NCBI GenBank assembly: GCA_001871195.1
Contig: MNXA01000018.1
Location: forward strand, 1-57,376
DNA length: 57,376 nucleotides
Reading direction: 5' to 3'
Origin: Zetaproteobacteria bacterium CG1_02_55_237
GTDB taxonomy: Bacteria > Pseudomonadota > Zetaproteobacteria > Mariprofundales > Mariprofundaceae
The position numbers and the translations under genes are program-made. Each line of letters starts with the position of its first letter. The first letter of the stretch is position 1. Shown in pieces: positions 1 through 57,376 of the stretch. The notes beneath the pieces are model-generated. The model worked only from the letters and a program-made list of their open reading frames with translations. It did no database searches and was not told where the DNA came from.

Positions 1-2
1 AG

Positions 3-242
3 AAGCACGAACGCACAGTCAACAAAGACAACACCGTCAGCTTTGAGGGCAGAACCCTGCAAATCCCCAGCAATGAATACCGACACCATTATGTCAAAGC
101 CAGAGTGCGTGTTCACTGCTATACCGATGGCAGCATGGCCATCTTCCACGGGCCAAGAAAACTCGCCGAGTTTCAGCCTCTTCTGAAGCCCAAGGCCAGC
201 AAGCCGGAACTACCACTACCAAGGCTGAAGGCAGCAATATGA
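3..242 (+). CDS. ISNCY-family-like transposase, C-terminal fragment
   Basis: An open frame enters from the left edge without a start and ends in TGA at 240-242, giving about 79 residues. The segments FEGRTLQIP, HYVKARVRVH and IFHGPRKLAEF are typical of the C-terminal part of DDE transposases of the ISNCY group, following the catalytic domain. The N-terminal start of a transposase of the same type is seen at the other edge of the window on the same strand. The central catalytic region is not in the window, so activity cannot be judged. Confidence 0.75.
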   Translation, partial: KHERTVNKDNTVSFEGRTLQIPSNEYRHHYVKARVRVHCYTDGSMAIFHGPRKLAEFQPLLKPKASKPELPLPRLKAAI

Positions 243-253
243 ACCAAAACCAA

Positions 254-288
254 ACCGGACAACCCTTGTGCTCTAAAACCGGACAACT
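254..288. repeat. Subterminal and terminal IS repeats
   Basis: Two direct copies of ACCGGACAAC (254-263, 278-287) are spaced 24 bases apart start to start. The outer copy matches in inverted orientation the left end of the IS copy at 57096-57106. Paired copies at one end suggest tandem transposase-binding sites. Confidence 0.65.
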
Positions 289-424
289 CTATTTGTTGCC
301 AACAGTCGGCTTGCCCGGCCAAGGATTGCCAGCCATGCCCTGTTGCAGCATTGTATGCGGGAATCTGCTGTCAAATCGAAACGGGGATGAGCATGTGCCA
401 GACAGAAACTGAAACATACGCAAC
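289..424. other. Short gap between the IS end and the EamA gene
   Basis: I see no convincing gene in this stretch. It is the sequence just outside the IS end, so the native promoter of the eamA-rmlC-rmlD run may have been displaced by the insertion. Confidence 0.4.
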
Positions 425-886
425 ATGCGGCATCCGCTCATCGTGCTAGCCACGGCGGACAGCTGGTTCTTCTGGGCCGTTCTGTCGGCAGTGTTTGCCG
501 CACTCACGGCGATCTTCGCCAAGATCGGCATTCAGGGCGTGGACTCGGACTTCGCAACGCTGTTTCGCACGGTCATCATCCTTTTCGTTCTGACCGCCTT
601 TGTCTGGTACGCCGGCAAGTGGACCGATCCGCGCACCCTCACCGGCAATACCATCGTGTTTCTTACCCTTTCAGCCCTGGCAACGGGTGCATCCTGGGTG
701 TGCTACTTCCGCGCCCTGCAACTCGGCGACGCCTCCAAGGTGGCGCCCGTGGACAAATTCAGCCTGGTTCTGGTGGCAATCTTCGCCTTCGCCTTTCTCG
801 GCGAGCGCCCGTCGGTTCGGGATTGGACCGGCATTGCCCTTGTTGCCAGTGGCGTACTGCTGCTAGCGTTTAAAAAAGCCGGCTGA
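425..886 (+). CDS. EamA/DMT-superfamily permease, short single-domain type
   Basis: This 153-residue, very hydrophobic protein has about four membrane segments, the size of a single EamA unit. Members of the drug/metabolite transporter superfamily with one unit probably work as dimers; the substrate cannot be told from sequence. The core starts at WFFWAVLSAVFAALTAIFAK, and GERPSVRDWTGIALVASGV is the usual last-helix approach. The start is uncertain: the ATG at 425 has no clear ribosome binding site, and the in-frame GTG at 443 would give a protein nearer the usual beginning of the family. It lies 25 bases before rmlC on the same strand, so co-transcription is likely. The nearby IS end may have replaced its promoter. 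Confidence 0.8.
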   Translation: MRHPLIVLATADSWFFWAVLSAVFAALTAIFAKIGIQGVDSDFATLFRTVIILFVLTAFVWYAGKWTDPRTLTGNTIVFLTLSALATGASWVCYFRALQLGDASKVAPVDKFSLVLVAIFAFAFLGERPSVRDWTGIALVASGVLLLAFKKAG

Positions 887-911
887 TGCTTGAGCCCCGG
901 GATGAGAAACC

Positions 912-1469
912 ATGAATATCGTTGAAACTGCGTTGCCGGGAGTGCTGATCATCGAACCAAGGGTGTTCGACGATGCGCGCGGGTATTTTCTGGAGAGATT
1001 CAACCTGCAACGCTATGCGGCATTCGGCATTCCCGGCGAAGGCCTGCGCTTTGTACAGGAGAACGCCACCCGATCACACAGGGGTGTGCTGCGTGGGCTG
1101 CATTTTCAGGTTCACCGGCCGCAGGGAAAGCTGTTCAGCGTGAGTAACGGCCGCGTATTCGATGTGGTTGCCGATGTGAATCCAGATTCGCCGACCTTCC
1201 TGCAATGGATAAGTACGGAACTCTCCGACGACAATCACCGCCAGATGTGGGTGCCTCCGGGCTATGCGCACGGTTTTTGCGTGCTCTCGGCAACGGCCGA
1301 TGTGTACTACCGCTGCACCGATTATTTCGACCCGGATGATGCGGGCGGCGTGTCATGGGAGGACCCGCAACTGGGCATCGCCTGGCCGATCGACACTCCG
1401 CTGCTCTCCGACAGGGATAAAGGGCTGCGTACACTCGCCGACACCCCGCGCGATCGCTTACCGCAATGA
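912..1469 (+). CDS. rfbC: dTDP-4-dehydrorhamnose 3,5-epimerase (RmlC)
   Basis: RmlC epimerises C3 and C5 of dTDP-4-keto-6-deoxy-glucose, the third step of dTDP-L-rhamnose synthesis in the cytoplasm. The 185-residue length is normal. The signature QENATRSHRGVLRGLHFQ is present, with catalytic His64 in RGLH; the VPPGYAHGFCVLS cupin strand and a tyrosine pair in ADVYYRC follow. Ten bases separate its stop from rmlD. RmlA and RmlB, needed for the first two steps, are not in this window. The likely local user of the product is EarP (3005-4165). Confidence 0.93.
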   Translation: MNIVETALPGVLIIEPRVFDDARGYFLERFNLQRYAAFGIPGEGLRFVQENATRSHRGVLRGLHFQVHRPQGKLFSVSNGRVFDVVADVNPDSPTFLQWISTELSDDNHRQMWVPPGYAHGFCVLSATADVYYRCTDYFDPDDAGGVSWEDPQLGIAWPIDTPLLSDRDKGLRTLADTPRDRLPQ

Positions 1470-1479
1470 AGGGGCCGCG

Positions 1480-2349
1480 ATGCGGCTGCTGATCGCCGGG
1501 GCGAACGGTCAGGTCGGCAGGGAAATCAGCAGGGCTGCCTCACAGCACACGCTACTCACCGCCGACTCCTGCAGGCTAGACATCACCGATGCGGACGCGG
1601 TGAAAAGCACCGTTCACGCATTTAATCCGGATGCAGTAGTCAACGCGGCAGCTTATCGGCTGGTGGATCAGGCCGAATCCGAGCCAGAAAAGGCTTTCGC
1701 GGTGAACCGGGACGGCACAGCCAACCTTGCCGCTGCCTGTAACGAAGCCGGCATTCCGTTGATTCACCTCTCCACCGACTGCGTGTTCGATGGCCGCAAA
1801 CAGGAGGCTTACCGACCGGAGGACCCTGCCGCACCGCTCAGTGTTTACGGGGTGAGCAAACTGGCCGGCGAGCAGGCGGTGCGCAGCTTGTGCATCCGTC
1901 ATGTCATTCTGCGAACAAGCTGGGTGTTCTCGGCACACGGCAACAATTTTGTAAAAAAGATACTTGGCCTCGCCGGGGAGCGGGACGAACTGCGCATAGT
2001 GGCCGACCAGCGAGGCTGCCCGACAGCGGCGCCCGAGCTTGCGCGGGCCATCCTGCATGTATTGCAAAGCGGAACACAGGCATGGGGCACCTACCACTTC
2101 TGCCAGCCCGAACCGACCACATGGTGCGCCTTTGCCGAGGCGATCGTTGCCGAAGCCAAAAATCGACATTGGCCGCTCAGGGTGAGGCATGTCTTGCCGA
2201 TTGCCACCGGCGATTATCCGACCCCCGCACAGCGCCCGGCGAATTCCGTCATGAATTGCAGCAAACTGGAGACAACCTTCGGCTATACAATCCCACCGTG
2301 GCATGGCTCGCTGGCCGAGGTGATCGACGAATTGAGCGCCCGGAAATGA
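1480..2349 (+). CDS. rfbD: dTDP-4-dehydrorhamnose reductase (RmlD)
   Basis: RmlD uses NAD(P)H to reduce the 4-keto group, completing dTDP-L-rhamnose. The frame is open further upstream, but the start at 1480 is chosen because it begins with the Rossmann strand MRLLIAGANGQVG (GxxGxxG) and follows a GAAGGGG ribosome binding site. The protein is 289 residues, normal for the family. The SDR catalytic set is visible: the STDCVFDG segment and the YGVSK motif (Tyr-x3-Lys). It is the last gene of the eamA-rmlC-rmlD run and converges on efp, sharing the intergenic hairpin at 2383-2403. Confidence 0.93.
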   Translation: MRLLIAGANGQVGREISRAASQHTLLTADSCRLDITDADAVKSTVHAFNPDAVVNAAAYRLVDQAESEPEKAFAVNRDGTANLAAACNEAGIPLIHLSTDCVFDGRKQEAYRPEDPAAPLSVYGVSKLAGEQAVRSLCIRHVILRTSWVFSAHGNNFVKKILGLAGERDELRIVADQRGCPTAAPELARAILHVLQSGTQAWGTYHFCQPEPTTWCAFAEAIVAEAKNRHWPLRVRHVLPIATGDYPTPAQRPANSVMNCSKLETTFGYTIPPWHGSLAEVIDELSARK

Positions 2350-2382
2350 GCTGCGGCTTTGAGCCGAAAGGCTAAAACAACA

Positions 2383-2403
2383 CCGCCGGCACAAGGCCGG
2401 CGG
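2383..2403 (-). terminator. Intrinsic terminator for earP-efp
   Basis: The arms CCGCCGGC (2383-2390) and GCCGGCGG (2396-2403) form a perfect 8-bp GC-rich stem with a 5-base loop. Read leftward it is followed by GTTGTTTTAG, a modest U-rich run, so it suits the efp transcript best. It may also slow rmlD transcription from the other side. Confidence 0.7.
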
Positions 2404-2430
2404 TATCGGATGTTCAGTCTGATCTGAGAA

Positions 2431-2985
2431 TCAGGCGCGTTTGCGGTATTCGCCGGTGCGGGTATCGATTTCGATTTTGTCGCCGACATTGCAGAAGTCC
2501 GCTACCGAAAGCTCCATACCGGAATTGATCTTGGCCAGCTTCATAACCTTGCCGGAGGTGTCGCCGCGAGCGGAAGGCTCGGTATAAACAATCTCGCGCA
2601 CAACGATGTTCGGCATGTTCACGGCAATTGCCTTGTCATTGTAGAACACGGCTTCGCATTCCATGCCATCCTCAAGATAGTTCAGCGCATCGCCCATGCT
2701 TTCCTTCTCGATTTCATACTGGTTGTACTCACCATCCATGAACACATACATCGGGTCTGCGAAATAAGAATAGGTGACGGCCTTGTTCTCAAGCACCACC
2801 ACATCGAACTTGTCGTCGGCCTTGAATACCGATTCGGTGCCGGTTTCGGTGAGCAGGTTTTTCATCTTCATTTTCACGACGGATGCATTACGGCCGGATT
2901 TGTTGAATTCTGCCTTCAGCACGACCATCGGATCGCTTCCGATCATGATCACATTGCCTGGACGGACTTCCTGTGCAGTTTTCAT
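2431..2985 (-). CDS. efp: Elongation factor P, arginine-32 (EarP-modified) type
   Basis: EF-P binds between the ribosomal P and E sites and relieves stalling at polyproline stretches. The 184-residue protein has the three usual beta-barrel domains. The tip of the domain I loop reads NKSGRNA with Arg at position 32, not the lysine of EpmA-modified EF-Ps; Arg32 is the residue rhamnosylated by EarP. A GAGAGGTAAC ribosome binding site precedes the ATG. earP lies just upstream on the same strand, 19 bases away. The final RTGEYRKRA is a normal EF-P C-terminus. Confidence 0.97.
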
Positions 2986-3004
2986 TTGCTGTTACCTCTC
3001 AAGA

Positions 3005-4165
3005 TTAAGGGGCCGCATCTTTCATTATTTTCCCGCAAAAATCCACCAGATTCGCAGCCATATTGCCGCCGGCATCGTCACACAGTTTCCTGCACCAGAG
3101 ATCGGCATGCTTTTCCAACCTGTCCTGCGCCCCGGCAAAATCGGGCCATGCCTCACTTGCCCCTTCTCCATGGTTCCATGCTTCCCAGAACAGCCGCAGC
3201 ACCTCTGCATCAGCCGGTTCAAACCCTGCGCTATACAAACCAAGGAATGCCTCCAGTTTCAGCCAGTGTGCCATCTCATCCTGGGGATAAATTTGCCAGA
3301 CCATCGGCTTTGCCGCCCACCCGGCGCGAATCAGCGAATCCTCACCGCGCACGAAGTTCACATCGCACAGCCACAGCAGCTCGTCGTAACGATCCTGAGC
3401 TACAAACGGCAACACGCGCACTTCAAGGCTGCCACGCCGGAAAATATCGCCCGCAGTGGCAGGCTCCTGCAACCACGCGGACACCTGCGGCAACGCCCTG
3501 CCCTCGGGAACCAGACAGACTATCCTGCGCTGGCCTGCTGCCCAGCCGTTAAGCAGCGACGGGATATTGTTGTTTTCATAGCAAAACAGAGACACCTTCA
3601 AGGCTTCCGGATGCGGGGCTTCCATGCCCAAAGCTGCCCAGAACCCGTCTTGTGCTGATCTGTCGGCGCGCAAGGCATCACGGCGGGCCAGTAAACCGGA
3701 TTCGCGCAGCAGACCACCGGTTTCAGACGCAAACCCCGGAAAAAAGAAATACCTGACCATATCCAGCCCCGGCTGTGGAGACGGCAGGCCGTGACAGCCG
3801 CCGACCCATGCCTCGGCACTCAGGTATTCGAGATTGATCCATACAGGCCTGGGCTGACGCTGCGACATCGCCGCCAGATAAGTAGGCGGTAATGCACAAC
3901 CGAAGCCTTCGATAACGACAGCGGCAGATTCCACGACCGGGAAAGGACTAAGCCAACGGCGAATTTCGACACCCCGACAATGCTGTGCATCAAGCTGCGG
4001 GTCTGCTGCGGGATGCAGGCGTGCAAAGCTATGCAAATCGTCCACCCACAGACGGACAGCGATGCCGTCTTCGCCGGCAAGCTGGCGGGCCAAACGCCAG
4101 CACACGCCGATATCGCCGTAGTTGTCCACAACGTTGCAAAAAATATCCCAGCACTTTGGCTTCAT
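3005..4165 (-). CDS. earP: EF-P arginine rhamnosyltransferase EarP
   Basis: EarP is an inverting GT-B glycosyltransferase that moves rhamnose from dTDP-L-rhamnose onto Arg32 of EF-P. The frame runs well upstream, but the start at 4165 is chosen because it opens with MKPKCWDIFCNVVDNYGDIG, the conserved family N-terminus; 386 residues is the usual length. Asp14 and Asp18 correspond to the conserved Asp pair near the active site, and FVRGEDSLIRAGWA is the conserved nucleotide-sugar segment near the C-terminus. It precedes efp in a two-gene operon, opposite rmlC-rmlD, which make its donor sugar. Confidence 0.95.
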   Translation of the reverse strand: MKPKCWDIFCNVVDNYGDIGVCWRLARQLAGEDGIAVRLWVDDLHSFARLHPAADPQLDAQHCRGVEIRRWLSPFPVVESAAVVIEGFGCALPPTYLAAMSQRQPRPVWINLEYLSAEAWVGGCHGLPSPQPGLDMVRYFFFPGFASETGGLLRESGLLARRDALRADRSAQDGFWAALGMEAPHPEALKVSLFCYENNNIPSLLNGWAAGQRRIVCLVPEGRALPQVSAWLQEPATAGDIFRRGSLEVRVLPFVAQDRYDELLWLCDVNFVRGEDSLIRAGWAAKPMVWQIYPQDEMAHWLKLEAFLGLYSAGFEPADAEVLRLFWEAWNHGEGASEAWPDFAGAQDRLEKHADLWCRKLCDDAGGNMAANLVDFCGKIMKDAAP

Positions 4166-4375
4166 GTCAGTCCCGCTGAACGGCATGCGCGGATGCTCGC
4201 ATGAAATGCCCTGTCGCCACAGTCCGGACAATCCACAATGCCCATGCAGGTAATTGCACAACATCCCCGATTGCATCATTCTACGGAAACACAGATTGCC
4301 CAAGGACGGAGATGGGAAGGCACGCAACATGACGGCGATTCCGGACGTGTGAACCCATCCTTGGCGGAGGATTTC
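4166..4375. promoter_or_regulatory. Divergent intergenic region, earP-efp / ppk2
   Basis: These 210 bases separate the start of earP (leftward) from ppk2 (rightward) and must hold both promoters. I see only a weak candidate for ppk2: TTGCAC, a 17-base spacer and CATTCT. A GGAGG ribosome binding site at 4366-4370 fixes the ppk2 start. Confidence 0.35.
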
Positions 4376-5194
4376 ATGACAGTTCAGGCAAAAGAAGAAA
4401 AGCAAGCCAGGCAGGATGAAAAAATAAGCTCGAAAGATTATGAGAAAGCCCTTGCAGACATGTACATCGAGTTGGTCAAGTGGCAGCACTGGATCAAGGA
4501 TAAAGGGCTGCGCGTCGTAATTATTTTCGAGGGTCGGGATGCGGCCGGCAAGGGTGGTACCATCAAGCGCCTGATGGAGCCCCTCAACCCTCGTGGATGC
4601 AATGTGGTTGCCCTGCCTGCCCCCTCGAATAGGGAAACGACCCAGTGGTATTTTCAGCGCTATGTGCCGCATTTGCCGGCAGCCGGAGAGATTACTGTAT
4701 TTGATCGCAGCTGGTACAACCGTGCCGGTGTTGAGCGCGTGATGAGCTTCTGCACCGACAAGGAATACCGCGAATTCATGCGTTCATGCCCGGAATTCGA
4801 GCGTATGCTGGTACGTTCCGGCATCATCCTTCTGAAATACTGGTTCTCGGTCAGCGATGAAGAACAGGAGCGCCGTTTCCAGAAGCGCGCATCAGACAAA
4901 ACCAAGCACTGGAAGCTCAGCCCGATGGATCTGGAATCCCGTGATCGCTGGATGGAGTATTCCAGAGCCAAGGATGAGATGTTCTTCTACACGGATATCG
5001 AGGAAGCACCCTGGTATGTGGTGCATGCGGATGACAAGAAGCGCTCACGTCTCAACTGCCTGAGCCATATTCTTGGAGCCATCCCCTATGAGGATGTCAT
5101 GCCCGCACCCGAACCGCTTCGTCCAAGAAAGGAACAACCCGATTACAAGCGACCGGATATCAACGATCAGAATTTTGTTCCGGACAAGTATTGA
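4376..5194 (+). CDS. ppk2: Polyphosphate kinase 2 (PPK2), class I type
   Basis: PPK2 enzymes move phosphate between polyphosphate and nucleotides; class I members mainly phosphorylate nucleoside diphosphates. The 272-residue protein starts at 4376 after a strong GGAGG. It carries the Walker A-like EGRDAAGKGGTIKR and the Walker B/lid region FDRSWYNRAGVERVM, followed by the arginine-rich lid (EERRFQKRASD), all typical of one-domain PPK2. The C-terminal tail PDYKRPDINDQ is also familiar from the family. It is monocistronic, ending before a terminator at 5251-5274. Direction and nucleotide preference cannot be fixed from sequence. Confidence 0.92.
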   Translation: MTVQAKEEKQARQDEKISSKDYEKALADMYIELVKWQHWIKDKGLRVVIIFEGRDAAGKGGTIKRLMEPLNPRGCNVVALPAPSNRETTQWYFQRYVPHLPAAGEITVFDRSWYNRAGVERVMSFCTDKEYREFMRSCPEFERMLVRSGIILLKYWFSVSDEEQERRFQKRASDKTKHWKLSPMDLESRDRWMEYSRAKDEMFFYTDIEEAPWYVVHADDKKRSRLNCLSHILGAIPYEDVMPAPEPLRPRKEQPDYKRPDINDQNFVPDKY

Positions 5195-5250
5195 GGAAAA
5201 GCTTTAAGGCATCGCTCCGAGCGATTGTGATCTCGGAACCAGCAACAAAA

Positions 5251-5274
5251 AGAGCGCCTCCAAGGAGGCGCTCT
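5251..5274. terminator. Bidirectional intrinsic terminator (ppk2 / secreted protein 1)
   Basis: AGAGCGCCTCC (5251-5261) pairs with GGAGGCGCTCT (5264-5274). An A-run precedes it and a T-run follows it, so it can end ppk2 from the left and the secreted-protein gene at 5297-5872 from the right. The same stem and downstream bases recur after the paralogue (6001-6022), so the terminator was duplicated with the gene. Confidence 0.88.
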
Positions 5275-5296
5275 TCTTTTTCAGGGCGGCGTAATA

Positions 5297-5872
5297 TTAC
5301 TGGCCGCGTACTTCGCGATAAGACTCACCTGAGCTATCGGGAAGCCCGGTGATGCTGCCTGCCTGTACCTGACTGAAATAGGCATTCAGTGAGGGGGCAT
5401 CATCAGCTGTCACCGCAACATCCGGAATCCAGACACCCGGGGTCGTTGTCCCGCCATGAAAGGCCGTGCAGGTAGGACGCGAGTTAATGTAAGCCTCGCT
5501 TACCCAGTTGGAGCACGCACCCATCACATCGCCATGGGCCATATGCGCGTTCACCGACGATTGGCCTACGGTAATCGTATGCTGATTGGCCGGATTCCCC
5601 GGGGGAATATGACACAGCGTGGCCTTCACAGATGTCGGATCGCTTGTGGCATTCAGACCCAGCGTTTCCAAAACCTCGGAACGGCTGACGCAGACAAGCG
5701 TTGCTGAACTGAAGTCCGTAATCAGACTGTTCATTGCTCTACTCTTGCTGCAGTTGTCTGCATTTGCCTGCTGCATCGGCATCGCGAAGACTGCGGCGAG
5801 CAGCGCAACGCCTCCGAGCACCATCAGGGAAATGCCTTTCTTTACCTTAATCGTCTTATTGATCATTTTCAT
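5297..5872 (-). CDS. Secreted protein with CHIPPGN motif, paralogue 1
   Basis: This 191-residue protein has a Sec signal peptide: MKMINKTIKVKK, a hydrophobic core ISLMVLGGVALLAAVF, and likely cleavage after MQQANA. The mature part has a TLVCVS strand, the motif CHIPPGNPANQHTI followed by NAHMAHGDVMGAC, and a C-terminus rich in small polar residues ending in SYREVRGQ. CHIPPGNP...AHxxHGD is a short motif of unknown function found in many exported bacterial proteins; its Cys and His residues could bind metal, which is inference. The neighbour at 6047-6646 is a clear paralogue. A ribosome binding site GGAGG precedes the start. A CRP-like operator lies 106 bases upstream. Confidence 0.8.
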   Translation of the reverse strand: MKMINKTIKVKKGISLMVLGGVALLAAVFAMPMQQANADNCSKSRAMNSLITDFSSATLVCVSRSEVLETLGLNATSDPTSVKATLCHIPPGNPANQHTITVGQSSVNAHMAHGDVMGACSNWVSEAYINSRPTCTAFHGGTTTPGVWIPDVAVTADDAPSLNAYFSQVQAGSITGLPDSSGESYREVRGQ

Positions 5873-5943
5873 TTTTTACCTCCGCCTGCATTTATTTGAA
5901 ATGCCGCTTATCGCAAACACTCCACTATCCGCCAGGCCGGCGA

Positions 5944-5986
5944 AAATTAGCATGCCCCCACTCCCCTAAATGTGACTTCACTCACC
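5944..5986 (-). promoter_or_regulatory. CRP-like operator and -10 box for secreted protein 1
   Basis: TGTGA-CTTCAC-TCACC (5971-5986) matches nine of ten conserved bases of the CRP consensus TGTGA-N6-TCACA. Read leftward, exactly 21 bases further on is TAATTT (5949-5944), a plausible -10 box, so the site would be centred about -41.5 as in class II CRP promoters. The paralogous gene has the same arrangement with the same 21-base spacing, which makes chance unlikely. Confidence 0.65.
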
Positions 5987-6000
5987 CCTCACAATAAAAA

Positions 6001-6022
6001 AGCGCCCCGCTAAGGGGGCGCT
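6001..6022 (-). terminator. Intrinsic terminator for secreted protein 2
   Basis: AGCGCCCC (6001-6008) pairs with GGGGCGCT (6015-6022). Read leftward, the stem is followed by TTTTTTATTG. It matches the terminator of the paralogue in position and in the flanking bases CTTCTTTTTCAGGGCGGCG. Confidence 0.88.
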
Positions 6023-6046
6023 CTTCTTTTTCAGGGCGGCGTAATA

Positions 6047-6646
6047 TTACTGGCCGCTGATTTCGCGATAGGAACTCGATGCACTATCAGGATGTCCTGA
6101 AACAACACCGGCCTGCACCTGAACAAAATAATCATTCAGAGCGATATCATCCGCAACCGCACTTTCCGGAAGCCAGACACCTGCATCAGTAGAACCTCCA
6201 CCGATAGCGGTGCATGTTGGGAGCGACTCAACATAGGCCTGAGTCACCGTTCCGGAGCATGCGCCCATCACATCGCCATGGGCCATATGCGCGGACACTG
6301 CCGACTGGCTCACGGAAATCGTGTGCTGATTACCAGGATTTCCCGGAGGGATATGGCAGATCGTGGCTTTGGATGAACGGCCACTTGCAGAGGCCGAGTC
6401 CAGACCCAGCGTGGTCAACACAGAAGTACGGCTCACGCAGACCAGGGTTGAAGAGCCCGGATTGCCGGACACGGTAGTCGTTGTGCTGGTGCTAGTCGTA
6501 GTGGTGCTGTTACCGGCACTCTTGCTACAAACGGCATGTGCCTGCTGCATCGGCATCGCGAAGACTGCGGTCAGCAGCGCAACGCCTCCGAGTACCATCA
6601 GGGAAATACCTTTCTTTGCCTTAATCGTCTTATTGATCATATTCAT
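6047..6646 (-). CDS. Secreted protein with CHIPPGN motif, paralogue 2
   Basis: This 199-residue protein is the paralogue of the gene at 5297-5872. The start at 6646 is chosen because it follows AGGAGG and gives the same signal peptide (MNMINKTIKAKKGISLMVLG, cleavage after MQQAHA). The mature N-terminus has a threonine/serine-rich linker (TTTTSTSTTTTVSG) absent from paralogue 1. Then come STLVCVSR, CHIPPGNPGNQHTI, SAHMAHGDVMGAC and a C-terminus ending SYREISGQ. Function is unknown; surface or periplasmic location is inferred. The linker and the conserved but diverged core suggest separate roles after duplication. Confidence 0.8.
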   Translation of the reverse strand: MNMINKTIKAKKGISLMVLGGVALLTAVFAMPMQQAHAVCSKSAGNSTTTTSTSTTTTVSGNPGSSTLVCVSRTSVLTTLGLDSASASGRSSKATICHIPPGNPGNQHTISVSQSAVSAHMAHGDVMGACSGTVTQAYVESLPTCTAIGGGSTDAGVWLPESAVADDIALNDYFVQVQAGVVSGHPDSASSSYREISGQ

Positions 6647-6718
6647 TTTATACCTCCTCTTGGCGCTATCGGGAGTCTTGATTGCTTCGCAACTCATCCG
6701 TGCCGCCGAGATGGGCGA

Positions 6719-6761
6719 ACCATATGGACGCATTCATCCCTGCGGTGTGATTGCACTCACA
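6719..6761 (-). promoter_or_regulatory. Perfect CRP-consensus operator and -10 box for secreted protein 2
   Basis: TGTGA-TTGCAC-TCACA (6746-6761) is a perfect CRP consensus. Read leftward, 21 bases beyond it is TATGGT (6724-6719), a possible -10 box, the same spacing as at the paralogue. The site is centred 107 bases before the ATG at 6646. It lies in the divergent gap to the membrane protein at 6842 and could also affect that gene. Confidence 0.7.
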
Positions 6762-6841
6762 ATCATGCATGTCGATTTTTTCGTCTACATTGGGGGTATG
6801 TTTTCGTTTAAGGAATATGTGCTGAAACCCGGTGGGAGAAA

Positions 6842-7432
6842 GTGACCGAACTTCTCCCCCTTTGGCTGAAGCTGGCCTATACACTTTATACCGGCATCAC
6901 TGTGATTATCTACTGGTTCAAATACGGACCCGGTAATTACCTGTGGTTTTCCGACCTCGCCCTGATTCTCACCGTTCCGGCGCTGTGGCTGGAAAGCCCA
7001 CAGCTGGCCAGCATGATGCTGCTCGCCATCCTGCTGCCGGAGCTGGTATGGAACATCAGCTTCTTCACCGGCCTGCTAAGCGGCAAACCGCTGGGCAGCC
7101 TGGCTGCCTATATGTTCGAGGCGGACAAACCGCTGTACCTGCGCGGTCTGTCACTATTCCACGTTTTTCTGCCTGTGCTGTTGCTCTATATGGTTGCCCG
7201 GCTGGGTTACGATGAAGATGCCCTGCTCTGGCAGAGCCTGCTGGCCTGGATTGTTTTGCCGCTAAGCTACCTGCTCACCGATCCGGCGGAGAACATCAAC
7301 TGGGTGCACGGGCCCGGCGATAAGCCGCAGCACCTGATACCAGCGCTTGTCTACCTGGGCCTGCTGATGCTCATCTTTCCTATGCTGATTTACCTGCCGA
7401 CACATCTATTGCTGGGTTGGCTCTTTGTATAA
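6842..7432 (+). CDS. Integral membrane protein of unknown function
   Basis: This 196-residue protein is almost wholly hydrophobic, with about five or six membrane segments, for example ALILTVPALWL, MMLLAILLPELVW, FHVFLPVLLLYMV and LVYLGLLMLIFPMLIYLP. Conserved-looking polar patches between them include YWFKYGPGNYLWFSD and ENINWVHGPGDKPQ, which may be functional. The start is a GTG at 6842 after GGTGGGAG. I do not recognise the family. It is divergent from secreted protein 2 and converges on tatD with an 8-base gap. Confidence 0.72.
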   Translation: MTELLPLWLKLAYTLYTGITVIIYWFKYGPGNYLWFSDLALILTVPALWLESPQLASMMLLAILLPELVWNISFFTGLLSGKPLGSLAAYMFEADKPLYLRGLSLFHVFLPVLLLYMVARLGYDEDALLWQSLLAWIVLPLSYLLTDPAENINWVHGPGDKPQHLIPALVYLGLLMLIFPMLIYLPTHLLLGWLFV

Positions 7433-7440
7433 AGAAGGAT

Positions 7441-8226
7441 TTACCCCTGTAAGGTCACACCGAAACGACGGCAGGCATTGTCATGGCTTAATTCCGCCAC
7501 GTATTCAGGTGTAAGACCACGCACACCGGCGATGCCTTCGATGACATGTTGCACATAGGCCGGTTCGTTGCGTTTGCCGCGATGTGGCAGAGGCGCCAGA
7601 TACGGCGCATCCGTTTCCACCAGCAAGGCCTCCTCAGGCACAAATGCAGCCACAGCGCGCAACTCCTCATTGGCCTTGTAGGTCACATTGCCGGAAAAGG
7701 AGATGGACAGCCCCATATCCAGCGCACGTTCGGCCACCTCACGGCTGGAGGAAAAGCAGTGCATGACGCCACCACATTCATTGGCCCCCTCTTCTTCCAG
7801 CACGCGCAGGGTATCGCTATCGGCATCGCGCATATGCACGATCACCGGCTTATCCACCGCCCTGGCTGCGCGCAAATGAGTGCGAAAGCGCGCCTCCTGC
7901 AGCGATGGTTCAACTCGATGGCGGAAGAAATCCATGCCTGTTTCACCGATGGCCACACATTTCGGGTGATCGGCCAACCTGCACAGTTGCTCGAATGTCG
8001 GTTCAACTTCTACTTCATGGTTGGGATGCACGCCGACGCTGAAGAAAACATGATCCCTCGCCTCCGCCAATGAGCGCAGACGAGGGATGTTTTCCAGATC
8101 AACGGCCACTGCCATCAGCCATTGCCCACCAGCTTCGGCATAACGGGCAAGCATGGCGTCGCGATCCTCATCAAATTGATGAAAATCCGGGTGGCAATGC
8201 GAATCGACTAGCCGGAAAGCGCTCAT
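7441..8226 (-). CDS. tatD: TatD-family metal-dependent hydrolase
   Basis: TatD-family proteins are TIM-barrel metallohydrolases, mostly with DNase activity. The 261-residue protein has the N-terminal metal motif VDSHCHPDF, the metal-binding glutamate in AIGETGMDFF, HMRDADSDT, the histidine in GVMHCFSSS and the C-terminal ETDAPYLAPLPHRGKRNEP, all in the expected order. Its ATG overlaps the stop of the upstream phosphatase gene by one base (TGATG), so translation is probably coupled. Whether it is TatD, YcfH or YjjV in the narrow sense cannot be decided from one sequence; ETDAPYLAP is closest to the YcfH group. Confidence 0.9.
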   Translation of the reverse strand: MSAFRLVDSHCHPDFHQFDEDRDAMLARYAEAGGQWLMAVAVDLENIPRLRSLAEARDHVFFSVGVHPNHEVEVEPTFEQLCRLADHPKCVAIGETGMDFFRHRVEPSLQEARFRTHLRAARAVDKPVIVHMRDADSDTLRVLEEEGANECGGVMHCFSSSREVAERALDMGLSISFSGNVTYKANEELRAVAAFVPEEALLVETDAPYLAPLPHRGKRNEPAYVQHVIEGIAGVRGLTPEYVAELSHDNACRRFGVTLQG

Positions 8227-8984
8227 CAGCCAGCTAAGAGCTGCCGCAGGTGAGCCAGCTTCACATGATGCAGATCACCAAGAGCATGCGGATTATCCAG
8301 CACCTCAATGGCATCGCGATGCGCCTCACCGAATTCGGAAACCACCAGATCAGCCCCGGTGAAATCATGTGCACGGGTATAATCGTTGACCGTCACCACA
8401 CACTTGATACCGGCCGCATCAGCGGCTTTCCAGCCGTTTTCCGAATCCTCCAGCGCCACTGTATTGGCTGCAGACATACCGAGTTTTTCCAGGGCATAGG
8501 TATAAATATCAGGGGCAGGCTTTTTGGCCGGCACGATATCGCCCGCTGCCAGCACGGCGAAGCGATCAAACCACTCATGCCCGAGCGAATGCTCAATCAG
8601 CGCATCCAGCGCCGAAGGCGTCGTGGTGGTGGCTACACCCAGCGTGATGCCTGCTGCATAGGCCTCTTCCAGAATCCTGCGCACACCCGAGCGGAGTGGA
8701 ATACGTCCTTCGGCAATCAGTGTCTGGTAGTGGATGGTCTTGCGCGCATGCAGGCCGGCAATTTCCTCAGCGGGCATCTCATGCATACCGCCACGATCGA
8801 TATCGAAACGAATACGCTCCTTACCACCGGTTACGGCTAGCAACTCGCCATAGGTCGGCACATCCCATTCGCGTTTATGCCCTGCTTCATTAAAGGCCAT
8901 ATTGAAAGCCACGCGATGACCATCACGTTCGGTGTCGGCCAATGTGCCATCGACATCCCACAAAAGACATTTCAGTTCGCTCAT
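8226..8984 (-). CDS. HAD-family phosphatase, CbbY type
   Basis: This 252-residue HAD-IA phosphatase starts LLWDVDGTLADTERDGHRVAF, with the two catalytic Asp residues in DVDGT. ELLAVTGGKERIRF is typical of the CbbY group, which dephosphorylates xylulose-1,5-bisphosphate, an inhibitor of Rubisco. Motif II is TTTTPSALD, motif III the lysines in PAKKPAPDIY and motif IV LEDSENG. No Rubisco gene lies in the window, so the substrate may differ. It heads a two-gene unit with tatD and is divergent from clpS, only 41 bases away. Confidence 0.85.
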   Translation of the reverse strand: MSELKCLLWDVDGTLADTERDGHRVAFNMAFNEAGHKREWDVPTYGELLAVTGGKERIRFDIDRGGMHEMPAEEIAGLHARKTIHYQTLIAEGRIPLRSGVRRILEEAYAAGITLGVATTTTPSALDALIEHSLGHEWFDRFAVLAAGDIVPAKKPAPDIYTYALEKLGMSAANTVALEDSENGWKAADAAGIKCVVTVNDYTRAHDFTGADLVVSEFGEAHRDAIEVLDNPHALGDLHHVKLAHLRQLLAG

Positions 8985-9025
8985 GCATTCACTCCAGTAA
9001 TTGAGATTTTTCTCCAGCTTAGGCT

Positions 9026-9370
9026 ATGCTTGCATCCATGGCTATCCGCATCTCCCATTCGAATCCGCAGACCCTGGCAGAAAAGCCGCGGCTGAAGCGG
9101 CCGGCCATGTTTCAGGTCCTGCTGCTCAACGATGATTTTACACCCATGGATTTCGTGGTTGATATTCTTCGCCAATATTTCCATAAATCGGAATCTGAGG
9201 CCACCCACATTATGCTTGCCGTACATCAGGATGGGAAAGGCCTGTGTGGCATCTATCCGCGTGAGATTGCCGAGAGCAAGGTTATGCTGGTGCGGCATGC
9301 AAGCCGCAGACAAGGACACCCATTGGCATGTATCATGCAACGGGAAACGGGAGATGGCGATGCTGAATGA
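9026..9370 (+). CDS. clpS: ClpS, adaptor of the ClpAP protease
   Basis: ClpS delivers N-degron substrates to ClpA. The 114-residue protein has the family core FQVLLLNDDFTPMDFVVDIL, with the Asp and neighbouring residues of the N-end-rule pocket, then the AVHQDGKGLCGIYPREIAESK region. The start is unsure: the ATG at 9026 and an in-frame ATG at 9038 both lack a well-spaced ribosome binding site. Its end overlaps the start of clpA by 11 bases, the classic clpS-clpA order. Confidence 0.95.
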   Translation: MLASMAIRISHSNPQTLAEKPRLKRPAMFQVLLLNDDFTPMDFVVDILRQYFHKSESEATHIMLAVHQDGKGLCGIYPREIAESKVMLVRHASRRQGHPLACIMQRETGDGDAE

Positions 9371-11594
9371 AGAACTCGAACGCACCCTGAACGATGTATT
9401 TCGCTCGGCGCACCTGCACCGCAACGAATTCGTTACCGTCGAACACCTCTTGCTCGGCCTGCTGGATAACAGCGAGGCACGTGCAGTGATGGAAGGCTGC
9501 GGTGCAAAAACCATCCCCATACGGAAAAAATTACAGGCCTACATCTCCGAACATGTTGCCGTTCTTCCCGAGGGTGCTGGCGAAACAACTGCCAGCGTCG
9601 GTCTGCAACGGGTGATTCAACGCGCCGTCATGCAGGCACAATCATCGGGCAAGGATGAGGTGGGAGGGGCCTATATTCTGGTCGCTATCTTTTCCGAAAA
9701 GGATTGTTTTGCTGTTCATGCCATGCGTGAAAGCGGCCTGTCGCGACTGGATGTCGTCAACTTTATCGCGCACGGCATGCCGGCTGCTGATCCGCTGGAT
9801 GGTATTGAGGGTGTGCACATCGATGAGCAGGAAAAAGAGAGCAAAAAACCCACAGCGCTCGAGCGCTATACCATCGATCTCAATGCCCGTGCCCGCGCAG
9901 GAAGAATCGACGCCCTCATCGGGCGCAATGCAGAAATAGAACGTTGCATCAATATCCTGTGCAGACGACGCAAGAATAATCCCCTGCTGGTCGGTGAGGC
10001 CGGTGTCGGCAAAACGGCTATTGCCGAGGGGCTGGCCAAAAAGATCGTTGATGGTCAGGTGCCCGAGGTCATTGCCAGGGCCGAGGTTTACACCCTCGAC
10101 ATGGGTGCATTGCTGGCCGGCAGCAAATATCGTGGCGACTTTGAAGAACGCCTCAAGGCTGTACTCGGTGAGATTGAGCAAAAGGAAGACGGCATCCTGT
10201 TCATCGATGAAATTCACACGGTGATCGGCGCAGGCTCGGCCAGCGGCAGCGCCATGGATGCCTCCAATCTGCTCAAGCCATCCTTGGCCAGCGGCGATTT
10301 GCGCTGTATCGGTGCCACGACCTATCAGGAATACCGTTCCCTGTTCGAGAAGGATCGCGCCCTGTCGCGCCGGTTTCAGAAGGTTGATGTGCCGGCCCCG
10401 TCGCTCGATGAATGCATCCAGATTCTGCTGGGCCTTAAACCCACTCTGGAGCTGCATCACGGCGTGCGTTACGCCACAGCCGCCGTGAAATCGGCTGCCG
10501 AGCTGGCCAACCGTCACCTGCATGAACGCAACCTGCCGGATTCGGCCATCGACGTGCTTGATGAGGCCGGTGCCGCCGTGCAGGTGCTACCTGTCGGTAA
10601 ACGCAAAAAGCAGATCACCGTGGCCGATATTGAAGCCGTGGTATCGCGCATCGCGCGCATCCCGCCGCGCAGTGTTTCGGCCTCCGACAAAAAATCACTG
10701 CGCCATCTGGAGCGCAACCTGAAGCTGACTGTGTTCGGGCAGGATGAAGCCATCGCGACCCTTGGCAGCGCCATCAAGCTGTCGCGGGCCGGCTTGTCGC
10801 ACCCTGAAAAACCCATTGGCAGCTTTCTGTTCACCGGCCCTACCGGCGTGGGTAAAACCGAGGTGGCGCGCCAACTGGCCATGATTATGGGGCTGGAGTT
10901 AATCCGCTTCGATATGTCCGAATACATGGAGGCGCATGCCGTATCCCGCCTGATCGGCTCCCCTCCGGGTTATATCGGCTTCGATCAGGGCGGCCTGCTG
11001 ACCGAGGCAGTGAGCAAAAACCCGCATGCCGTGCTGCTGCTCGACGAATTCGAGAAGGCGCATCCGGACATCTTCAATGTCCTTCTGCAGGTGATGGATC
11101 ACGGCAAGCTGACCGACAATGCCGGCCGTTCGGCCGATTTCCGCCATGTCATCCTGATTATGACCAGCAATGCCGGCAGTTATGAAATGAGCAAATCCAG
11201 CATCGGCTTTGCACCGCAATCGACGCACGGCGACAATGGTGCAGCAATCAAACGCATGTTCTCGCCGGAATTCCGCAACCGGCTGGATGCAATGATTCCG
11301 TTCACCTCGCTTAGCCCCGCCTCCATCCGGCATGTGACCGACAAATTCATCATGCAGCTTGAAACACAACTGGAGAGCAAGGGTGTACAGCTTGAAGTAA
11401 GCAGCGAGGCACGTGTCTGGCTGTCCAAACACGGATTCGATGCACAGATGGGAGCCAGACCGATGGCCAAGCTGATTGCCGACGCTCTGAAAAGGCCGCT
11501 GGCCGATGAAATCCTGTTCGGCCGCCTGCAAAAAGGCGGAAAGGTACGTGCCGTTGTCGAAACTGATCGCCTGAAACTGGATTTTTCCGCCTGA
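9360..11594 (+). CDS. clpA: ATP-dependent Clp protease ATP-binding subunit ClpA
   Basis: ClpA is the hexameric AAA+ unfoldase that feeds ClpP. The start at 9360 ([14 protein letters not shown]) matches ClpA N-termini and is preceded by GGGAGA; the protein is 744 residues, close to the usual 758. In order: a Clp N-domain (1-145), AAA module 1 with Walker [14 protein letters not shown] and Walker B ILFIDEIH, and AAA module 2 with [12 protein letters not shown] and VLLLDEFEK. The IGF tripeptide in KSSIGFAP after module 2 is the ClpP-docking loop. There is no mid-domain coiled coil, which separates it from ClpB. clpP is not in the window. Confidence 0.96.
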
Positions 11595-11612
11595 AGAACA
11601 GGGGTGTCTTGA

Positions 11613-12245
11613 TCAGAACAGCTTTAGCCCCGAAAGACTGAGCTGCCGATCGGTTTGCATCACCCGCTGCACATCATCGGCTGTATCCACATCAAAACCG
11701 GTGCTCAGACAACGATGGCGAAGACCAAGTTGTGATACCCGTGCCAGCGTCTGCTCAAGAACTGCAGATGTACCCCAGTCGATATCTGTAAACAGTTCCG
11801 CCCAGCAACCGCGCAAGGCAATCAGATCATAACCACCGTCCTGCACCGGCCCAAGCACGACATCGCAGGATTTCAACGCATCTTGTGCAGCGCGCAACCG
11901 TGCTTCGGACATATGCGGGCTGTCGGTTCCCAGCAATAAGGCCGCATCGGCCCCATAATCCAGAGCTCGCCGGGCAAGGCGCTGCATGCGGGCACCCAAA
12001 TCGCCCTCCCCCTGCGGCAGAATCGGCACAGGGAAGGTCGCAAAGAAGGGATGCGAGACATCGTCGGCAGCAATCCAGGTATTGGGAAACAGACGCAGCG
12101 TGCGCTCGATAACCCTGCTTGCCATCGCCGCATGAATGCCGGCTGCTTCCAGCTCACTGTAGGACGGTACAAGTCGGGTTTTGACGGCCCCTGCCACCGG
12201 CGCCTTGCACATGATGACGGGCCTGATCACCAGCGCCCGTGTCAT
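11613..12245 (-). CDS. TIGR04282/DUF2064-type nucleotidyl- or glycosyltransferase-like protein
   Basis: The start at 12245 is chosen because ATGA overlaps the stop of the upstream gene; the 210-residue product is normal for the family. It has the GT-A-like fold seen in DUF2064 proteins: CKAPVAGAVKTRLVP near the N-terminus (the segment that binds nucleotide in related transferases), LLLGTDSPHM (metal-binding Asp region) and VLGPVQDGGYDLIAL. The family is called rSAM/selenodomain-associated transferase 1 and often sits with transferase 2, as here, sometimes in arsenosugar clusters. No radical-SAM partner is present, so the product is unknown. Confidence 0.85.
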   Translation of the reverse strand: MTRALVIRPVIMCKAPVAGAVKTRLVPSYSELEAAGIHAAMASRVIERTLRLFPNTWIAADDVSHPFFATFPVPILPQGEGDLGARMQRLARRALDYGADAALLLGTDSPHMSEARLRAAQDALKSCDVVLGPVQDGGYDLIALRGCWAELFTDIDWGTSAVLEQTLARVSQLGLRHRCLSTGFDVDTADDVQRVMQTDRQLSLSGLKLF

Positions 12246-12964
12246 CGGGCATCCCGGTACATGACGGCCAGCTTTGCCGGGGACACGCCCAGCCAGTAGA
12301 GCAGACGCAGGCGCCACATCAGCAACACCGTGCGAGCAATACCGTACCGCTCCCAACGGCGGCTGGAGGTGCACACCTTCTGCCTGAGACAAGCCACACT
12401 CCCCTGCCGCTTCAGGCGGCGGGAAAACTCGATATCCTCCATCAGGGGTAAATCAGCAAAACCGCCCATGGATTCGAACACCTCGCGGCGCACGAAGATG
12501 GCCTGATCGCCCGTGCTGATTTTGCTTAAGCGCGAGCGCAGGTTGATAAACCACTCGATCATACGCAGCGCTACATGCCCGCCGGACAGACGAACATCGA
12601 AGCGCCCGCCGACTATTTCTTGGTTTATGGCAAGATCGCGCAAAAACTCGAGACTATCTGAACTTATTTCCGTATCTGCATGTAGAAAAAGGATAATATC
12701 ACTTTTACATACTCGCGCGCCGGCATTCATTTGAATAGCCCGACCGGGCTTTGAGCTCAGCCAGCGATGCCCGCTCTCCTGTAGCATCTTCGGGGTTCCA
12801 TCGCATGAACCACCATCCACCAGCACCAGCTCTTCCACCCTGCAGGCTCCCAGCTTCTGAAGCAATCGCGGCAGACCATCGGCTTCGTTCAGCAGAGGCA
12901 CAACCACAGCAACGCTACCTCTCTTCGATGTCAGGTTGACCTCACCAGCCTCAGGAATCGCCAA
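12242..12964 (-). CDS. TIGR04283-type family 2 glycosyltransferase
   Basis: A 240-residue GT2 enzyme with VVPLLNEADGLP at the N-terminus, LVLVDGGSCDGTP (nucleotide-sugar binding) and GRAIQMNAGA followed by FLHADTEI, the DxD-like metal site, as in rSAM/selenodomain-associated transferase 2. The reading frame opens with TTG at 12964; there is no in-frame ATG before the catalytic core. It overlaps the ATP-grasp gene upstream by 14 bases and the transferase-1 gene downstream by 4, so the three form a tight operon. Acceptor unknown. Confidence 0.85.
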   Translation of the reverse strand: MAIPEAGEVNLTSKRGSVAVVVPLLNEADGLPRLLQKLGACRVEELVLVDGGSCDGTPKMLQESGHRWLSSKPGRAIQMNAGARVCKSDIILFLHADTEISSDSLEFLRDLAINQEIVGGRFDVRLSGGHVALRMIEWFINLRSRLSKISTGDQAIFVRREVFESMGGFADLPLMEDIEFSRRLKRQGSVACLRQKVCTSSRRWERYGIARTVLLMWRLRLLYWLGVSPAKLAVMYRDAR

Positions 12965-14030
12965 CGTCGATCGACACCCAGCCGCTGCCCTCGCTGCGGA
13001 AATTGGTCATCTGCCCCTGCCATGCCCGTCCGGCCAGTGCGACCAGTTCAGGCCCATGCGTGAACAGGCGGATATCAAGTCGGAAAGTTTCGCCATTGAG
13101 CGTAATTTCGCTGGCCGGCACGAAGCGCTGCATCACAGTATCTGCAACATCCAGTTCGGCAAACCGTTTGCGGCTCACTCCCTTGCCAAGCAACACCCCC
13201 TTGCCTCCGTGACGCGCTGCCGGCTTGAACACCCAGTTCTTACGTTCATCCCAGACCACATCCGCATCCATGTCACTCAAACGCCTGGTTTCCGGCACCA
13301 CACTGCGGATAAAGGCGACGTCTTCCGACGGCAACATTGCCTCCAGGAAACCATCGCGCCACCAATCCACCATGCGCCCCTTATCGCCCAGCAGGGCATA
13401 ACTGCGCGGGTGTGGATTCAACTGCACCAGCTTGCTCTCGAAAGCGCTACGGATATGCGCCAGTTGAGGGCTTTCCAGATAAAAATCGGTATGGCGGTTA
13501 TAGATTCCATCCAGCCGCAGTTTTTCTCCATTCACCCCGCCGGCATACAGGCCATCTGCTGCAAGATGGATATCCTCAGGGCTGAGCAGGACAACCTGCC
13601 GTCCCTCCATACGCAACAGCTCGGCATAGGCGAGCATCTCGGGGTACATGAACTGCTCTGTTATCTGCTCATCCATAATGGCGATGTGCCGCCAGTGTTC
13701 CGGGAACATCCGGCAAACACGCCGGACAAGTGATTCACTCCAGCCGGCCAGATCCGGTTGCGGCAACCATTGATGCGCGCCCATAAAGAGCCCGCCTGCA
13801 TTGTTGTTAATTTCAATCAACTGCGGACCGCTTTCCGTCAGATGAAAATCGTATCCCATCAATATTCCGGGAGCACCTGGATCAATACCCGCTGTAGCCG
13901 GCAGAACATCCTTCAGACCCTGCGCATAGGCAGGAAGCTGCTTCAAGCGCCACATACTCTGCACAAAGTCGTGCATCACGGTAAAATCCCCGGCGGAAAT
14001 CCGGACAGGCTTGTCTGTGGCTAATCTCAT
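12951..14030 (-). CDS. ATP-grasp-like protein of unknown specificity
   Basis: This 359-residue protein (start at 14030, MRLATDKPVRISAGDF) resembles glutathione-synthetase-like or circularly permuted ATP-grasp proteins. Suggestive segments are GYDFHLTESGPQLIEINNNA (a Glu-Ile-Asn-x-Asn metal site), ALLGDKGRMVDWW, and WVFKPAARHGGKGVLLG (the lysine and glycine-rich ATP loop), then LRLDIRLFTHG-type strands near the end. ATP-grasp enzymes usually join a carboxylate to an amine or thiol. It heads the operon with the two transferases, so the set may build a small peptide-sugar or modified metabolite; that is inference. It is divergent from rlmN, 46 bases away. Confidence 0.7.
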   Translation of the reverse strand: MRLATDKPVRISAGDFTVMHDFVQSMWRLKQLPAYAQGLKDVLPATAGIDPGAPGILMGYDFHLTESGPQLIEINNNAGGLFMGAHQWLPQPDLAGWSESLVRRVCRMFPEHWRHIAIMDEQITEQFMYPEMLAYAELLRMEGRQVVLLSPEDIHLAADGLYAGGVNGEKLRLDGIYNRHTDFYLESPQLAHIRSAFESKLVQLNPHPRSYALLGDKGRMVDWWRDGFLEAMLPSEDVAFIRSVVPETRRLSDMDADVVWDERKNWVFKPAARHGGKGVLLGKGVSRKRFAELDVADTVMQRFVPASEITLNGETFRLDIRLFTHGPELVALAGRAWQGQMTNFRSEGSGWVSIDVGDS

Positions 14031-14076
14031 AGCTGTGAAAGCTACCCGAACCGGCCTGCTGCTGTACAATGCCGGC

Positions 14077-15243
14077 ATGCAGACAGAAGCAGTCCAACCC
14101 TCCACCGTGGCCAACAGCCCCGACACCCGTTCCCGACCACAACTGCCCGGCCTCTCGACAGCAGAACTGGTAGAGCAGATGCAGGCCATCGGGCAGCCCG
14201 CCTTCCGGGCCAAGCAGGTGCGCGACTGGGTCAACAAGGGCGTCACCAATCCTGTGGAAATGCGCAATCTTCCGGCTGCTTTGCAGCAGGAATTGAGCGA
14301 TCATCTGATTTGCTCGCCGCTATCCCTGATACAGCGCCAATGCTCTGAAGATGGAACCCGCAAATACCTGTTCAAGTTGCAGGGCGGTGGCAATATCGAA
14401 ACGGTTCTGATTCCCGACACATCCCGCTCCACCGTTTGCGTTTCTTCGCAGCTTGGCTGCGTGCTCGACTGCCCATTCTGCCATACCGGTACGCAGCGCT
14501 TTAGCGGCAACCTGACTGCCGGCGAAATCGTGGCGCAGGTTCTGGCTGTCAAAAACGACTTGCGGCGCGAGCCATTAAGCAACGACCTGCATGCTGAGGT
14601 AACGCATGTCGTCTATATGGGCATGGGCGAACCCCTGGCCAATGAGGCTGGCGTATACAACAGCCTGCGTCTGTTGATGGATGAGCAGGGTCTGAATCTG
14701 TCACGCCGGCGCATCACGGTGTCCACCTCCGGCCTTGTGCCGCAAATCGGCCGGCTGGGCGAAACCACCCCGGTTAATCTGGCCATCTCGCTGCATGCAG
14801 GCAGCGATGCACTGCGCGATGAACTGGTGCCCATCAATCGCAAATATCCACTGGCTGAACTGCGCATGGCGCTTGATACCTACCCACTGCCAACCCAACG
14901 GCATATCACGCTGGAGTATGTCATGCTGGCCGGTGTGAATGATCGCGATGAGGACCTTGATGCGCTGGCCCGCTTTGTGAACCCCGAGCGCGAACGCGTC
15001 AACCTGATCCATTTCAATGCCTGGCCGGGCTCGCCCTATGCCGGCTCGGCAATGCAACACATGAACAGTTTCGCCAAAGAGTTGATAAAAAAAGGGATTC
15101 GTGCGACGGTAAGGCGTTCGCGCGGCGACGACATCATGGCTGCTTGTGGTCAGTTGAAATCACATCTGGACTTGGGTGATGCAACAAGTGCCCGGGGCAT
15201 TGCAGATATCGCAAATGCAAACAAACATAAAGCAGGGGAATAA
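14077..15243 (+). CDS. rlmN: Dual-specificity RNA methyltransferase RlmN
   Basis: RlmN is a radical-SAM enzyme that methylates C2 of A2503 in 23S rRNA and A37 of some tRNAs. The chosen start at 14077 gives 388 residues with a rather long unconserved N-terminus. The radical-SAM cluster is CVLDCPFCHTG (CxxxCxxC), YMGMGEPLAN is the GEP motif, and RGDDIMAACGQL carries the resolving cysteine near the C-terminus. It starts a run rlmN-mtnP-pilF-rodZ-dapE-queF-dapF with short gaps or overlaps throughout. Confidence 0.96.
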   Translation: MQTEAVQPSTVANSPDTRSRPQLPGLSTAELVEQMQAIGQPAFRAKQVRDWVNKGVTNPVEMRNLPAALQQELSDHLICSPLSLIQRQCSEDGTRKYLFKLQGGGNIETVLIPDTSRSTVCVSSQLGCVLDCPFCHTGTQRFSGNLTAGEIVAQVLAVKNDLRREPLSNDLHAEVTHVVYMGMGEPLANEAGVYNSLRLLMDEQGLNLSRRRITVSTSGLVPQIGRLGETTPVNLAISLHAGSDALRDELVPINRKYPLAELRMALDTYPLPTQRHITLEYVMLAGVNDRDEDLDALARFVNPERERVNLIHFNAWPGSPYAGSAMQHMNSFAKELIKKGIRATVRRSRGDDIMAACGQLKSHLDLGDATSARGIADIANANKHKAGE

Positions 15244-15250
15244 GTACAAC

Positions 15251-16132
15251 ATGAATCAGCGCATTGGCATTATTGGCGGCAGTGGCCTGTACGACATCGA
15301 GGGAATGCATATCCTCGACGAACTAAAGCTGGAAACCCCCTGGGGGAAGCCGTCGGATGCACTGATCCTCGCGCGCATCGGCAATCATGAAGTGGTTTTC
15401 CTGCCGCGCCATGGCCGCGGCCACGGCATACCGCCACATCAGATCAACTACCGCGCCAACATCTATGCCATGAAGCTGGCCGGCGTGAATCAGATTATTT
15501 CCATCTCCGCCGTCGGCTCCTTACGCGAGGCTATTGCTCCCGGTCATTTTGTTGTTGTCGATCAGTTTGTAGATCGCACTCATGGCAGACACTCGACCTT
15601 CTTCGAAGGCCCGCTCGTGGCCCATGTCTCGATGGCCGATCCGGTGTGTGCGACACTGCGTGAGCGGTTGCTGGCAGCCTGCCGTACTGCCGATATCACC
15701 ACCCATGATGGCGGTAGCTACCTGTGCATGCAGGGTCCGCAGTTCTCGACACGTGCGGAATCCAATCTATATCGTAGCTGGGGCATGGATGTCATCGGCA
15801 TGACCAATTTCCCGGAAGGCAAGCTGGCCCGTGAGGCAGAGATTTGTTACGCCACAGTCGCCATGAGCACTGACTACGACTGCTGGCATGAGGAAGAAGC
15901 GGATGTCAGCGTCGAAGGCCTGCTGGAAATCATGCATGGCAATGGTCTCAAGGCCAAGGCCATGCTGAAAGCCCTGTTTGCCGTTTCGGATACACAGCTA
16001 CACGCCTGTCATGCGGGTTGTCGCCATGCACTGGATACAGCCGTGGTCGGTGATCTTTCAATTTATGACGATGCCGAAATCAGACCGGTTCAAGCGGTGG
16101 TTGAGAGGTTGCTATCATGTTCCCGCGCCTGA
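15251..16132 (+). CDS. mtnP: S-methyl-5'-thioadenosine phosphorylase
   Basis: MtnP phosphorolyses 5'-methylthioadenosine, a by-product of polyamine and other SAM-dependent reactions, to adenine and methylthioribose-1-phosphate. The start at 15251 follows rlmN by 7 bases and opens with IGIIGGSGLYDIEG (phosphate-binding loop). LPRHGRGHGIPPHQINYRAN and GPQFSTRAESNLYRSWG are family signatures, and STDYDCW carries the two Asp residues that select adenine over 6-oxopurines, so MTA rather than methylthioinosine is favoured. Length 293 is normal. It sits inside the rlmN-pilF-rodZ order, where it is not usual. Confidence 0.92.
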   Translation: MNQRIGIIGGSGLYDIEGMHILDELKLETPWGKPSDALILARIGNHEVVFLPRHGRGHGIPPHQINYRANIYAMKLAGVNQIISISAVGSLREAIAPGHFVVVDQFVDRTHGRHSTFFEGPLVAHVSMADPVCATLRERLLAACRTADITTHDGGSYLCMQGPQFSTRAESNLYRSWGMDVIGMTNFPEGKLAREAEICYATVAMSTDYDCWHEEEADVSVEGLLEIMHGNGLKAKAMLKALFAVSDTQLHACHAGCRHALDTAVVGDLSIYDDAEIRPVQAVVERLLSCSRA

Positions 16133-16890
16133 GCCTTCCCTTCGCCACACTGCTGTCGCTGGCATTATTGCTCAGCGCATGTGCAAGCAATACCGCACCG
16201 CACAAAGAGGACGCCATAGCCAAGCAGGTCGAATCGCATTACCGCCTGGGTCTCGATGCGCTGGAGAAGAATAACCTGCCCAAGGCCTTTGATGAGCTGC
16301 TGCATGCCGAGCAGCTTGATCCCAAGCGCGCCGATGTACTCGATGCACTGGGTTATGCCTGGCGCTTGCGTGGCAATCTGGAAAAATCGCATGTCTACTA
16401 CAATCGCGCTCTCGCCATCGATCCTGCAGCCCGCACCTGGAACAACTACGGCGCCCTGCTATTGACCATGCACAAACCCAAAGAAGCCGAGACTGCATTC
16501 AGGAAGGCGCTGGATGACCCGCGCTATCCGCGCCCCGATTTTGCTTACATCAACCTCGGTGATGCCCTGCTCATGCAGGATCGGTTCAACGATGCCATCG
16601 CCGCCTACCGGCAGGCCCGCATGCTCAATCCCTCGCAGGAGGCATCACGCCTGAAAGAGGCTGCTGCCTACAGGGAATATGACCGCCCCGCATTTGCCAA
16701 GGCTATGTATGAAACCATTCTGCGCGATAGTCCGGCCAACCGGCAGGCGCTTGAGGGCCTGCTTTCCCTGCTTGAGGGTCAGAGGGACACCGGCGAGGCA
16801 CAACGCCAGTTGCAGCAATTTATCAAACTCACTCCTGAGCCGATGGACAGGGCATGGGCAGAGGAGACTCTGAAGGGCATGCAACCATGA
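16117..16890 (+). CDS. pilF: Type IV pilus assembly lipoprotein PilF/PilW
   Basis: PilF is an outer-membrane TPR lipoprotein that pilots the secretin PilQ. The 257-residue protein has a type II signal peptide with lipobox LSAC (Cys near position 23), then about five TPR units from residue 40 on, for example AFDELLHAEQLDPKRADVLDALGYAW and NDAIAAYRQARMLNPS. It overlaps mtnP by 16 bases and rodZ by 4. Position between rlmN and rodZ is the usual place of pilF in gammaproteobacteria. No other pilus genes are in the window. Confidence 0.9.
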   Translation: MFPRLSLPFATLLSLALLLSACASNTAPHKEDAIAKQVESHYRLGLDALEKNNLPKAFDELLHAEQLDPKRADVLDALGYAWRLRGNLEKSHVYYNRALAIDPAARTWNNYGALLLTMHKPKEAETAFRKALDDPRYPRPDFAYINLGDALLMQDRFNDAIAAYRQARMLNPSQEASRLKEAAAYREYDRPAFAKAMYETILRDSPANRQALEGLLSLLEGQRDTGEAQRQLQQFIKLTPEPMDRAWAEETLKGMQP

Positions 16891-17888
16891 CGACTTCACA
16901 AAAAGACAAAACAGACCAAGAACCCCTTGCGAAACCGGAAAACGCCCCGCACAGCGATGCACGCGTCAGGGTCGGCGAACGCCTGTCGCAGGCCCGCCAG
17001 GCCAAGGAAATCGGCTACGGTGATGCCTCGGATCGCCTGAGAATCCGCCGTGCTTATCTGGAAGCACTGGAAAGCGGCGACTGGAGCTCGCTGCCCGAGG
17101 AAGTGTATGTCATGGGCTTCCTGCGCCAGTACGCGGCCCTGCTTGGCGTCGATATCAGCCAGGACATCGATGCACTGAAAACAGGCGACTACAAGTTAAC
17201 CAAACCGTTCACCATGCCAGACCCTCCCATTGCCATGAATCGCATATGGGCTGTTGCCGCCGGTGCCTGCTTTCTTCTTCTGCTCATTTTATTCAATGTC
17301 GTCGATGAGGGAGAAAAGGATCTGCCAGCACCGGCTCCCATAGCCGACCTGCCGATGGCAAGCCCCCCGGCACCCGACATCTCCGCCATGCAAGCTCCGT
17401 CGGATGCGGATGTGAGCGCCGAGGCCCCTGTGCCACAGGCTCAAACAGAATCAGCGCAGGAAACGATTACGACAACTGAGGACAGGACCGCATCTAAACT
17501 CGCGGGAGATGCCGCCCCTGCCCAGCCAGGCGAACAGAACGTGGTCAAAGCGGATACAGCACCAACATCTGACTCATCTGCTGCGAATACAGCGCAGAAT
17601 ACAGATTCTCACACCTACAGGCTGAGTGCAGTGGGGCAGGACGTCTGGCTTCAGGTTCATGCCCAGGATGGCTCCCTGCTCAAGGAAGCCCTGCTGCGCA
17701 GAGGCCAGAGCATGCACCTGAACACGGGGGGAGATTATGTACTGCTCACCACCGGCAACCCTCTGGCCCTGAAGGTCTATATCGACGGCAGGATGATTGC
17801 CGAAGCCGGCTCGTTGGGAGAAAAAGACAAGGTGTTGCGCGACTATCGTTTGCAGGCGCCTGCCGCCCCGGCCGACAGCGGGCACTGA
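16887..17888 (+). CDS. rodZ: Cytoskeletal protein RodZ
   Basis: RodZ links MreB to the cell-elongation machinery. The start at 16887 overlaps the pilF stop as ATGA, giving 333 residues. There is a cytoplasmic helix-turn-helix domain (about 25-110: VGERLSQARQAKEIGYGDAS and MGFLRQYAALLG), a single membrane segment RIWAVAAGACFLLLLILFNV (about 120-140), a Pro/Ala/Thr-rich periplasmic linker, and a C-terminal DUF4115 beta domain with VWLQVHAQDGSLLKEALLRRGQ. It overlaps dapE by one base. Confidence 0.93.
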   Translation: MTTSQKDKTDQEPLAKPENAPHSDARVRVGERLSQARQAKEIGYGDASDRLRIRRAYLEALESGDWSSLPEEVYVMGFLRQYAALLGVDISQDIDALKTGDYKLTKPFTMPDPPIAMNRIWAVAAGACFLLLLILFNVVDEGEKDLPAPAPIADLPMASPPAPDISAMQAPSDADVSAEAPVPQAQTESAQETITTTEDRTASKLAGDAAPAQPGEQNVVKADTAPTSDSSAANTAQNTDSHTYRLSAVGQDVWLQVHAQDGSLLKEALLRRGQSMHLNTGGDYVLLTTGNPLALKVYIDGRMIAEAGSLGEKDKVLRDYRLQAPAAPADSGH

Positions 17889-19018
17889 TGAGTTCACCAA
17901 GCCCGGCAGCACTCAAGCATACTGTCGAACTGATCCGTCGCCGCTCCGTCACCCCGGATGATGGTGGCTGTCAGGATTACATCGATTCAGTTTTATCCCC
18001 ACTGGGCTTCACACGCATCCGCGTTGATACCGGCGGCATCACCAATAGCATCTACATCCGTCCGGGTGAAAAACCGGGCACACTGGCCTTTGCCGGCCAT
18101 ACCGATGTGGTCCCCACCGGTCCCGAGGCCAGATGGCCGCATCCGCCATTTGCCGCTGTAGCCGAAGGCGGCGTACTGCATGGCCGCGGTGCACAGGATA
18201 TGAAGGGTGGCATCGCCTGCTGGCTGGCTGCGCTTGAATATTGCTGCACACAGAACATCCCTATGCCCGGCCTGCAACTGCTGATCACTTCCGATGAGGA
18301 AGGCGATTCGGTGGATGGCACGATACGCCTGGTTGAATACCTGCAAAGCCACGACCTTCTTCCCGACGCCGCCGTTGTCGGTGAACCATCATCCTCTTCA
18401 CAGGTTGGCGACACCATTCGTCGCGGTCGCCGCGGTGTGGTGCATGTTTATGTCAGCGTGGAGGGCAAGCAGGGACATTCCGCTTACCCGCAGGATGCCG
18501 ACAATGCCATTCACCATGCCATTGAAGCCCTGCATGCCATCCTGCATATCGATTGGGGCAAACCTGCCGCGGATTTTCCGCCAACCAGTTGCCAGTTCAC
18601 CAATGTGAAAGGCGGCGAAGGCGCAAGCAATGTGATCCCCGGCAGGGCAACCGCTTTTGCCGACATCCGCTACAATCCGGGCCTCGATTTCGAGGCAATC
18701 CGCCAGCGTATCGAAACAGCCTGCTCGGTCAGTGCGGCGACCCGTCTGGACATCCGTCATGAAGCCGCCGCCTTCTACACCCCCGATTGCGCGCTGCTCG
18801 ATCTGGTCGAGAACAGCATCCGCCAGGTGAACGGCGTGCAAACCCTGCGCGATACCGGTGGCGGCACATCCGATGGCCGCTTTCTGGCCACTGCCGGTAT
18901 TCCGGTGGTGGAACTTGGGCTGACTAACGATACCATTCACCAAATCGGCGAGCGCGTGGCCATCAGTGAACTGGATGAACTGACCCGCATCTACGCCGAA
19001 ATCATCACCCACTTTTAA
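17888..19018 (+). CDS. dapE: Succinyl-diaminopimelate desuccinylase
   Basis: DapE hydrolyses N-succinyl-LL-diaminopimelate in lysine and peptidoglycan precursor synthesis. The 376-residue dizinc enzyme shows FAGHTDVVPTG (zinc-binding His and catalytic Asp), GRGAQDMKGGIA (bridging Asp), TSDEEGDSVDGT (catalytic Glu), and the C-terminal GGGTSDGRF and THxx-type NDTIHQIGERV. Its ATG overlaps the rodZ stop by one base (TGATG). dapF lies two genes downstream, so two lysine-pathway steps share this operon. Confidence 0.95.
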   Translation: MSSPSPAALKHTVELIRRRSVTPDDGGCQDYIDSVLSPLGFTRIRVDTGGITNSIYIRPGEKPGTLAFAGHTDVVPTGPEARWPHPPFAAVAEGGVLHGRGAQDMKGGIACWLAALEYCCTQNIPMPGLQLLITSDEEGDSVDGTIRLVEYLQSHDLLPDAAVVGEPSSSSQVGDTIRRGRRGVVHVYVSVEGKQGHSAYPQDADNAIHHAIEALHAILHIDWGKPAADFPPTSCQFTNVKGGEGASNVIPGRATAFADIRYNPGLDFEAIRQRIETACSVSAATRLDIRHEAAAFYTPDCALLDLVENSIRQVNGVQTLRDTGGGTSDGRFLATAGIPVVELGLTNDTIHQIGERVAISELDELTRIYAEIITHF

Positions 19019-19027
19019 AGGATCAAC

Positions 19028-19387
19028 ATGCCCCTGACAGTGAGCAAACAACTGGAAACCTTTGAGAATCCCAATCCGGAACGGAACTACACCATCCAGA
19101 TCGAGTGTCCCGAGTTCACCTGCCTGTGCCCTAAAACCGGCCAGCCCGACTTTGCCGTCATCACCCTGGACTACACGCCGGATGCCTGTTGCGTGGAACT
19201 GAAGTCGCTCAAGCAATACTTCTGGAGCTTCCGCGACGAAGGCCATTTCCATGAAAAGGTGACCAATATGATCGCCGACGACCTGATTGCAGCCATCACA
19301 CCACGCTGGCTGCGGGTAACGGCCAAGTTCAATGTGCGCGGTGGCATCTACACCAATGTGGTGGTCGAACACGGGAACAAGTCTTGA
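19028..19387 (+). CDS. queF: NADPH-dependent 7-cyano-7-deazaguanine reductase QueF, monomodular type
   Basis: QueF reduces preQ0 to preQ1 on the queuosine tRNA modification path. At 119 residues it is the short YkvM-type form. The catalytic cysteine is in [15 protein letters not shown], followed by the [20 protein letters not shown] substrate and NADPH region. It starts 9 bases after dapE behind AAAGGAT. Its stop overlaps the TTG start of dapF. No preQ1 riboswitch-like leader is visible, as expected inside an operon. Confidence 0.95.
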
Positions 19388-20091
19388 AACAGCTCCCCTT
19401 CCTCAAGATGCATGCGCAGGGGAATGACTTCGTCATCCTCGATGGGCGCACCAAGGCATTGCCGGAACTTGATGAAGAGCTGATCACTGCCATGACAGAA
19501 CGACGCTTCGGTATCGGCTGCGATCAACTGCTGGTACTGCTGCCTGATGATGAGTGTGATGCTGCCATGCGCATCTTCAACAACGACGCCTCGGAAGCCG
19601 GCAACTGCGGCAACGGCCTGCGCTGTGTCGGTGCCATGCTGCTCGAAGAAAGCGGCGCGGATATGGTGACCATCCGCCTGCGCGACCGCTCAGCCCGCAT
19701 TGAGAAAGCAGAAGACGGCATCCGCGTGCACATGGGCTCGGCACAGATTACCGACAACACGGGAGCCCATATCGATGTGAATATCGGCAACGAGCATCGT
19801 GTTTTTTTTGAGGCTGTCGAGGAATTCCCGAAGGATCGCAATATCGAGATTGTCAGCGGCCAGATTGCCGATGAGGTCTATGTGGACATCATCGAACGCG
19901 GCACAGGGCACACACCATCCTGCGGCAGCGGCGCCTGCGCCACAGCGGTTGCCGTCTGGCAACAGGATGGCCACAACCGCCCGCAGCACATTCACATGCC
20001 GGGCGGCATGGTGACGGTTTCGGGCTCAGTGGATGATATCTGCCTGCAAGGGCCGGTTAGCTTTGTGTACGCGGGAAAATACCGCCTCTAG
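19384..20091 (+). CDS. dapF: Diaminopimelate epimerase, short form
   Basis: DapF converts LL- to meso-diaminopimelate. The start is TTG at 19384, overlapping the queF stop as TTGA; no ATG is available before the conserved [13 protein letters not shown]. Both catalytic cysteines are present, in GNCGNGLRC and [10 protein letters not shown]. The protein is only 235 residues where about 275 is usual: the middle is short, and the usual GNPHxV reads GNEHRV, with Glu for Pro. RGTGHT replaces the common RGAGET. The frame is intact with no sign of decay. It is the last gene of the operon, before a strong terminator. Confidence 0.9.
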
Positions 20092-20127
20092 TTCAGGGTA
20101 AGGAAAGACTGCGAACACACAAAAAAA

Positions 20128-20143
20128 GAGGCCCTGAGGCCTC
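20128..20143. terminator. Bidirectional terminator, dapF / RNA methyltransferase
   Basis: GAGGCC (20128-20133), loop CTGA, GGCCTC (20138-20143), with an A-run before and a T-run after. It serves dapF from the left and the leftward methyltransferase gene from the right. Confidence 0.9.
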
Positions 20144-20171
20144 TTTTTTTATCCCTGCATTCCGGCCCGCA

Positions 20172-21473
20172 TCAATCGCGCTGCATGGCAGCAGCAAAGA
20201 AGCCGTCCGTTCCGTGCCTGTGCGGATAAAGCTGCATCATCTCATTATCCAGCGGCACATCCGCCCCCTGGCGGTGCAGAATGGCGCGCGCATCAAGCAG
20301 GTGGAATTCGGGGTTGGCCGAGAGAAAGCTGCGCACGATATTCCCATTCTCCTCATCCAGCAGGCTGCAGGTTGAATAAACCAGACGCCCACCCGGCTTC
20401 ACCAGTCGGGCGGAAGCCTCAAGTATGCGCGCTTGCAACTCGACAAGTTCGGCAAGATTCACTTCGCGCCATTTGATATCCGGATTACGCCTTAGCGTGC
20501 CGGTGCCGCTGCACGGTGCATCCACCAGCACCCGATCCATCTTGCCGGCCAGCCGTTTGAGGTGTGCGTCGTTTTCGCTGGAGAGATTCAGGCTACGCAC
20601 ACTCGACAGTCCGGCACGGGCCAGACGCGGCTTGAGCGCCTTTAAGCGCCAGTGCGCCACATCGCAGGCATAGAGTGTGCCCGTGGCCTGCATCATCGCG
20701 CCCAGGGCGAGTGTCTTGCCGCCACCGCCGGCACAGAAATCCATCACCATCTCGCGCCGCGCGGGCTCAACAAGCAGCGCAATCAGCTGGCTGCCCTCGT
20801 CCTGCACCTCGAACAGGCCATTGATAAATGCCTGCGAGCGAAACAGCGAGGCGCGCTCCTTACTGCGCAGGCCCAGCGGCGAGTATGGCGTCAGGCTCAG
20901 CTCCGCCCCTTCCTGCGTCAGCTGATGCAGCACCTTGGCGCGATCCGCCTTCAGCGTGTTGACGCGCAGATCAAGCGTGGCCGGCCGATTCAATGCCTCG
21001 CACAGACGCAGGCTTTCCTCCTCGCCGAATTGCGCGCCTAAGCGCTCAAACAACCAGTCGGGCATGCTTGCACGGGCAGCAGGTGATAATTCGAGTTCGT
21101 TAATCCGCTCAACACGCCCGGTCACATCGTGCAGGCGCCAGCCATCTCCGCCGGTCAGGCGGGCATTGCTCAGACTGCCAGCGTTGTTTCCCTGCAGTAG
21201 TAACTCAGCCGCAACAATGGCTGCATGCGGCGCTGCATCGCCACCCGCCAGCTCGCGCAGCAGACGCAGCCGGCGCAGACAGCCGTATACCGTTTCAGCG
21301 ACAAAGCCCCGGTCCCGTTTGCCCAGCTTGCGATGGCTGCGGAAATAGCGCTCCATCTGTTTATCCGCCGGTGGCGGGCTGTTCAAGATGATGCCCAGCA
21401 GTTCCGCGGCCTGCGGCCACAGGCGCAGACGTTTGAAAGCATGCGGATCAAAGCTTGGTGATGCCACAGACAT
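20172..21473 (-). CDS. RsmB/NOP-family RNA (cytosine-C5) methyltransferase
   Basis: A 433-residue SAM-dependent m5C RNA methyltransferase. The core shows FCAGGGGKTLALG (SAM loop), LYACDV, DRVLVDAPCSGTGTLRR (Pro-Cys active site) and LVYSTCSLLDEENG (catalytic Cys in TCS). VQDEGSQLIALL is the conserved entry to the domain. The N-terminal 130 residues are less conserved and could be an RNA-binding or NusB-like region. RsmB is the likeliest assignment but other NOP-family rRNA or tRNA targets cannot be excluded. Divergent from yaeQ by 140 bases. Confidence 0.88.
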   Translation of the reverse strand: MSVASPSFDPHAFKRLRLWPQAAELLGIILNSPPPADKQMERYFRSHRKLGKRDRGFVAETVYGCLRRLRLLRELAGGDAAPHAAIVAAELLLQGNNAGSLSNARLTGGDGWRLHDVTGRVERINELELSPAARASMPDWLFERLGAQFGEEESLRLCEALNRPATLDLRVNTLKADRAKVLHQLTQEGAELSLTPYSPLGLRSKERASLFRSQAFINGLFEVQDEGSQLIALLVEPARREMVMDFCAGGGGKTLALGAMMQATGTLYACDVAHWRLKALKPRLARAGLSSVRSLNLSSENDAHLKRLAGKMDRVLVDAPCSGTGTLRRNPDIKWREVNLAELVELQARILEASARLVKPGGRLVYSTCSLLDEENGNIVRSFLSANPEFHLLDARAILHRQGADVPLDNEMMQLYPHRHGTDGFFAAAMQRD

Positions 21474-21613
21474 GGTTTCTCCTGTTTAGGGCTTGTGAAC
21501 ACCAGCCCCTGGCTGGCTGAGCGGCCATCCTGCCGCGTGCCACGCACAAATCCACCTTGCGCACGGCGAAGCATTTTCTTGCCTGATGCCCTGTAGTATC
21601 CTAGAAGCCACCC

Positions 21614-22162
21614 ATGGCACTTAAATCGACTGTTTTCAAAGCTGACATCCAGATCTCCGATATGGACCGGCACTATTATCAGGATCATCAGCTCACCATT
21701 GCCCGGCACCCTTCCGAAACCGATGTGCGCATGATGGTTCGCCTGCTGGCCTTTGCGCTCAATGCCAGCGAATCACTGCAGTTCACCAAGGGGCTGAGCA
21801 CGGATGACGAACCCGACATCTGGCAGAAAAGCCTGAGCAATGAAATCGAACTGTGGATTGATCTGGGGCAACCGGATGAAAAGCGCATCCGCAAGGCCTG
21901 CGGCCGATCAAGACAGGTCATCATTTACATCTATCAGGGCAGCAGCGGCAGCGCCTGGTGGGAACAGCAACGCAACAAGCTGGCGCGCTTCGATAACCTC
22001 AGCGTGATCGCCCTGCCCGATGATGTGGTACAAAAACTTGCACAGATGGCCGAGCGCTCCATGCGTTTACAGTGTAACATTAGCGATAATCAGCTCTGGT
22101 TCAGCAATGGTGATCAGGCTGTCGAAATTACACCGCAGGTTTGGAAACGGGCAAAGGCATAA
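21614..22162 (+). CDS. yaeQ: YaeQ family protein
   Basis: The 182-residue protein has the YaeQ signatures MALKSTVFKADIQISDMDRH at the N-terminus, FALNASESLQFTKGLSTDDEPD in the middle and WIDLGQPDEKRIRKACGRS; the fold is a variant of the PD-(D/E)xK nuclease family. It has been linked to suppression of RfaH defects, but the biochemical role is unsettled. It starts divergently from the RNA methyltransferase and is followed after 6 bases by the helicase gene. Confidence 0.92.
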   Translation: MALKSTVFKADIQISDMDRHYYQDHQLTIARHPSETDVRMMVRLLAFALNASESLQFTKGLSTDDEPDIWQKSLSNEIELWIDLGQPDEKRIRKACGRSRQVIIYIYQGSSGSAWWEQQRNKLARFDNLSVIALPDDVVQKLAQMAERSMRLQCNISDNQLWFSNGDQAVEITPQVWKRAKA

Positions 22163-22168
22163 GAGAAA

Positions 22169-23416
22169 ATGAAATTCGAGCAATATTATCTTTCCGCCGA
22201 AATCAAAAAGAACCTGAGGCAGCTCGGCTTTGTCCGGCCGACCGATATCCAGTTCAAAGCCATCCCCTCCATTCTCAACGATGAGGATGTGCTGGCCATT
22301 GCCCAGACGGGCACCGGCAAAACAGCCGCCTTTGCCATTCCGGTGGTTGATAAAATCCAGCGCTACAAGACAAGCAAGAGAAGTTACGGCATCAAATGCA
22401 TTGTACTGGTGCCCACCCGCGAGCTGGCTGTGCAGATCGGCGAGGTATTCAAGAAAATTGCCGCGCATACCAAGGTGATGGTGTTCACCCTGCATGGCGG
22501 CGTGGAGCAGGATACCCAGATTGCCAAGCTGCAGGATGGCATCGATGTGCTGATTGCCACGCCCGGCCGGATGTTCGATCTGATCAATCAGCAGGTGCTG
22601 AAGCTGGATAAAATCAACACGCTGGTACTCGATGAAGCCGACCACATGCTCGATCTCGGTTTTATCGAGGACATCAAGTACATCAAGAAGATGCTCAGGC
22701 AGCGGCATCAGACCCTGTTCTTTTCCGCCACCCTCAATGATGAGATCAAGAAGCTGGCCTATTCGCAGGTGAAGAGTGAGGCCATCCGCATTCAGGTTTC
22801 ACCCAAGGATCGCATCTCCAAGAATGTGAGGCATTTCGTCATGTTTGTGGAGATGGACGACAAGCGCTTTTTCCTCGACCGTTTCCTCAAGGATCACCCC
22901 GACGACAAGGTGATTGTCTTTGTGCGCACCAAGGTGCGCGCCGAGCGCGTCGCCAAGGCCATGGAGCGCGCCGGGGTTGCAGCCATGAACATTCATGGCG
23001 ACAAGGATCAGGGGCAACGCGCCGAGGCCATGCAGGCCTTCCGCGATGGCGCATGCCGTGTGCTGATCGCCACTGATGTGAGCGCGCGCGGCATTGATGT
23101 GCCCGATGTCGAATACGTGATCAATTACGATCTGCCGGAAAAGGTGGAGAATTATGTGCACCGCGTGGGTCGCACCGGGCGTGGCGAAAAGAAAGGCGAG
23201 GCCTATTCCTTTTGCAGCAGCGAGGAAAAGGAATTGCTTGAAGCGATTGAGGATTTCATCACCAAGCCCATCGAAGAGATGAAGGTAAGCAAAAAGGGCT
23301 ATGCCGAAATCGTGCGCACGCCGGATACGGCGGAGCTGGATTTGAAGGCGCTGGTCGCCGAGCACGATGCATGGATGAGTGGCAAGAAGTCGAAGAAGAA
23401 GAGAAAAAAGAAATAG
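22169..23416 (+). CDS. DEAD-box ATP-dependent RNA helicase (RhlE/RhlB-like)
   Basis: A 415-residue two-domain helicase. Motifs in order: Q motif (FVRPTDIQ), I AQTGTGKT, Ia PTRELA, Ib TPGR, II DEAD (VLDEADHML), III SAT, IV-V with ATDVSARGID, and VI HRVGRTGR. A short lysine-rich tail (KKSKKKRKKK) follows, as in many RhlE-type enzymes, and may help RNA binding. It probably acts in ribosome assembly or mRNA turnover. The subfamily name is not certain. It is 6 bases after yaeQ and 14 before yceH. Confidence 0.92.
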   Translation: MKFEQYYLSAEIKKNLRQLGFVRPTDIQFKAIPSILNDEDVLAIAQTGTGKTAAFAIPVVDKIQRYKTSKRSYGIKCIVLVPTRELAVQIGEVFKKIAAHTKVMVFTLHGGVEQDTQIAKLQDGIDVLIATPGRMFDLINQQVLKLDKINTLVLDEADHMLDLGFIEDIKYIKKMLRQRHQTLFFSATLNDEIKKLAYSQVKSEAIRIQVSPKDRISKNVRHFVMFVEMDDKRFFLDRFLKDHPDDKVIVFVRTKVRAERVAKAMERAGVAAMNIHGDKDQGQRAEAMQAFRDGACRVLIATDVSARGIDVPDVEYVINYDLPEKVENYVHRVGRTGRGEKKGEAYSFCSSEEKELLEAIEDFITKPIEEMKVSKKGYAEIVRTPDTAELDLKALVAEHDAWMSGKKSKKKRKKK

Positions 23417-23430
23417 GACGGGGTTAAGCC

Positions 23431-24087
23431 ATGAGTGAACAGCCTGTTGATGTGATGTTGTCGGCCAATGAAGCGCGCGTGCTGGGCTGTTTGATGGAAA
23501 AGCAGATGACTACCCCGGAATATTATCCCCTCACCCTCAAGGCCCTCACAGCGGCCTGCAATCAGAAAAGCAGCCGTGTGCCGGTGATGAACCTGAGTGA
23601 AGGCCAGGTTGGCGGCGTGATTAACGGCCTGCGCACGCAAGGATTGGTCACCGCCCGCATGGATGGTCGCGTGGATCGCTACGAGCATCACCTGTCGCGC
23701 AAACTGGGTATCACCACCAAGGAACGCGCCGTGATCTGCGTGCTGATGCTACGCAGCCTGCTCACGTTGAACGAAATCCGCATCAATACCAGCCGCATGG
23801 TCGAATTTGAAACCGCCGAAGAACTACAGGCTGTGCTCGATGGCCTGATGCAGCGCGATGAACCTCTGGTCGTCCGCATCCCGCGCGCCCCCGGCCAGCG
23901 CGAAGACCGCTTCGCCCACCTGCTCTGCGGTGAACCGGATATCGAAGCCGCGCCGCAAGCTGCCAGTAGCCGCGCCCCCGCCAGCGACGAATCCGCAGAA
24001 CGCATCACCCAACTCGAAAACGAGGTGGCAACATTAAAAGCAGAACTTCAGCGCCTCTATGATTTAACAGGTTTCTCGAAAGGCTGA
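23431..24087 (+). CDS. yceH: YceH family (DUF480) protein
   Basis: The 218-residue protein matches the DUF480 family of winged-helix-like proteins: LSANEARVLGCLMEKQMTTPEYYPLTLKAL, then QKSSRVPVMNLSE and a second winged domain with KERAVICVLMLRS. A C-terminal coiled coil (ITQLENEVATLKAELQRLYDL) is typical. The function is unknown. The stop at 24085-24087 abuts the left arm of an inverted repeat. Confidence 0.9.
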   Translation: MSEQPVDVMLSANEARVLGCLMEKQMTTPEYYPLTLKALTAACNQKSSRVPVMNLSEGQVGGVINGLRTQGLVTARMDGRVDRYEHHLSRKLGITTKERAVICVLMLRSLLTLNEIRINTSRMVEFETAEELQAVLDGLMQRDEPLVVRIPRAPGQREDRFAHLLCGEPDIEAAPQAASSRAPASDESAERITQLENEVATLKAELQRLYDLTGFSKG

Positions 24088-24133
24088 CTCCGGCCAACTC
24101 CGGCCCTTCGGGCTAGTGCCTAGGAAGGCCAAC
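24088..24133. repeat. Inverted repeat, left arm, flanking the PAS-HD-GYP gene
   Basis: The arm CCGGCCAACTCCGGCCCTTC with its continuation GGGCTAGTGCCTAGGAAGGC is repeated in inverted orientation at 25384-25430. Over about 44 bases only a handful of positions differ. A small internal palindrome GGCCCTTCGGGC lies within it. The pair brackets exactly one gene. Confidence 0.75.
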
Positions 24134-24210
24134 TTCAGCCATTCATAGCGAATCAAAGCATCTGGGGAAAGCTTATGTATATATTGTCATAATAGGTATA
24201 CCGTGGATGC

Positions 24211-25287
24211 ATGACTAAGGGTTTTCAAAACAAAGAGAAAGAGAAGCGGGCCGCTGAGTTGGTCATCGCCAATAAAGAACTCGCCTTTCAAAACAAAGAG
24301 AAAGAGAAACGGGCGGCGAATTTGCTGCTCGATAGCGAGGAGAAGTTCCGCACCCTGTATGAATCCTCCAGCGATGCGATTATGATGCTTGATGAGTCGG
24401 GTTTCTTCGATTGTAACCAGGCCACACTGCACCTGTTTGGCTGCCCCACGCGGGGCGATTTCATCAGCAAACATCCGTCACAACTTTCCCCTCCTAACCA
24501 ACCCGGTGGTGAAGCATCGATGCGACTGGCCAATGAGCATGTCGCTACGGCTTTCAAGAACGGTAGCAACCGCTTTGAATGGATGCACTGCCAGCTCGAT
24601 GGCAGTGAATTTCCCGCCGAAGTGTTGCTGACGAAGATGGAATTGGGCGGCAAGGCAGTGCTGCAAGCCATCGTGCGCAATATCACCGAGCGCAAGAATG
24701 CGGAACATGATCTCCATGAGAGCCTGCAGGGCACCATCACTGCCATATCCAAAGCTGTTGAGGCGAGGGATCCGTACACAGCAGGACACGAGCGCCGGGT
24801 GGCTGATATTTCCTGTGCCATTGCAAAAGAGATGGGGTTGGATGAATACCAGATCGAAGGCATTCGCATGGGGGCAACCATCCATGATATCGGGAAAATT
24901 CAGATTCCAGCCGAGATTCTATCAAAGCCCGCTAAGCTGACAGAAATGGAGTATCGACTCATACAAGCGCATGCAGCCACAGGCTATGATATTTTAAAAG
25001 ATATTAAGTTCCCATGGCCTATTGCTGAGATCGTCTATCAACACCATGAGCGTATTGATGGAACAGGCTACCCACAAGGGCTTAAAGGTGAGGAGATATG
25101 TCTGGAGGCGAGAATTGTGGCTGTTGCCGATGTAGTGGAGGCGATAAGCTCACGCCGTCCTTATAGGGCAGCACTGGGTATTGAAGCCGCGCTGGATGAA
25201 ATCAAGGCTAATCGTGGAATATTATATGATCCGGTAGCGGTAGATGCCTGTTTAAAGGCGCACGAAAAGAAAAAGTTCAGCGTATAG
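24211..25287 (+). CDS. PAS-HD-GYP protein, probable c-di-GMP phosphodiesterase
   Basis: The 358-residue protein starts with a charged coiled coil (residues 1-42) built from a 21-residue repeat, QNKEKEKRAA-type, encoded by a 63-base direct repeat (first copy from 24226, second from 24289). A PAS domain follows (about 43-170; EKFRTLYESSSDAIMMLDESG), then an HD-GYP domain (about 173-350) with HERRVADIS, ATIHDIGKIQIP and HHERIDGTGYPQGL. HD-GYP domains hydrolyse c-di-GMP. There is no membrane segment. The abrupt start inside a repeat suggests it is the C-terminal part of a once-longer sensor. The ribosome binding site is weak. It is bracketed by inverted repeats. Confidence 0.88.
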   Translation: MTKGFQNKEKEKRAAELVIANKELAFQNKEKEKRAANLLLDSEEKFRTLYESSSDAIMMLDESGFFDCNQATLHLFGCPTRGDFISKHPSQLSPPNQPGGEASMRLANEHVATAFKNGSNRFEWMHCQLDGSEFPAEVLLTKMELGGKAVLQAIVRNITERKNAEHDLHESLQGTITAISKAVEARDPYTAGHERRVADISCAIAKEMGLDEYQIEGIRMGATIHDIGKIQIPAEILSKPAKLTEMEYRLIQAHAATGYDILKDIKFPWPIAEIVYQHHERIDGTGYPQGLKGEEICLEARIVAVADVVEAISSRRPYRAALGIEAALDEIKANRGILYDPVAVDACLKAHEKKKFSV

Positions 25288-25383
25288 ATTGTCAATCTGA
25301 AGAAAATCCTCTAATTGTTCACAAGATGGCTGCAACTCTGGATAGAGTGCATGCATCTGTTTTTGCAGTCGCGAATGACCGGG

Positions 25384-25430
25384 TTTAGCCTTCCTAGGCA
25401 TTTGCCCGAAGGGCCGTTGTTGGCCGGATT
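25384..25430. repeat. Inverted repeat, right arm, flanking the PAS-HD-GYP gene
   Basis: The segment AGCCTTCCTAGGCATTTGCC with CGAAGGGCCGTTGTTGGCCGG is the near-perfect reverse complement of 24088-24133. It contains the palindrome GCCCGAAGGGC. It lies 97 bases after the HD-GYP stop and 24 bases before the end of cti, so it may also act as a weak end signal for either gene. Confidence 0.75.
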
Positions 25431-25454
25431 CAGACGGTCATTCCATTCATTGAG

Positions 25455-28016
25455 TCACCGATCCTTGTAGCGGCTTAGATCAAGAATACCGGCATCGACT
25501 GGTTGCGCGCGGGCATGCTGGTCCTGAATCCAGTCGGAGACATCCCAGAATCGGGGATCGGTCCGGCGGATGCCGAATCGCGTGACCATCTGCTCATAAT
25601 CATCCCGGTTCATGACCCGAACACAGGCCGCGACGAAGGCATCCAGATCGGCCTCCGACACATCGAAGAAGAAGTTGGGATAGGAGCCTGCCAGCCCTCG
25701 CATGATGGTCAGCGTATCGTCCTTCATGTCTTCACCCGGGCGATCATTGTCCTCCTTGGCGAAGGTGTCGGTCCGGTACGATTTGTTATGAATCAGGGTA
25801 TAGGCCACATCCTTATGCCCGTTCACACCGCGCACCCGCAGGTATGAAGTCTCGGGGAATATCTGCAGGCGTTTGCCGCGCAGAACATGGGCCAGCCGTT
25901 GCATCGCCCTGTCGGCCGGCGAAGTGAAGCAATTCGCCCTGCTGCAACGGTTGAGATCGGTGGCATCCATCGCTGTATAGCCGGTGTGCTGTTTGAGTAT
26001 CTCAAAGAATTCCTGCTTCGGCTGATGGTAGAAAGGCCTGGCCGGATTGGCCTCGTAGCCATTTACCGAATCAACCTCAAGCCAGGCCCTGGTGGCTTGC
26101 CGCTGCTCACGCGTCGTCTTGCGGTCAATCTCATGCCATGCCTCATACAAGCGCTTGCGATCTTCTCTGGGCAGGAAGTAGAGGAAATTATCCTCCCCCT
26201 CGATACGCAGGAAATCCATGTACAGGCGTGCGCCCAACTGATGCCCCATCGTGCCGAAGGGATTGAAGCCTGCGACCAGCAGGTAGTGCAGGCGTTCGAA
26301 CACCGGATAATCAATCACCCATGCGGTTTCGGGGCTCTCGCCATACAGGCCGGAATGCACCGAAGCGCTGTCGAAATGGCGGAAGATGGTCAGCGCGGCA
26401 TCCACACTCCTTGAGCCATCCTTGCGCCTGCCGTCCCAGACGAATTCATCAACAGCCTTATGGATGTCCAGCTGCGGCAGTCCCTGCTCCTGATAATAAT
26501 TCGTCTTGGCCCGCATATACGCCTGTTCCTGCGGCCAGTACTTGATCCATGCGGCAAACAGGCGACTGGTATCGGCCAGTTCCGTCGGCAGGTGCAAATC
26601 CTTGTCGACATCCCTGAGGAATTCCGAATCCAGTCCATGCTGCCTGTAGAATGAGGGGTTCTTCGGCTTGAGGAAGAACACCCAGAAATGATCCTCGATG
26701 GAGCTCAGCGCACTTTGCCCCCTGCACACCGGCCCCTTGATGAAACCGTTGATAAAGAAACGGGCATCATCGAGCAGGAACTGGTAGCGCGCCTGCGGCG
26801 GAATATCGGCAAAGATTTCAAACGGGGTGGAGGCCTCGTTCAAGCCGAACAGATTGAGAATCTTCCGGTAAGCCCTGACGAAGAAATTCGGGGATTCCCC
26901 GGGAGCATAGCCGGGCAGCTTTTCCACCTGATAATCGGGCTGCAGGAAAAGCTCCCTGTAGCGCTGCATGCGTGCAGCGGAGAGCTCATAGACGATGTGA
27001 TTCTTGTCCACAATGCTGGCGCTGAACGAGCGCAGACGGTAGTAGAACACATCCTCATCGGGATCATCGTAGGGCCGGATGGAGGCAATCTCATCCACCG
27101 CCACCCCGCTCGGCGTACGCGAGCGAACCAGCCGGAAAAAATTCGGCCCGGAGGGGTCTTTATCATTCTGAAAATGCCCGTTGTCATCCTGGAAATAAAC
27201 ATGCCCGAGAACCAGATGCTCGTAGATATAGCGGCTGACCAGTTGCTGCTTGTTGCCGCTGCCGTTGAAGAAATCCTCCCAGTTTCTAACCTGGGCCAGA
27301 ATGTCCGGCGATAGCTGTTTGGCCTCTGCCGCCGTGTCGCCCTGCGACAGCCATTTGACCAGCAGCGCATATTCCTCATTGGAAAGATTGGGCAAGGCAT
27401 AGGGCATGCCCCAGAGCGGATGGGCTTTGGCGAAGGCGTCGAATTTATCGAGGGTGGTGCAGACCTGCTCGCGCTCAAGGCTGACATCAAGATCTTCGGG
27501 CAACATGCCTGCTTCGGGCAGTGGATTGATCTGTTTCAGGCTGAGCATTTTGTAGAGCAGGGAATGCTCCAGATTCGCTTCGGGTGTGTGCGAAGCACCT
27601 TCGTTGAGCACGCCGAAAAACTCCATATCACGCCATTCACGTGTCGTGCTGGCATCGATAAACAGACGCGACGGCTGCTGCCATGTTAAGCGCGTCTTGT
27701 TGTATAACTTAAGCTTGTTCGCCCCACGGGTGATGCCTTCGATGGCTGAAAGCTTGAGCTGGCACGGGGCATCGTAACAGCCGTGACAGACCACGCAGCG
27801 CTTCTCCAGGATGGGTTTGATATCTTTGTTAAAGGTAAGCTTTGCGGGCAAGGCGTTGATCGAAGCAATATCCTTTTTCAGTTGCTCGCCTTGCTGCAGC
27901 TCTGATGCAAAGACTGTACCGACTGAAAAAATAAGCAGGAGCAGCAAAGGCAGCAGCGCCATGGCACTTATGCTGTTTATCGTGAAATGTTGAATCCTTG
28001 CAATCATGCTCCCCAC
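25455..28016 (-). CDS. cti: Periplasmic fatty acid cis/trans isomerase
   Basis: Cti converts cis- to trans-unsaturated acyl chains directly in membrane phospholipids, stiffening the membrane under solvent, heat or salt stress. The 853-residue protein has a signal peptide (hydrophobic core ALLPLLLLLIFSVGTVFA) and the family's single c-type heme motif CVVCH at residues 74-78, in KRCVVCHGCYDAPCQLKL. The length fits the family. The frame starts with GTG at 28016; an ATG at 28007 is possible but has a poorly spaced ribosome binding site. It is divergent from the adenylate cyclase gene. Its presence fits an environmental organism but says nothing about a specific stress. Confidence 0.93.
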   Translation of the reverse strand: MGSMIARIQHFTINSISAMALLPLLLLLIFSVGTVFASELQQGEQLKKDIASINALPAKLTFNKDIKPILEKRCVVCHGCYDAPCQLKLSAIEGITRGANKLKLYNKTRLTWQQPSRLFIDASTTREWRDMEFFGVLNEGASHTPEANLEHSLLYKMLSLKQINPLPEAGMLPEDLDVSLEREQVCTTLDKFDAFAKAHPLWGMPYALPNLSNEEYALLVKWLSQGDTAAEAKQLSPDILAQVRNWEDFFNGSGNKQQLVSRYIYEHLVLGHVYFQDDNGHFQNDKDPSGPNFFRLVRSRTPSGVAVDEIASIRPYDDPDEDVFYYRLRSFSASIVDKNHIVYELSAARMQRYRELFLQPDYQVEKLPGYAPGESPNFFVRAYRKILNLFGLNEASTPFEIFADIPPQARYQFLLDDARFFINGFIKGPVCRGQSALSSIEDHFWVFFLKPKNPSFYRQHGLDSEFLRDVDKDLHLPTELADTSRLFAAWIKYWPQEQAYMRAKTNYYQEQGLPQLDIHKAVDEFVWDGRRKDGSRSVDAALTIFRHFDSASVHSGLYGESPETAWVIDYPVFERLHYLLVAGFNPFGTMGHQLGARLYMDFLRIEGEDNFLYFLPREDRKRLYEAWHEIDRKTTREQRQATRAWLEVDSVNGYEANPARPFYHQPKQEFFEILKQHTGYTAMDATDLNRCSRANCFTSPADRAMQRLAHVLRGKRLQIFPETSYLRVRGVNGHKDVAYTLIHNKSYRTDTFAKEDNDRPGEDMKDDTLTIMRGLAGSYPNFFFDVSEADLDAFVAACVRVMNRDDYEQMVTRFGIRRTDPRFWDVSDWIQDQHARAQPVDAGILDLSRYKDR

Positions 28017-28189
28017 CCCCCGCGAGCCTTTCCGACACCGGACAAGAACGTCTATGCGCCCTTATGGTTTACAACACCCGAAACAGCCGGGGCAATATTC
28101 TCCCGCTGAGCATAGCAGCATAAGGAGCCAGCCCCAAATGCAATCCCAGATTTGCGTTCATGGGCGCCGTTCCTTCCACCTTGCCTGCC

Positions 28190-28218
28190 TTACCTTAACA
28201 GAACAGAGCTGCTACACT
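28190..28218 (+). promoter_or_regulatory. Weak candidate promoter of the adenylate cyclase gene
   Basis: TTACCT (28190-28195), a 17-base spacer and TACACT (28213-28218) lie 66 bases before the cyclase ATG in the 267-base divergent gap (28017-28283). Matches to the consensus are modest. I see no gene and no other clear structure in this gap. Confidence 0.3.
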
Positions 28219-28283
28219 AATTTTCGAAAGACATTGAATGTTTGTCTTCTGCTTGGGGACGCTAGGGGGGAGGGACGTTTTCC

Positions 28284-29903
28284 ATGAATAAATACTTTCA
28301 CTTCTTCTGGCCTTTTACGACTAGTTATGCAGATATCCCAAACAGCGAAATTTTCGGGGAACTGCGCAGGGTTTGCCTGGCTGCTGTGCTGTGGCCCGTT
28401 CTTTCCGGCACCCTGCTCCTCTATTTCGGTCTCTCCCTGACAGCGCATCAGCAATTTCTCGGCATTACCATGATCGTGCCCGGCGGCACCCTTGCCCTGC
28501 TGATCATCGGGGCCATCGTACTCAAGCGGGATTTCCACCCTATCAAGGTATTTCTGGGTAGCCCTCCCGAACAGGTTGATATTCAAATTGCTGCTGAAGC
28601 GCTGATTCAGGCCAGAAATTTCCAGCTGCTTTCAGCGCGGCGCATTCTATTCTATCAGGCACCGGCATTTGCCCTGGGCTTCTCGCTGATGACGCTCATG
28701 GCCAACCTGTATCTGGGTTTTGGCCTGGAGCTATGGCAATTGCTGATTGCCCTGATGGTTTCCTTCATGGTTGGCGTCGGACATGCCATCTTCGAATTCT
28801 ACGCAGTGGCCAGAATGATGATCAGGGTCATTACCCTGGCCCATCAACAGTGCGGAGAACTTTCGCCTGTTCAAAGACAGCGCATTATACGTGTTGATAC
28901 CAAACGCAAGCTGCTGTTTGTATCCAGTCTTGTCGTGTTGCCGCCCATCATCATCCTCGGCACTACCCTGCTGATACGCATTCGCCATGAACTGATGCTT
29001 ACCGGACATGAAGAGCTGTTGGGCTTTCTCCCCTCCATGATCGGTTGGGTGACCCTGATTGTGGCCGTGAGCTATGCCTTGTCCTTGCTTATCTTCCAGC
29101 GCATGGCCAGCGAGGTAAGCGAATCGGTCAGTGAACTGTCCAACGCCATGCACCGGGTGGAAGAAGGCCGGCTGGATGCCTCGCTGCTGGAAAAGACCAG
29201 CGATGAGTATGCCGGCATCTACCGACGCTTTAACCGAATGGTGAGCGAGCTGATGGAACGGGAGCGCCTGCGTGATGCCTTCGGACGCTATGTGGCCAAG
29301 GAGCTGGCAGAAGATGTGATGCACCATGGTATCAATCTCGGTGGAAGAGAGGTGGAGGCCAGTGTGCTGTTTGCAGATATACGCGATTTTACCGCCATGT
29401 CCGGAAAGATGTCGGCAGAAGAGGTGGTCAGCATCCTTAATCAGTACTTCTCTGTCGTTGAGCCAAGCATTCAGGCGGAGGGCGGCTGGATCAACAAGTT
29501 TGGTGGCGACAGCCTGCTGGCGGTTTTCGGAGTACTCACGCCACAGCCCGACCACATCCAGCATGCAGTTCAGGCTGCATTGAAAATGCGCGCCGCATTA
29601 AATGAATTCAACAAGGAACAGGAAAAAACCGGCAAGCCTTCACTCAGGATAGGCATCGGCATCCACTGCGGGAAAATGGTGGCCGGTAGTGTGGGCAGCA
29701 AGGACCGCATGGAGTTCACGGTGATTGGTGATACGGTCAACACCGCCTCACGCATCGAAGGTCTGAACAAGAAATGGGGCACGGATATCCTTATCAGCAC
29801 GGAGGTTGCCAAGGCAAGCAGGCGCGAGATTGATCTTGAGCCCATGCCGGAAACCATGGTCCGTGGGATCGCCACGCCCATTCAGGTATTTGCTGTCAAA
29901 TAA
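28284..29903 (+). CDS. Membrane-bound class III adenylate cyclase
   Basis: A 539-residue protein with six predicted membrane segments (about 30-50, 60-80, 122-145, 150-170, 210-232, 247-270), a HAMP-like linker (270-325) and a C-terminal cyclase domain (345-539). The metal-binding Asp residues are in VLFADIRDFTAM and KFGGDSLLAVFG; the Lys of NKFGGD and the Asp of VIGDTVNTASRIE are the purine-selecting pair of adenylate cyclases, so ATP rather than GTP is favoured. cAMP made here could serve the CRP-like sites at 5971 and 6746. The signal sensed by the membrane part is unknown. Confidence 0.9.
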   Translation: MNKYFHFFWPFTTSYADIPNSEIFGELRRVCLAAVLWPVLSGTLLLYFGLSLTAHQQFLGITMIVPGGTLALLIIGAIVLKRDFHPIKVFLGSPPEQVDIQIAAEALIQARNFQLLSARRILFYQAPAFALGFSLMTLMANLYLGFGLELWQLLIALMVSFMVGVGHAIFEFYAVARMMIRVITLAHQQCGELSPVQRQRIIRVDTKRKLLFVSSLVVLPPIIILGTTLLIRIRHELMLTGHEELLGFLPSMIGWVTLIVAVSYALSLLIFQRMASEVSESVSELSNAMHRVEEGRLDASLLEKTSDEYAGIYRRFNRMVSELMERERLRDAFGRYVAKELAEDVMHHGINLGGREVEASVLFADIRDFTAMSGKMSAEEVVSILNQYFSVVEPSIQAEGGWINKFGGDSLLAVFGVLTPQPDHIQHAVQAALKMRAALNEFNKEQEKTGKPSLRIGIGIHCGKMVAGSVGSKDRMEFTVIGDTVNTASRIEGLNKKWGTDILISTEVAKASRREIDLEPMPETMVRGIATPIQVFAVK

Positions 29904-29967
29904 GGCTCCGGGCATACCATAAAAACAAATAGTTAAAGAACTCCAGACTCCTGCCGATATAAACCCT

Positions 29968-30852
29968 ATGTATTGCCGTGAGGACTCATTAACCCTGATC
30001 GAAATGATGGAGGATATTCCGACTCTCCCGGAAAGCTTTATGCGCATCAGAACGCTGATGAATCGTAAAGAAGCCAACATCAAAGAACTCGCAGAGATGA
30101 TCCGCACTGATCAGGCCATAGCGGCAAGCGTTCTGAAGTGCGCCAACTCCCCCCATTACAATGCGATGGGGCATCCTGTCGGCTCCCTGCCCCAGGCGAT
30201 TGCAAGACTGGGATTTACGGAAACAAGCCATATTGTCATGGCTGCATCCCTGTTGTACGGCTTTACCCTGCCCTTCGGCATGAACTATATCCGCGCCCTC
30301 TGGGCACATGCATTTGCTGTTGGCCTGATATGTGAACGCATGGCCAAGGAGCACGGCCTTGACCAGGGAGAGATGTTCACGGCAGGCCTATTGCACGATA
30401 TCGGCAAGGCTGTGATCGGTATTCGTCTGGACCTGACCTATTTCGAAAGCAATATGGCAGCATTGCATGGAGAAGAGTTGATCGATGCAGAGCGCAAGGC
30501 ATACGGGCTGAATCATGCCGAGGCCGGCGCGGCTATCCTCCGCCACTGGAACTTACCGGAATCGCTGCAACGCACGGTGGCAGAGCATCACAACCCTGAA
30601 ACCTCCTTTTTACCTGCGAAAATTTGTGCTCTGGCCAATACAGAAGCAAATGAAAGGTTCCCGTTTGGCAGCAGTCTTGATCATATAGGATCGACATTGG
30701 CCTGTGATCCGGCTCAGGTTGAGCCTCAATTGCCAAGGCCGGCTGTTAATAAGGCCGAAACCCCTGACAAGCGAATGCAACTTGGTTCCGAGGATAACTT
30801 CTTAAGCAAAGCACGCGCATTGCTGCAAGACACACCATGGGTCAAGGCCTAA
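29968..30852 (+). CDS. HDOD domain protein
   Basis: The 294-residue protein is a stand-alone HDOD domain: DIPTLPESFMRIRTLMN, IRTDQAIAASVLKCANSPHY and GLLHDIGKAVIG with AGAAILRHWNLPES. HDOD domains resemble HD domains but often lack catalytic residues and act as signalling scaffolds. Here LLHDIGK keeps the HD pair. A short Gln/Pro-rich C-terminal tail follows. It sits 64 bases after the cyclase and converges on a second HDOD gene. Confidence 0.88.
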   Translation: MYCREDSLTLIEMMEDIPTLPESFMRIRTLMNRKEANIKELAEMIRTDQAIAASVLKCANSPHYNAMGHPVGSLPQAIARLGFTETSHIVMAASLLYGFTLPFGMNYIRALWAHAFAVGLICERMAKEHGLDQGEMFTAGLLHDIGKAVIGIRLDLTYFESNMAALHGEELIDAERKAYGLNHAEAGAAILRHWNLPESLQRTVAEHHNPETSFLPAKICALANTEANERFPFGSSLDHIGSTLACDPAQVEPQLPRPAVNKAETPDKRMQLGSEDNFLSKARALLQDTPWVKA

Positions 30853-30895
30853 CAATATTCTGATCCCGGCAACGGTTTATTTCCGTCAGAAAAAC

Positions 30896-31927
30896 TCAGG
30901 AAACCACTTCTTTTAAATGCCTCACTTCGCGCTCGATCTTTTGATATAGATGCTCACTACCGAAGGTGAGCCTTAATGGATCATGCAGCAGATGAGCGAT
31001 CCCTTCCTGGTGAGTGCGCTGGTAAGTCCATATGCCGCCTTGCGCCTGTTCTTCCATACCGAGCTTCTGCAAAACGATATGCGCTGTATGCACAAGCATC
31101 ATCGCCGGCACCAGATCTACAGGCCACTGATTCACCGCAAATGATGTTGGGTGATGATGAAAGGAAATAAGATGGCATATGTTTTTTGGCAGCTTCCAAT
31201 GCAAGGCCAGCATAATGCCCGCATCAATATGTGTGTATCCCAGGATATCGCTTTCGGCTTTGAGGACCGGCACGCCGCTCTCAATAGCATCGCGTAATTT
31301 CTTCAAGGCCGTCTCGCCCTCGGAATGCAGGATGACCATTTTTCCTATGTCATGCAGCAGGCCAAGCAGAGCGATCTCATTCAGGGGAATGATTCTTGAG
31401 GGCTCGCCCAAGGTGCGGCAGATCAGGGAAATGGCCAAACTATGAAACCAGACGCGTTTGACTTCAGGCTTGGACAGGCCTGACTTGCCCATTTTCGGCA
31501 TCAGATTCCCCAAAATGAACATGGAAGCCTGATCCATACCAAGACGGGCGACCGCTATGGTGATGTTGGTGATTTCTCTGCCACCGGATGCCATGTAGGC
31601 GCTGGAATTACAGATACGGATTAATTGCGCAGTAAGCATCGGATCTTTAGCAACAATGCGCCCAAGATCCGAAGGCGCTGCATTCGGATCTTCCAGAAGA
31701 GACTGAACTTCATACCAAACCTCTGGCAAGGCAGGCATGTCATTCAACTTCTTCTTCAAAATATCCAGGATGGCGCGATCAATCGGCGGCGGATTGGAAA
31801 AATCATAGTCCTGCGCAACAGAAAAACCATCGAAGACGTCTTCTGTATCGGGCCGATCATATGCTTTAAATACCTGCCGCAGATGGTCGGCTGGCATATC
31901 CAACTCGGCATTGCTGTTCATTAGCAT
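30896..31927 (-). CDS. HDOD domain protein at the end of the flagellar filament cluster
   Basis: A 343-residue HDOD protein with a roughly 55-residue N-terminal extension (DHLRQVFKAYDRPDTEDVFDGF), then MPALPEVWYEVQSLLEDPNA, VAKDPMLTAQLIRICNSSAY and LLGLLHDIGKMVILHSEGE. The starts ATG at 31927 and ATG at 31921 are both possible. It lies on the same strand 31 bases after the FliT-like gene and may be the last gene of the fliC-flaG-fliD-fliS transcript, hinting at a role in flagellar or chemotaxis signalling. Confidence 0.87.
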   Translation of the reverse strand: MLMNSNAELDMPADHLRQVFKAYDRPDTEDVFDGFSVAQDYDFSNPPPIDRAILDILKKKLNDMPALPEVWYEVQSLLEDPNAAPSDLGRIVAKDPMLTAQLIRICNSSAYMASGGREITNITIAVARLGMDQASMFILGNLMPKMGKSGLSKPEVKRVWFHSLAISLICRTLGEPSRIIPLNEIALLGLLHDIGKMVILHSEGETALKKLRDAIESGVPVLKAESDILGYTHIDAGIMLALHWKLPKNICHLISFHHHPTSFAVNQWPVDLVPAMMLVHTAHIVLQKLGMEEQAQGGIWTYQRTHQEGIAHLLHDPLRLTFGSEHLYQKIEREVRHLKEVVS

Positions 31928-31958
31928 TCGTCCAGCTCCCCGTATCGCTTGCGGAAAA

Positions 31959-32285
31959 TCAATCCCAAGCGGATGAATTCAGGTATTGATGTGTGTTCCG
32001 CGTGCGCTTTTTCTCCGTATCAAGCCATTGCAGCTTCTCACTGATTTCACACATTTCTCTTCTGATTTCCCGCTGGATACGGCGCACCTGCTGTTCAAGG
32101 CTTTTCACTGTTTCCTGATCGTTAACATCAGGGCAGCCTGCCTCCATATCCTGCCGGAGTTGAGAGAATGCCTTGTTGAATACTTCTTCAGACTTCGCAA
32201 GCGATGTCCAGCGCTTCGATCTTACCAGCAGGCGAAGGCCTTCAAGAGCCTGCACGCATCCGGAGATACTCTGCTGTACAGGCAT
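31959..32285 (-). CDS. Small helical protein, FliT-like by position
   Basis: A 108-residue, highly charged, helical protein with a likely coiled coil (VKSLEQQVRRIQREIRREM). Sequence alone does not identify it. Its ATG overlaps the fliS stop by one base (TAATG), and it follows fliD-fliS, where fliT, the FliD chaperone, is usually found; size and helicity also fit FliT. I call it FliT-like on context only. Confidence 0.65.
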   Translation of the reverse strand: MPVQQSISGCVQALEGLRLLVRSKRWTSLAKSEEVFNKAFSQLRQDMEAGCPDVNDQETVKSLEQQVRRIQREIRREMCEISEKLQWLDTEKKRTRNTHQYLNSSAWD

Positions 32286-32686
32286 TAACCTGCTGCCCGC
32301 TGCGAAACCCTTTGCTCAACGCGGGGAGCATCGGCAAGCTGCTGCCAACCATCGCGTAGCGTCTGGGCAAGGGATAACACCTCGCGAATAGCAGAGGCAC
32401 TATCCCGGGCCTGACCTTCCAGCAGACGACGACTCATATAGGCATAAAGGCTGGCCAGGCTGGCAGCAATTTTACCGCCCGCTTCCATATTCAAACTGGT
32501 GGAAAGCTCAATAAGCGCCTCTATCGCACGGGAAAGGTGATCGGCTTCGGCCGCCATGTCTTTTGCTTCTTCTGCAGCCTGAGCTTTTGCCAATGCCTTG
32601 ATCAGGGCATCATAGGTAAGCCGAACCAGCTCAAGCGGTCCTGCGCCATCAACCTGTAAACCCCGGTATGATTTATATCCTGTCAT
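32285..32686 (-). CDS. fliS: Flagellin export chaperone FliS
   Basis: FliS binds the C-terminus of flagellin in the cytoplasm and keeps it unfolded for export. The 133-residue helical protein has the family pattern GPLELVRLTYDALIKALAKA and AIEALIELSTSLNMEAGGKIAASLASLYAYMSRRLLEG. It follows fliD by 9 bases and is translationally coupled to the FliT-like gene. Confidence 0.93.
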   Translation of the reverse strand: MTGYKSYRGLQVDGAGPLELVRLTYDALIKALAKAQAAEEAKDMAAEADHLSRAIEALIELSTSLNMEAGGKIAASLASLYAYMSRRLLEGQARDSASAIREVLSLAQTLRDGWQQLADAPRVEQRVSQRAAG

Positions 32687-32695
32687 GACATTCTC

Positions 32696-35059
32696 CTATC
32701 GTCTAAGGGATGAAAACTGGTTGGTTTGCTGTGTCAGCCAGGAACTGGTGGAATTCAACCGCCCCATCAGTGTCTCCATGGACTTGAATGAGGCCGTCAT
32801 CCGCGCGCGTTCCTGTTCAATACGCATATTAATATTATCAATCCGGGTTTGCAGGCTGTCGTAGTTCGTTTGTGCTGCATCAACGGAGTTCTGGATCAGA
32901 CCGGATATGGGATTGGTAAATGTATCCAGCAGACCATTGAGCTGGGCGCCAATACCCATGCTGACCGACATACTGCCAATGCTGCCGATAGCCGAAGCGG
33001 TATACATCATCACCAGGCCATCCACATTCCCGGCAGTGCCGGTCAGAATCTGGCCAACTCCCGTTGCTGTTTCTCCACCGATTGTGCCGGCTACGTCCAG
33101 ACCGCTATAGGCTTGATCGATGATGCCCAGGTTGTTTGCCGACTGAGCAATCGTCAGGCTGGAAGAAGAGCCGTAGGCATTGTTCTGGAGCTGAAGGAAA
33201 TTTCCGGAGGCCGCGGCGGAGACATCCATGGCATAGCGCCCCTGGGTAAGAATGGCCTCGGTGCCGAAAGCGAGGGTTCCACCACCTTCATTGTTGGCAG
33301 TCAATGTGAAGCTAAGACTACTGTCACCCGACTTGTTATCGGTAATAGTTACCTTGCCGGCACTATCAATGCTGGCTGTCACCTTCTGGTCAAAAGCCAC
33401 CTGGATGCCGGAAACCAGATCCGCAAGCGTATCAGTCAGCGGATTAAGCACCGTAAAGGTGTAATTCACCGCAGTGCCGGATGGCTTTGTTCCGCTGATG
33501 GTAATGCTGTCATTTGCTGCCACACCCAGTGCCAGCGCACTAAAGGTACTTGCGGATGTTGCCGGCGGGCCACCTGCGGTAAGTGCCGTGTTCATCTGCC
33601 GCTGTTCCGTATAAACCTGAGAAAACTCGGTGTTGAGCGCCGATACAATGCTGGAAAGGCTCTGGGCATTGGTCAGATTCACAACAGCCTGGCGACTGGC
33701 GCTATCGGTGATGGTAATGGTCTCGGCACCGCCAAGTCCCAAAGACAAATCTGTTGTTCCGGTAACACTGGCCTGAGACGCAGCCTGCGTGATATTCACT
33801 GCATAATTTCCTGAAACAGTACCTGTGCCATAAGTGATGTATTGCAGGGCGGTATTGCTACTCGTCGCTGTCGCGGAAAAGACATCCCTGACCGCCGTTG
33901 GATCGGTGGCAAGCCAATTATCCAGCGTTGCGCTGTCAATATTCAGATGGCCGGCCGAATCAGGTGACACCCCTGCCAGAACCATATTGTTACGGTCACC
34001 GGCCAGGCCGGGGATGGTTTGCAGAACGCTGGAGCTAAGCTGCGACTGTATTGTGCGAACCATACTGTCGCTTGCCAGAATCCCAGTGGTTTGTGTATTG
34101 GTATCAAACTTCATCTGAGCATTGATGAAATCCATGATCGCGTTGTAGCCATCTACAAAATCCTGCACCTTGGCCTTAATGCCTGCCTGATCGATAGATG
34201 TGGAGACCGTAATGGTCGTGGCCGGATCCGCTTGCGCCAGATTGAGTGTAAAGCCATAAAGAGCATCCGTGACCGTGTTGGTTTCACGCGTCAGGGCAAT
34301 ATTATCAACGGTGATGTTTGCATCTGCTGCAGCCTGCAGACTCTGCCGCGCATTTCCCTGGGCCACTGCACCCATTTGCAGATTAGCCAGATTGCCGACC
34401 GCATCCAGTGCGGGACCGCTCAACAGCACATTGCCCTGGGTGGTGCCGGTATTGTCCGCTGTCAAAATAAGCCGGTAATCACTTGTTCCAACCTTCAGGA
34501 TACTGGCTGTAACGCCAGTGGCGTTCGCCCCTGTATTCAACTGATTAATCTTGTCCCGGATAGCCTGTAATGAGTCCGTGCTTGCAACATTCACGGTCTG
34601 GGCCGAACTGGCCTTTCCCTGAATGGTGAAGCTGTCTGTCGTATAACCCAAAGCCACCGTATCACTGGTTATGGCTGTTCCCGTGGAATCTTTCACAGCG
34701 GAGCTGGAGCCCAGCTTCTCAGCTGCAGCCAATTGCGTTACTACAATCGTATGTGAGCCTGTTGTCGCCGCGGAATCCGGCGTTACGGATAGCAGATCAC
34801 CAGGGGCTGTTGCGCTATTGCTGGATAGCGTCGATTGATTAAGCAGGAATTTGCTGCTGTCGGCCAGATCAATGCCTGTCGATCGCAGTGAAGATAAAGC
34901 GCTACCCAAGCTGTTGATGGCACTTTGCTTGTCCAATTCAGTCTGTTGGCGATTCTGCAGCAAAGTAGCCTTGCGTCCTTCCACCGCCATAAGCTGATCG
35001 ACAATATTGGCCCAATCGATGCCCGAAGACAGGCCGGAAATATTCGTTGTTCCAGGCAT
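32696..35059 (-). CDS. fliD: Flagellar filament cap protein FliD, unusually long
   Basis: FliD caps the filament and folds incoming flagellin. The N-terminus MPGTTNISGLSSGIDWANIV and the C-terminal coiled coil (DNINMRIEQERARMTASF, ending TSSWLTQQTNQFSSLRR) are standard. At 787 residues it is far longer than the usual 450-500. The extra 250 or so residues, roughly 400-660, are Ser/Thr/Gly-rich and contain flagellin-like segments such as TITDSASRQAVVNLTNAQSL, so they may form additional surface domains. The ATG directly abuts the flaG stop. Confidence 0.93.
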   Translation of the reverse strand: MPGTTNISGLSSGIDWANIVDQLMAVEGRKATLLQNRQQTELDKQSAINSLGSALSSLRSTGIDLADSSKFLLNQSTLSSNSATAPGDLLSVTPDSAATTGSHTIVVTQLAAAEKLGSSSAVKDSTGTAITSDTVALGYTTDSFTIQGKASSAQTVNVASTDSLQAIRDKINQLNTGANATGVTASILKVGTSDYRLILTADNTGTTQGNVLLSGPALDAVGNLANLQMGAVAQGNARQSLQAAADANITVDNIALTRETNTVTDALYGFTLNLAQADPATTITVSTSIDQAGIKAKVQDFVDGYNAIMDFINAQMKFDTNTQTTGILASDSMVRTIQSQLSSSVLQTIPGLAGDRNNMVLAGVSPDSAGHLNIDSATLDNWLATDPTAVRDVFSATATSSNTALQYITYGTGTVSGNYAVNITQAASQASVTGTTDLSLGLGGAETITITDSASRQAVVNLTNAQSLSSIVSALNTEFSQVYTEQRQMNTALTAGGPPATSASTFSALALGVAANDSITISGTKPSGTAVNYTFTVLNPLTDTLADLVSGIQVAFDQKVTASIDSAGKVTITDNKSGDSSLSFTLTANNEGGGTLAFGTEAILTQGRYAMDVSAAASGNFLQLQNNAYGSSSSLTIAQSANNLGIIDQAYSGLDVAGTIGGETATGVGQILTGTAGNVDGLVMMYTASAIGSIGSMSVSMGIGAQLNGLLDTFTNPISGLIQNSVDAAQTNYDSLQTRIDNINMRIEQERARMTASFKSMETLMGRLNSTSSWLTQQTNQFSSLRR

Positions 35060-35425
35060 CTATGCCTGCCGATCCAAGAGTATGCCCACCATTTCCTTCA
35101 TCGCCACCTTTTGGTCAATAACGGCCTTGGGGGGAATCTCCTTTACCACTGCCCCGGTAGCCTTATCCTTGATTTGCACGAACAACTGGTTCAGACGCTT
35201 CTCATAAGTAAAGCCAACGCCTTCAGTCGCAACCTGCTGATTAACATGTTCCAGAGCCTTTTTTAGTTGCTCCTCGCTAACCACCGGATCCTGTTTTGAT
35301 TCCGGCTTCACTGCTTTCTCAACACTTTTCACAACAGGATGCGGCTCACTTTGTCCCGACTTTGCCTGTCTGGTTGCCACTGCTGGTATGGCTACGGACG
35401 GAGGAATACTACTGATGCTTTCCAT
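35060..35425 (-). CDS. flaG: FlaG-family protein
   Basis: The 121-residue protein has a variable N-terminus and a conserved C-terminal FlaG domain: GFTYEKRLNQLFVQIKDKAT and VVKEIPPKAVIDQKVAM. FlaG influences filament length in some bacteria. A strong AAGGAGG precedes the start. It lies between fliC and fliD, its usual place. Confidence 0.92.
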   Translation of the reverse strand: MESISSIPPSVAIPAVATRQAKSGQSEPHPVVKSVEKAVKPESKQDPVVSEEQLKKALEHVNQQVATEGVGFTYEKRLNQLFVQIKDKATGAVVKEIPPKAVIDQKVAMKEMVGILLDRQA

Positions 35426-35464
35426 GACTATTTTGCCTCCTTAACACGCTCAATGACATAAAGC

Positions 35465-35512
35465 GAAGAAGCCGGCTTCAGAACAGAGACTGTCCCTACG
35501 TCCGACTTCTTC
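35465..35512 (-). terminator. Stem-loop between fliC and flaG, possible partial terminator
   Basis: GAAGAAGCCGG (35465-35475) and CCGACTTCTTC (35502-35512) form an 11-bp stem with one G-U pair in RNA; a perfect 12-base palindrome, GAAGCCGGCTTC, lies at 35468-35479. Read leftward it is followed by GCTTT, too weak for full termination. It may hold flagellin mRNA levels above those of flaG-fliD-fliS. Confidence 0.4.
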
Positions 35513-35552
35513 ACCTTAGTCACCTTACGCTTTCACTATGACTGCCTGTCCC

Positions 35553-36722
35553 TTAACGGAACAGTGACAGTACGTTCTGGGACGACTGGTTGGCCTGAGC
35601 CAACATAGCCGTACCTGCCTGTACCAGAACCTGAGACTTCGTGAAGTTCGCCATTTCGGCAGCCATATCGGCATCCTTAATGGTCGAAATTGCGGAGCTC
35701 AGCTGCTCGATGTTGGTGGACAGGTTGGCATTGACATATCCAAGCTGATTCACCGTGGAACCAAGAGCGGCACGGTTGGTGGTCAAGGTGTTGAGTGCAG
35801 CAGTTACCTCAGTCAGGTAGGTCTGGGCATTTGCTGCGGTGGAAATATCTGCAGTGACGGTGCCAATAGCCAAACCGGATGTGGTATAGTTACTGGTGAA
35901 GTCAGCTGCCACCTGATTGTTGGCACCATTTTCAGCACCAACCTGGAAGGTGCTGGATGCGCCTGCAGTGGTGATGATGGTACCTGCAGATGCTGCAGAA
36001 CCAGTAGCAGCGGTGGTCTTGCCAGCGATTGCAGAGTTGATGGTCAGGCTGATGCCGAGGTCTCCAAAGGCAATGACTGACGTGTTCTGGCCCGTTGGCA
36101 GGGATGCGATTGCGACAGTCTGGGTGGTGGTGCCATCCGTAATGCTAATGGAGTCACCGGCGTTGAATGTGGTGGCTGTAGCCTGATCCACATAAGTGAC
36201 ACTGAATGTGGCACCTGCAGTTGCGCCGTTGAGAGTGATAGCACTCACACCATTGGTCGTTGTGTTATCCAGTGTGCTGGCTGCATCCACAGTTGAGCCA
36301 GACGTACCATTCAACAGTGCAACACCATTGTACTTGGTGCTGTTGGCAATCTTGTCAATCTGAGACACGAGTGTACCGCGCTCGGCATCCAGTTTGGCAA
36401 TATCACCCGAGTTGTTCGCACTTGCTGCCTGGGTGGCCAGCACCTGCAAACGACGGACCATGTTCTCGATCTCGTTAACGCCGGCATCAGCCGTCTTCAC
36501 CATAGCGGTAGCCTGCAGAGCATTCTGACTGGCTGCCTCAAGTTTACCGCGTTCACCGGTCAGCTTGGCGGAAACGGCATAGCCTGCCGCATCATCTGCT
36601 GCCGAGTTAATACGGAAACCGGAAGACAAGCGTTCCAGAGACTTGTTCATGTTCGTGGTATTGGTGTTCAGGTTCTTCAGGGCTGTCAGTGCCCCCATAT
36701 TAGTTTGTACAGTTACTGCCAT
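35553..36722 (-). CDS. fliC: Flagellin
   Basis: The start at 36722 follows AAGGAGAG and opens with MAVTVQTNMGALTALKNLN; the product is 389 residues. The conserved N-terminal helices (to about 140) include LERLSSGFRINSAADDAAGY, and the C-terminal helices include ADMAAEMANFTKSQVLVQAG and end in NVLSLFR. The middle (about 145-310) is a Thr/Ala/Gly-rich variable domain with many Ser/Thr, the likely target of the adjoining glycosyltransferases. A sigma-28-like promoter lies upstream at 36830-36856. It is the only flagellin in the window. Confidence 0.96.
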   Translation of the reverse strand: MAVTVQTNMGALTALKNLNTNTTNMNKSLERLSSGFRINSAADDAAGYAVSAKLTGERGKLEAASQNALQATAMVKTADAGVNEIENMVRRLQVLATQAASANNSGDIAKLDAERGTLVSQIDKIANSTKYNGVALLNGTSGSTVDAASTLDNTTTNGVSAITLNGATAGATFSVTYVDQATATTFNAGDSISITDGTTTQTVAIASLPTGQNTSVIAFGDLGISLTINSAIAGKTTAATGSAASAGTIITTAGASSTFQVGAENGANNQVAADFTSNYTTSGLAIGTVTADISTAANAQTYLTEVTAALNTLTTNRAALGSTVNQLGYVNANLSTNIEQLSSAISTIKDADMAAEMANFTKSQVLVQAGTAMLAQANQSSQNVLSLFR

Positions 36723-36829
36723 TTTATCTCTCCTTAGGTTGTTGGTATTGCGCGAACGACGTCCCTGCCTTGCCACGCTCGGGCTTCATGCCCAAATCGA
36801 GTCGCTTCCTTGCGACCCTGTGAAATAAC
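36723..36829 (-). promoter_or_regulatory. Long structured leader of fliC mRNA
   Basis: If transcription starts just after the sigma-28-like -10 box, the leader is about 100 bases. It contains GTCGC-loop-GCGAC (36801-36816) and GGGC-loop-GCCC (36781-36793) stem-loops before the AAGGAGAG ribosome binding site. Such leaders can control flagellin translation or mRNA stability. Confidence 0.45.
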
Positions 36830-36856
36830 ATATCGCGGTCTGTTCGCCGGACTTTA
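36830..36856 (-). promoter_or_regulatory. Sigma-28-like flagellin promoter
   Basis: On the minus strand, TAAA (36856-36853) in TAAAGTCC, a spacer of exactly 15 bases, and CGCGATAT (36837-36830), compared with the FliA consensus TAAA-N15-GCCGATAA. Five of eight -10 bases match. The position about 107 bases before fliC is sensible. Confidence 0.5.
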
Positions 36857-36907
36857 GAAATACATCGCATTTATTTTTTCCAACCCATCCCCTGCCCGTG
36901 TATCTTT

Positions 36908-38962
36908 TCATGCTTCAGATTCGCAGAACTCCGGCCATATGCTGCGATAGACATCCTCCAGCGCATGCGTTGTCGCGCTCCTGTCACACAGTGATGATGC
37001 AGCCAGCGCTTGCCTCAGACGGGCACGCAATTCGATCAGCTTCTCCGGATCGGCCGCCAGCTGCAGGGCCAATGAGATATATTCCTGCTTGTTACCTGCT
37101 ATCCATTCCTGCCTGCCGGCACTCTCCAACAAACTCAGACCGACACGTCCGGCATGCGTCTTACCCTTGAGGCAAACAACAGGCACGCCCATCCACAGCG
37201 CTTCGCATGTTGTTGTCGTGCCGTTATAAGGGAAGGTGTCCAGAGCGATATCCACTTGGGAGTAGCAACTCAGGTGCTCACCCACGCTGGCCGACCAATC
37301 CAGAATATTGATGCGATCTCCGGCCACGCCATTTTCCTCGAACATTTGCAGATAGCGCTCACGCACCTTGGCGTCCTGCAGGGAGATATGCTTGAGCACG
37401 AGATGCGATCCCGGCAACTGTTGCAGTACTTGTGACCACACTTCAACCACCTCCGGTGTCACCTTGCTCAGATGATTGAAGCAACCAAAACTGATGTGAC
37501 CGTTTTTCGCATACGGCAAGGGAGCAGGCTGAGGGGCATCGGCAGAAGGAGTATAACAAAGGAAACCGCCCGGCAGGCGCAACAGCTTCTCACTGTGACA
37601 GCGCTCCTGCCCAATGGGGTCGGCCCATTCATCTGTAAGACGGTAATCCATCGCAGTCATACCTGTGCTGGCCGGGTAACCAATATAGGTCACCTGTACG
37701 GGAGCCGGCTTGCGCGCAAATACCATCAGGCGGTGATGGCTGGTATGGCCGGCCAGATCAACCAGAATATCAATGCCTTCCTGCCTGACTGTCTCCGCCA
37801 CGGCTTCATCGCTGCATGTCGATATATCCAGCCATTTATCCGTATAGCCTTTCAACCTTGCAGTCACCGCATCCGGCCTGCTCACATCCGAGAAACAGTA
37901 AATCTCGAAACAGCTGTGGTCATGAGCAACCAGTATCGGCTCAATGAAGTAGGCCACGGAATGCTCCCTGAAATCCGGCGACATATAGCCAATACGAATC
38001 TTCCTCTCAGGACCGGCATCATGGCTGCCGCCTTTATATAGTGCCTGAAAACCCGCGGCGTGCATGTTGTCCCACTGCAGATGCTCCTCATATACCGCCT
38101 GCGAATCCGCCATATCGTAGAGCATTGAGAACAACAGATTCGAATGGGCGCGCATATAATCCGGCTTCAAATGCAATGCCTTTCTGTATGCATATCTTGC
38201 CTCATCAAGACGGCCCTGATCGCGCAGGTCATTGCCCAGATTGTTCCATGCTTCGGGATAGTCCGGATTCAGCTCCAAACATCGACGGTGATGGTGTTCC
38301 GCTTCTGATATCAGGCCACGCACATGCAGTGCATTGCCAAGATGAAAGTTGGCATCTGCATTCATCGGCTCAATACATAACAATTGGCGAAAGCATTGCT
38401 CTGCTTCCTCATGCCGCTGTTGCCCGGCCAGCACCAGGCCAAGACCAAAAATAAACTGGGGCATCATTGCCCCCTGTGACAAACCTTCACGAAAGCAGAT
38501 CTCAGACTCGCTCAAAGCCCCTTGCCGGCGCAGCAAATATGCCAGACTGAGTCGTGCGTTAAGGTGTTGCGGATTCCACGTCAGGACTTGCCGATACAGT
38601 CGGGCGGCCTGTTCAAGCTCCCCCTCGCTTTTCAGCAGATTGGCCAGATTGCATGTCACCTCTGCATCCTTGGGAACAAGCTCCAGATATTGTTCAAAAC
38701 ATACCCGAGCCTCATGCATGCGGCCCTGCCGTCGCAAAAGAGAACCGAGCGTATTGAGAAAACCCACCTCTGCAGGGCTGGCTTGCAAAGCCCGGCGTAT
38801 CAGTCTCTCCGCCTCGTTCAAATCGCCCTGCTGCATGGCTATGACGCCTGTCAGATGAAGCGCATGAGCATGTTCTGCCTGTTGGGCCAGAATCGACTTA
38901 CAGACGACTCTGGCTGCATCCAGCCTGCCGGCCTGATAGTGGTTTACTGCTTCTGAAAACAA
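36908..38962 (-). CDS. TPR-containing GT41 (O-GlcNAc-transferase-like) glycosyltransferase
   Basis: The N-terminal half (about 1-310) consists of TPR units, for example GRLDAARVVCKSILAQQAEH and GDLNEAERLIRRALQASPAE; the C-terminal half (about 320-680) is the SPINDLY/OGT catalytic domain with IRIGYMSPDFREHSVAYF, LVDLAGHTSHHRLMVFARKP, VQVTYIGYPASTGM, FGCFNHLSKVTPEV and DTFPYNGTTTTCEALWMG. The start at 38962 is TTG (FSEAVNHYQAG), chosen because GGAGG lies 6 bases before it; an in-frame ATG at 38992 lacks a ribosome binding site. It sits directly upstream of fliC on the same strand, so flagellin is the likely acceptor, as in other bacteria with OGT-like genes beside flagellin. Confidence 0.9.
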   Translation of the reverse strand: MFSEAVNHYQAGRLDAARVVCKSILAQQAEHAHALHLTGVIAMQQGDLNEAERLIRRALQASPAEVGFLNTLGSLLRRQGRMHEARVCFEQYLELVPKDAEVTCNLANLLKSEGELEQAARLYRQVLTWNPQHLNARLSLAYLLRRQGALSESEICFREGLSQGAMMPQFIFGLGLVLAGQQRHEEAEQCFRQLLCIEPMNADANFHLGNALHVRGLISEAEHHHRRCLELNPDYPEAWNNLGNDLRDQGRLDEARYAYRKALHLKPDYMRAHSNLLFSMLYDMADSQAVYEEHLQWDNMHAAGFQALYKGGSHDAGPERKIRIGYMSPDFREHSVAYFIEPILVAHDHSCFEIYCFSDVSRPDAVTARLKGYTDKWLDISTCSDEAVAETVRQEGIDILVDLAGHTSHHRLMVFARKPAPVQVTYIGYPASTGMTAMDYRLTDEWADPIGQERCHSEKLLRLPGGFLCYTPSADAPQPAPLPYAKNGHISFGCFNHLSKVTPEVVEVWSQVLQQLPGSHLVLKHISLQDAKVRERYLQMFEENGVAGDRINILDWSASVGEHLSCYSQVDIALDTFPYNGTTTTCEALWMGVPVVCLKGKTHAGRVGLSLLESAGRQEWIAGNKQEYISLALQLAADPEKLIELRARLRQALAASSLCDRSATTHALEDVYRSIWPEFCESEA

Positions 38963-39221
38963 TCCAGGCCTCCGACAAAAACGAATCAACATCGCACACA
39001 GTTATTTGCCCGTTTGGATTTCCAGACCGGGCAAACCACTGGGCGAAACAACAACTAGCAAGATTCAGTCCAGAAACCCGGAAAGCAGCGCTGGATTATC
39101 ACGGCGAAAAAATGGCCCTTTTCTTGCTCCCAATTTGCTGTCTCTTGCGTGGAGGCAACACAAAACGAGAGAGGAGCCCGGTTATCTACTTACAGCAATC
39201 GTTCCGGAGAACTGCCAGCAA
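38963..39221. promoter_or_regulatory. Divergent intergenic region between TPR-GT41 and TPR-SGNH genes
   Basis: About 260 bases separate the two divergent genes. It holds an inverted repeat TTGCCCG (39006-39012) / CGGGCAA (39028-39034), a possible operator or stem-loop. I see no clear promoter pair and no small gene I can support. Confidence 0.35.
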
Positions 39222-40880
39222 ATGAAAGCAGACCTGCTACAACAGGCGATTTCTCATCACCAGGCTGGAGAGCTGCAACAAGCAGTCCCCATCTATCAGC
39301 AAATTCTGGTGAAGGAGCCGGACCATGCCGATGCCAACCATCTTCTCGGCCTGCTTGCCCACCAGTTGGGAGATCATGAGACCGCCGCACAACTGGTATC
39401 AAAAGCGATAGAAAAAAATCCGGCTCAGACTCTCTATTTCTGTAACCTGGGTATTATCAGAATGGCATTGCAGCAATGGGATAATGCAATCTCTGCTTTT
39501 CATGCGGCGCTCCAATCCAGCCACGGGGATGGCAAGACCTATAGCAATCTTGGTCTTTCTCTGGAGAAAACCGGCCGCTGCGACGAAGCAATCTCGGCCT
39601 ACCAGAATGCTCTCTCTTTAAATCCGGGCGACACGGAAACCTTGAACAGGTTGGGCAATGTATATTCACAGCTGAAAAGGCTGGAAGAAGCGACCGCCAC
39701 CTATCAGCGCGCCCTGGATATCAACCCATCCAGCCTGGCAACACTTAATAATCTGGGCATCGCATTAAAAGATAACGGCATGTTGGATGAATCCATCATC
39801 GCCTACCGGCGCGCCGTGAGCATCAGCCCAGAGCGGGTTGAAATCATGTGTAATCTGGCCATGGCGCTCCTGGATACAGGGCAACTTCGGGAAGCTGAAA
39901 CCATCTGTCAGCAGGCCTTGTCATACAACCCCGCATACGCGGCAACCTATAAACAATTATTCGATGCGCTGCATTTTCAACAGCGCACAGCAGATTGGGA
40001 TGCCATGCTGGACACAGCCTTGCATCAGGCAAGCTTATCGGCAAACGAGCGAAATCATTTGCTGATTTCAAGGGCGATTATTGCCTGGATACATGGCGAT
40101 TTGAATGCGTGCGAGAGCCATCAGACAATGGCAAAAGCGATATTGGATTGCCCCCCTACTGATAAGGTGACGTACAGCGCGCTGGGCTACTACAAGTTCC
40201 TGCAAGCCTTGTTGATATTCAGACAGGAACACCCATCCTTATATGCTCAATCTGCTGAAGAGACCCTGCATATCATTGGCGATAGTCATAATCTCTCGTA
40301 TGCAGACACAGTCATCACGCTCAAAGGCATCAGGCATAAGGTCGCTTCCCATCTGATCATGGGTTGCAAAGCCTGGCATCTTGCCCGACCCGGGATGAAC
40401 AGGTTCAAGGCATCGTTTGACTGTGCCTTACAACAACTACCACATGGTGCCACCGCCATCATCTCCATTGGGGAAATCGACTGCCGACACAATGAAGGAA
40501 TTTTTCCAGCCCATAAAAAATATCAGACAGACCTGAAGTCCTCGATTGAATCACTGGTGCATGATTTTGTTCACTATGTCGTGAACAAGACCAGGGAAAT
40601 GGAACTCAAGCTTATCTTTTATGGGGTCCCCGCCCCCCACTGCTCCCTATCCCACCTCTCAAATCATGACAGGCAAACCTTCCTGCAAGTGGTTGAATTA
40701 TTTAATGGCTGCCTAGCCAATGCGGCGCTATCCAGCCATTGCGGATTTATTGATGTCTACGGGCAAACAGTCACAGAGAATGGTCTTGCTGATGGCCGGC
40801 ATCATATTGATGCGTTTCACCTCTCTCCGGATTTCCTTGCTCATGCCTGCCGACAGTCAGGCATGGATGCGGCTATATAA
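39222..40880 (+). CDS. TPR protein with a C-terminal SGNH-like (GDSL) hydrolase/acyltransferase domain
   Basis: The 552-residue protein (start at 39222, MKADLLQQAISHHQAGELQQ) has about nine TPR units to residue 275. The C-terminal region carries SGNH-type blocks: GDSH at 353-356 (nucleophile Ser355), GEIDCR at 417-422 in the place of GxND, and DAFH at 530-533 (catalytic Asp and His). SGNH proteins are esterases or O-acyltransferases, so it may add or remove an acyl group on a glycan. I know no standard name for this architecture. TPR units resemble those of the next gene (HADANHLLGL in both). No signal peptide is seen, so it is probably cytoplasmic. Confidence 0.75.
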   Translation: MKADLLQQAISHHQAGELQQAVPIYQQILVKEPDHADANHLLGLLAHQLGDHETAAQLVSKAIEKNPAQTLYFCNLGIIRMALQQWDNAISAFHAALQSSHGDGKTYSNLGLSLEKTGRCDEAISAYQNALSLNPGDTETLNRLGNVYSQLKRLEEATATYQRALDINPSSLATLNNLGIALKDNGMLDESIIAYRRAVSISPERVEIMCNLAMALLDTGQLREAETICQQALSYNPAYAATYKQLFDALHFQQRTADWDAMLDTALHQASLSANERNHLLISRAIIAWIHGDLNACESHQTMAKAILDCPPTDKVTYSALGYYKFLQALLIFRQEHPSLYAQSAEETLHIIGDSHNLSYADTVITLKGIRHKVASHLIMGCKAWHLARPGMNRFKASFDCALQQLPHGATAIISIGEIDCRHNEGIFPAHKKYQTDLKSSIESLVHDFVHYVVNKTREMELKLIFYGVPAPHCSLSHLSNHDRQTFLQVVELFNGCLANAALSSHCGFIDVYGQTVTENGLADGRHHIDAFHLSPDFLAHACRQSGMDAAI

Positions 40881-40939
40881 ATGACATCCACAGTTCTTGA
40901 ATACAAACAGCCACGCAATCCAACAAGGTGGCCGCAGTA

Positions 40940-42703
40940 ATGAATGCAACATTGCTTCAAAAAGCGACCGCCTGTCATCAAAAGGGAGAGTTGCAGCAGG
41001 CGGCAGAGATCTATCAACAGCTGTTGGAGATGGATTCGGAGCATGCCGATGCCAATCACCTTCTTGGCCTAATAGCACATCAATCCGGCAAGCATGAGCT
41101 CGCAGTCCAACTGATTTTAAAAGCGATCAACAAGAACCCATCGCAGCCCATGTATTACGATAATCTTGCGATTGTTCTCAGGACGATGGGCAAGCTGGAA
41201 GATGCCGCCAACTGCTACCAGCAGGTGGTGCGTATCCAGCCTGAGCATGCCACTGCATATCAGAACCTCGGAAACATCCGTCTGCAACAGGGAAAACTCC
41301 CTGCCGCAGTTGCCGCCTACCAACTGGCCATCCGGATTGCGCCGGATAATGCATGCGCGCTTAACAATCTTGGTGTGGCGTGGTTAAAACAAGGAAATCT
41401 GATCGAGGCGGAAAAGTCGTTCCGCGAGGCCATGCGTGCAAAATCCGATTATGCGGAAGCCTGTAGCAACCTTGGTCTTGCATTGAAAAATCAGGGCAAA
41501 CTGGAAGAGGCTGAAACAGCTCTGAAGCAGGCCCTGACCATGAATCCTGATGATGCAGGCAGCCACTACAATCTTGGTAATGTATTCATGAGCCTCGGGA
41601 AACTCAAAGAGGCCAGAGAAACCTACTCGCAAGCCTTGCAGATCAGACCGGATTACACAGAAGCATTTCGCAGCCTGTCAAACCTGAAACGCTATTCCGA
41701 CATTGATGACGAAACATTAAGGATGGAAGCGCTCTATAACAGCCCGGATATCAGCCATGAGAAGCAGATGCATCTGGGATTTGCCCTGGGTAAAATTTAT
41801 GAAGATGTGGGAGTCCACGAAAAGGCCTTTGCATATCTCATGCAGGCAAACCGTCTGTTCAGGTCCGGCTACAACTATGACCTGGCTGAAGACAAGGCTT
41901 TCTTCGATCTGGTCACAACTATTTTTGACCAGGACTTCATGCAGCAGCATCAGGATTGCGGCAACAGGGATCAAACCCCCATCTTTATCGTCGGCATGCC
42001 CCGGTCCGGCACAAGTCTGGTCGAACAGATTCTTGCCAGTCATCCGCAGGTTTACGGTGCAGGTGAACTGCTCTATCTCAAGCAGGCCATCTTACGGGCT
42101 TGCGGAAACGCCCCCGGATACAACTTCCTGAAGAATATCGAGACATTCAGGCAAGATGACTTCCAACATCTGGGCAGCGCGTATATTGAGAAGTTACGTA
42201 GCCATTCCACAGGCGCCACACACATCACAGATAAATTGCCGCACAACTTCTTCTACCTGGGAATGATCAAGATCATTCTTCCCCGCGCCAGGATCATTCA
42301 CTGTCAGCGGGAGCCACTGGATAACTGCCTGTCTATCTATAAAAACTATTTCAGCGACAGCCAAAGGTATGCCTATCAGCTTGATGAACTGGGAGAATAT
42401 TACCACTTCTATCAGGCACTGATGGAGCACTGGCATCACACCCTGCCCGCCGACAGCATTTATGACATCCAGTATGAAGCTCTGGTGGCAGATCAGGAAA
42501 CCCAGACAAAAGCCCTGTTAAAGCACTGCGCTCTGCCATGGGATGAGCAATGCCTTTCATTCCATAAAACAAACAGGGAAGTAAAAACCGCAAGCGCTGC
42601 ACAGGTTCGGCAACCGGTACACCAGCGCTCTGTTCACCTGTGGAAACGTTATGAAAAGCATCTGCAACCGCTCATCAAATCACTTGCGGGATCAGGAAAC
42701 TGA
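40940..42703 (+). CDS. TPR-sulfotransferase fusion
   Basis: The 587-residue protein (ATG at 40940 after AAGG; a GTG at 40928 is the alternative) has about eight TPR units to residue 255 and a C-terminal PAPS-dependent sulfotransferase domain (about 345-585). The 5'-phosphosulfate loop FIVGMPRSGTSLVEQIL starts near residue 349, and the 3'-phosphate region is REPLDNCLSIYKNYFSD. TKxPHN-type TDKLPHNFFYLG also matches the family. Such fusions resemble TPR sulfotransferases found in marine bacteria. It is on the same strand, 59 bases after the SGNH gene. The acceptor is unknown; a glycan on flagellin is the obvious guess. Confidence 0.85.
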   Translation: MNATLLQKATACHQKGELQQAAEIYQQLLEMDSEHADANHLLGLIAHQSGKHELAVQLILKAINKNPSQPMYYDNLAIVLRTMGKLEDAANCYQQVVRIQPEHATAYQNLGNIRLQQGKLPAAVAAYQLAIRIAPDNACALNNLGVAWLKQGNLIEAEKSFREAMRAKSDYAEACSNLGLALKNQGKLEEAETALKQALTMNPDDAGSHYNLGNVFMSLGKLKEARETYSQALQIRPDYTEAFRSLSNLKRYSDIDDETLRMEALYNSPDISHEKQMHLGFALGKIYEDVGVHEKAFAYLMQANRLFRSGYNYDLAEDKAFFDLVTTIFDQDFMQQHQDCGNRDQTPIFIVGMPRSGTSLVEQILASHPQVYGAGELLYLKQAILRACGNAPGYNFLKNIETFRQDDFQHLGSAYIEKLRSHSTGATHITDKLPHNFFYLGMIKIILPRARIIHCQREPLDNCLSIYKNYFSDSQRYAYQLDELGEYYHFYQALMEHWHHTLPADSIYDIQYEALVADQETQTKALLKHCALPWDEQCLSFHKTNREVKTASAAQVRQPVHQRSVHLWKRYEKHLQPLIKSLAGSGN

Positions 42704-42757
42704 ACCCATGACCTCGTTTTCATTGGCATAGAATCATTATCACTGGAGAACATGTAT

Positions 42758-45700
42758 ATGACATCCACATCAAGCAAAAACATCCAGCAGTTGGCAAACC
42801 GGGCACAGCGTTTTCTGGAAATCGGCGACATTCATCAGGCAGAAATGCTTTGCGACGAAGCGATGAATCAGGGGGCAACAGACCCCGACATGTTATTGCA
42901 AATCGGTAAGGTGCGTTATTTCCGCAAACGCTATGAAGAAGCTGTCGATTTTTTCCAGCAGGTGCTGCAATCACGACCAGAAGATTGTGACGTCCGTATC
43001 ATGTTATGGGCCAGTTATCGGGATGGTGGTGATTTCGAAGGCATGCTGAATCTTGCACATCAGTTCCAGAATAAGCCCCTGAACGCCAATGAAGTCCTGT
43101 TTGCATACCGCAGCTTTCTGGCCGCATGTGACTGGCAAAGTGCGAAAGAAATGCAAGCGCGCGTGTTCAATCTAATCAAAGAGAAAAAAATAAGGTGCGA
43201 TCTCATCCCCGCTCTGCTCATCGAATTGTGTGGCATAAGCGATCTGGCACCGGATCTGGTGCTCGATTTTCATCGCCAATGGGGAGATGAAATGCTCAAA
43301 GGCATCAAGCCATATTTTCCCGTGAACGCTCCTGCGCCTGTGGTCACAGGGCGTTTGAAAATCGCTTATCTATCCTCTGATTTCAAACTGCATCCTGTCG
43401 GTTTTTATATGAACCAGATCCTTCGCTCCCATGACCACGAGCGCTTCGAAGTGTATTGCTATGCTCATCTAGGGCGTGATGACGCAATGACTCAACATAT
43501 TCGGGAGAATGTTGATCACTTTATTGATATTACGGCGCTGACAAATGAAAACGCGGCTGCCCGCATCCATGCCGACGGCATCCATATTCTTATTGATCTC
43601 AACGGACATACCACCGACACACGCCTCCCTGTTCTGGCCTATCGTCCCGCACCTGTGCAAATGACCTACCTCGGCTACCCGAACACGACCGGCCTGGCGA
43701 CAGTGGACTACCGCATCACCGATCATGATGCGGAATGTGAAGAAGGCACCCGATATGTGGAGAAGCTCCTGTATATGCCACAAAGTTTTTTATGCTTTGG
43801 CGTTGATCTGAAAACCGAAGGCACGCACATAGAGGAAGGAGATCACATCACCTTTGCCTCTTTCAACAACATCAGAAAAATAACGCCGGAAGTCATTCAG
43901 GTATGGAGCCGGATTCTCAATCGCGTTCCCGCCTCCACACTTGCGCTTAAAGCCAAGAACCTTGATAACACTGTCGTTAGCAAGAATCTCCTGCATGAAT
44001 TCGCCAAACACGGCATCGAGGCGGAGCGCATAGAGTTTCGTCCCTACACAAGAACCTATGAAGAACACATCATCCAGTACTGCAGTTCCGATATTGCGCT
44101 CGATACCTTCCCGTATAACGGCACCACCACCACCTGCGAAGCATTGGTCATGGGCGTGCCAGTCGTGACCCTTACGGGGAAAACGCATGCGCAGCGTGTC
44201 TCCTGTTCCATCCTGAAAAACATCGGTTTCGAAGAGACAATCACCCATTCCATGGACGCATATGTGGATAAGGCCGTGGCGCTTGCCAGCAACCGCCAGG
44301 GACTCGCGGCGCTGCGCCAGATTCTGCCAACACTGTTCCGGCACTCAATTCTCTGCCAGCCGGAGGATTTCACCCGGCAACTGGAAGACTTATATCTGCA
44401 AGCCTGGCATGAGAAAACAGCTGCCCTTCCTGAGGCCAGTGCAGTTGATACACGATATTCCGAAAGTGAACGTCAGGAAAAACCGAAAGCGACTTGCGGA
44501 AACAACAATCTGAATGATAAAAAGGACATATCCATGACAAGCCCTATCAATCCACGCACGCTTATTGCCGATATTGTCCACCATGATCTGGCCGGCACTC
44601 CCATTATCATTGCAGAAATCGGCGCAAGAATCCTTGATGCGGAAAACAACGTCGGGGAAGCGGAAATATTTCACACCTTGCCTGCCGCCAAGGTGCTTGC
44701 CTTTGAGGCGGACGCTGAGGCATGCGAGCAGATCAATGCCCTGAGTAGTCATTTTGCTGCCGACATCAAAGCCTATCCCTATGCCCTGAGCGACAAGCCG
44801 GGAGAGAAGACACTGTATATCACCCGGGAAAAGATGTGCTCCAGCTTGTATAAACCCAATGAAAAGATGCTGGCGCGATATGCCAATCTCGATTACGCAT
44901 ACCTTGATAAAACCTGCTCTATCGAAGTCACATCGCTGGACCGGTTCATGGAACAGGAAAACATCCCGAACATTGATTTCATCAAAATTGATGTTCAGGG
45001 CGCCGAGCTCGACATCTTCAAAGGCGCATCCAAAGCCATGCCGCAGCTCCTGGGCCTGTGCACTGAAGTGGAATTTGTCGAGCTCTATGAGGGGCAGCCA
45101 CTGTTCGGGGAAATCGATGCGCTGCTGCGAACATATGACCTGCAGTTCTACTGTTTCAGGGATACCGGTAACCGCCCGATTCAGGGGACAGCCTTTCACA
45201 GCAAGCCCCAGCTTCTCTGGGCCGATGCCGTCTATTTCCCGAGTCTGGAAGCCATCGACAGGTTGCCTGCAGAAAAACTGTTAAAGCTCAGTGTGCTGAG
45301 CAGCCTGTATGACGCCTATGACCTCAGCCAATATGCCCTCAAGCGTTTTGATGACATATCCGGCACACATCTCATGGATGATTTCGTCCGCAGACTTACA
45401 GCCCTGGCACAGGGGACGAATACAGAGGGCGACAGCATTCCCGCGGATAAAAAAGTAGTACAGATGGTCAATAAACCGGAAGCGACACGGCAAGACCTAC
45501 AGACAGGCAACGGGAGAAAAGCAGTAAAAATCGAGAATGACATTCTGGTCACAGTCCCGGATGACCTGACGCTCATGACGCCGTATATCCTTGAGGAACA
45601 GCAGGACTGGTTTGAAGACGAAATTGAGTTCGTGCGAAGGCTGATCAGGCCGGGCATGAACGTGATCGACATCGGCGCCAACTATGGTTGTTATGCGCTA

Positions 45701-46909
45701 ACCATTGCCAAGCTGGCAGGTCCCGATGGCAGGCTCTGGGCTTTTGAACCTTGTTCAAGCACAGCCGACCACTTGCAGCAAAGCATCAATGCCAACGGCC
45801 TCGATCAGATTCAACTGATCCGGGCAGCCCTATCCAACCGTCAGGGAGAGGCCTGCCTGTCGACTCAGGACAATGCCGAACTGAATTCTCTTTCCGATGA
45901 CAATGGCGGCACCGACTCGGAGACCGTACCCCTGTATCGGCTCGATGATTGCATGCAAGAACATGCCTGGCATGACATCGAATTCCTCAAGCTGGATGCC
46001 GAAGGTGAGGAAGTGCGCATTCTCGAAGGTGGGCAGGCGTTTTTTACAGACCTGTCGCCACTGGTCATGTTTGAATTAAAACATGGAGACGAGGTCAATG
46101 AAGGCCTGATTCAGGCCTTCCAGAACATGGGTTACTCCCCCTACAAACTAATCCCGGGCCTGATGCTGCTGGCACCATTCGATGTGCAGGAGGAAGCCGA
46201 TCCGTTCCAGTTGAACCTGTTCTGCTGCAAACCGGACCGCGCACAGAAACTGCAGAATCTCGGGCTGCTGCTGCTTGATGAACCCGCCAGCATCGATACG
46301 GCCTGCGATTCAAACATATGGGAAAACTACCTGCATGACTTCCCCTATGCCGCCATCATGTTTTCCACCTGCAGGGGTTCGGCTTCACAACAGCCATTGC
46401 CCGACTGGCCGGAATATCGCGATGCCCTGAATGCATATGTCATGGCGCAGGATACCGAACGCGCACCGGGAGAACGCTATCACCTGCTGCGAACTGCCTT
46501 CATCCAACTCGTATCCGTGCTGGATGCGCATACGAGTCTTCCACGCCTTCTCAGTCTGGCTCGCATCGCCAGTGAGCTTGGCAACCGCGCGCTAGCCGTA
46601 AACATCCTCAATGAGCTAGCCAGGCATTTTGAAGAGAAGCAGCAATTCAATGTCGATGAACCTTTTCTGGCAATCTCCGCCAGAGCCGCCGCCATTGATC
46701 CGAAAGACATGCTGGGAAACTGGTGCCTGGCGCAAATCCTGGCTGAACGCGAAAGACTGCATGCCTTTTCTTCCTATTTCACGGACGCGAGTTCACTGCC
46801 CATACTGGATATTATCGAACGACTGGATTATCCGGATCCTGAAATGGCATTGCGCGGCGATCTCATACGCCAGCGCTTTGGACTGTCCGCCACGGCCCTG
46901 GCCGCATAG
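42758..46909 (+). CDS. Trifunctional TPR-GT41-FkbM-FkbM fusion protein
   Basis: This 1383-residue protein has a short TPR region (to about 120), a GT41 OGT-like domain (about 198-550: LKIAYLSSDFKLHPVGFYMN, LIDLNGHTTDTRLPVLAYRP, DTFPYNGTTTTCEALVMG), a first FkbM methyltransferase (about 593-830: IDFIKIDVQGAELDIFKGA), a second one (about 940-1150: NVIDIGANYGCYALTIAKL, FLKLDAEGEEVRILEGG), and a helical C-terminus of unknown fold. The start at 42758 is chosen because GGAG lies 9 bases before it; ATG at 42752 is possible. The linker before the first FkbM contains an in-frame AAGGA plus ATG (44534), as if two genes had fused. Predicted role: add a sugar and O-methylate it. Confidence 0.85.
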   Translation: MTSTSSKNIQQLANRAQRFLEIGDIHQAEMLCDEAMNQGATDPDMLLQIGKVRYFRKRYEEAVDFFQQVLQSRPEDCDVRIMLWASYRDGGDFEGMLNLAHQFQNKPLNANEVLFAYRSFLAACDWQSAKEMQARVFNLIKEKKIRCDLIPALLIELCGISDLAPDLVLDFHRQWGDEMLKGIKPYFPVNAPAPVVTGRLKIAYLSSDFKLHPVGFYMNQILRSHDHERFEVYCYAHLGRDDAMTQHIRENVDHFIDITALTNENAAARIHADGIHILIDLNGHTTDTRLPVLAYRPAPVQMTYLGYPNTTGLATVDYRITDHDAECEEGTRYVEKLLYMPQSFLCFGVDLKTEGTHIEEGDHITFASFNNIRKITPEVIQVWSRILNRVPASTLALKAKNLDNTVVSKNLLHEFAKHGIEAERIEFRPYTRTYEEHIIQYCSSDIALDTFPYNGTTTTCEALVMGVPVVTLTGKTHAQRVSCSILKNIGFEETITHSMDAYVDKAVALASNRQGLAALRQILPTLFRHSILCQPEDFTRQLEDLYLQAWHEKTAALPEASAVDTRYSESERQEKPKATCGNNNLNDKKDISMTSPINPRTLIADIVHHDLAGTPIIIAEIGARILDAENNVGEAEIFHTLPAAKVLAFEADAEACEQINALSSHFAADIKAYPYALSDKPGEKTLYITREKMCSSLYKPNEKMLARYANLDYAYLDKTCSIEVTSLDRFMEQENIPNIDFIKIDVQGAELDIFKGASKAMPQLLGLCTEVEFVELYEGQPLFGEIDALLRTYDLQFYCFRDTGNRPIQGTAFHSKPQLLWADAVYFPSLEAIDRLPAEKLLKLSVLSSLYDAYDLSQYALKRFDDISGTHLMDDFVRRLTALAQGTNTEGDSIPADKKVVQMVNKPEATRQDLQTGNGRKAVKIENDILVTVPDDLTLMTPYILEEQQDWFEDEIEFVRRLIRPGMNVIDIGANYGCYALTIAKLAGPDGRLWAFEPCSSTADHLQQSINANGLDQIQLIRAALSNRQGEACLSTQDNAELNSLSDDNGGTDSETVPLYRLDDCMQEHAWHDIEFLKLDAEGEEVRILEGGQAFFTDLSPLVMFELKHGDEVNEGLIQAFQNMGYSPYKLIPGLMLLAPFDVQEEADPFQLNLFCCKPDRAQKLQNLGLLLLDEPASIDTACDSNIWENYLHDFPYAAIMFSTCRGSASQQPLPDWPEYRDALNAYVMAQDTERAPGERYHLLRTAFIQLVSVLDAHTSLPRLLSLARIASELGNRALAVNILNELARHFEEKQQFNVDEPFLAISARAAAIDPKDMLGNWCLAQILAERERLHAFSSYFTDASSLPILDIIERLDYPDPEMALRGDLIRQRFGLSATALAA

Positions 46910-46963
46910 TGGGAGAAATGTGATTACTTGCTCAATATCAGTGAACCCCCTTTGGAGGAATAG

Positions 46964-48343
46964 ATGACAATACGAACAAGCTCTGCATTGATAACGGGGA
47001 TTGCTGCCGCCCTCTTCTGGCCGGCAACTGCATGGGCCTCTGGGGGACAACAGGGCATCGACTTAACCAATCACGCTGTCGGCTTTGCAGCATTGGCGCT
47101 GTTTTTCATCGCCTATGTGTTCGTCATGTTCGAAGAGTTTACGCATCTGAGAAAATCGAAGCCGGTCATTCTGGCCGCCGGCATCATGTGGGCTCTGGTC
47201 GCCTGGCAATACCTTGGACATGAGCAGCCCCATCTGGCCGAAGAAGCAGTTCGGCACAACATCCTGGAGTACGCCGAACTGTTGTTATTTCTGCTGGTGG
47301 CCATGACCTATGTCAATGCACTGGAAGAACGGCAGGTTTTCAACAGCCTGAAATCGTGGCTCATCCGCAAGGGCTTCAGTTATCGCAAGCTGTTCTGGGT
47401 TACTGGCTGTCTGGCTTTCTTTATTTCCCCTGTGGCGGACAACCTGACCACAGCCCTGTTGATGTGTGCCGTCATCCTCGCGGTAGGAGCGGAATCGCCA
47501 CGCTTTGTCGGCTTAAGCTGCATCAATATCGTCATCGCAGCCAATGCCGGCGGCGCCTTCAGCCCCTTTGGTGACATCACAACACTGATGGTGTGGCAGA
47601 AAGGTCATGTGGATTTCTGGGAGTTCTTCGTATTGTTTGTCCCGGCTGCGGTCAGCTACCTGATTCCCGCCGCGGCCATGCATTTTGCCATACCCAACAT
47701 CTCCCCTTCTGCCTCCGATGAGCGCATTGAGATGCTGCGTGGTGCGAAGCGGATCATGGCCCTGTTTCTTGCCACCATCATCACCGCCGTATGCTTCCAC
47801 AACTTCCTGAACCTGCCACCGATGCTGGGCATGATGACCGGCCTTTCCTACCTGCTGTTCTTTGGTTACTACCTCAAGAAAAGAAATGGTAATGAAGTCG
47901 TTGAATTTGATATTTTCAACAAGGTGAAGCGCGCCGAATGGGACACCCTGTTGTTCTTTTACGGCGTTGTGCTTTGCGTTGGTGCCCTGGGGCAGATCGG
48001 TTATCTCGCCCTGCTATCCGATGCCATGTACAGCCAGATGGGGCCCCTGTTTGCCAATAGCATGGTCGGCATCCTCTCCGCCATCGTCGATAATATTCCG
48101 GTGATGTTTGCCGTACTGAGCATGCATCCGGAGATGTCCCAGGGCCACTGGTTGCTGGTAACCCTGACCGCCGGTATCGGCGGAAGCTTGCTGTCCATCG
48201 GCTCAGCGGCCGGCGTAGCACTGATGGGCCAGGCACGAGGCAAATACACCTTCTTCGGCCATCTCAAATGGACGCCTGTGATTGCCCTGGGCTATGTGGC
48301 TGGCATTGCCACACACCTATGGATCAACGCTGCTTACTTTTGA
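46964..48343 (+). CDS. nhaD: Na+/H+ antiporter NhaD
   Basis: NhaD exchanges Na+ or Li+ for H+ and is common in marine and salt-exposed bacteria. The 459-residue protein has about 12 membrane segments and the signature AANAGGAFSPFGDITTLMVW, then AIVDNIPVMFAV and GGSLLSIGSAAGVALMGQAR, all typical of the IT-superfamily NhaD group. The N-terminus looks like a signal sequence (AAALFWPATAWA). A TTGGAGGAA ribosome binding site precedes the ATG. It follows the trifunctional gene by 54 bases. Confidence 0.93.
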   Translation: MTIRTSSALITGIAAALFWPATAWASGGQQGIDLTNHAVGFAALALFFIAYVFVMFEEFTHLRKSKPVILAAGIMWALVAWQYLGHEQPHLAEEAVRHNILEYAELLLFLLVAMTYVNALEERQVFNSLKSWLIRKGFSYRKLFWVTGCLAFFISPVADNLTTALLMCAVILAVGAESPRFVGLSCINIVIAANAGGAFSPFGDITTLMVWQKGHVDFWEFFVLFVPAAVSYLIPAAAMHFAIPNISPSASDERIEMLRGAKRIMALFLATIITAVCFHNFLNLPPMLGMMTGLSYLLFFGYYLKKRNGNEVVEFDIFNKVKRAEWDTLLFFYGVVLCVGALGQIGYLALLSDAMYSQMGPLFANSMVGILSAIVDNIPVMFAVLSMHPEMSQGHWLLVTLTAGIGGSLLSIGSAAGVALMGQARGKYTFFGHLKWTPVIALGYVAGIATHLWINAAYF

Positions 48344-48434
48344 TACCTGTGTTGAAGGAATTGAAGGAATAGGGATTATCTGGAGAAATGAAGGAAGCTA
48401 TCTGCACGAGCAGGCTCTTCATCAACCGTTCGGG

Positions 48435-49655
48435 CTAGGCCTCTATAAGCAGTTCAGCGTGTTCATCCACCCATTTGAGGGCGCGGGTGTAAGCCATCGT
48501 TAAGTCAGCACAGCCAAGTTCGTTTTCCAGGCAAAAAACGTCCACCTCTTTCCAGTCATTGGACTCGATAGCAATCGCCATATGAAGCAAGCGGCCAAAA
48601 CGACTGTCCAGATTGGTGAGCCCCTCATAGATATCATGGGGCAGGCAGATATGGTCCAAAGCCTGTTCCATACTCTGATCAAGAAACGCATCCAGCAGGG
48701 AAAAAAGGCCAAGGATAAAGACCTCTGATGCCCTTGGCTGCTTCATTGTGATCAATGTTTCTTCCAACATGCGACCGCGCAACATGGCCGTAAGAATAAG
48801 TTCCTGTGGTTTATCCTTACTCAACAAGGCCAGAGAAAGCACCGACAACCAGCGCTGAATATTACTAAGACCCAACAAACTCAACGCCTGCCGCACAGAG
48901 TCAATCTCTCTGCGCAGACCAAAATTTGCGGAATTGATGTATTTCAGTAAGCGGTAGGAGATTCCCACATCACGCACAATCACTTCTTCTAAATCCTGAA
49001 CAGCCTCGGCAATCATGACCGCCTGCAGGGCTCGCAGTATGGCCAGCTTTGAATCCGGCACCTTCCTGGCGCTGACAATATCGGGACGGCAGAAGAAATA
49101 GCCCTGAAAGTAGTCGAAACCGAGCTTTTTCGTTTGCTCGAACTCTTCCTGTGTTTCCACCTTTTCGGCCAGCAGCTTCGCGGGATATTTGCGCAGCGGC
49201 TCCACTTCAGCCGCCAAGTCTGTGCTGACCATGACATCAATCTTGATGATATCGGCGATTTCCAACAGCGGCTCCCACTGCGGAGAATAGATAAAATCGT
49301 CCAGAAGAATTGTATAACCCTTGGCCTTCAGGCCGCGGCATGCCGCCACGACTTCAGCATCCACCTGGACGTCTTCCAGCACCTCGATAGCCACATCTTT
49401 CGGTGAAAAGAGTGAAGCAATGCCGCCAACGAGAAAGTCGCGGGGGACGTTGATATAAACCATTTTATTACCGGATATCTGATCAAGCCCAATATCCATG
49501 AGGCTTCCTACCAGCACATTGGCCGTGAGCTGCAGTCCACTGGCCTCATGGATTGCGCTATCTGCCGTTGGCGAGCCCCGGAAAAGCAATTCGTAGGCTA
49601 TAACCTTGCAGTCCCGATCGAAGACGGGTTGTCTTCCCACAAATACATCTCTCAC
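48435..49655 (-). CDS. EAL-HDOD (YuxH-type) signalling protein
   Basis: The 406-residue protein has an N-terminal EAL-like domain (1-200: VFVGRQPVFDRDCKVIAYEL, TILLDDFIYSP, KLLAEKVET, FDYFQGYFF) and a C-terminal HDOD domain (205-400: IVRDVGISYRLLKYINSAN, QALSLLGLSNIQRWLSV). The EAL motif at the expected place reads YELLFRG, with Leu for Ala, and several metal-binding residues are absent, so c-di-GMP binding or mere scaffolding is likelier than hydrolysis. It is at the distal end of the chemotaxis run, 69 bases after the HDOD-GGDEF gene. Confidence 0.9.
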   Translation of the reverse strand: MRDVFVGRQPVFDRDCKVIAYELLFRGSPTADSAIHEASGLQLTANVLVGSLMDIGLDQISGNKMVYINVPRDFLVGGIASLFSPKDVAIEVLEDVQVDAEVVAACRGLKAKGYTILLDDFIYSPQWEPLLEIADIIKIDVMVSTDLAAEVEPLRKYPAKLLAEKVETQEEFEQTKKLGFDYFQGYFFCRPDIVSARKVPDSKLAILRALQAVMIAEAVQDLEEVIVRDVGISYRLLKYINSANFGLRREIDSVRQALSLLGLSNIQRWLSVLSLALLSKDKPQELILTAMLRGRMLEETLITMKQPRASEVFILGLFSLLDAFLDQSMEQALDHICLPHDIYEGLTNLDSRFGRLLHMAIAIESNDWKEVDVFCLENELGCADLTMAYTRALKWVDEHAELLIEA

Positions 49656-49724
49656 TAATCTGTCCCCGCCCTTAAGTGGTGTGTAAAGCTGTTCATTTCA
49701 CTAAGCATTGACGCCTTAAGGCGC

Positions 49725-51209
49725 CTAAGCATCGACTCTGTTGCCACCATCGTTTTTTGCCGCATACATGCAACGGTCTGCAGCCCTGACCATGTCCTCT
49801 ACTGAATCGTAGCACTGCTTATCCATGTGCGTGGCTACACCGGCTGAAAAAGTAACGCGAACCTTTTCCCCGCTCTCAGTGTTGTGTTCCTGTTCTGAAA
49901 ACACCTTGAGCAGACGATTCAGCATCTTCTTTGACTCCGCCTCACCCAGTCCAGGAAGCACGAGCATGAACTCTTCTCCACCATAGCGTGCTGCGATGTC
50001 GCTCTGACGCATTTTGTCGACAAAGTATTGCGCGGCGGACACCAGAACCTTGTCGCCGAACTGATGGCCATATGAATCGTTAATGTTTTTGAATCTATCC
50101 ATATCAATAAAAGCCAGGCTCAATGGCCAACCATGCTCATTGGCATTGGCAAACTCTTTGACCAATACATTGTCCAGGTGTTCACGATTATACAAACCGG
50201 TCAACCCATCCCGTAAAACTCTATCCTCCAGTTGGCGGACATGACGCATGGACTTTTCCTGCTCCTTGGTAAACTGATGCAATAATTTTAAGTTCCTCAG
50301 CATCAAAGCTTCTCTGGCCTGCTCCAGGATGAGCTCGGCTTGAGCTGGTTCGGAAAGCTCAATCTCAAACAAGTCTGATATCTCAGGGATAGCATCCGAG
50401 ATATGGGCGAGTACATCTGCCAGTTGCGCACTATCCATACCCAGCATATCGCTGGCCCTCTTTGCTGCTATAGCAGAGGCATGATCCCTGTCATCATTCA
50501 ACCAGATGTCGGCCAACCAGCCGGAAAGAGCGACACAACGCTGAAAACAGTCTTCATCGCTGCTGATCGCGCCATTCTTGGATGTGTGGCTGGATTCCAC
50601 TGCACAGCAGATCAGGTCAGGAAAACCCCAATGCCTTAACAGCCAGGCCCCCACCTCAATATGACTGCCACCCAGGGCCTCCCGCTCGAGCTCTTCAAGT
50701 TGCCAGTGATTTTCAGCCCTGGCATAGACATCTCCATACTTATTCGGCATCAATTTATCCAATGCCAGTATGCCGATGTCCTGCAAAAGCCCGGAAAGAA
50801 GTAGTTGCTCAAGGTTTATAATGCCCTTTGCTGTTCCCAAAGCCTGGCAGGCAATGGAAGAGATCAGTGAACGGCGCCAGTACAGATCGTGGTCTATACC
50901 TTCATTTTTCTCTCTGCGCAGAGCGTTGACCAGAGAAAAGTTCAGAATCAAGGTAAGGCAGGCATTCAAACCCAACAGGGCAATGGCTTGCCTGATGTTT
51001 TCCACCTTACGACGCAGTCCGTACAGCGGGGAGTTCGTGACCATCAACACCTTGGAAGAAATGGCAGGATCCATTTTGATAAGTTTTGCCACATTCGAAA
51101 TGCTGACATCAGGGTCATTCGATAAATCGATGACCTGCAAAGCCACAGCCGGCAGGCTGGGCAGGGTTGTGCAGCGTCTTAGCTGATCTTCCAGTTTCGG
51201 ATTCAACAC
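49725..51209 (-). CDS. HDOD-GGDEF protein, probable diguanylate cyclase
   Basis: The 494-residue protein has an HDOD domain (about 15-215: LPSLPAVALQVIDLSN, KMDPAISSKVLMVTNSP) and a GGDEF domain (about 330-494: LRDGLTGLYNREHLDNVL, FIDMDRFKNINDSYGH, ARYGGEEFMLVLPG). GGEEF is an active-site sequence, and RQSD five residues before it is an inhibitory I-site, so c-di-GMP synthesis with product feedback is predicted. HDOD has LQDIG in place of HD, likely non-catalytic. It precedes EAL-HDOD and follows the PilZ gene by 6 bases. Confidence 0.92.
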   Translation of the reverse strand: MLNPKLEDQLRRCTTLPSLPAVALQVIDLSNDPDVSISNVAKLIKMDPAISSKVLMVTNSPLYGLRRKVENIRQAIALLGLNACLTLILNFSLVNALRREKNEGIDHDLYWRRSLISSIACQALGTAKGIINLEQLLLSGLLQDIGILALDKLMPNKYGDVYARAENHWQLEELEREALGGSHIEVGAWLLRHWGFPDLICCAVESSHTSKNGAISSDEDCFQRCVALSGWLADIWLNDDRDHASAIAAKRASDMLGMDSAQLADVLAHISDAIPEISDLFEIELSEPAQAELILEQAREALMLRNLKLLHQFTKEQEKSMRHVRQLEDRVLRDGLTGLYNREHLDNVLVKEFANANEHGWPLSLAFIDMDRFKNINDSYGHQFGDKVLVSAAQYFVDKMRQSDIAARYGGEEFMLVLPGLGEAESKKMLNRLLKVFSEQEHNTESGEKVRVTFSAGVATHMDKQCYDSVEDMVRAADRCMYAAKNDGGNRVDA

Positions 51210-51215
51210 AAGCCC

Positions 51216-51605
51216 CTACAGGTCGCTTGGCTTTTTAAGGCCAAGATGGTCTTTGAACTCCCCCTCGATCCGGGCAACATCATTGGCATTCAGAAGCACC
51301 AGATTGCGCAGGTGCTCGTAACTGTCCAGATCCATTTCTGTAAAATCAACGCCAATTCCATCCTCAGTCGAGCGGACAATTTTCCCTTTGGTCATGATGC
51401 ATACAGGACTCTCTCTGGGGTCGCCTAGAAAAAGCTTTAGCAGACACTCAGCCTGAAGCGGCAGCTTTTCATCACAGTCCAGCCCCGCACCATGCATGCT
51501 CACATCGGCAAGCTGGCCACCAACGACCCTGTCACCGCATTCAAGCTCCACAGCAATATGGGTCTCCACACGTGAAAAATCACGCCTGTTATCAGGATCA
51601 GCCAT
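51216..51605 (-). CDS. PilZ domain c-di-GMP-binding protein
   Basis: A 129-residue single-domain protein with RRDFSRV (the RxxxR motif) near the N-terminus and DVSMHGAGL (D/NxSxxG) further on, the two c-di-GMP-binding elements of PilZ. It could carry the signal made by the GGDEF protein next door to the flagellar or chemotaxis apparatus. It lies 22 bases after the CheY-like gene. Confidence 0.88.
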   Translation of the reverse strand: MADPDNRRDFSRVETHIAVELECGDRVVGGQLADVSMHGAGLDCDEKLPLQAECLLKLFLGDPRESPVCIMTKGKIVRSTEDGIGVDFTEMDLDSYEHLRNLVLLNANDVARIEGEFKDHLGLKKPSDL

Positions 51606-51627
51606 GGTCGGCTCCTATGCAGCCCAA

Positions 51628-51993
51628 TCAGGCACTAAGAATCGGGCCCAGTTGGGTTTTGAATGTGTCCGCTGTAAAAGGTTTGGTAATCAGGAACTTC
51701 GCCCCTGCCTCCTCAGCTGTCTGACGCATCTGCGCAGACCCTTCTGTCGTTACAAAACCAAAGGGGGTGGAAAAACCTTCGCCTTTCAGCGCCTGAAGAA
51801 ACTCGATGCCGTTCATGTTCGGCATGTTCCAGTCAGATATAATGAGGTCAGGCTGCCACTCGCGCGCAATCCCCAATGCCTCCACACCATCATTTGCCTC
51901 TTTGCTTTCATGATCCCCATAGCCCGCCTGGCGTAGAGTACGCGACACAATCATGCGCATAGCTTTGCTGTCATCCACAATCAGAATTTTCAT
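51628..51993 (-). CDS. Response regulator receiver (CheY-like) protein 2
   Basis: A 121-residue stand-alone receiver: MKILIVDDSKAMRMIVSRTL (acidic pocket), LIISDWNMPNMNGIEFL (phosphorylated Asp in SDWNMP), VTTEGS and ITKPF (Thr and Lys of the switch). SDWNMPNMNG is close to CheY, so it may bind a flagellar or signalling target. It lies between cheX and the PilZ gene on the same strand. Confidence 0.92.
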   Translation of the reverse strand: MKILIVDDSKAMRMIVSRTLRQAGYGDHESKEANDGVEALGIAREWQPDLIISDWNMPNMNGIEFLQALKGEGFSTPFGFVTTEGSAQMRQTAEEAGAKFLITKPFTADTFKTQLGPILSA

Positions 51994-52037
51994 TTTTCAC
52001 TCCTCCTGTCTATTTAATAATCTATTTAAGAATTGGT

Positions 52038-52487
52038 TTATGCCCGCTCTAATATCGTAATGAGCAGTGGGTGACCTTCACACTCAAATGACTGCTGAAA
52101 TGTGACTTTTCCACCCGGAATACTGACCTTGTAATCGATGCCCTCTGCCACAGAAGGCAGGGATATCCGGCAATCGCCCGGCAACAGGGTTTTGATGTTG
52201 CCAGCCGTCATATTGGTCAACTCACCCAGGGTGTCGTGCAGCTCCTCATCGGTGACCTCTTCCAGGGCCATATCAAACATGGAAGCCGTTGCCATGTTCG
52301 CCAAGCCTTCAGAACAGTACAAGGTAACTGCACCCTCCCAATCGCCCATAATCTGGATGCAGCCGATCAGAGAACGTTCCTTCGAACTGGCTTCAGAGGC
52401 CTTATCTACGGGTTGAGCATTCAGGCCAAGCGTGGACGTCCATATATCCGATGTTATTTGATTGATGTCATCTGCTGAGAAATCCAT
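52038..52487 (-). CDS. cheX: CheY-P phosphatase CheX-like protein
   Basis: CheX dephosphorylates CheY-P. The 149-residue protein has ELTNMTAGNIK, the E-x2-N catalytic motif, with the N-terminal MDFSADDINQITSDIWTS and a C-terminal FQQSFECEGHPLLITI strand region. An AGGAG precedes its ATG. It lies 13 bases after cheR. Confidence 0.85.
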   Translation of the reverse strand: MDFSADDINQITSDIWTSTLGLNAQPVDKASEASSKERSLIGCIQIMGDWEGAVTLYCSEGLANMATASMFDMALEEVTDEELHDTLGELTNMTAGNIKTLLPGDCRISLPSVAEGIDYKVSIPGGKVTFQQSFECEGHPLLITILERA

Positions 52488-52500
52488 TGTTTACTCCTTT

Positions 52501-53322
52501 TTATGTAGACGCGCGATATGCCGCGGCCTTGCCCATAACAACCCTTTTGAATGAATCATCAAGATTGAACGTGGTTTCCGCAGAGCCGAGAAAGAGAGGC
52601 CCGTCTGGCTTTAATACACGTCTGATTTTGCCAAGAATTCCCCGCTTGGTTTCCTGATCAAAATAGATAAGAACATTGCGCATAAGAACAATGTCCATGC
52701 TGGGTAGCGAGGGCCAGTGACCCGACAGGTTCATTTGTCTGAAGTCGACCATCCCACGAATTTCGCGCTTCACCTGCCATTCAACACCCTGTTTCTCGAA
52801 ATATTTCACCATCAATGCAGCGGGCAAGCCGCGATTGATATCGAGCGGCCTGTAGCATCCTTTCCTGGCAATATTCAGCACATCCTCGGAAAGATCGGTT
52901 GCAATAATGTTGATTTTCCAGTTGGACAGCATGGGGAAATGTTCACGAATCATGATGGCCAGGGAATACGGCTCCTGACCGCTCGAGCAGGCACCACTCC
53001 ATATGTTCAGCTGGCGTGTTGAAGCGCGCGACTTGATCATTTCAGGCAAAACGTGTTCCTTGATGGCCTCAAAAGGGTGAATATCACGGAAGAAGCTCGT
53101 TTCATTGGTGGTCATGGCCTCGATGACCTCTTTGTGCAGGGTGGAAAAGGGTGTGGCTTTCAATTGCCTCACATAATCTTCAATGGACGAGAACTTGTTC
53201 TGGGCCACCAGCGGCCTGAGTCTCGATTCCACCAGATATTCCTTGCCTGCACCGACCACAATGGCCGAATTCTCGTAAATCATTTTACTGAGATATGCGA
53301 AGGATTCTGCTGATATTGCCAT
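52501..53322 (-). CDS. cheR: Chemotaxis protein methyltransferase CheR
   Basis: CheR methylates glutamates in chemoreceptor cytoplasmic domains. The start at 53322 overlaps the cheB stop (TAATG), giving 273 residues with no extra N-terminal region. It has the helical N-terminal part (FAYLSKMIYENSAIVVGAGK), TTNETSFFRD, WSGACSSGQEPYSLAIMI (SAM loop), INIIATDLSEDVLNIA and DIVLMRNVLIYFD. It acts on the receptor at 54988-56583. Confidence 0.95.
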   Translation of the reverse strand: MAISAESFAYLSKMIYENSAIVVGAGKEYLVESRLRPLVAQNKFSSIEDYVRQLKATPFSTLHKEVIEAMTTNETSFFRDIHPFEAIKEHVLPEMIKSRASTRQLNIWSGACSSGQEPYSLAIMIREHFPMLSNWKINIIATDLSEDVLNIARKGCYRPLDINRGLPAALMVKYFEKQGVEWQVKREIRGMVDFRQMNLSGHWPSLPSMDIVLMRNVLIYFDQETKRGILGKIRRVLKPDGPLFLGSAETTFNLDDSFKRVVMGKAAAYRAST

Positions 53323-54440
53323 TATAGCGCTGCCGTTTGCATGGGAGCAGCAACACCAGACCGCCCAAATCTTGCCCGTTTTGAAATCTCGGCAGCCAGC
53401 TGATTTAGTGGCAGCACCTGATCTGCAAGTCCCGCCCGGCTTACTGCGCCAGGCATCCCCCAAACCACACTGCTGGCCTCATCCTGTACAATGACCTGCC
53501 CCCCGGCCCGGAGGATATGCTCGCAACCAATCAGGCCATCATGACCCATGCCTGTCATGATAACAGCCAGCACGTTGGGACCATAACTCTTGGCCACCGA
53601 ACGAAACAGCACATCGACAGCCGGGCGGCAGGAATTCTCTTGTGGATCATGGTTTAACTTGATTTTCGAACCCCTCTGGCTTCGCTCCACCTGCATGTGG
53701 AAGTCGCCGGGGGCCAGCCAGGCCTGGCCAGGCTCGATGGAAGCATCCAAAATGCCTTCATAGACCTTGATCGCCGATTTGCTGTCCAATCTTTCAGCCA
53801 GAAGTCTGGTAAATACCGGTGGCATGTGTTGCACGATGACAATTGGTACGGGGAAGTCAGCGGGAATGGCGGGAATGAGTTCGGCCAAGGCATTGGGTCC
53901 CCCCGTAGAAACGCCGATGGCCAGAATGTCTATACGTTCTTTCCTACCCGGCCTGATGACAACCGGACGGTCGCTGGATCCAGTTGCTGCCGGAGCTGGC
54001 TGAGCCTTTTGTATAAGGCTGCGGGCAGCAGTCTGACCGCACAGCGCCTTGATCTTCGGAATAAGGTCTTCCCGCAGGCAGTTCATGGCTGCCCCAACAC
54101 TTCCCACATTGGACGGCTTGGTCACATAGTCGTTTGCTCCGAGAGCCAGTGCATCCAGACTGGCCCTTGCACCTCGTTCGGTCAGTGTACTGAACATGAT
54201 GACGGGAAGACGAGGATATAACTTGCGAATCTCGGTCACGGTCTGCAAGCCATCCATCACCGGCATTTCAATATCCAGCGTGATGATGTCCGGCTTGAGT
54301 CTGGCGATTTTATCCAGTGCAAAATGGCCATTTGCCGCTACGCCGACAATTTCCAGTGCAGAATCACTGGACAAGGTGTCGGAAATGATACGGCGAACAA
54401 CAACCGAATCGTCGACGATGAGGACCTTGATTTTGTCCAT
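53322..54440 (-). CDS. cheB: Chemotaxis response regulator glutamate methylesterase CheB
   Basis: CheB demethylates chemoreceptors when phosphorylated by CheA. The 372-residue protein has a receiver domain (LIVDDSVVVRRII, ITLDIEMPVMDG) and a methylesterase domain with the catalytic Ser in AIGVSTGGPNALAEL, His in VQHMPPVFTRLLAERL and Asp in MTGMGHDGLIG. The start overlaps the cheY stop (TAATG). Usual length. Confidence 0.96.
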   Translation of the reverse strand: MDKIKVLIVDDSVVVRRIISDTLSSDSALEIVGVAANGHFALDKIARLKPDIITLDIEMPVMDGLQTVTEIRKLYPRLPVIMFSTLTERGARASLDALALGANDYVTKPSNVGSVGAAMNCLREDLIPKIKALCGQTAARSLIQKAQPAPAATGSSDRPVVIRPGRKERIDILAIGVSTGGPNALAELIPAIPADFPVPIVIVQHMPPVFTRLLAERLDSKSAIKVYEGILDASIEPGQAWLAPGDFHMQVERSQRGSKIKLNHDPQENSCRPAVDVLFRSVAKSYGPNVLAVIMTGMGHDGLIGCEHILRAGGQVIVQDEASSVVWGMPGAVSRAGLADQVLPLNQLAAEISKRARFGRSGVAAPMQTAAL

Positions 54441-54808
54441 TATGGAATCAGGCCAAGTATTTGAATTTTTTCTACAACAGCTTCCTTGCTAAATGGCTTG
54501 ATGATGTATTCATTTGCTCCGGCCTCCAGCGCCTTTATCATCTGGGTTATTTCTGCTTCGGTCGTAACCATCATCACGCGCATATCGGCATGCTCCGCTT
54601 TCGAGCGAACGGAGCAGACGAAGTCATAACCATTCATCTCCGGCATATTCCAGTCCACCAGAGCCAGGTCTGCCCTGCCTATTTCCTGCAGACGTTCCAG
54701 GGCCTCACATCCGTTTCCAGCCTCAAACACCTCAAAGCCAATGCCCCTCAAGGTCTTACCTAAAATCATTCGGATGGCTCTGGAATCATCAATAATCAAT
54801 GCCCGCAT
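54440..54808 (-). CDS. cheY: Chemotaxis response regulator CheY
   Basis: The 122-residue receiver starts at 54808 after CAGGAGACAAAT: MRALIIDDSRAIRMILGKTL, LALVDWNMPEMNGYDF (phospho-Asp), MMVTTEAE, YIIKPFSKEA. It is coupled to cheB. Together with the receiver at 51628, two CheY-like proteins exist; which one binds the flagellar switch is not clear. Confidence 0.92.
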   Translation of the reverse strand: MRALIIDDSRAIRMILGKTLRGIGFEVFEAGNGCEALERLQEIGRADLALVDWNMPEMNGYDFVCSVRSKAEHADMRVMMVTTEAEITQMIKALEAGANEYIIKPFSKEAVVEKIQILGLIP

Positions 54809-54897
54809 ATTTGTCTCCTGATTCTTAAATACATCAGCAAGGCGCAGCAGGGCTGACATTCCCTTCTATCAGCCAATACTGGTAATCCAAGCGCCGA

Positions 54898-54944
54898 GCC
54901 AGGTGTAACGAGCATTCTTTTCATTCTGTTCGTTAACACCTGGC
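54898..54944 (-). terminator. Long stem-loop in the mcp-cheY intergenic gap
   Basis: GCCAGGTGTAACGA (54898-54911) and TCGTTAACACCTGGC (54930-54944) are inverted repeats of 14-15 bases with one bulge, separated by 18 bases, in the 179-base gap between the receptor and cheY. No T-run follows on the minus strand, so RNA processing, stabilisation or attenuation is likelier than simple termination. It could instead be an operator. Confidence 0.4.
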
Positions 54945-54987
54945 TTCGTTCAGCCAGCGATCTTTTCGCCGTCTTGCTGCACTAACA

Positions 54988-56583
54988 TCAGACCTTGAAC
55001 TCGCCGACCAGCCGCTGCAATTCAGCTGCCATACGGGACAACTCGGCAGAAGCTGTCTGCGTATCAGTAGCACCGGTTGAAGTGCTCTGTGCTGCTTCTG
55101 CCACGCCACTGATGTTGTGCATGATCTCGGTACTGCCCCGCGCAGCCTCAGCAATGTTCTGGGCTATCTCGTTGGTCGCAGCACTCTGCTCCTCAACTGT
55201 GGCAGCAATGGTGCTTTGGAATTCATCAATCTTGCTGATGATCTTATTGATCTGACTGATCACCTCGACAGCGCCCTGGGTATCCGCTTGGATCACTTCG
55301 ATTTTCCGGCTGATGTCATCCGAGGCCTTGGCTGTTTCAATAGCCAGGTCTTTCACCTCATTGGCAACAACTGCAAAACCCTTGCCTGCATCGCCGGCTC
55401 GCGCCGCTTCAATGGTGGCATTCAGGGCCAGCAGCTTCGTCTGCTCGGCAACCGAATTAATAGCGCTGACAATCGCACTGATTTCCATACTGCTGGCATG
55501 CAGCTTGGTGACAGTGGTATTGGCTTCATCCGCTGCCTTGACCGCTGAGGAAGCCATTTTGGCTGCTTCAGATGCATTGCCTGCAATCTCCCGAGTAGAG
55601 GCACTCAACTCTTCCACACCCGAGGCTACCGTCTGTACATTCCTGCTGATTTCCTCAGAAGCGGCTGAAACCACACTGGCTTGAGCAGACGTCTCCTCTG
55701 CATTGGCTCCCATCTGCTGACTTACAGCTGTCAGCTCCTCAGAAGCCCCGGCCAGCGTTTGAGCATTGTCGCCAATAGCCTTGATTGTGTTCTGTGTTTT
55801 TTCCACGAAGGCATTGAATGATTCGCCAAGCTGACCGATATCATCGTGGCTGGTTACTTCAACGCGCTGGGTCAGATCACCATCGCCTTCGGCAATGTCT
55901 CTTAAGCGACTGTTGAGCCTTTCAAGCGGTTTGATGGCCACATGACTCAGATAGACGTTGAGGCAGATAAGACCCAGTATCAAAAGCACGATACTGATAC
56001 CAATGCCCACCCACGTGTCACGAATCATTGCTTCATCTTCGTCCGCCAATGTATACGACAAACGCACAGCACCGTTAACAGCACCGGATGGCACTTCGTG
56101 GCAATTCAGACAATTCACACCGCGTGTGTTCTCGGTGGCATGAAACGGGATAATGACCGTCAGAACCCGTCCCTTGTCACTCTTCTCAATCACTTCGATT
56201 TCTTCGCCTTGCAGTGCGCGGCGATCCAGGTCGTCCTGCGCCTGCTCAGAGGCCAGGCCCGGGCCGAATTGCTGCTTTACCGGCTCCCCGCGTATCACCC
56301 GGGCATCCAGAATTCCGTCGCTCCTTCGCACCTTTTCGAGCAAGGTCTTACGTTCATCCATATTGCCCGTCAGCATCAGCATGTTAAGGCTGTCGAAAAA
56401 ATTACTGGCCTCGTTCACAACACTGTGCTTGGTCAGCTCCTCAATCCGCCCCTGTTCGCTCACCAGCGCGATGGTGGTTCTCACCCCCATAATCAGGAGG
56501 AAAACAATGGCAATAGACGCCGTGATCTTCACCCTCAAGGAAAGGTTGTTGCCGCCATTAAACTTTTTTTCTGCGCGTTTCAT
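54988..56583 (-). CDS. Methyl-accepting chemotaxis protein with a periplasmic c-type heme site
   Basis: A 531-residue chemoreceptor: membrane segment 1 (about 20-40), a periplasmic domain (about 42-190), membrane segment 2 (about 191-212), HAMP (about 213-268) and a long signalling domain with the hairpin tip [20 protein letters not shown]. The periplasmic domain contains CLNCH at 158-162, followed by GAVRLSYTL, as in heme-binding periplasmic PAS-like sensor domains of Geobacter receptors. This predicts redox, oxygen or NO sensing. Starts at 56583, 39 bases after cheW. No C-terminal NWxxF tail for CheR docking is seen. Confidence 0.92.
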
Positions 56584-56622
56584 AATTTACCCCTTTTTTG
56601 TAATAAACCGGTTTTTGATTCC

Positions 56623-57090
56623 TTAACTTCCCGAGGCCATGGCCACCGCTTTTTCAGCATCCAGAATCAGCAAAAGCCGGTCTTTCAGCTTGCATGCCCC
56701 CTGTATCAAATCACGAGCCACGCCCTTAAGTGTTTCAGGAGGGTATTCAAAGCTGGAATCATCAACTTCGAGGACATCTCCGATCTCATTCACCTGGAAA
56801 CTGATGGCGCCATCCTTTGAGCGAATAATCACGTTCATCGGCCTTTCTTCCTCAGTAAACTCCCCCATCTCCAAAAGGCGACGCAGATCAATGGCAGTTA
56901 CGATCTGGCCCCGCAGATTGATTAATCCCCGCACATGCGGCGGAGCCAGAGGTGTCCTTGTCATTGCCTGATAGCGAATAACTTCCTGGACCTTTTCAAC
57001 CTCAACACCAAAAAAGAATTCGTTAAGAAAGAATGTGCAATATTGTTTTGTCTTGGTGTCGGCAGCACATAACCTGTCCTCATCAGTAGC
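56623..57090 (-). pseudogene. cheW: cheW, N-terminus cut off by the insertion sequence
   Basis: CheW couples receptors to CheA. From 57090 to 56623 the frame reads TKQYCTFFLNEFFFGVEVEK, VQEVIRYQAMTRTPLAPPHV, RGLINLRGQIVTAIDLRRLL and continues to the normal C-terminal region. No ATG, GTG or TTG lies between the in-frame stop at 57093-57091 and the ATG at 56964, and that ATG would drop the first 40-odd conserved residues. The stop lies just before the IS end (57096). The native start is therefore missing: the insertion has truncated the gene by a few codons and separated it from its promoter. Confidence 0.8.
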
Positions 57091-57111
57091 TCATAAGTTG
57101 TCCGGTCTGAA

Positions 57112-57130
57112 GATTACCCGAGAGGTAATC
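57112..57130 (+). other. Hairpin in the IS leader
   Basis: GATTACC (57112-57118), loop CGAGA, GGTAATC (57124-57130): a perfect 7-bp stem immediately upstream of the first transposase ATG at 57135. It may limit transposase translation from outside transcripts. Confidence 0.5.
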
Positions 57131-57134
57131 AGAG

Positions 57135-57376
57135 ATGAGACGAACGACAGTGTTACAGGAGGTCAGGAAGATGAGATTTGATGAGGCATATGGTGGTTGG
57201 CAGAGAGGCCAGTTGACCCAGGAAGAGGCGGGACGACTGCTCGGCATGAGCGAGCGTAACTTCCGGCGTTATGTAGAGCGTTATCAGGGGGAAGGCGAAG
57301 CTGGGTTGATGGACAAGCGTTTGACGCAAGCATCCAGCCGGTGTGCCCCGGTGGACGAGGTGTTGCGACTCACCGA
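57135..57376 (+). CDS. ISNCY-family-like transposase, N-terminal fragment
   Basis: The frame runs open from ATG at 57135 to the window edge. QLTQEEAGRLLGMSERNFRR is the N-terminal helix-turn-helix, then GLMDKRL and CAPVDEVLRL, as in ISNCY-group transposases. A second ATG at 57171 has a good AGGAGG before it and is an equally plausible start. The C-terminal counterpart appears at 3-242. Confidence 0.75.
   Translation, partial: MRRTTVLQEVRKMRFDEAYGGWQRGQLTQEEAGRLLGMSERNFRRYVERYQGEGEAGLMDKRLTQASSRCAPVDEVLRLT

Follow-up and report, generated by a model that had tools for sequence, protein, structure and literature searches.

Which molecule is modified by a group of four large enzyme genes that adjoin the flagellin gene fliC, and with what groups? 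These genes lie in a 57,376-nucleotide stretch of DNA (the window) from a Zetaproteobacterium of the Mariprofundaceae, a relative of iron-oxidisers. An earlier note on this DNA had proposed that N-terminal TPR arrays on all four enzymes bind a common protein target, probably flagellin or the filament cap FliD, which is then modified in sequence.

Gene layout at fliC

The flagellar genes of the locus lie on the minus strand and comprise fliS for the flagellin chaperone (32285..32686; FliS 4e-30), fliD (32696..35059; FliD_C 8e-40, FliD_N 2e-18), flaG (35060..35425; FlaG 9e-18) and fliC (35553..36722; Flagellin_N 1.5e-30, Flagellin_C 7e-22). The ~389-residue flagellin is the likely acceptor; FliD, with a Ser+Thr content of 24% by composition, is the alternative. 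Reading the sequence placed the ATG of fliC at 36722, which gives the start seen in the family, MAVTVQTNMGAL, and makes a longer GTG start at 36776 called by the ORF program unlikely.

The TPR-GT41 gene (GT41a; 36908..38992) is likewise on the minus strand. Its ATG was read at 38992; the previously assigned start at 38962 falls on residue 11 of the ORF, which is encoded by a Leu codon. The TPR array extends to around residue 285 and is followed by a GT41 domain (~317–690). The other three genes are on the plus strand, so the cluster is not one operon. TPR-SGNH (39222..40880) carries TPRs at ~1–245 and an SGNH domain at ~345–545, and is followed by the TPR-sulfotransferase TPR-ST (40940..42703) and by GT41-FkbM-FkbM (GT41b; 42752..46909), which starts ~6 kb from fliC. 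GT41b consists of a short divergent N-terminus, a GT41 domain (~193–562), two FkbM domains (~602–850 and ~912–1160) and a C-terminal tail (1161–1385). The four ORFs and the catalytic classes originally assigned to them were borne out, by Pfam for GT41, Sulfotransfer_3 and FkbM and by predicted structure for SGNH. A search of the cluster for sigma-28 and sigma-54 promoters returned none that was convincing. The GC content of the TPR-SGNH and TPR-ST genes is ~50%, against 54% for the window, and their GC3 resembles that of fliC. No signal peptide was read at the N-termini of the cluster proteins, and the cofactors of the enzymes are all cytosolic.

Catalytic domains and TPR arrays

Both GT41 domains (PF13844) scored far above the curated cut-off of 25 bits (199 and 233 bits; 1e-58 for TPR-GT41), and in GT41b FkbM was matched in two further stretches. 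The catalytic His and Lys are present in each (H344/K510 in GT41a, H214/K376 in GT41b). The best-scoring relative of both domains is SPINDLY (3e-101 and 7e-76), an O-fucosyltransferase whose Lys665, Tyr744 and Thr748 have equivalents in both proteins (PMC9715652). GT41a also retains the His495-Ser496 pair of SPINDLY as His344-Ser345, together with Lys510 and PYNGTTTT (588), whereas GT41b has a Pro at the Ser496 position, like OGT. The hexosamine that had been expected as the sugar is therefore not supported.

Pathway genes gave few clues to the donor. The GDP-fucose pathway is present elsewhere in the window's genome, but across the family most genomes, GT41-positive or not, have Gmd/GDP-fucose genes, and linkage of apsK to gmd is likewise seen without GT41, so neither discriminates the donor. 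ManC adjoins fliC-GT41 only in genome G009, between fliC-GT41 and a sulfotransferase-like gene, a hint towards a GDP-sugar. NeuB was found in the window's genome and in G049 and is absent from 11 of the 13 GT41-positive genomes; the window genome's own nonulosonic cluster looks legionaminic-like as judged solely by the opening residues of its ORFs.

The TPR-ST matched Sulfotransfer_3 at 157.6 bits (7e-46; curated cut-off 27) and contains the PAPS motifs, namely a 5'-PSB GMPRSGTS (352) and a 3'-PB region (455). APS kinase, which would supply PAPS, is encoded in the window's genome; in G072, a Mariprofundus assembly that is 92% complete, neither APS kinase nor Gmd was above the cut-off. Sulfotransferases lie beside fliC in seven genomes and in several architectures: as TPR-ST in G000, G072 and G019 and, at ~6 kb, in G006; as a module within a GT41 protein in G013; as a stand-alone Sulfotransfer_1 in G225; and as a Sulfotransfer_3-like gene in G009. 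The majority of the family's TPR-STs are away from fliC, two of them in the window's genome.

The sulfate might be transferred to Tyr or Ser/Thr of the flagellin protein itself instead of to a sugar, with glycosylation and sulfation proceeding in parallel on one target. The closest solved relatives of the sulfotransferase domain are protein-tyrosine sulfotransferases, the FliC of the window has ~6 Tyr, and in two genomes that lack a GT41 gene, G019 and G006, a TPR-ST lies near fliC. However, the similarity is weak (2e-5) and strongest around the cofactor site, a different type of glycosyltransferase could serve G019 and G006, and sulfo- or methyltransferase modules are found fused to GT41 proteins, consistent with tailoring of a sugar. 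We consider direct sulfation of the protein unlikely, if the most serious of the alternatives, and favour sulfation of a glycan.

The SGNH domain of the window protein has no Pfam match of its own, and Lipase_GDSL_2 weakly matched four of nine aligned relatives. Among the structure matches listed for the full-length model only TPR proteins appeared, and the SGNH domain was hence modelled alone (pLDDT 85), which returned sialate O-acetylesterase (6e-7) and PatB (1e-5) from the PDB. The predicted fold and the GDS and DxxH elements resemble those of SGNH/GDSL esterases and O-acyltransferases such as sialate O-acetylesterase, PAF-AH and PatB, from which the protein differs in its block III, in its fusion to TPRs and in being apparently cytoplasmic. 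Block III reads GEID, and GE(I/L)D in all relatives, in place of the usual GxND. Loss of the usual Asn, in a domain recognised by no family model, would suit a catalytically dead protein that binds flagellin and acts there as a scaffold or competitor. Yet GDSH (353), GExDxR (GEIDCR, 417) and DxxH (530) are invariant over the nine relatives at identities down to 24%, which argues for catalysis and makes a dead enzyme improbable. TPR-SGNH could function in the manner of SGNH enzymes but is not placed in any described SGNH family.

The idea that all four proteins have common TPR arrays held for three of them. The arrays of TPR-ST, TPR-SGNH and GT41a scored 246–438 against one another; the genome's remaining TPR proteins, two further TPR-STs among them, lay lower (102–155). 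In contrast, GT41b has two weak TPR matches (E ~1e-4) and an unrelated N-terminus (58–83 against the other three). The HADANHLLGL stretch previously noticed was read in both TPR-SGNH and TPR-ST, whose likeness runs without gaps for 244 residues from Met1 at 38% identity.

Such likeness does not, however, prove a flagellin address. In G009 a second cluster encodes TPR-STs and a TPR-ST-GT41 protein beside a giant Thr-rich adhesin (Big_13, Ig-like, 2871 aa), and one of the TPR arrays there scored 416 against that of TPR-SGNH, compared with 417 for the window's own TPR-ST. TPR-STs near fliC did score higher against the TPR-SGNH array than those elsewhere (rank test, p 0.007), with this G009 array as the best outsider in a tie; the same ranking with the GT41a array gave p 0.11. 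The TPR module is thus not flagellin-specific by sequence.

Placement across the Mariprofundaceae

We searched all 74 available Mariprofundaceae species and counted genes within 10 kb of fliC as near. GT41 occurred in 16 species with a total of 23 genes, 20 of which were near fliC where ~0.2 would be expected by chance. Two of the remaining three lie on broken contigs and one beside a Thr-rich adhesin. In the first sample all 13 GT41-positive genomes had GT41 at fliC (19 of 20 genes; ~0.2 expected); of the three genomes added later, one directly confirms this placement and a second is consistent with it by synteny. G020 and G049 each have three GT41 genes, all at fliC. In G066 one GT41 gene lies between fliC and its neighbour and is absent there in the near relative G069, the flanking genes of the two being mostly 79–96% identical. 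TPR-SGNH adjoins fliC in all five genomes where it could be placed. The proposed family search for all four architectures near fliC recovered the same set in one Mariprofundus genome, G072 (MAG OFTM123), with orthologous TPR-ST and TPR-SGNH. Apart from this MAG only the window's genome was seen to have all four; the cultured Mariprofundus EBB-1 has just GT41-FkbM. From one genome to another, the modules at the C-terminal ends of the GT41 proteins are swapped. Taken with the G066/G069 contrast, the placement of GT41 and TPR-SGNH supports flagellin as the common target, and the flagellin link of the cluster is strongly supported.

GT41-carrying genomes did not differ consistently from the rest in the Ser/Thr content or the length of their flagellin. 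Genes of ~680 aa beside fliC in GT41-free relatives were considered as Maf glycosyltransferases and proved by Pfam to be RecG; of 61 genomes of the family, 59, that of the window among them, gave no match to Maf itself (PF01973).

Could fliC instead be a hotspot for the gain of surface-modification genes, and the acceptor a different secreted protein rich in Ser/Thr (FliD or a surface adhesin)? The G009 cluster beside the Thr-rich protein and the GT41 arrays found outside a flagellar context in many other phyla would fit, and because FliD is always at fliC too, placement alone does not separate it from FliC. Against this stand the concentration of the family's GT41 genes at fliC and the genomes that have all three copies there, which leave such an acceptor with a small chance. 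Modification of LPS or capsule, with the TPRs merely scaffolding the enzymes among themselves, is very improbable despite the GDP-fucose and legionaminic-like pathways elsewhere in the genome and the GT41-independent apsK-gmd linkage: the cluster has no sugar-synthesis genes among its annotated genes and no polysaccharide transport or flippase genes, its placement is far from chance, and the GT41 enzymes of established function known to us act on protein.

Putative pathway and known systems

Most likely, then, flagellin receives a sugar from the enzymes of the cluster, followed by sulfate, methyl and perhaps acyl groups. By analogy with FlmG, TPR-GT41 would bind FliC through its TPR superhelix before export and transfer a sugar to Ser/Thr, as in Caulobacter. 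GT41b could add a further sugar or act at different sites, and O-methylation would fall to its pair of FkbM domains. TPR-ST and TPR-SGNH, whose TPR arrays appear to be copies of one module, would be recruited to the same protein, where the former would sulfate the glycan and the latter add or remove an acyl group. We conclude that the locus is probably a cytoplasmic flagellin glycan-building cluster with FlmG-like TPR targeting and tailoring enzymes.

Known systems offer parallels for the addition of the sugar but not for the sulfate and acyl steps. Caulobacter crescentus FlmG, for which TPR-based recognition of flagellin has been demonstrated, is like GT41a a soluble protein with N-terminal TPRs and a C-terminal GT-B (GT41-type) domain, and its genome likewise lacks Maf (PMC7591256). 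FlmG requires pseudaminic acid, and its description includes no FkbM fusions and no partner enzymes of the sulfotransferase or SGNH type that share its TPRs (PMC7591256); most of the GT41-positive genomes here lack NeuB. The statement in the earlier note that no such system was described holds in part. Enterobacteriaceae flagellin glycosylation islands, described in 2016, have GT41 (SPINDLY domain)-methyltransferase fusions beside flagellin, as GT41-FkbM-FkbM is here, and variable tailoring genes including FkbM; they differ in containing sugar-synthesis genes, and sulfotransferase, TPR and SGNH are not mentioned (PMC4875605). Our reading of the literature turned up no TPR-guided enzyme of the sulfotransferase or SGNH type in such islands, no open-access paper joining flagellin with a sulfotransferase and TPR or a glycosylation island, and none on flagellin glycosylation in Zetaproteobacteria.

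How soluble O-glycosylation enzymes choose their protein is an open problem for which FlmG offers one TPR-based example. Here a single locus joins a matching TPR array to catalytic domains of three kinds, which makes the address hypothesis testable by domain swaps. Sulfated glycans are known from archaella, and we know of no sulfation of a bacterial flagellum, so that, if real, it would be new. More tentatively, Mariprofundaceae flagella might bear an O-glycan, perhaps based on fucose, that is sulfated, methylated and edited in its acyl groups, built through interchangeable TPR address modules on different catalytic heads and altered in its chemistry by head swaps. A charged, sulfated filament could affect swimming near iron-oxide surfaces.

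Gene order and domain identity

The window is an entire contig of 57,376 bases from a 2.33 Mb genome (G000). On its minus strand fliS, fliD, flaG and fliC (35553–36722) are followed by a TPR-GT41 gene (GT41a, 36908–38992). TPR-SGNH (39222–40880), TPR-sulfotransferase (40940–42703) and GT41-FkbM-FkbM (GT41b, 42752–46909) lie on the plus strand with intergenic gaps of ∼50–60 bases and precede an NhaD antiporter gene. A single transcription unit of all four genes is ruled out by this division between strands. In the cluster proteins GT41, Sulfotransfer_3 and FkbM scored far over their Pfam cut-offs. The SGNH domain was not directly recognized by Pfam; its GDSH, GExDxR and DxxH motifs were invariant in an alignment across nine relatives, block III reads GEID and not GxND, and its predicted model (pLDDT 85) matched sialate O-acetylesterase, PAF-acetylhydrolase and the O-acetyltransferase PatB. 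Elsewhere in the window (3005–4672, minus strand) is a gene for EarP, the arginine rhamnosyltransferase for EF-P, with ∼170 additional N-terminal residues.

A shared TPR module and C-terminal modules swapped between genomes

Shared TPR arrays, earlier attributed to all four proteins, were present in GT41a, SGNH and the sulfotransferase; GT41b has two weak repeats, and its N-terminus scored 58–83 against the others. The sulfotransferase and SGNH arrays are 38% identical over 244 residues from Met1 without a gap (score 438), and scored 337 and 246, respectively, against GT41a. In contrast, the two other TPR-sulfotransferases of G000 reached only 143–149 against the window sulfotransferase array despite homologous catalytic heads, indicating that unlike heads have a common front end at this locus. 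Enzymes on contig C7 of another genome, G009, match this TPR module about equally well, yet adjoin a 2871-aa Thr-rich Ig-like protein. As judged by these comparisons, the module is common to the enzymes of a cluster, and its sequence alone does not specify flagellin. At the C7 locus (L056, 3–19998) the Thr-rich protein, which carries Big_13/Big_12 repeats, has as neighbours several TPR-sulfotransferases, a Sulfotransfer_1 gene and a TPR-ST-TPR-GT41 protein; the locus is likely a parallel system acting on an adhesin.

GT41 proteins related to GT41b are mostly 42–49% identical to it overall (one 33%), and their C-terminal modules, some assigned from motif only, differ between genomes: FkbM-FkbM in the window, FkbM (G057, G063), sulfotransferase-FkbM (G013), SAM methyltransferase (G072, G020), methyltransferase plus FkbM (G049) or a GT2-like domain (G066, G060, G011). 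Separate tailoring genes are also recurrent, encoding Sulfotransfer_1 (G225), ManC and a Sulfotransfer_3-like protein (G009; 26.8 bits versus a cut-off of 27) or CmcI-type sugar O-methyltransferases (G057, G011). In the sulfotransferase tree the window paired with G072 (100/99) and G006 with G019 (100/100), the pairs not being reliably joined; the sulfotransferases close to fliC do not represent a single recent copy.

The sugar and methyl part of the cluster is already known in kind, with precedents in FlmG (sugar) and the Enterobacteriaceae GT41-methyltransferase islands (sugar and methyl; PMC4875605). A search of the open-access literature yielded no description of TPR-guided sulfotransferases or SGNH enzymes that are encoded beside fliC and whose front ends match that of the glycosyltransferase.

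Placement beside fliC

Among 61 genomes of the family Mariprofundaceae, all 13 GT41 carriers have GT41 <10 kb from the filament flagellin, as do 19 of 20 GT41 genes (∼0.2 expected). Widening the survey to all 74 species added three carriers. GT41-FkbM adjoins fliC in G225, matching a prior prediction; in G263 GT41 lies on a broken contig with neighbours resembling those of relatives' fliC locus; and in G244 GT41 is at a contig end. G066 has one GT41 gene between fliC and a 133-aa gene, and the orthologous pair in G069 has no gene between; flanking genes are mostly 79–96% identical, fliC only 70%. TPR-SGNH occurs in six of 74 family genomes, adjoining fliC in five and lying on a 3-kb contig in the sixth. 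In G140, G095 and G077, which belong to other families, distant homologues were not near fliC in the stretches read. At two such loci from another family (L204, 6873–10704; L205, 79–3871) the homologue immediately follows a large gene, which in L204 encodes a SPOR-domain outer-membrane efflux protein.

The GT41–flagellin tie is looser outside the family: of the 80 top-ranked named GT41 loci, a similarity-ranked sample with many short contigs, 20 had a flagellar filament gene within the available stretch, more often with an FkbM fusion. A gene set similar to the window cluster exists outside Zetaproteobacteria, in a Gammaproteobacterium (WFPC01000025; L132, 1–15821) that carries several GT41 genes, GT41-FkbM and a sulfotransferase gene around two fliC genes and fliD.

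Donor supply and proposed mechanism

SPINDLY is the nearest relative of both GT41 domains, which keep its Lys665, Tyr744 and Thr748. The G000 genome encodes APS kinase, making PAPS synthesis possible. On contig C42 (∼53247–57442; L208, 3248–7443) this gene adjoins mannose-1-P guanylyltransferase/isomerase (ManC), Gmd and GDP-L-fucose synthase, joining PAPS supply with GDP-fucose supply; several other genomes of the family likewise have apsK linked to gmd. As both pathways are common in the family, fucose as donor sugar would be a lead only. The consecutive fliC start, GT41, ManC and Sulfotransfer_3-like genes of G009 (contig C24; L055, 1–5379) hint at a GDP-sugar donor. NeuB was not found in 11 of 13 GT41 carriers, so pseudaminic acid is probably not the general donor. 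G000 has a nonulosonic (legionaminic-like) acid cluster with NeuB far from fliC (contig C17; L174, 5957–15432), which most GT41-carrying relatives lack.

No signal peptides were read in the cluster proteins, and nucleotide sugar, PAPS and SAM are cytosolic donors, which together point to cytoplasmic action before export. The TPR domain of FlmG binds flagellin and is required for its modification (PMC7591256). By analogy with FlmG, modification before flagellin export would be the natural reading of the window cluster.
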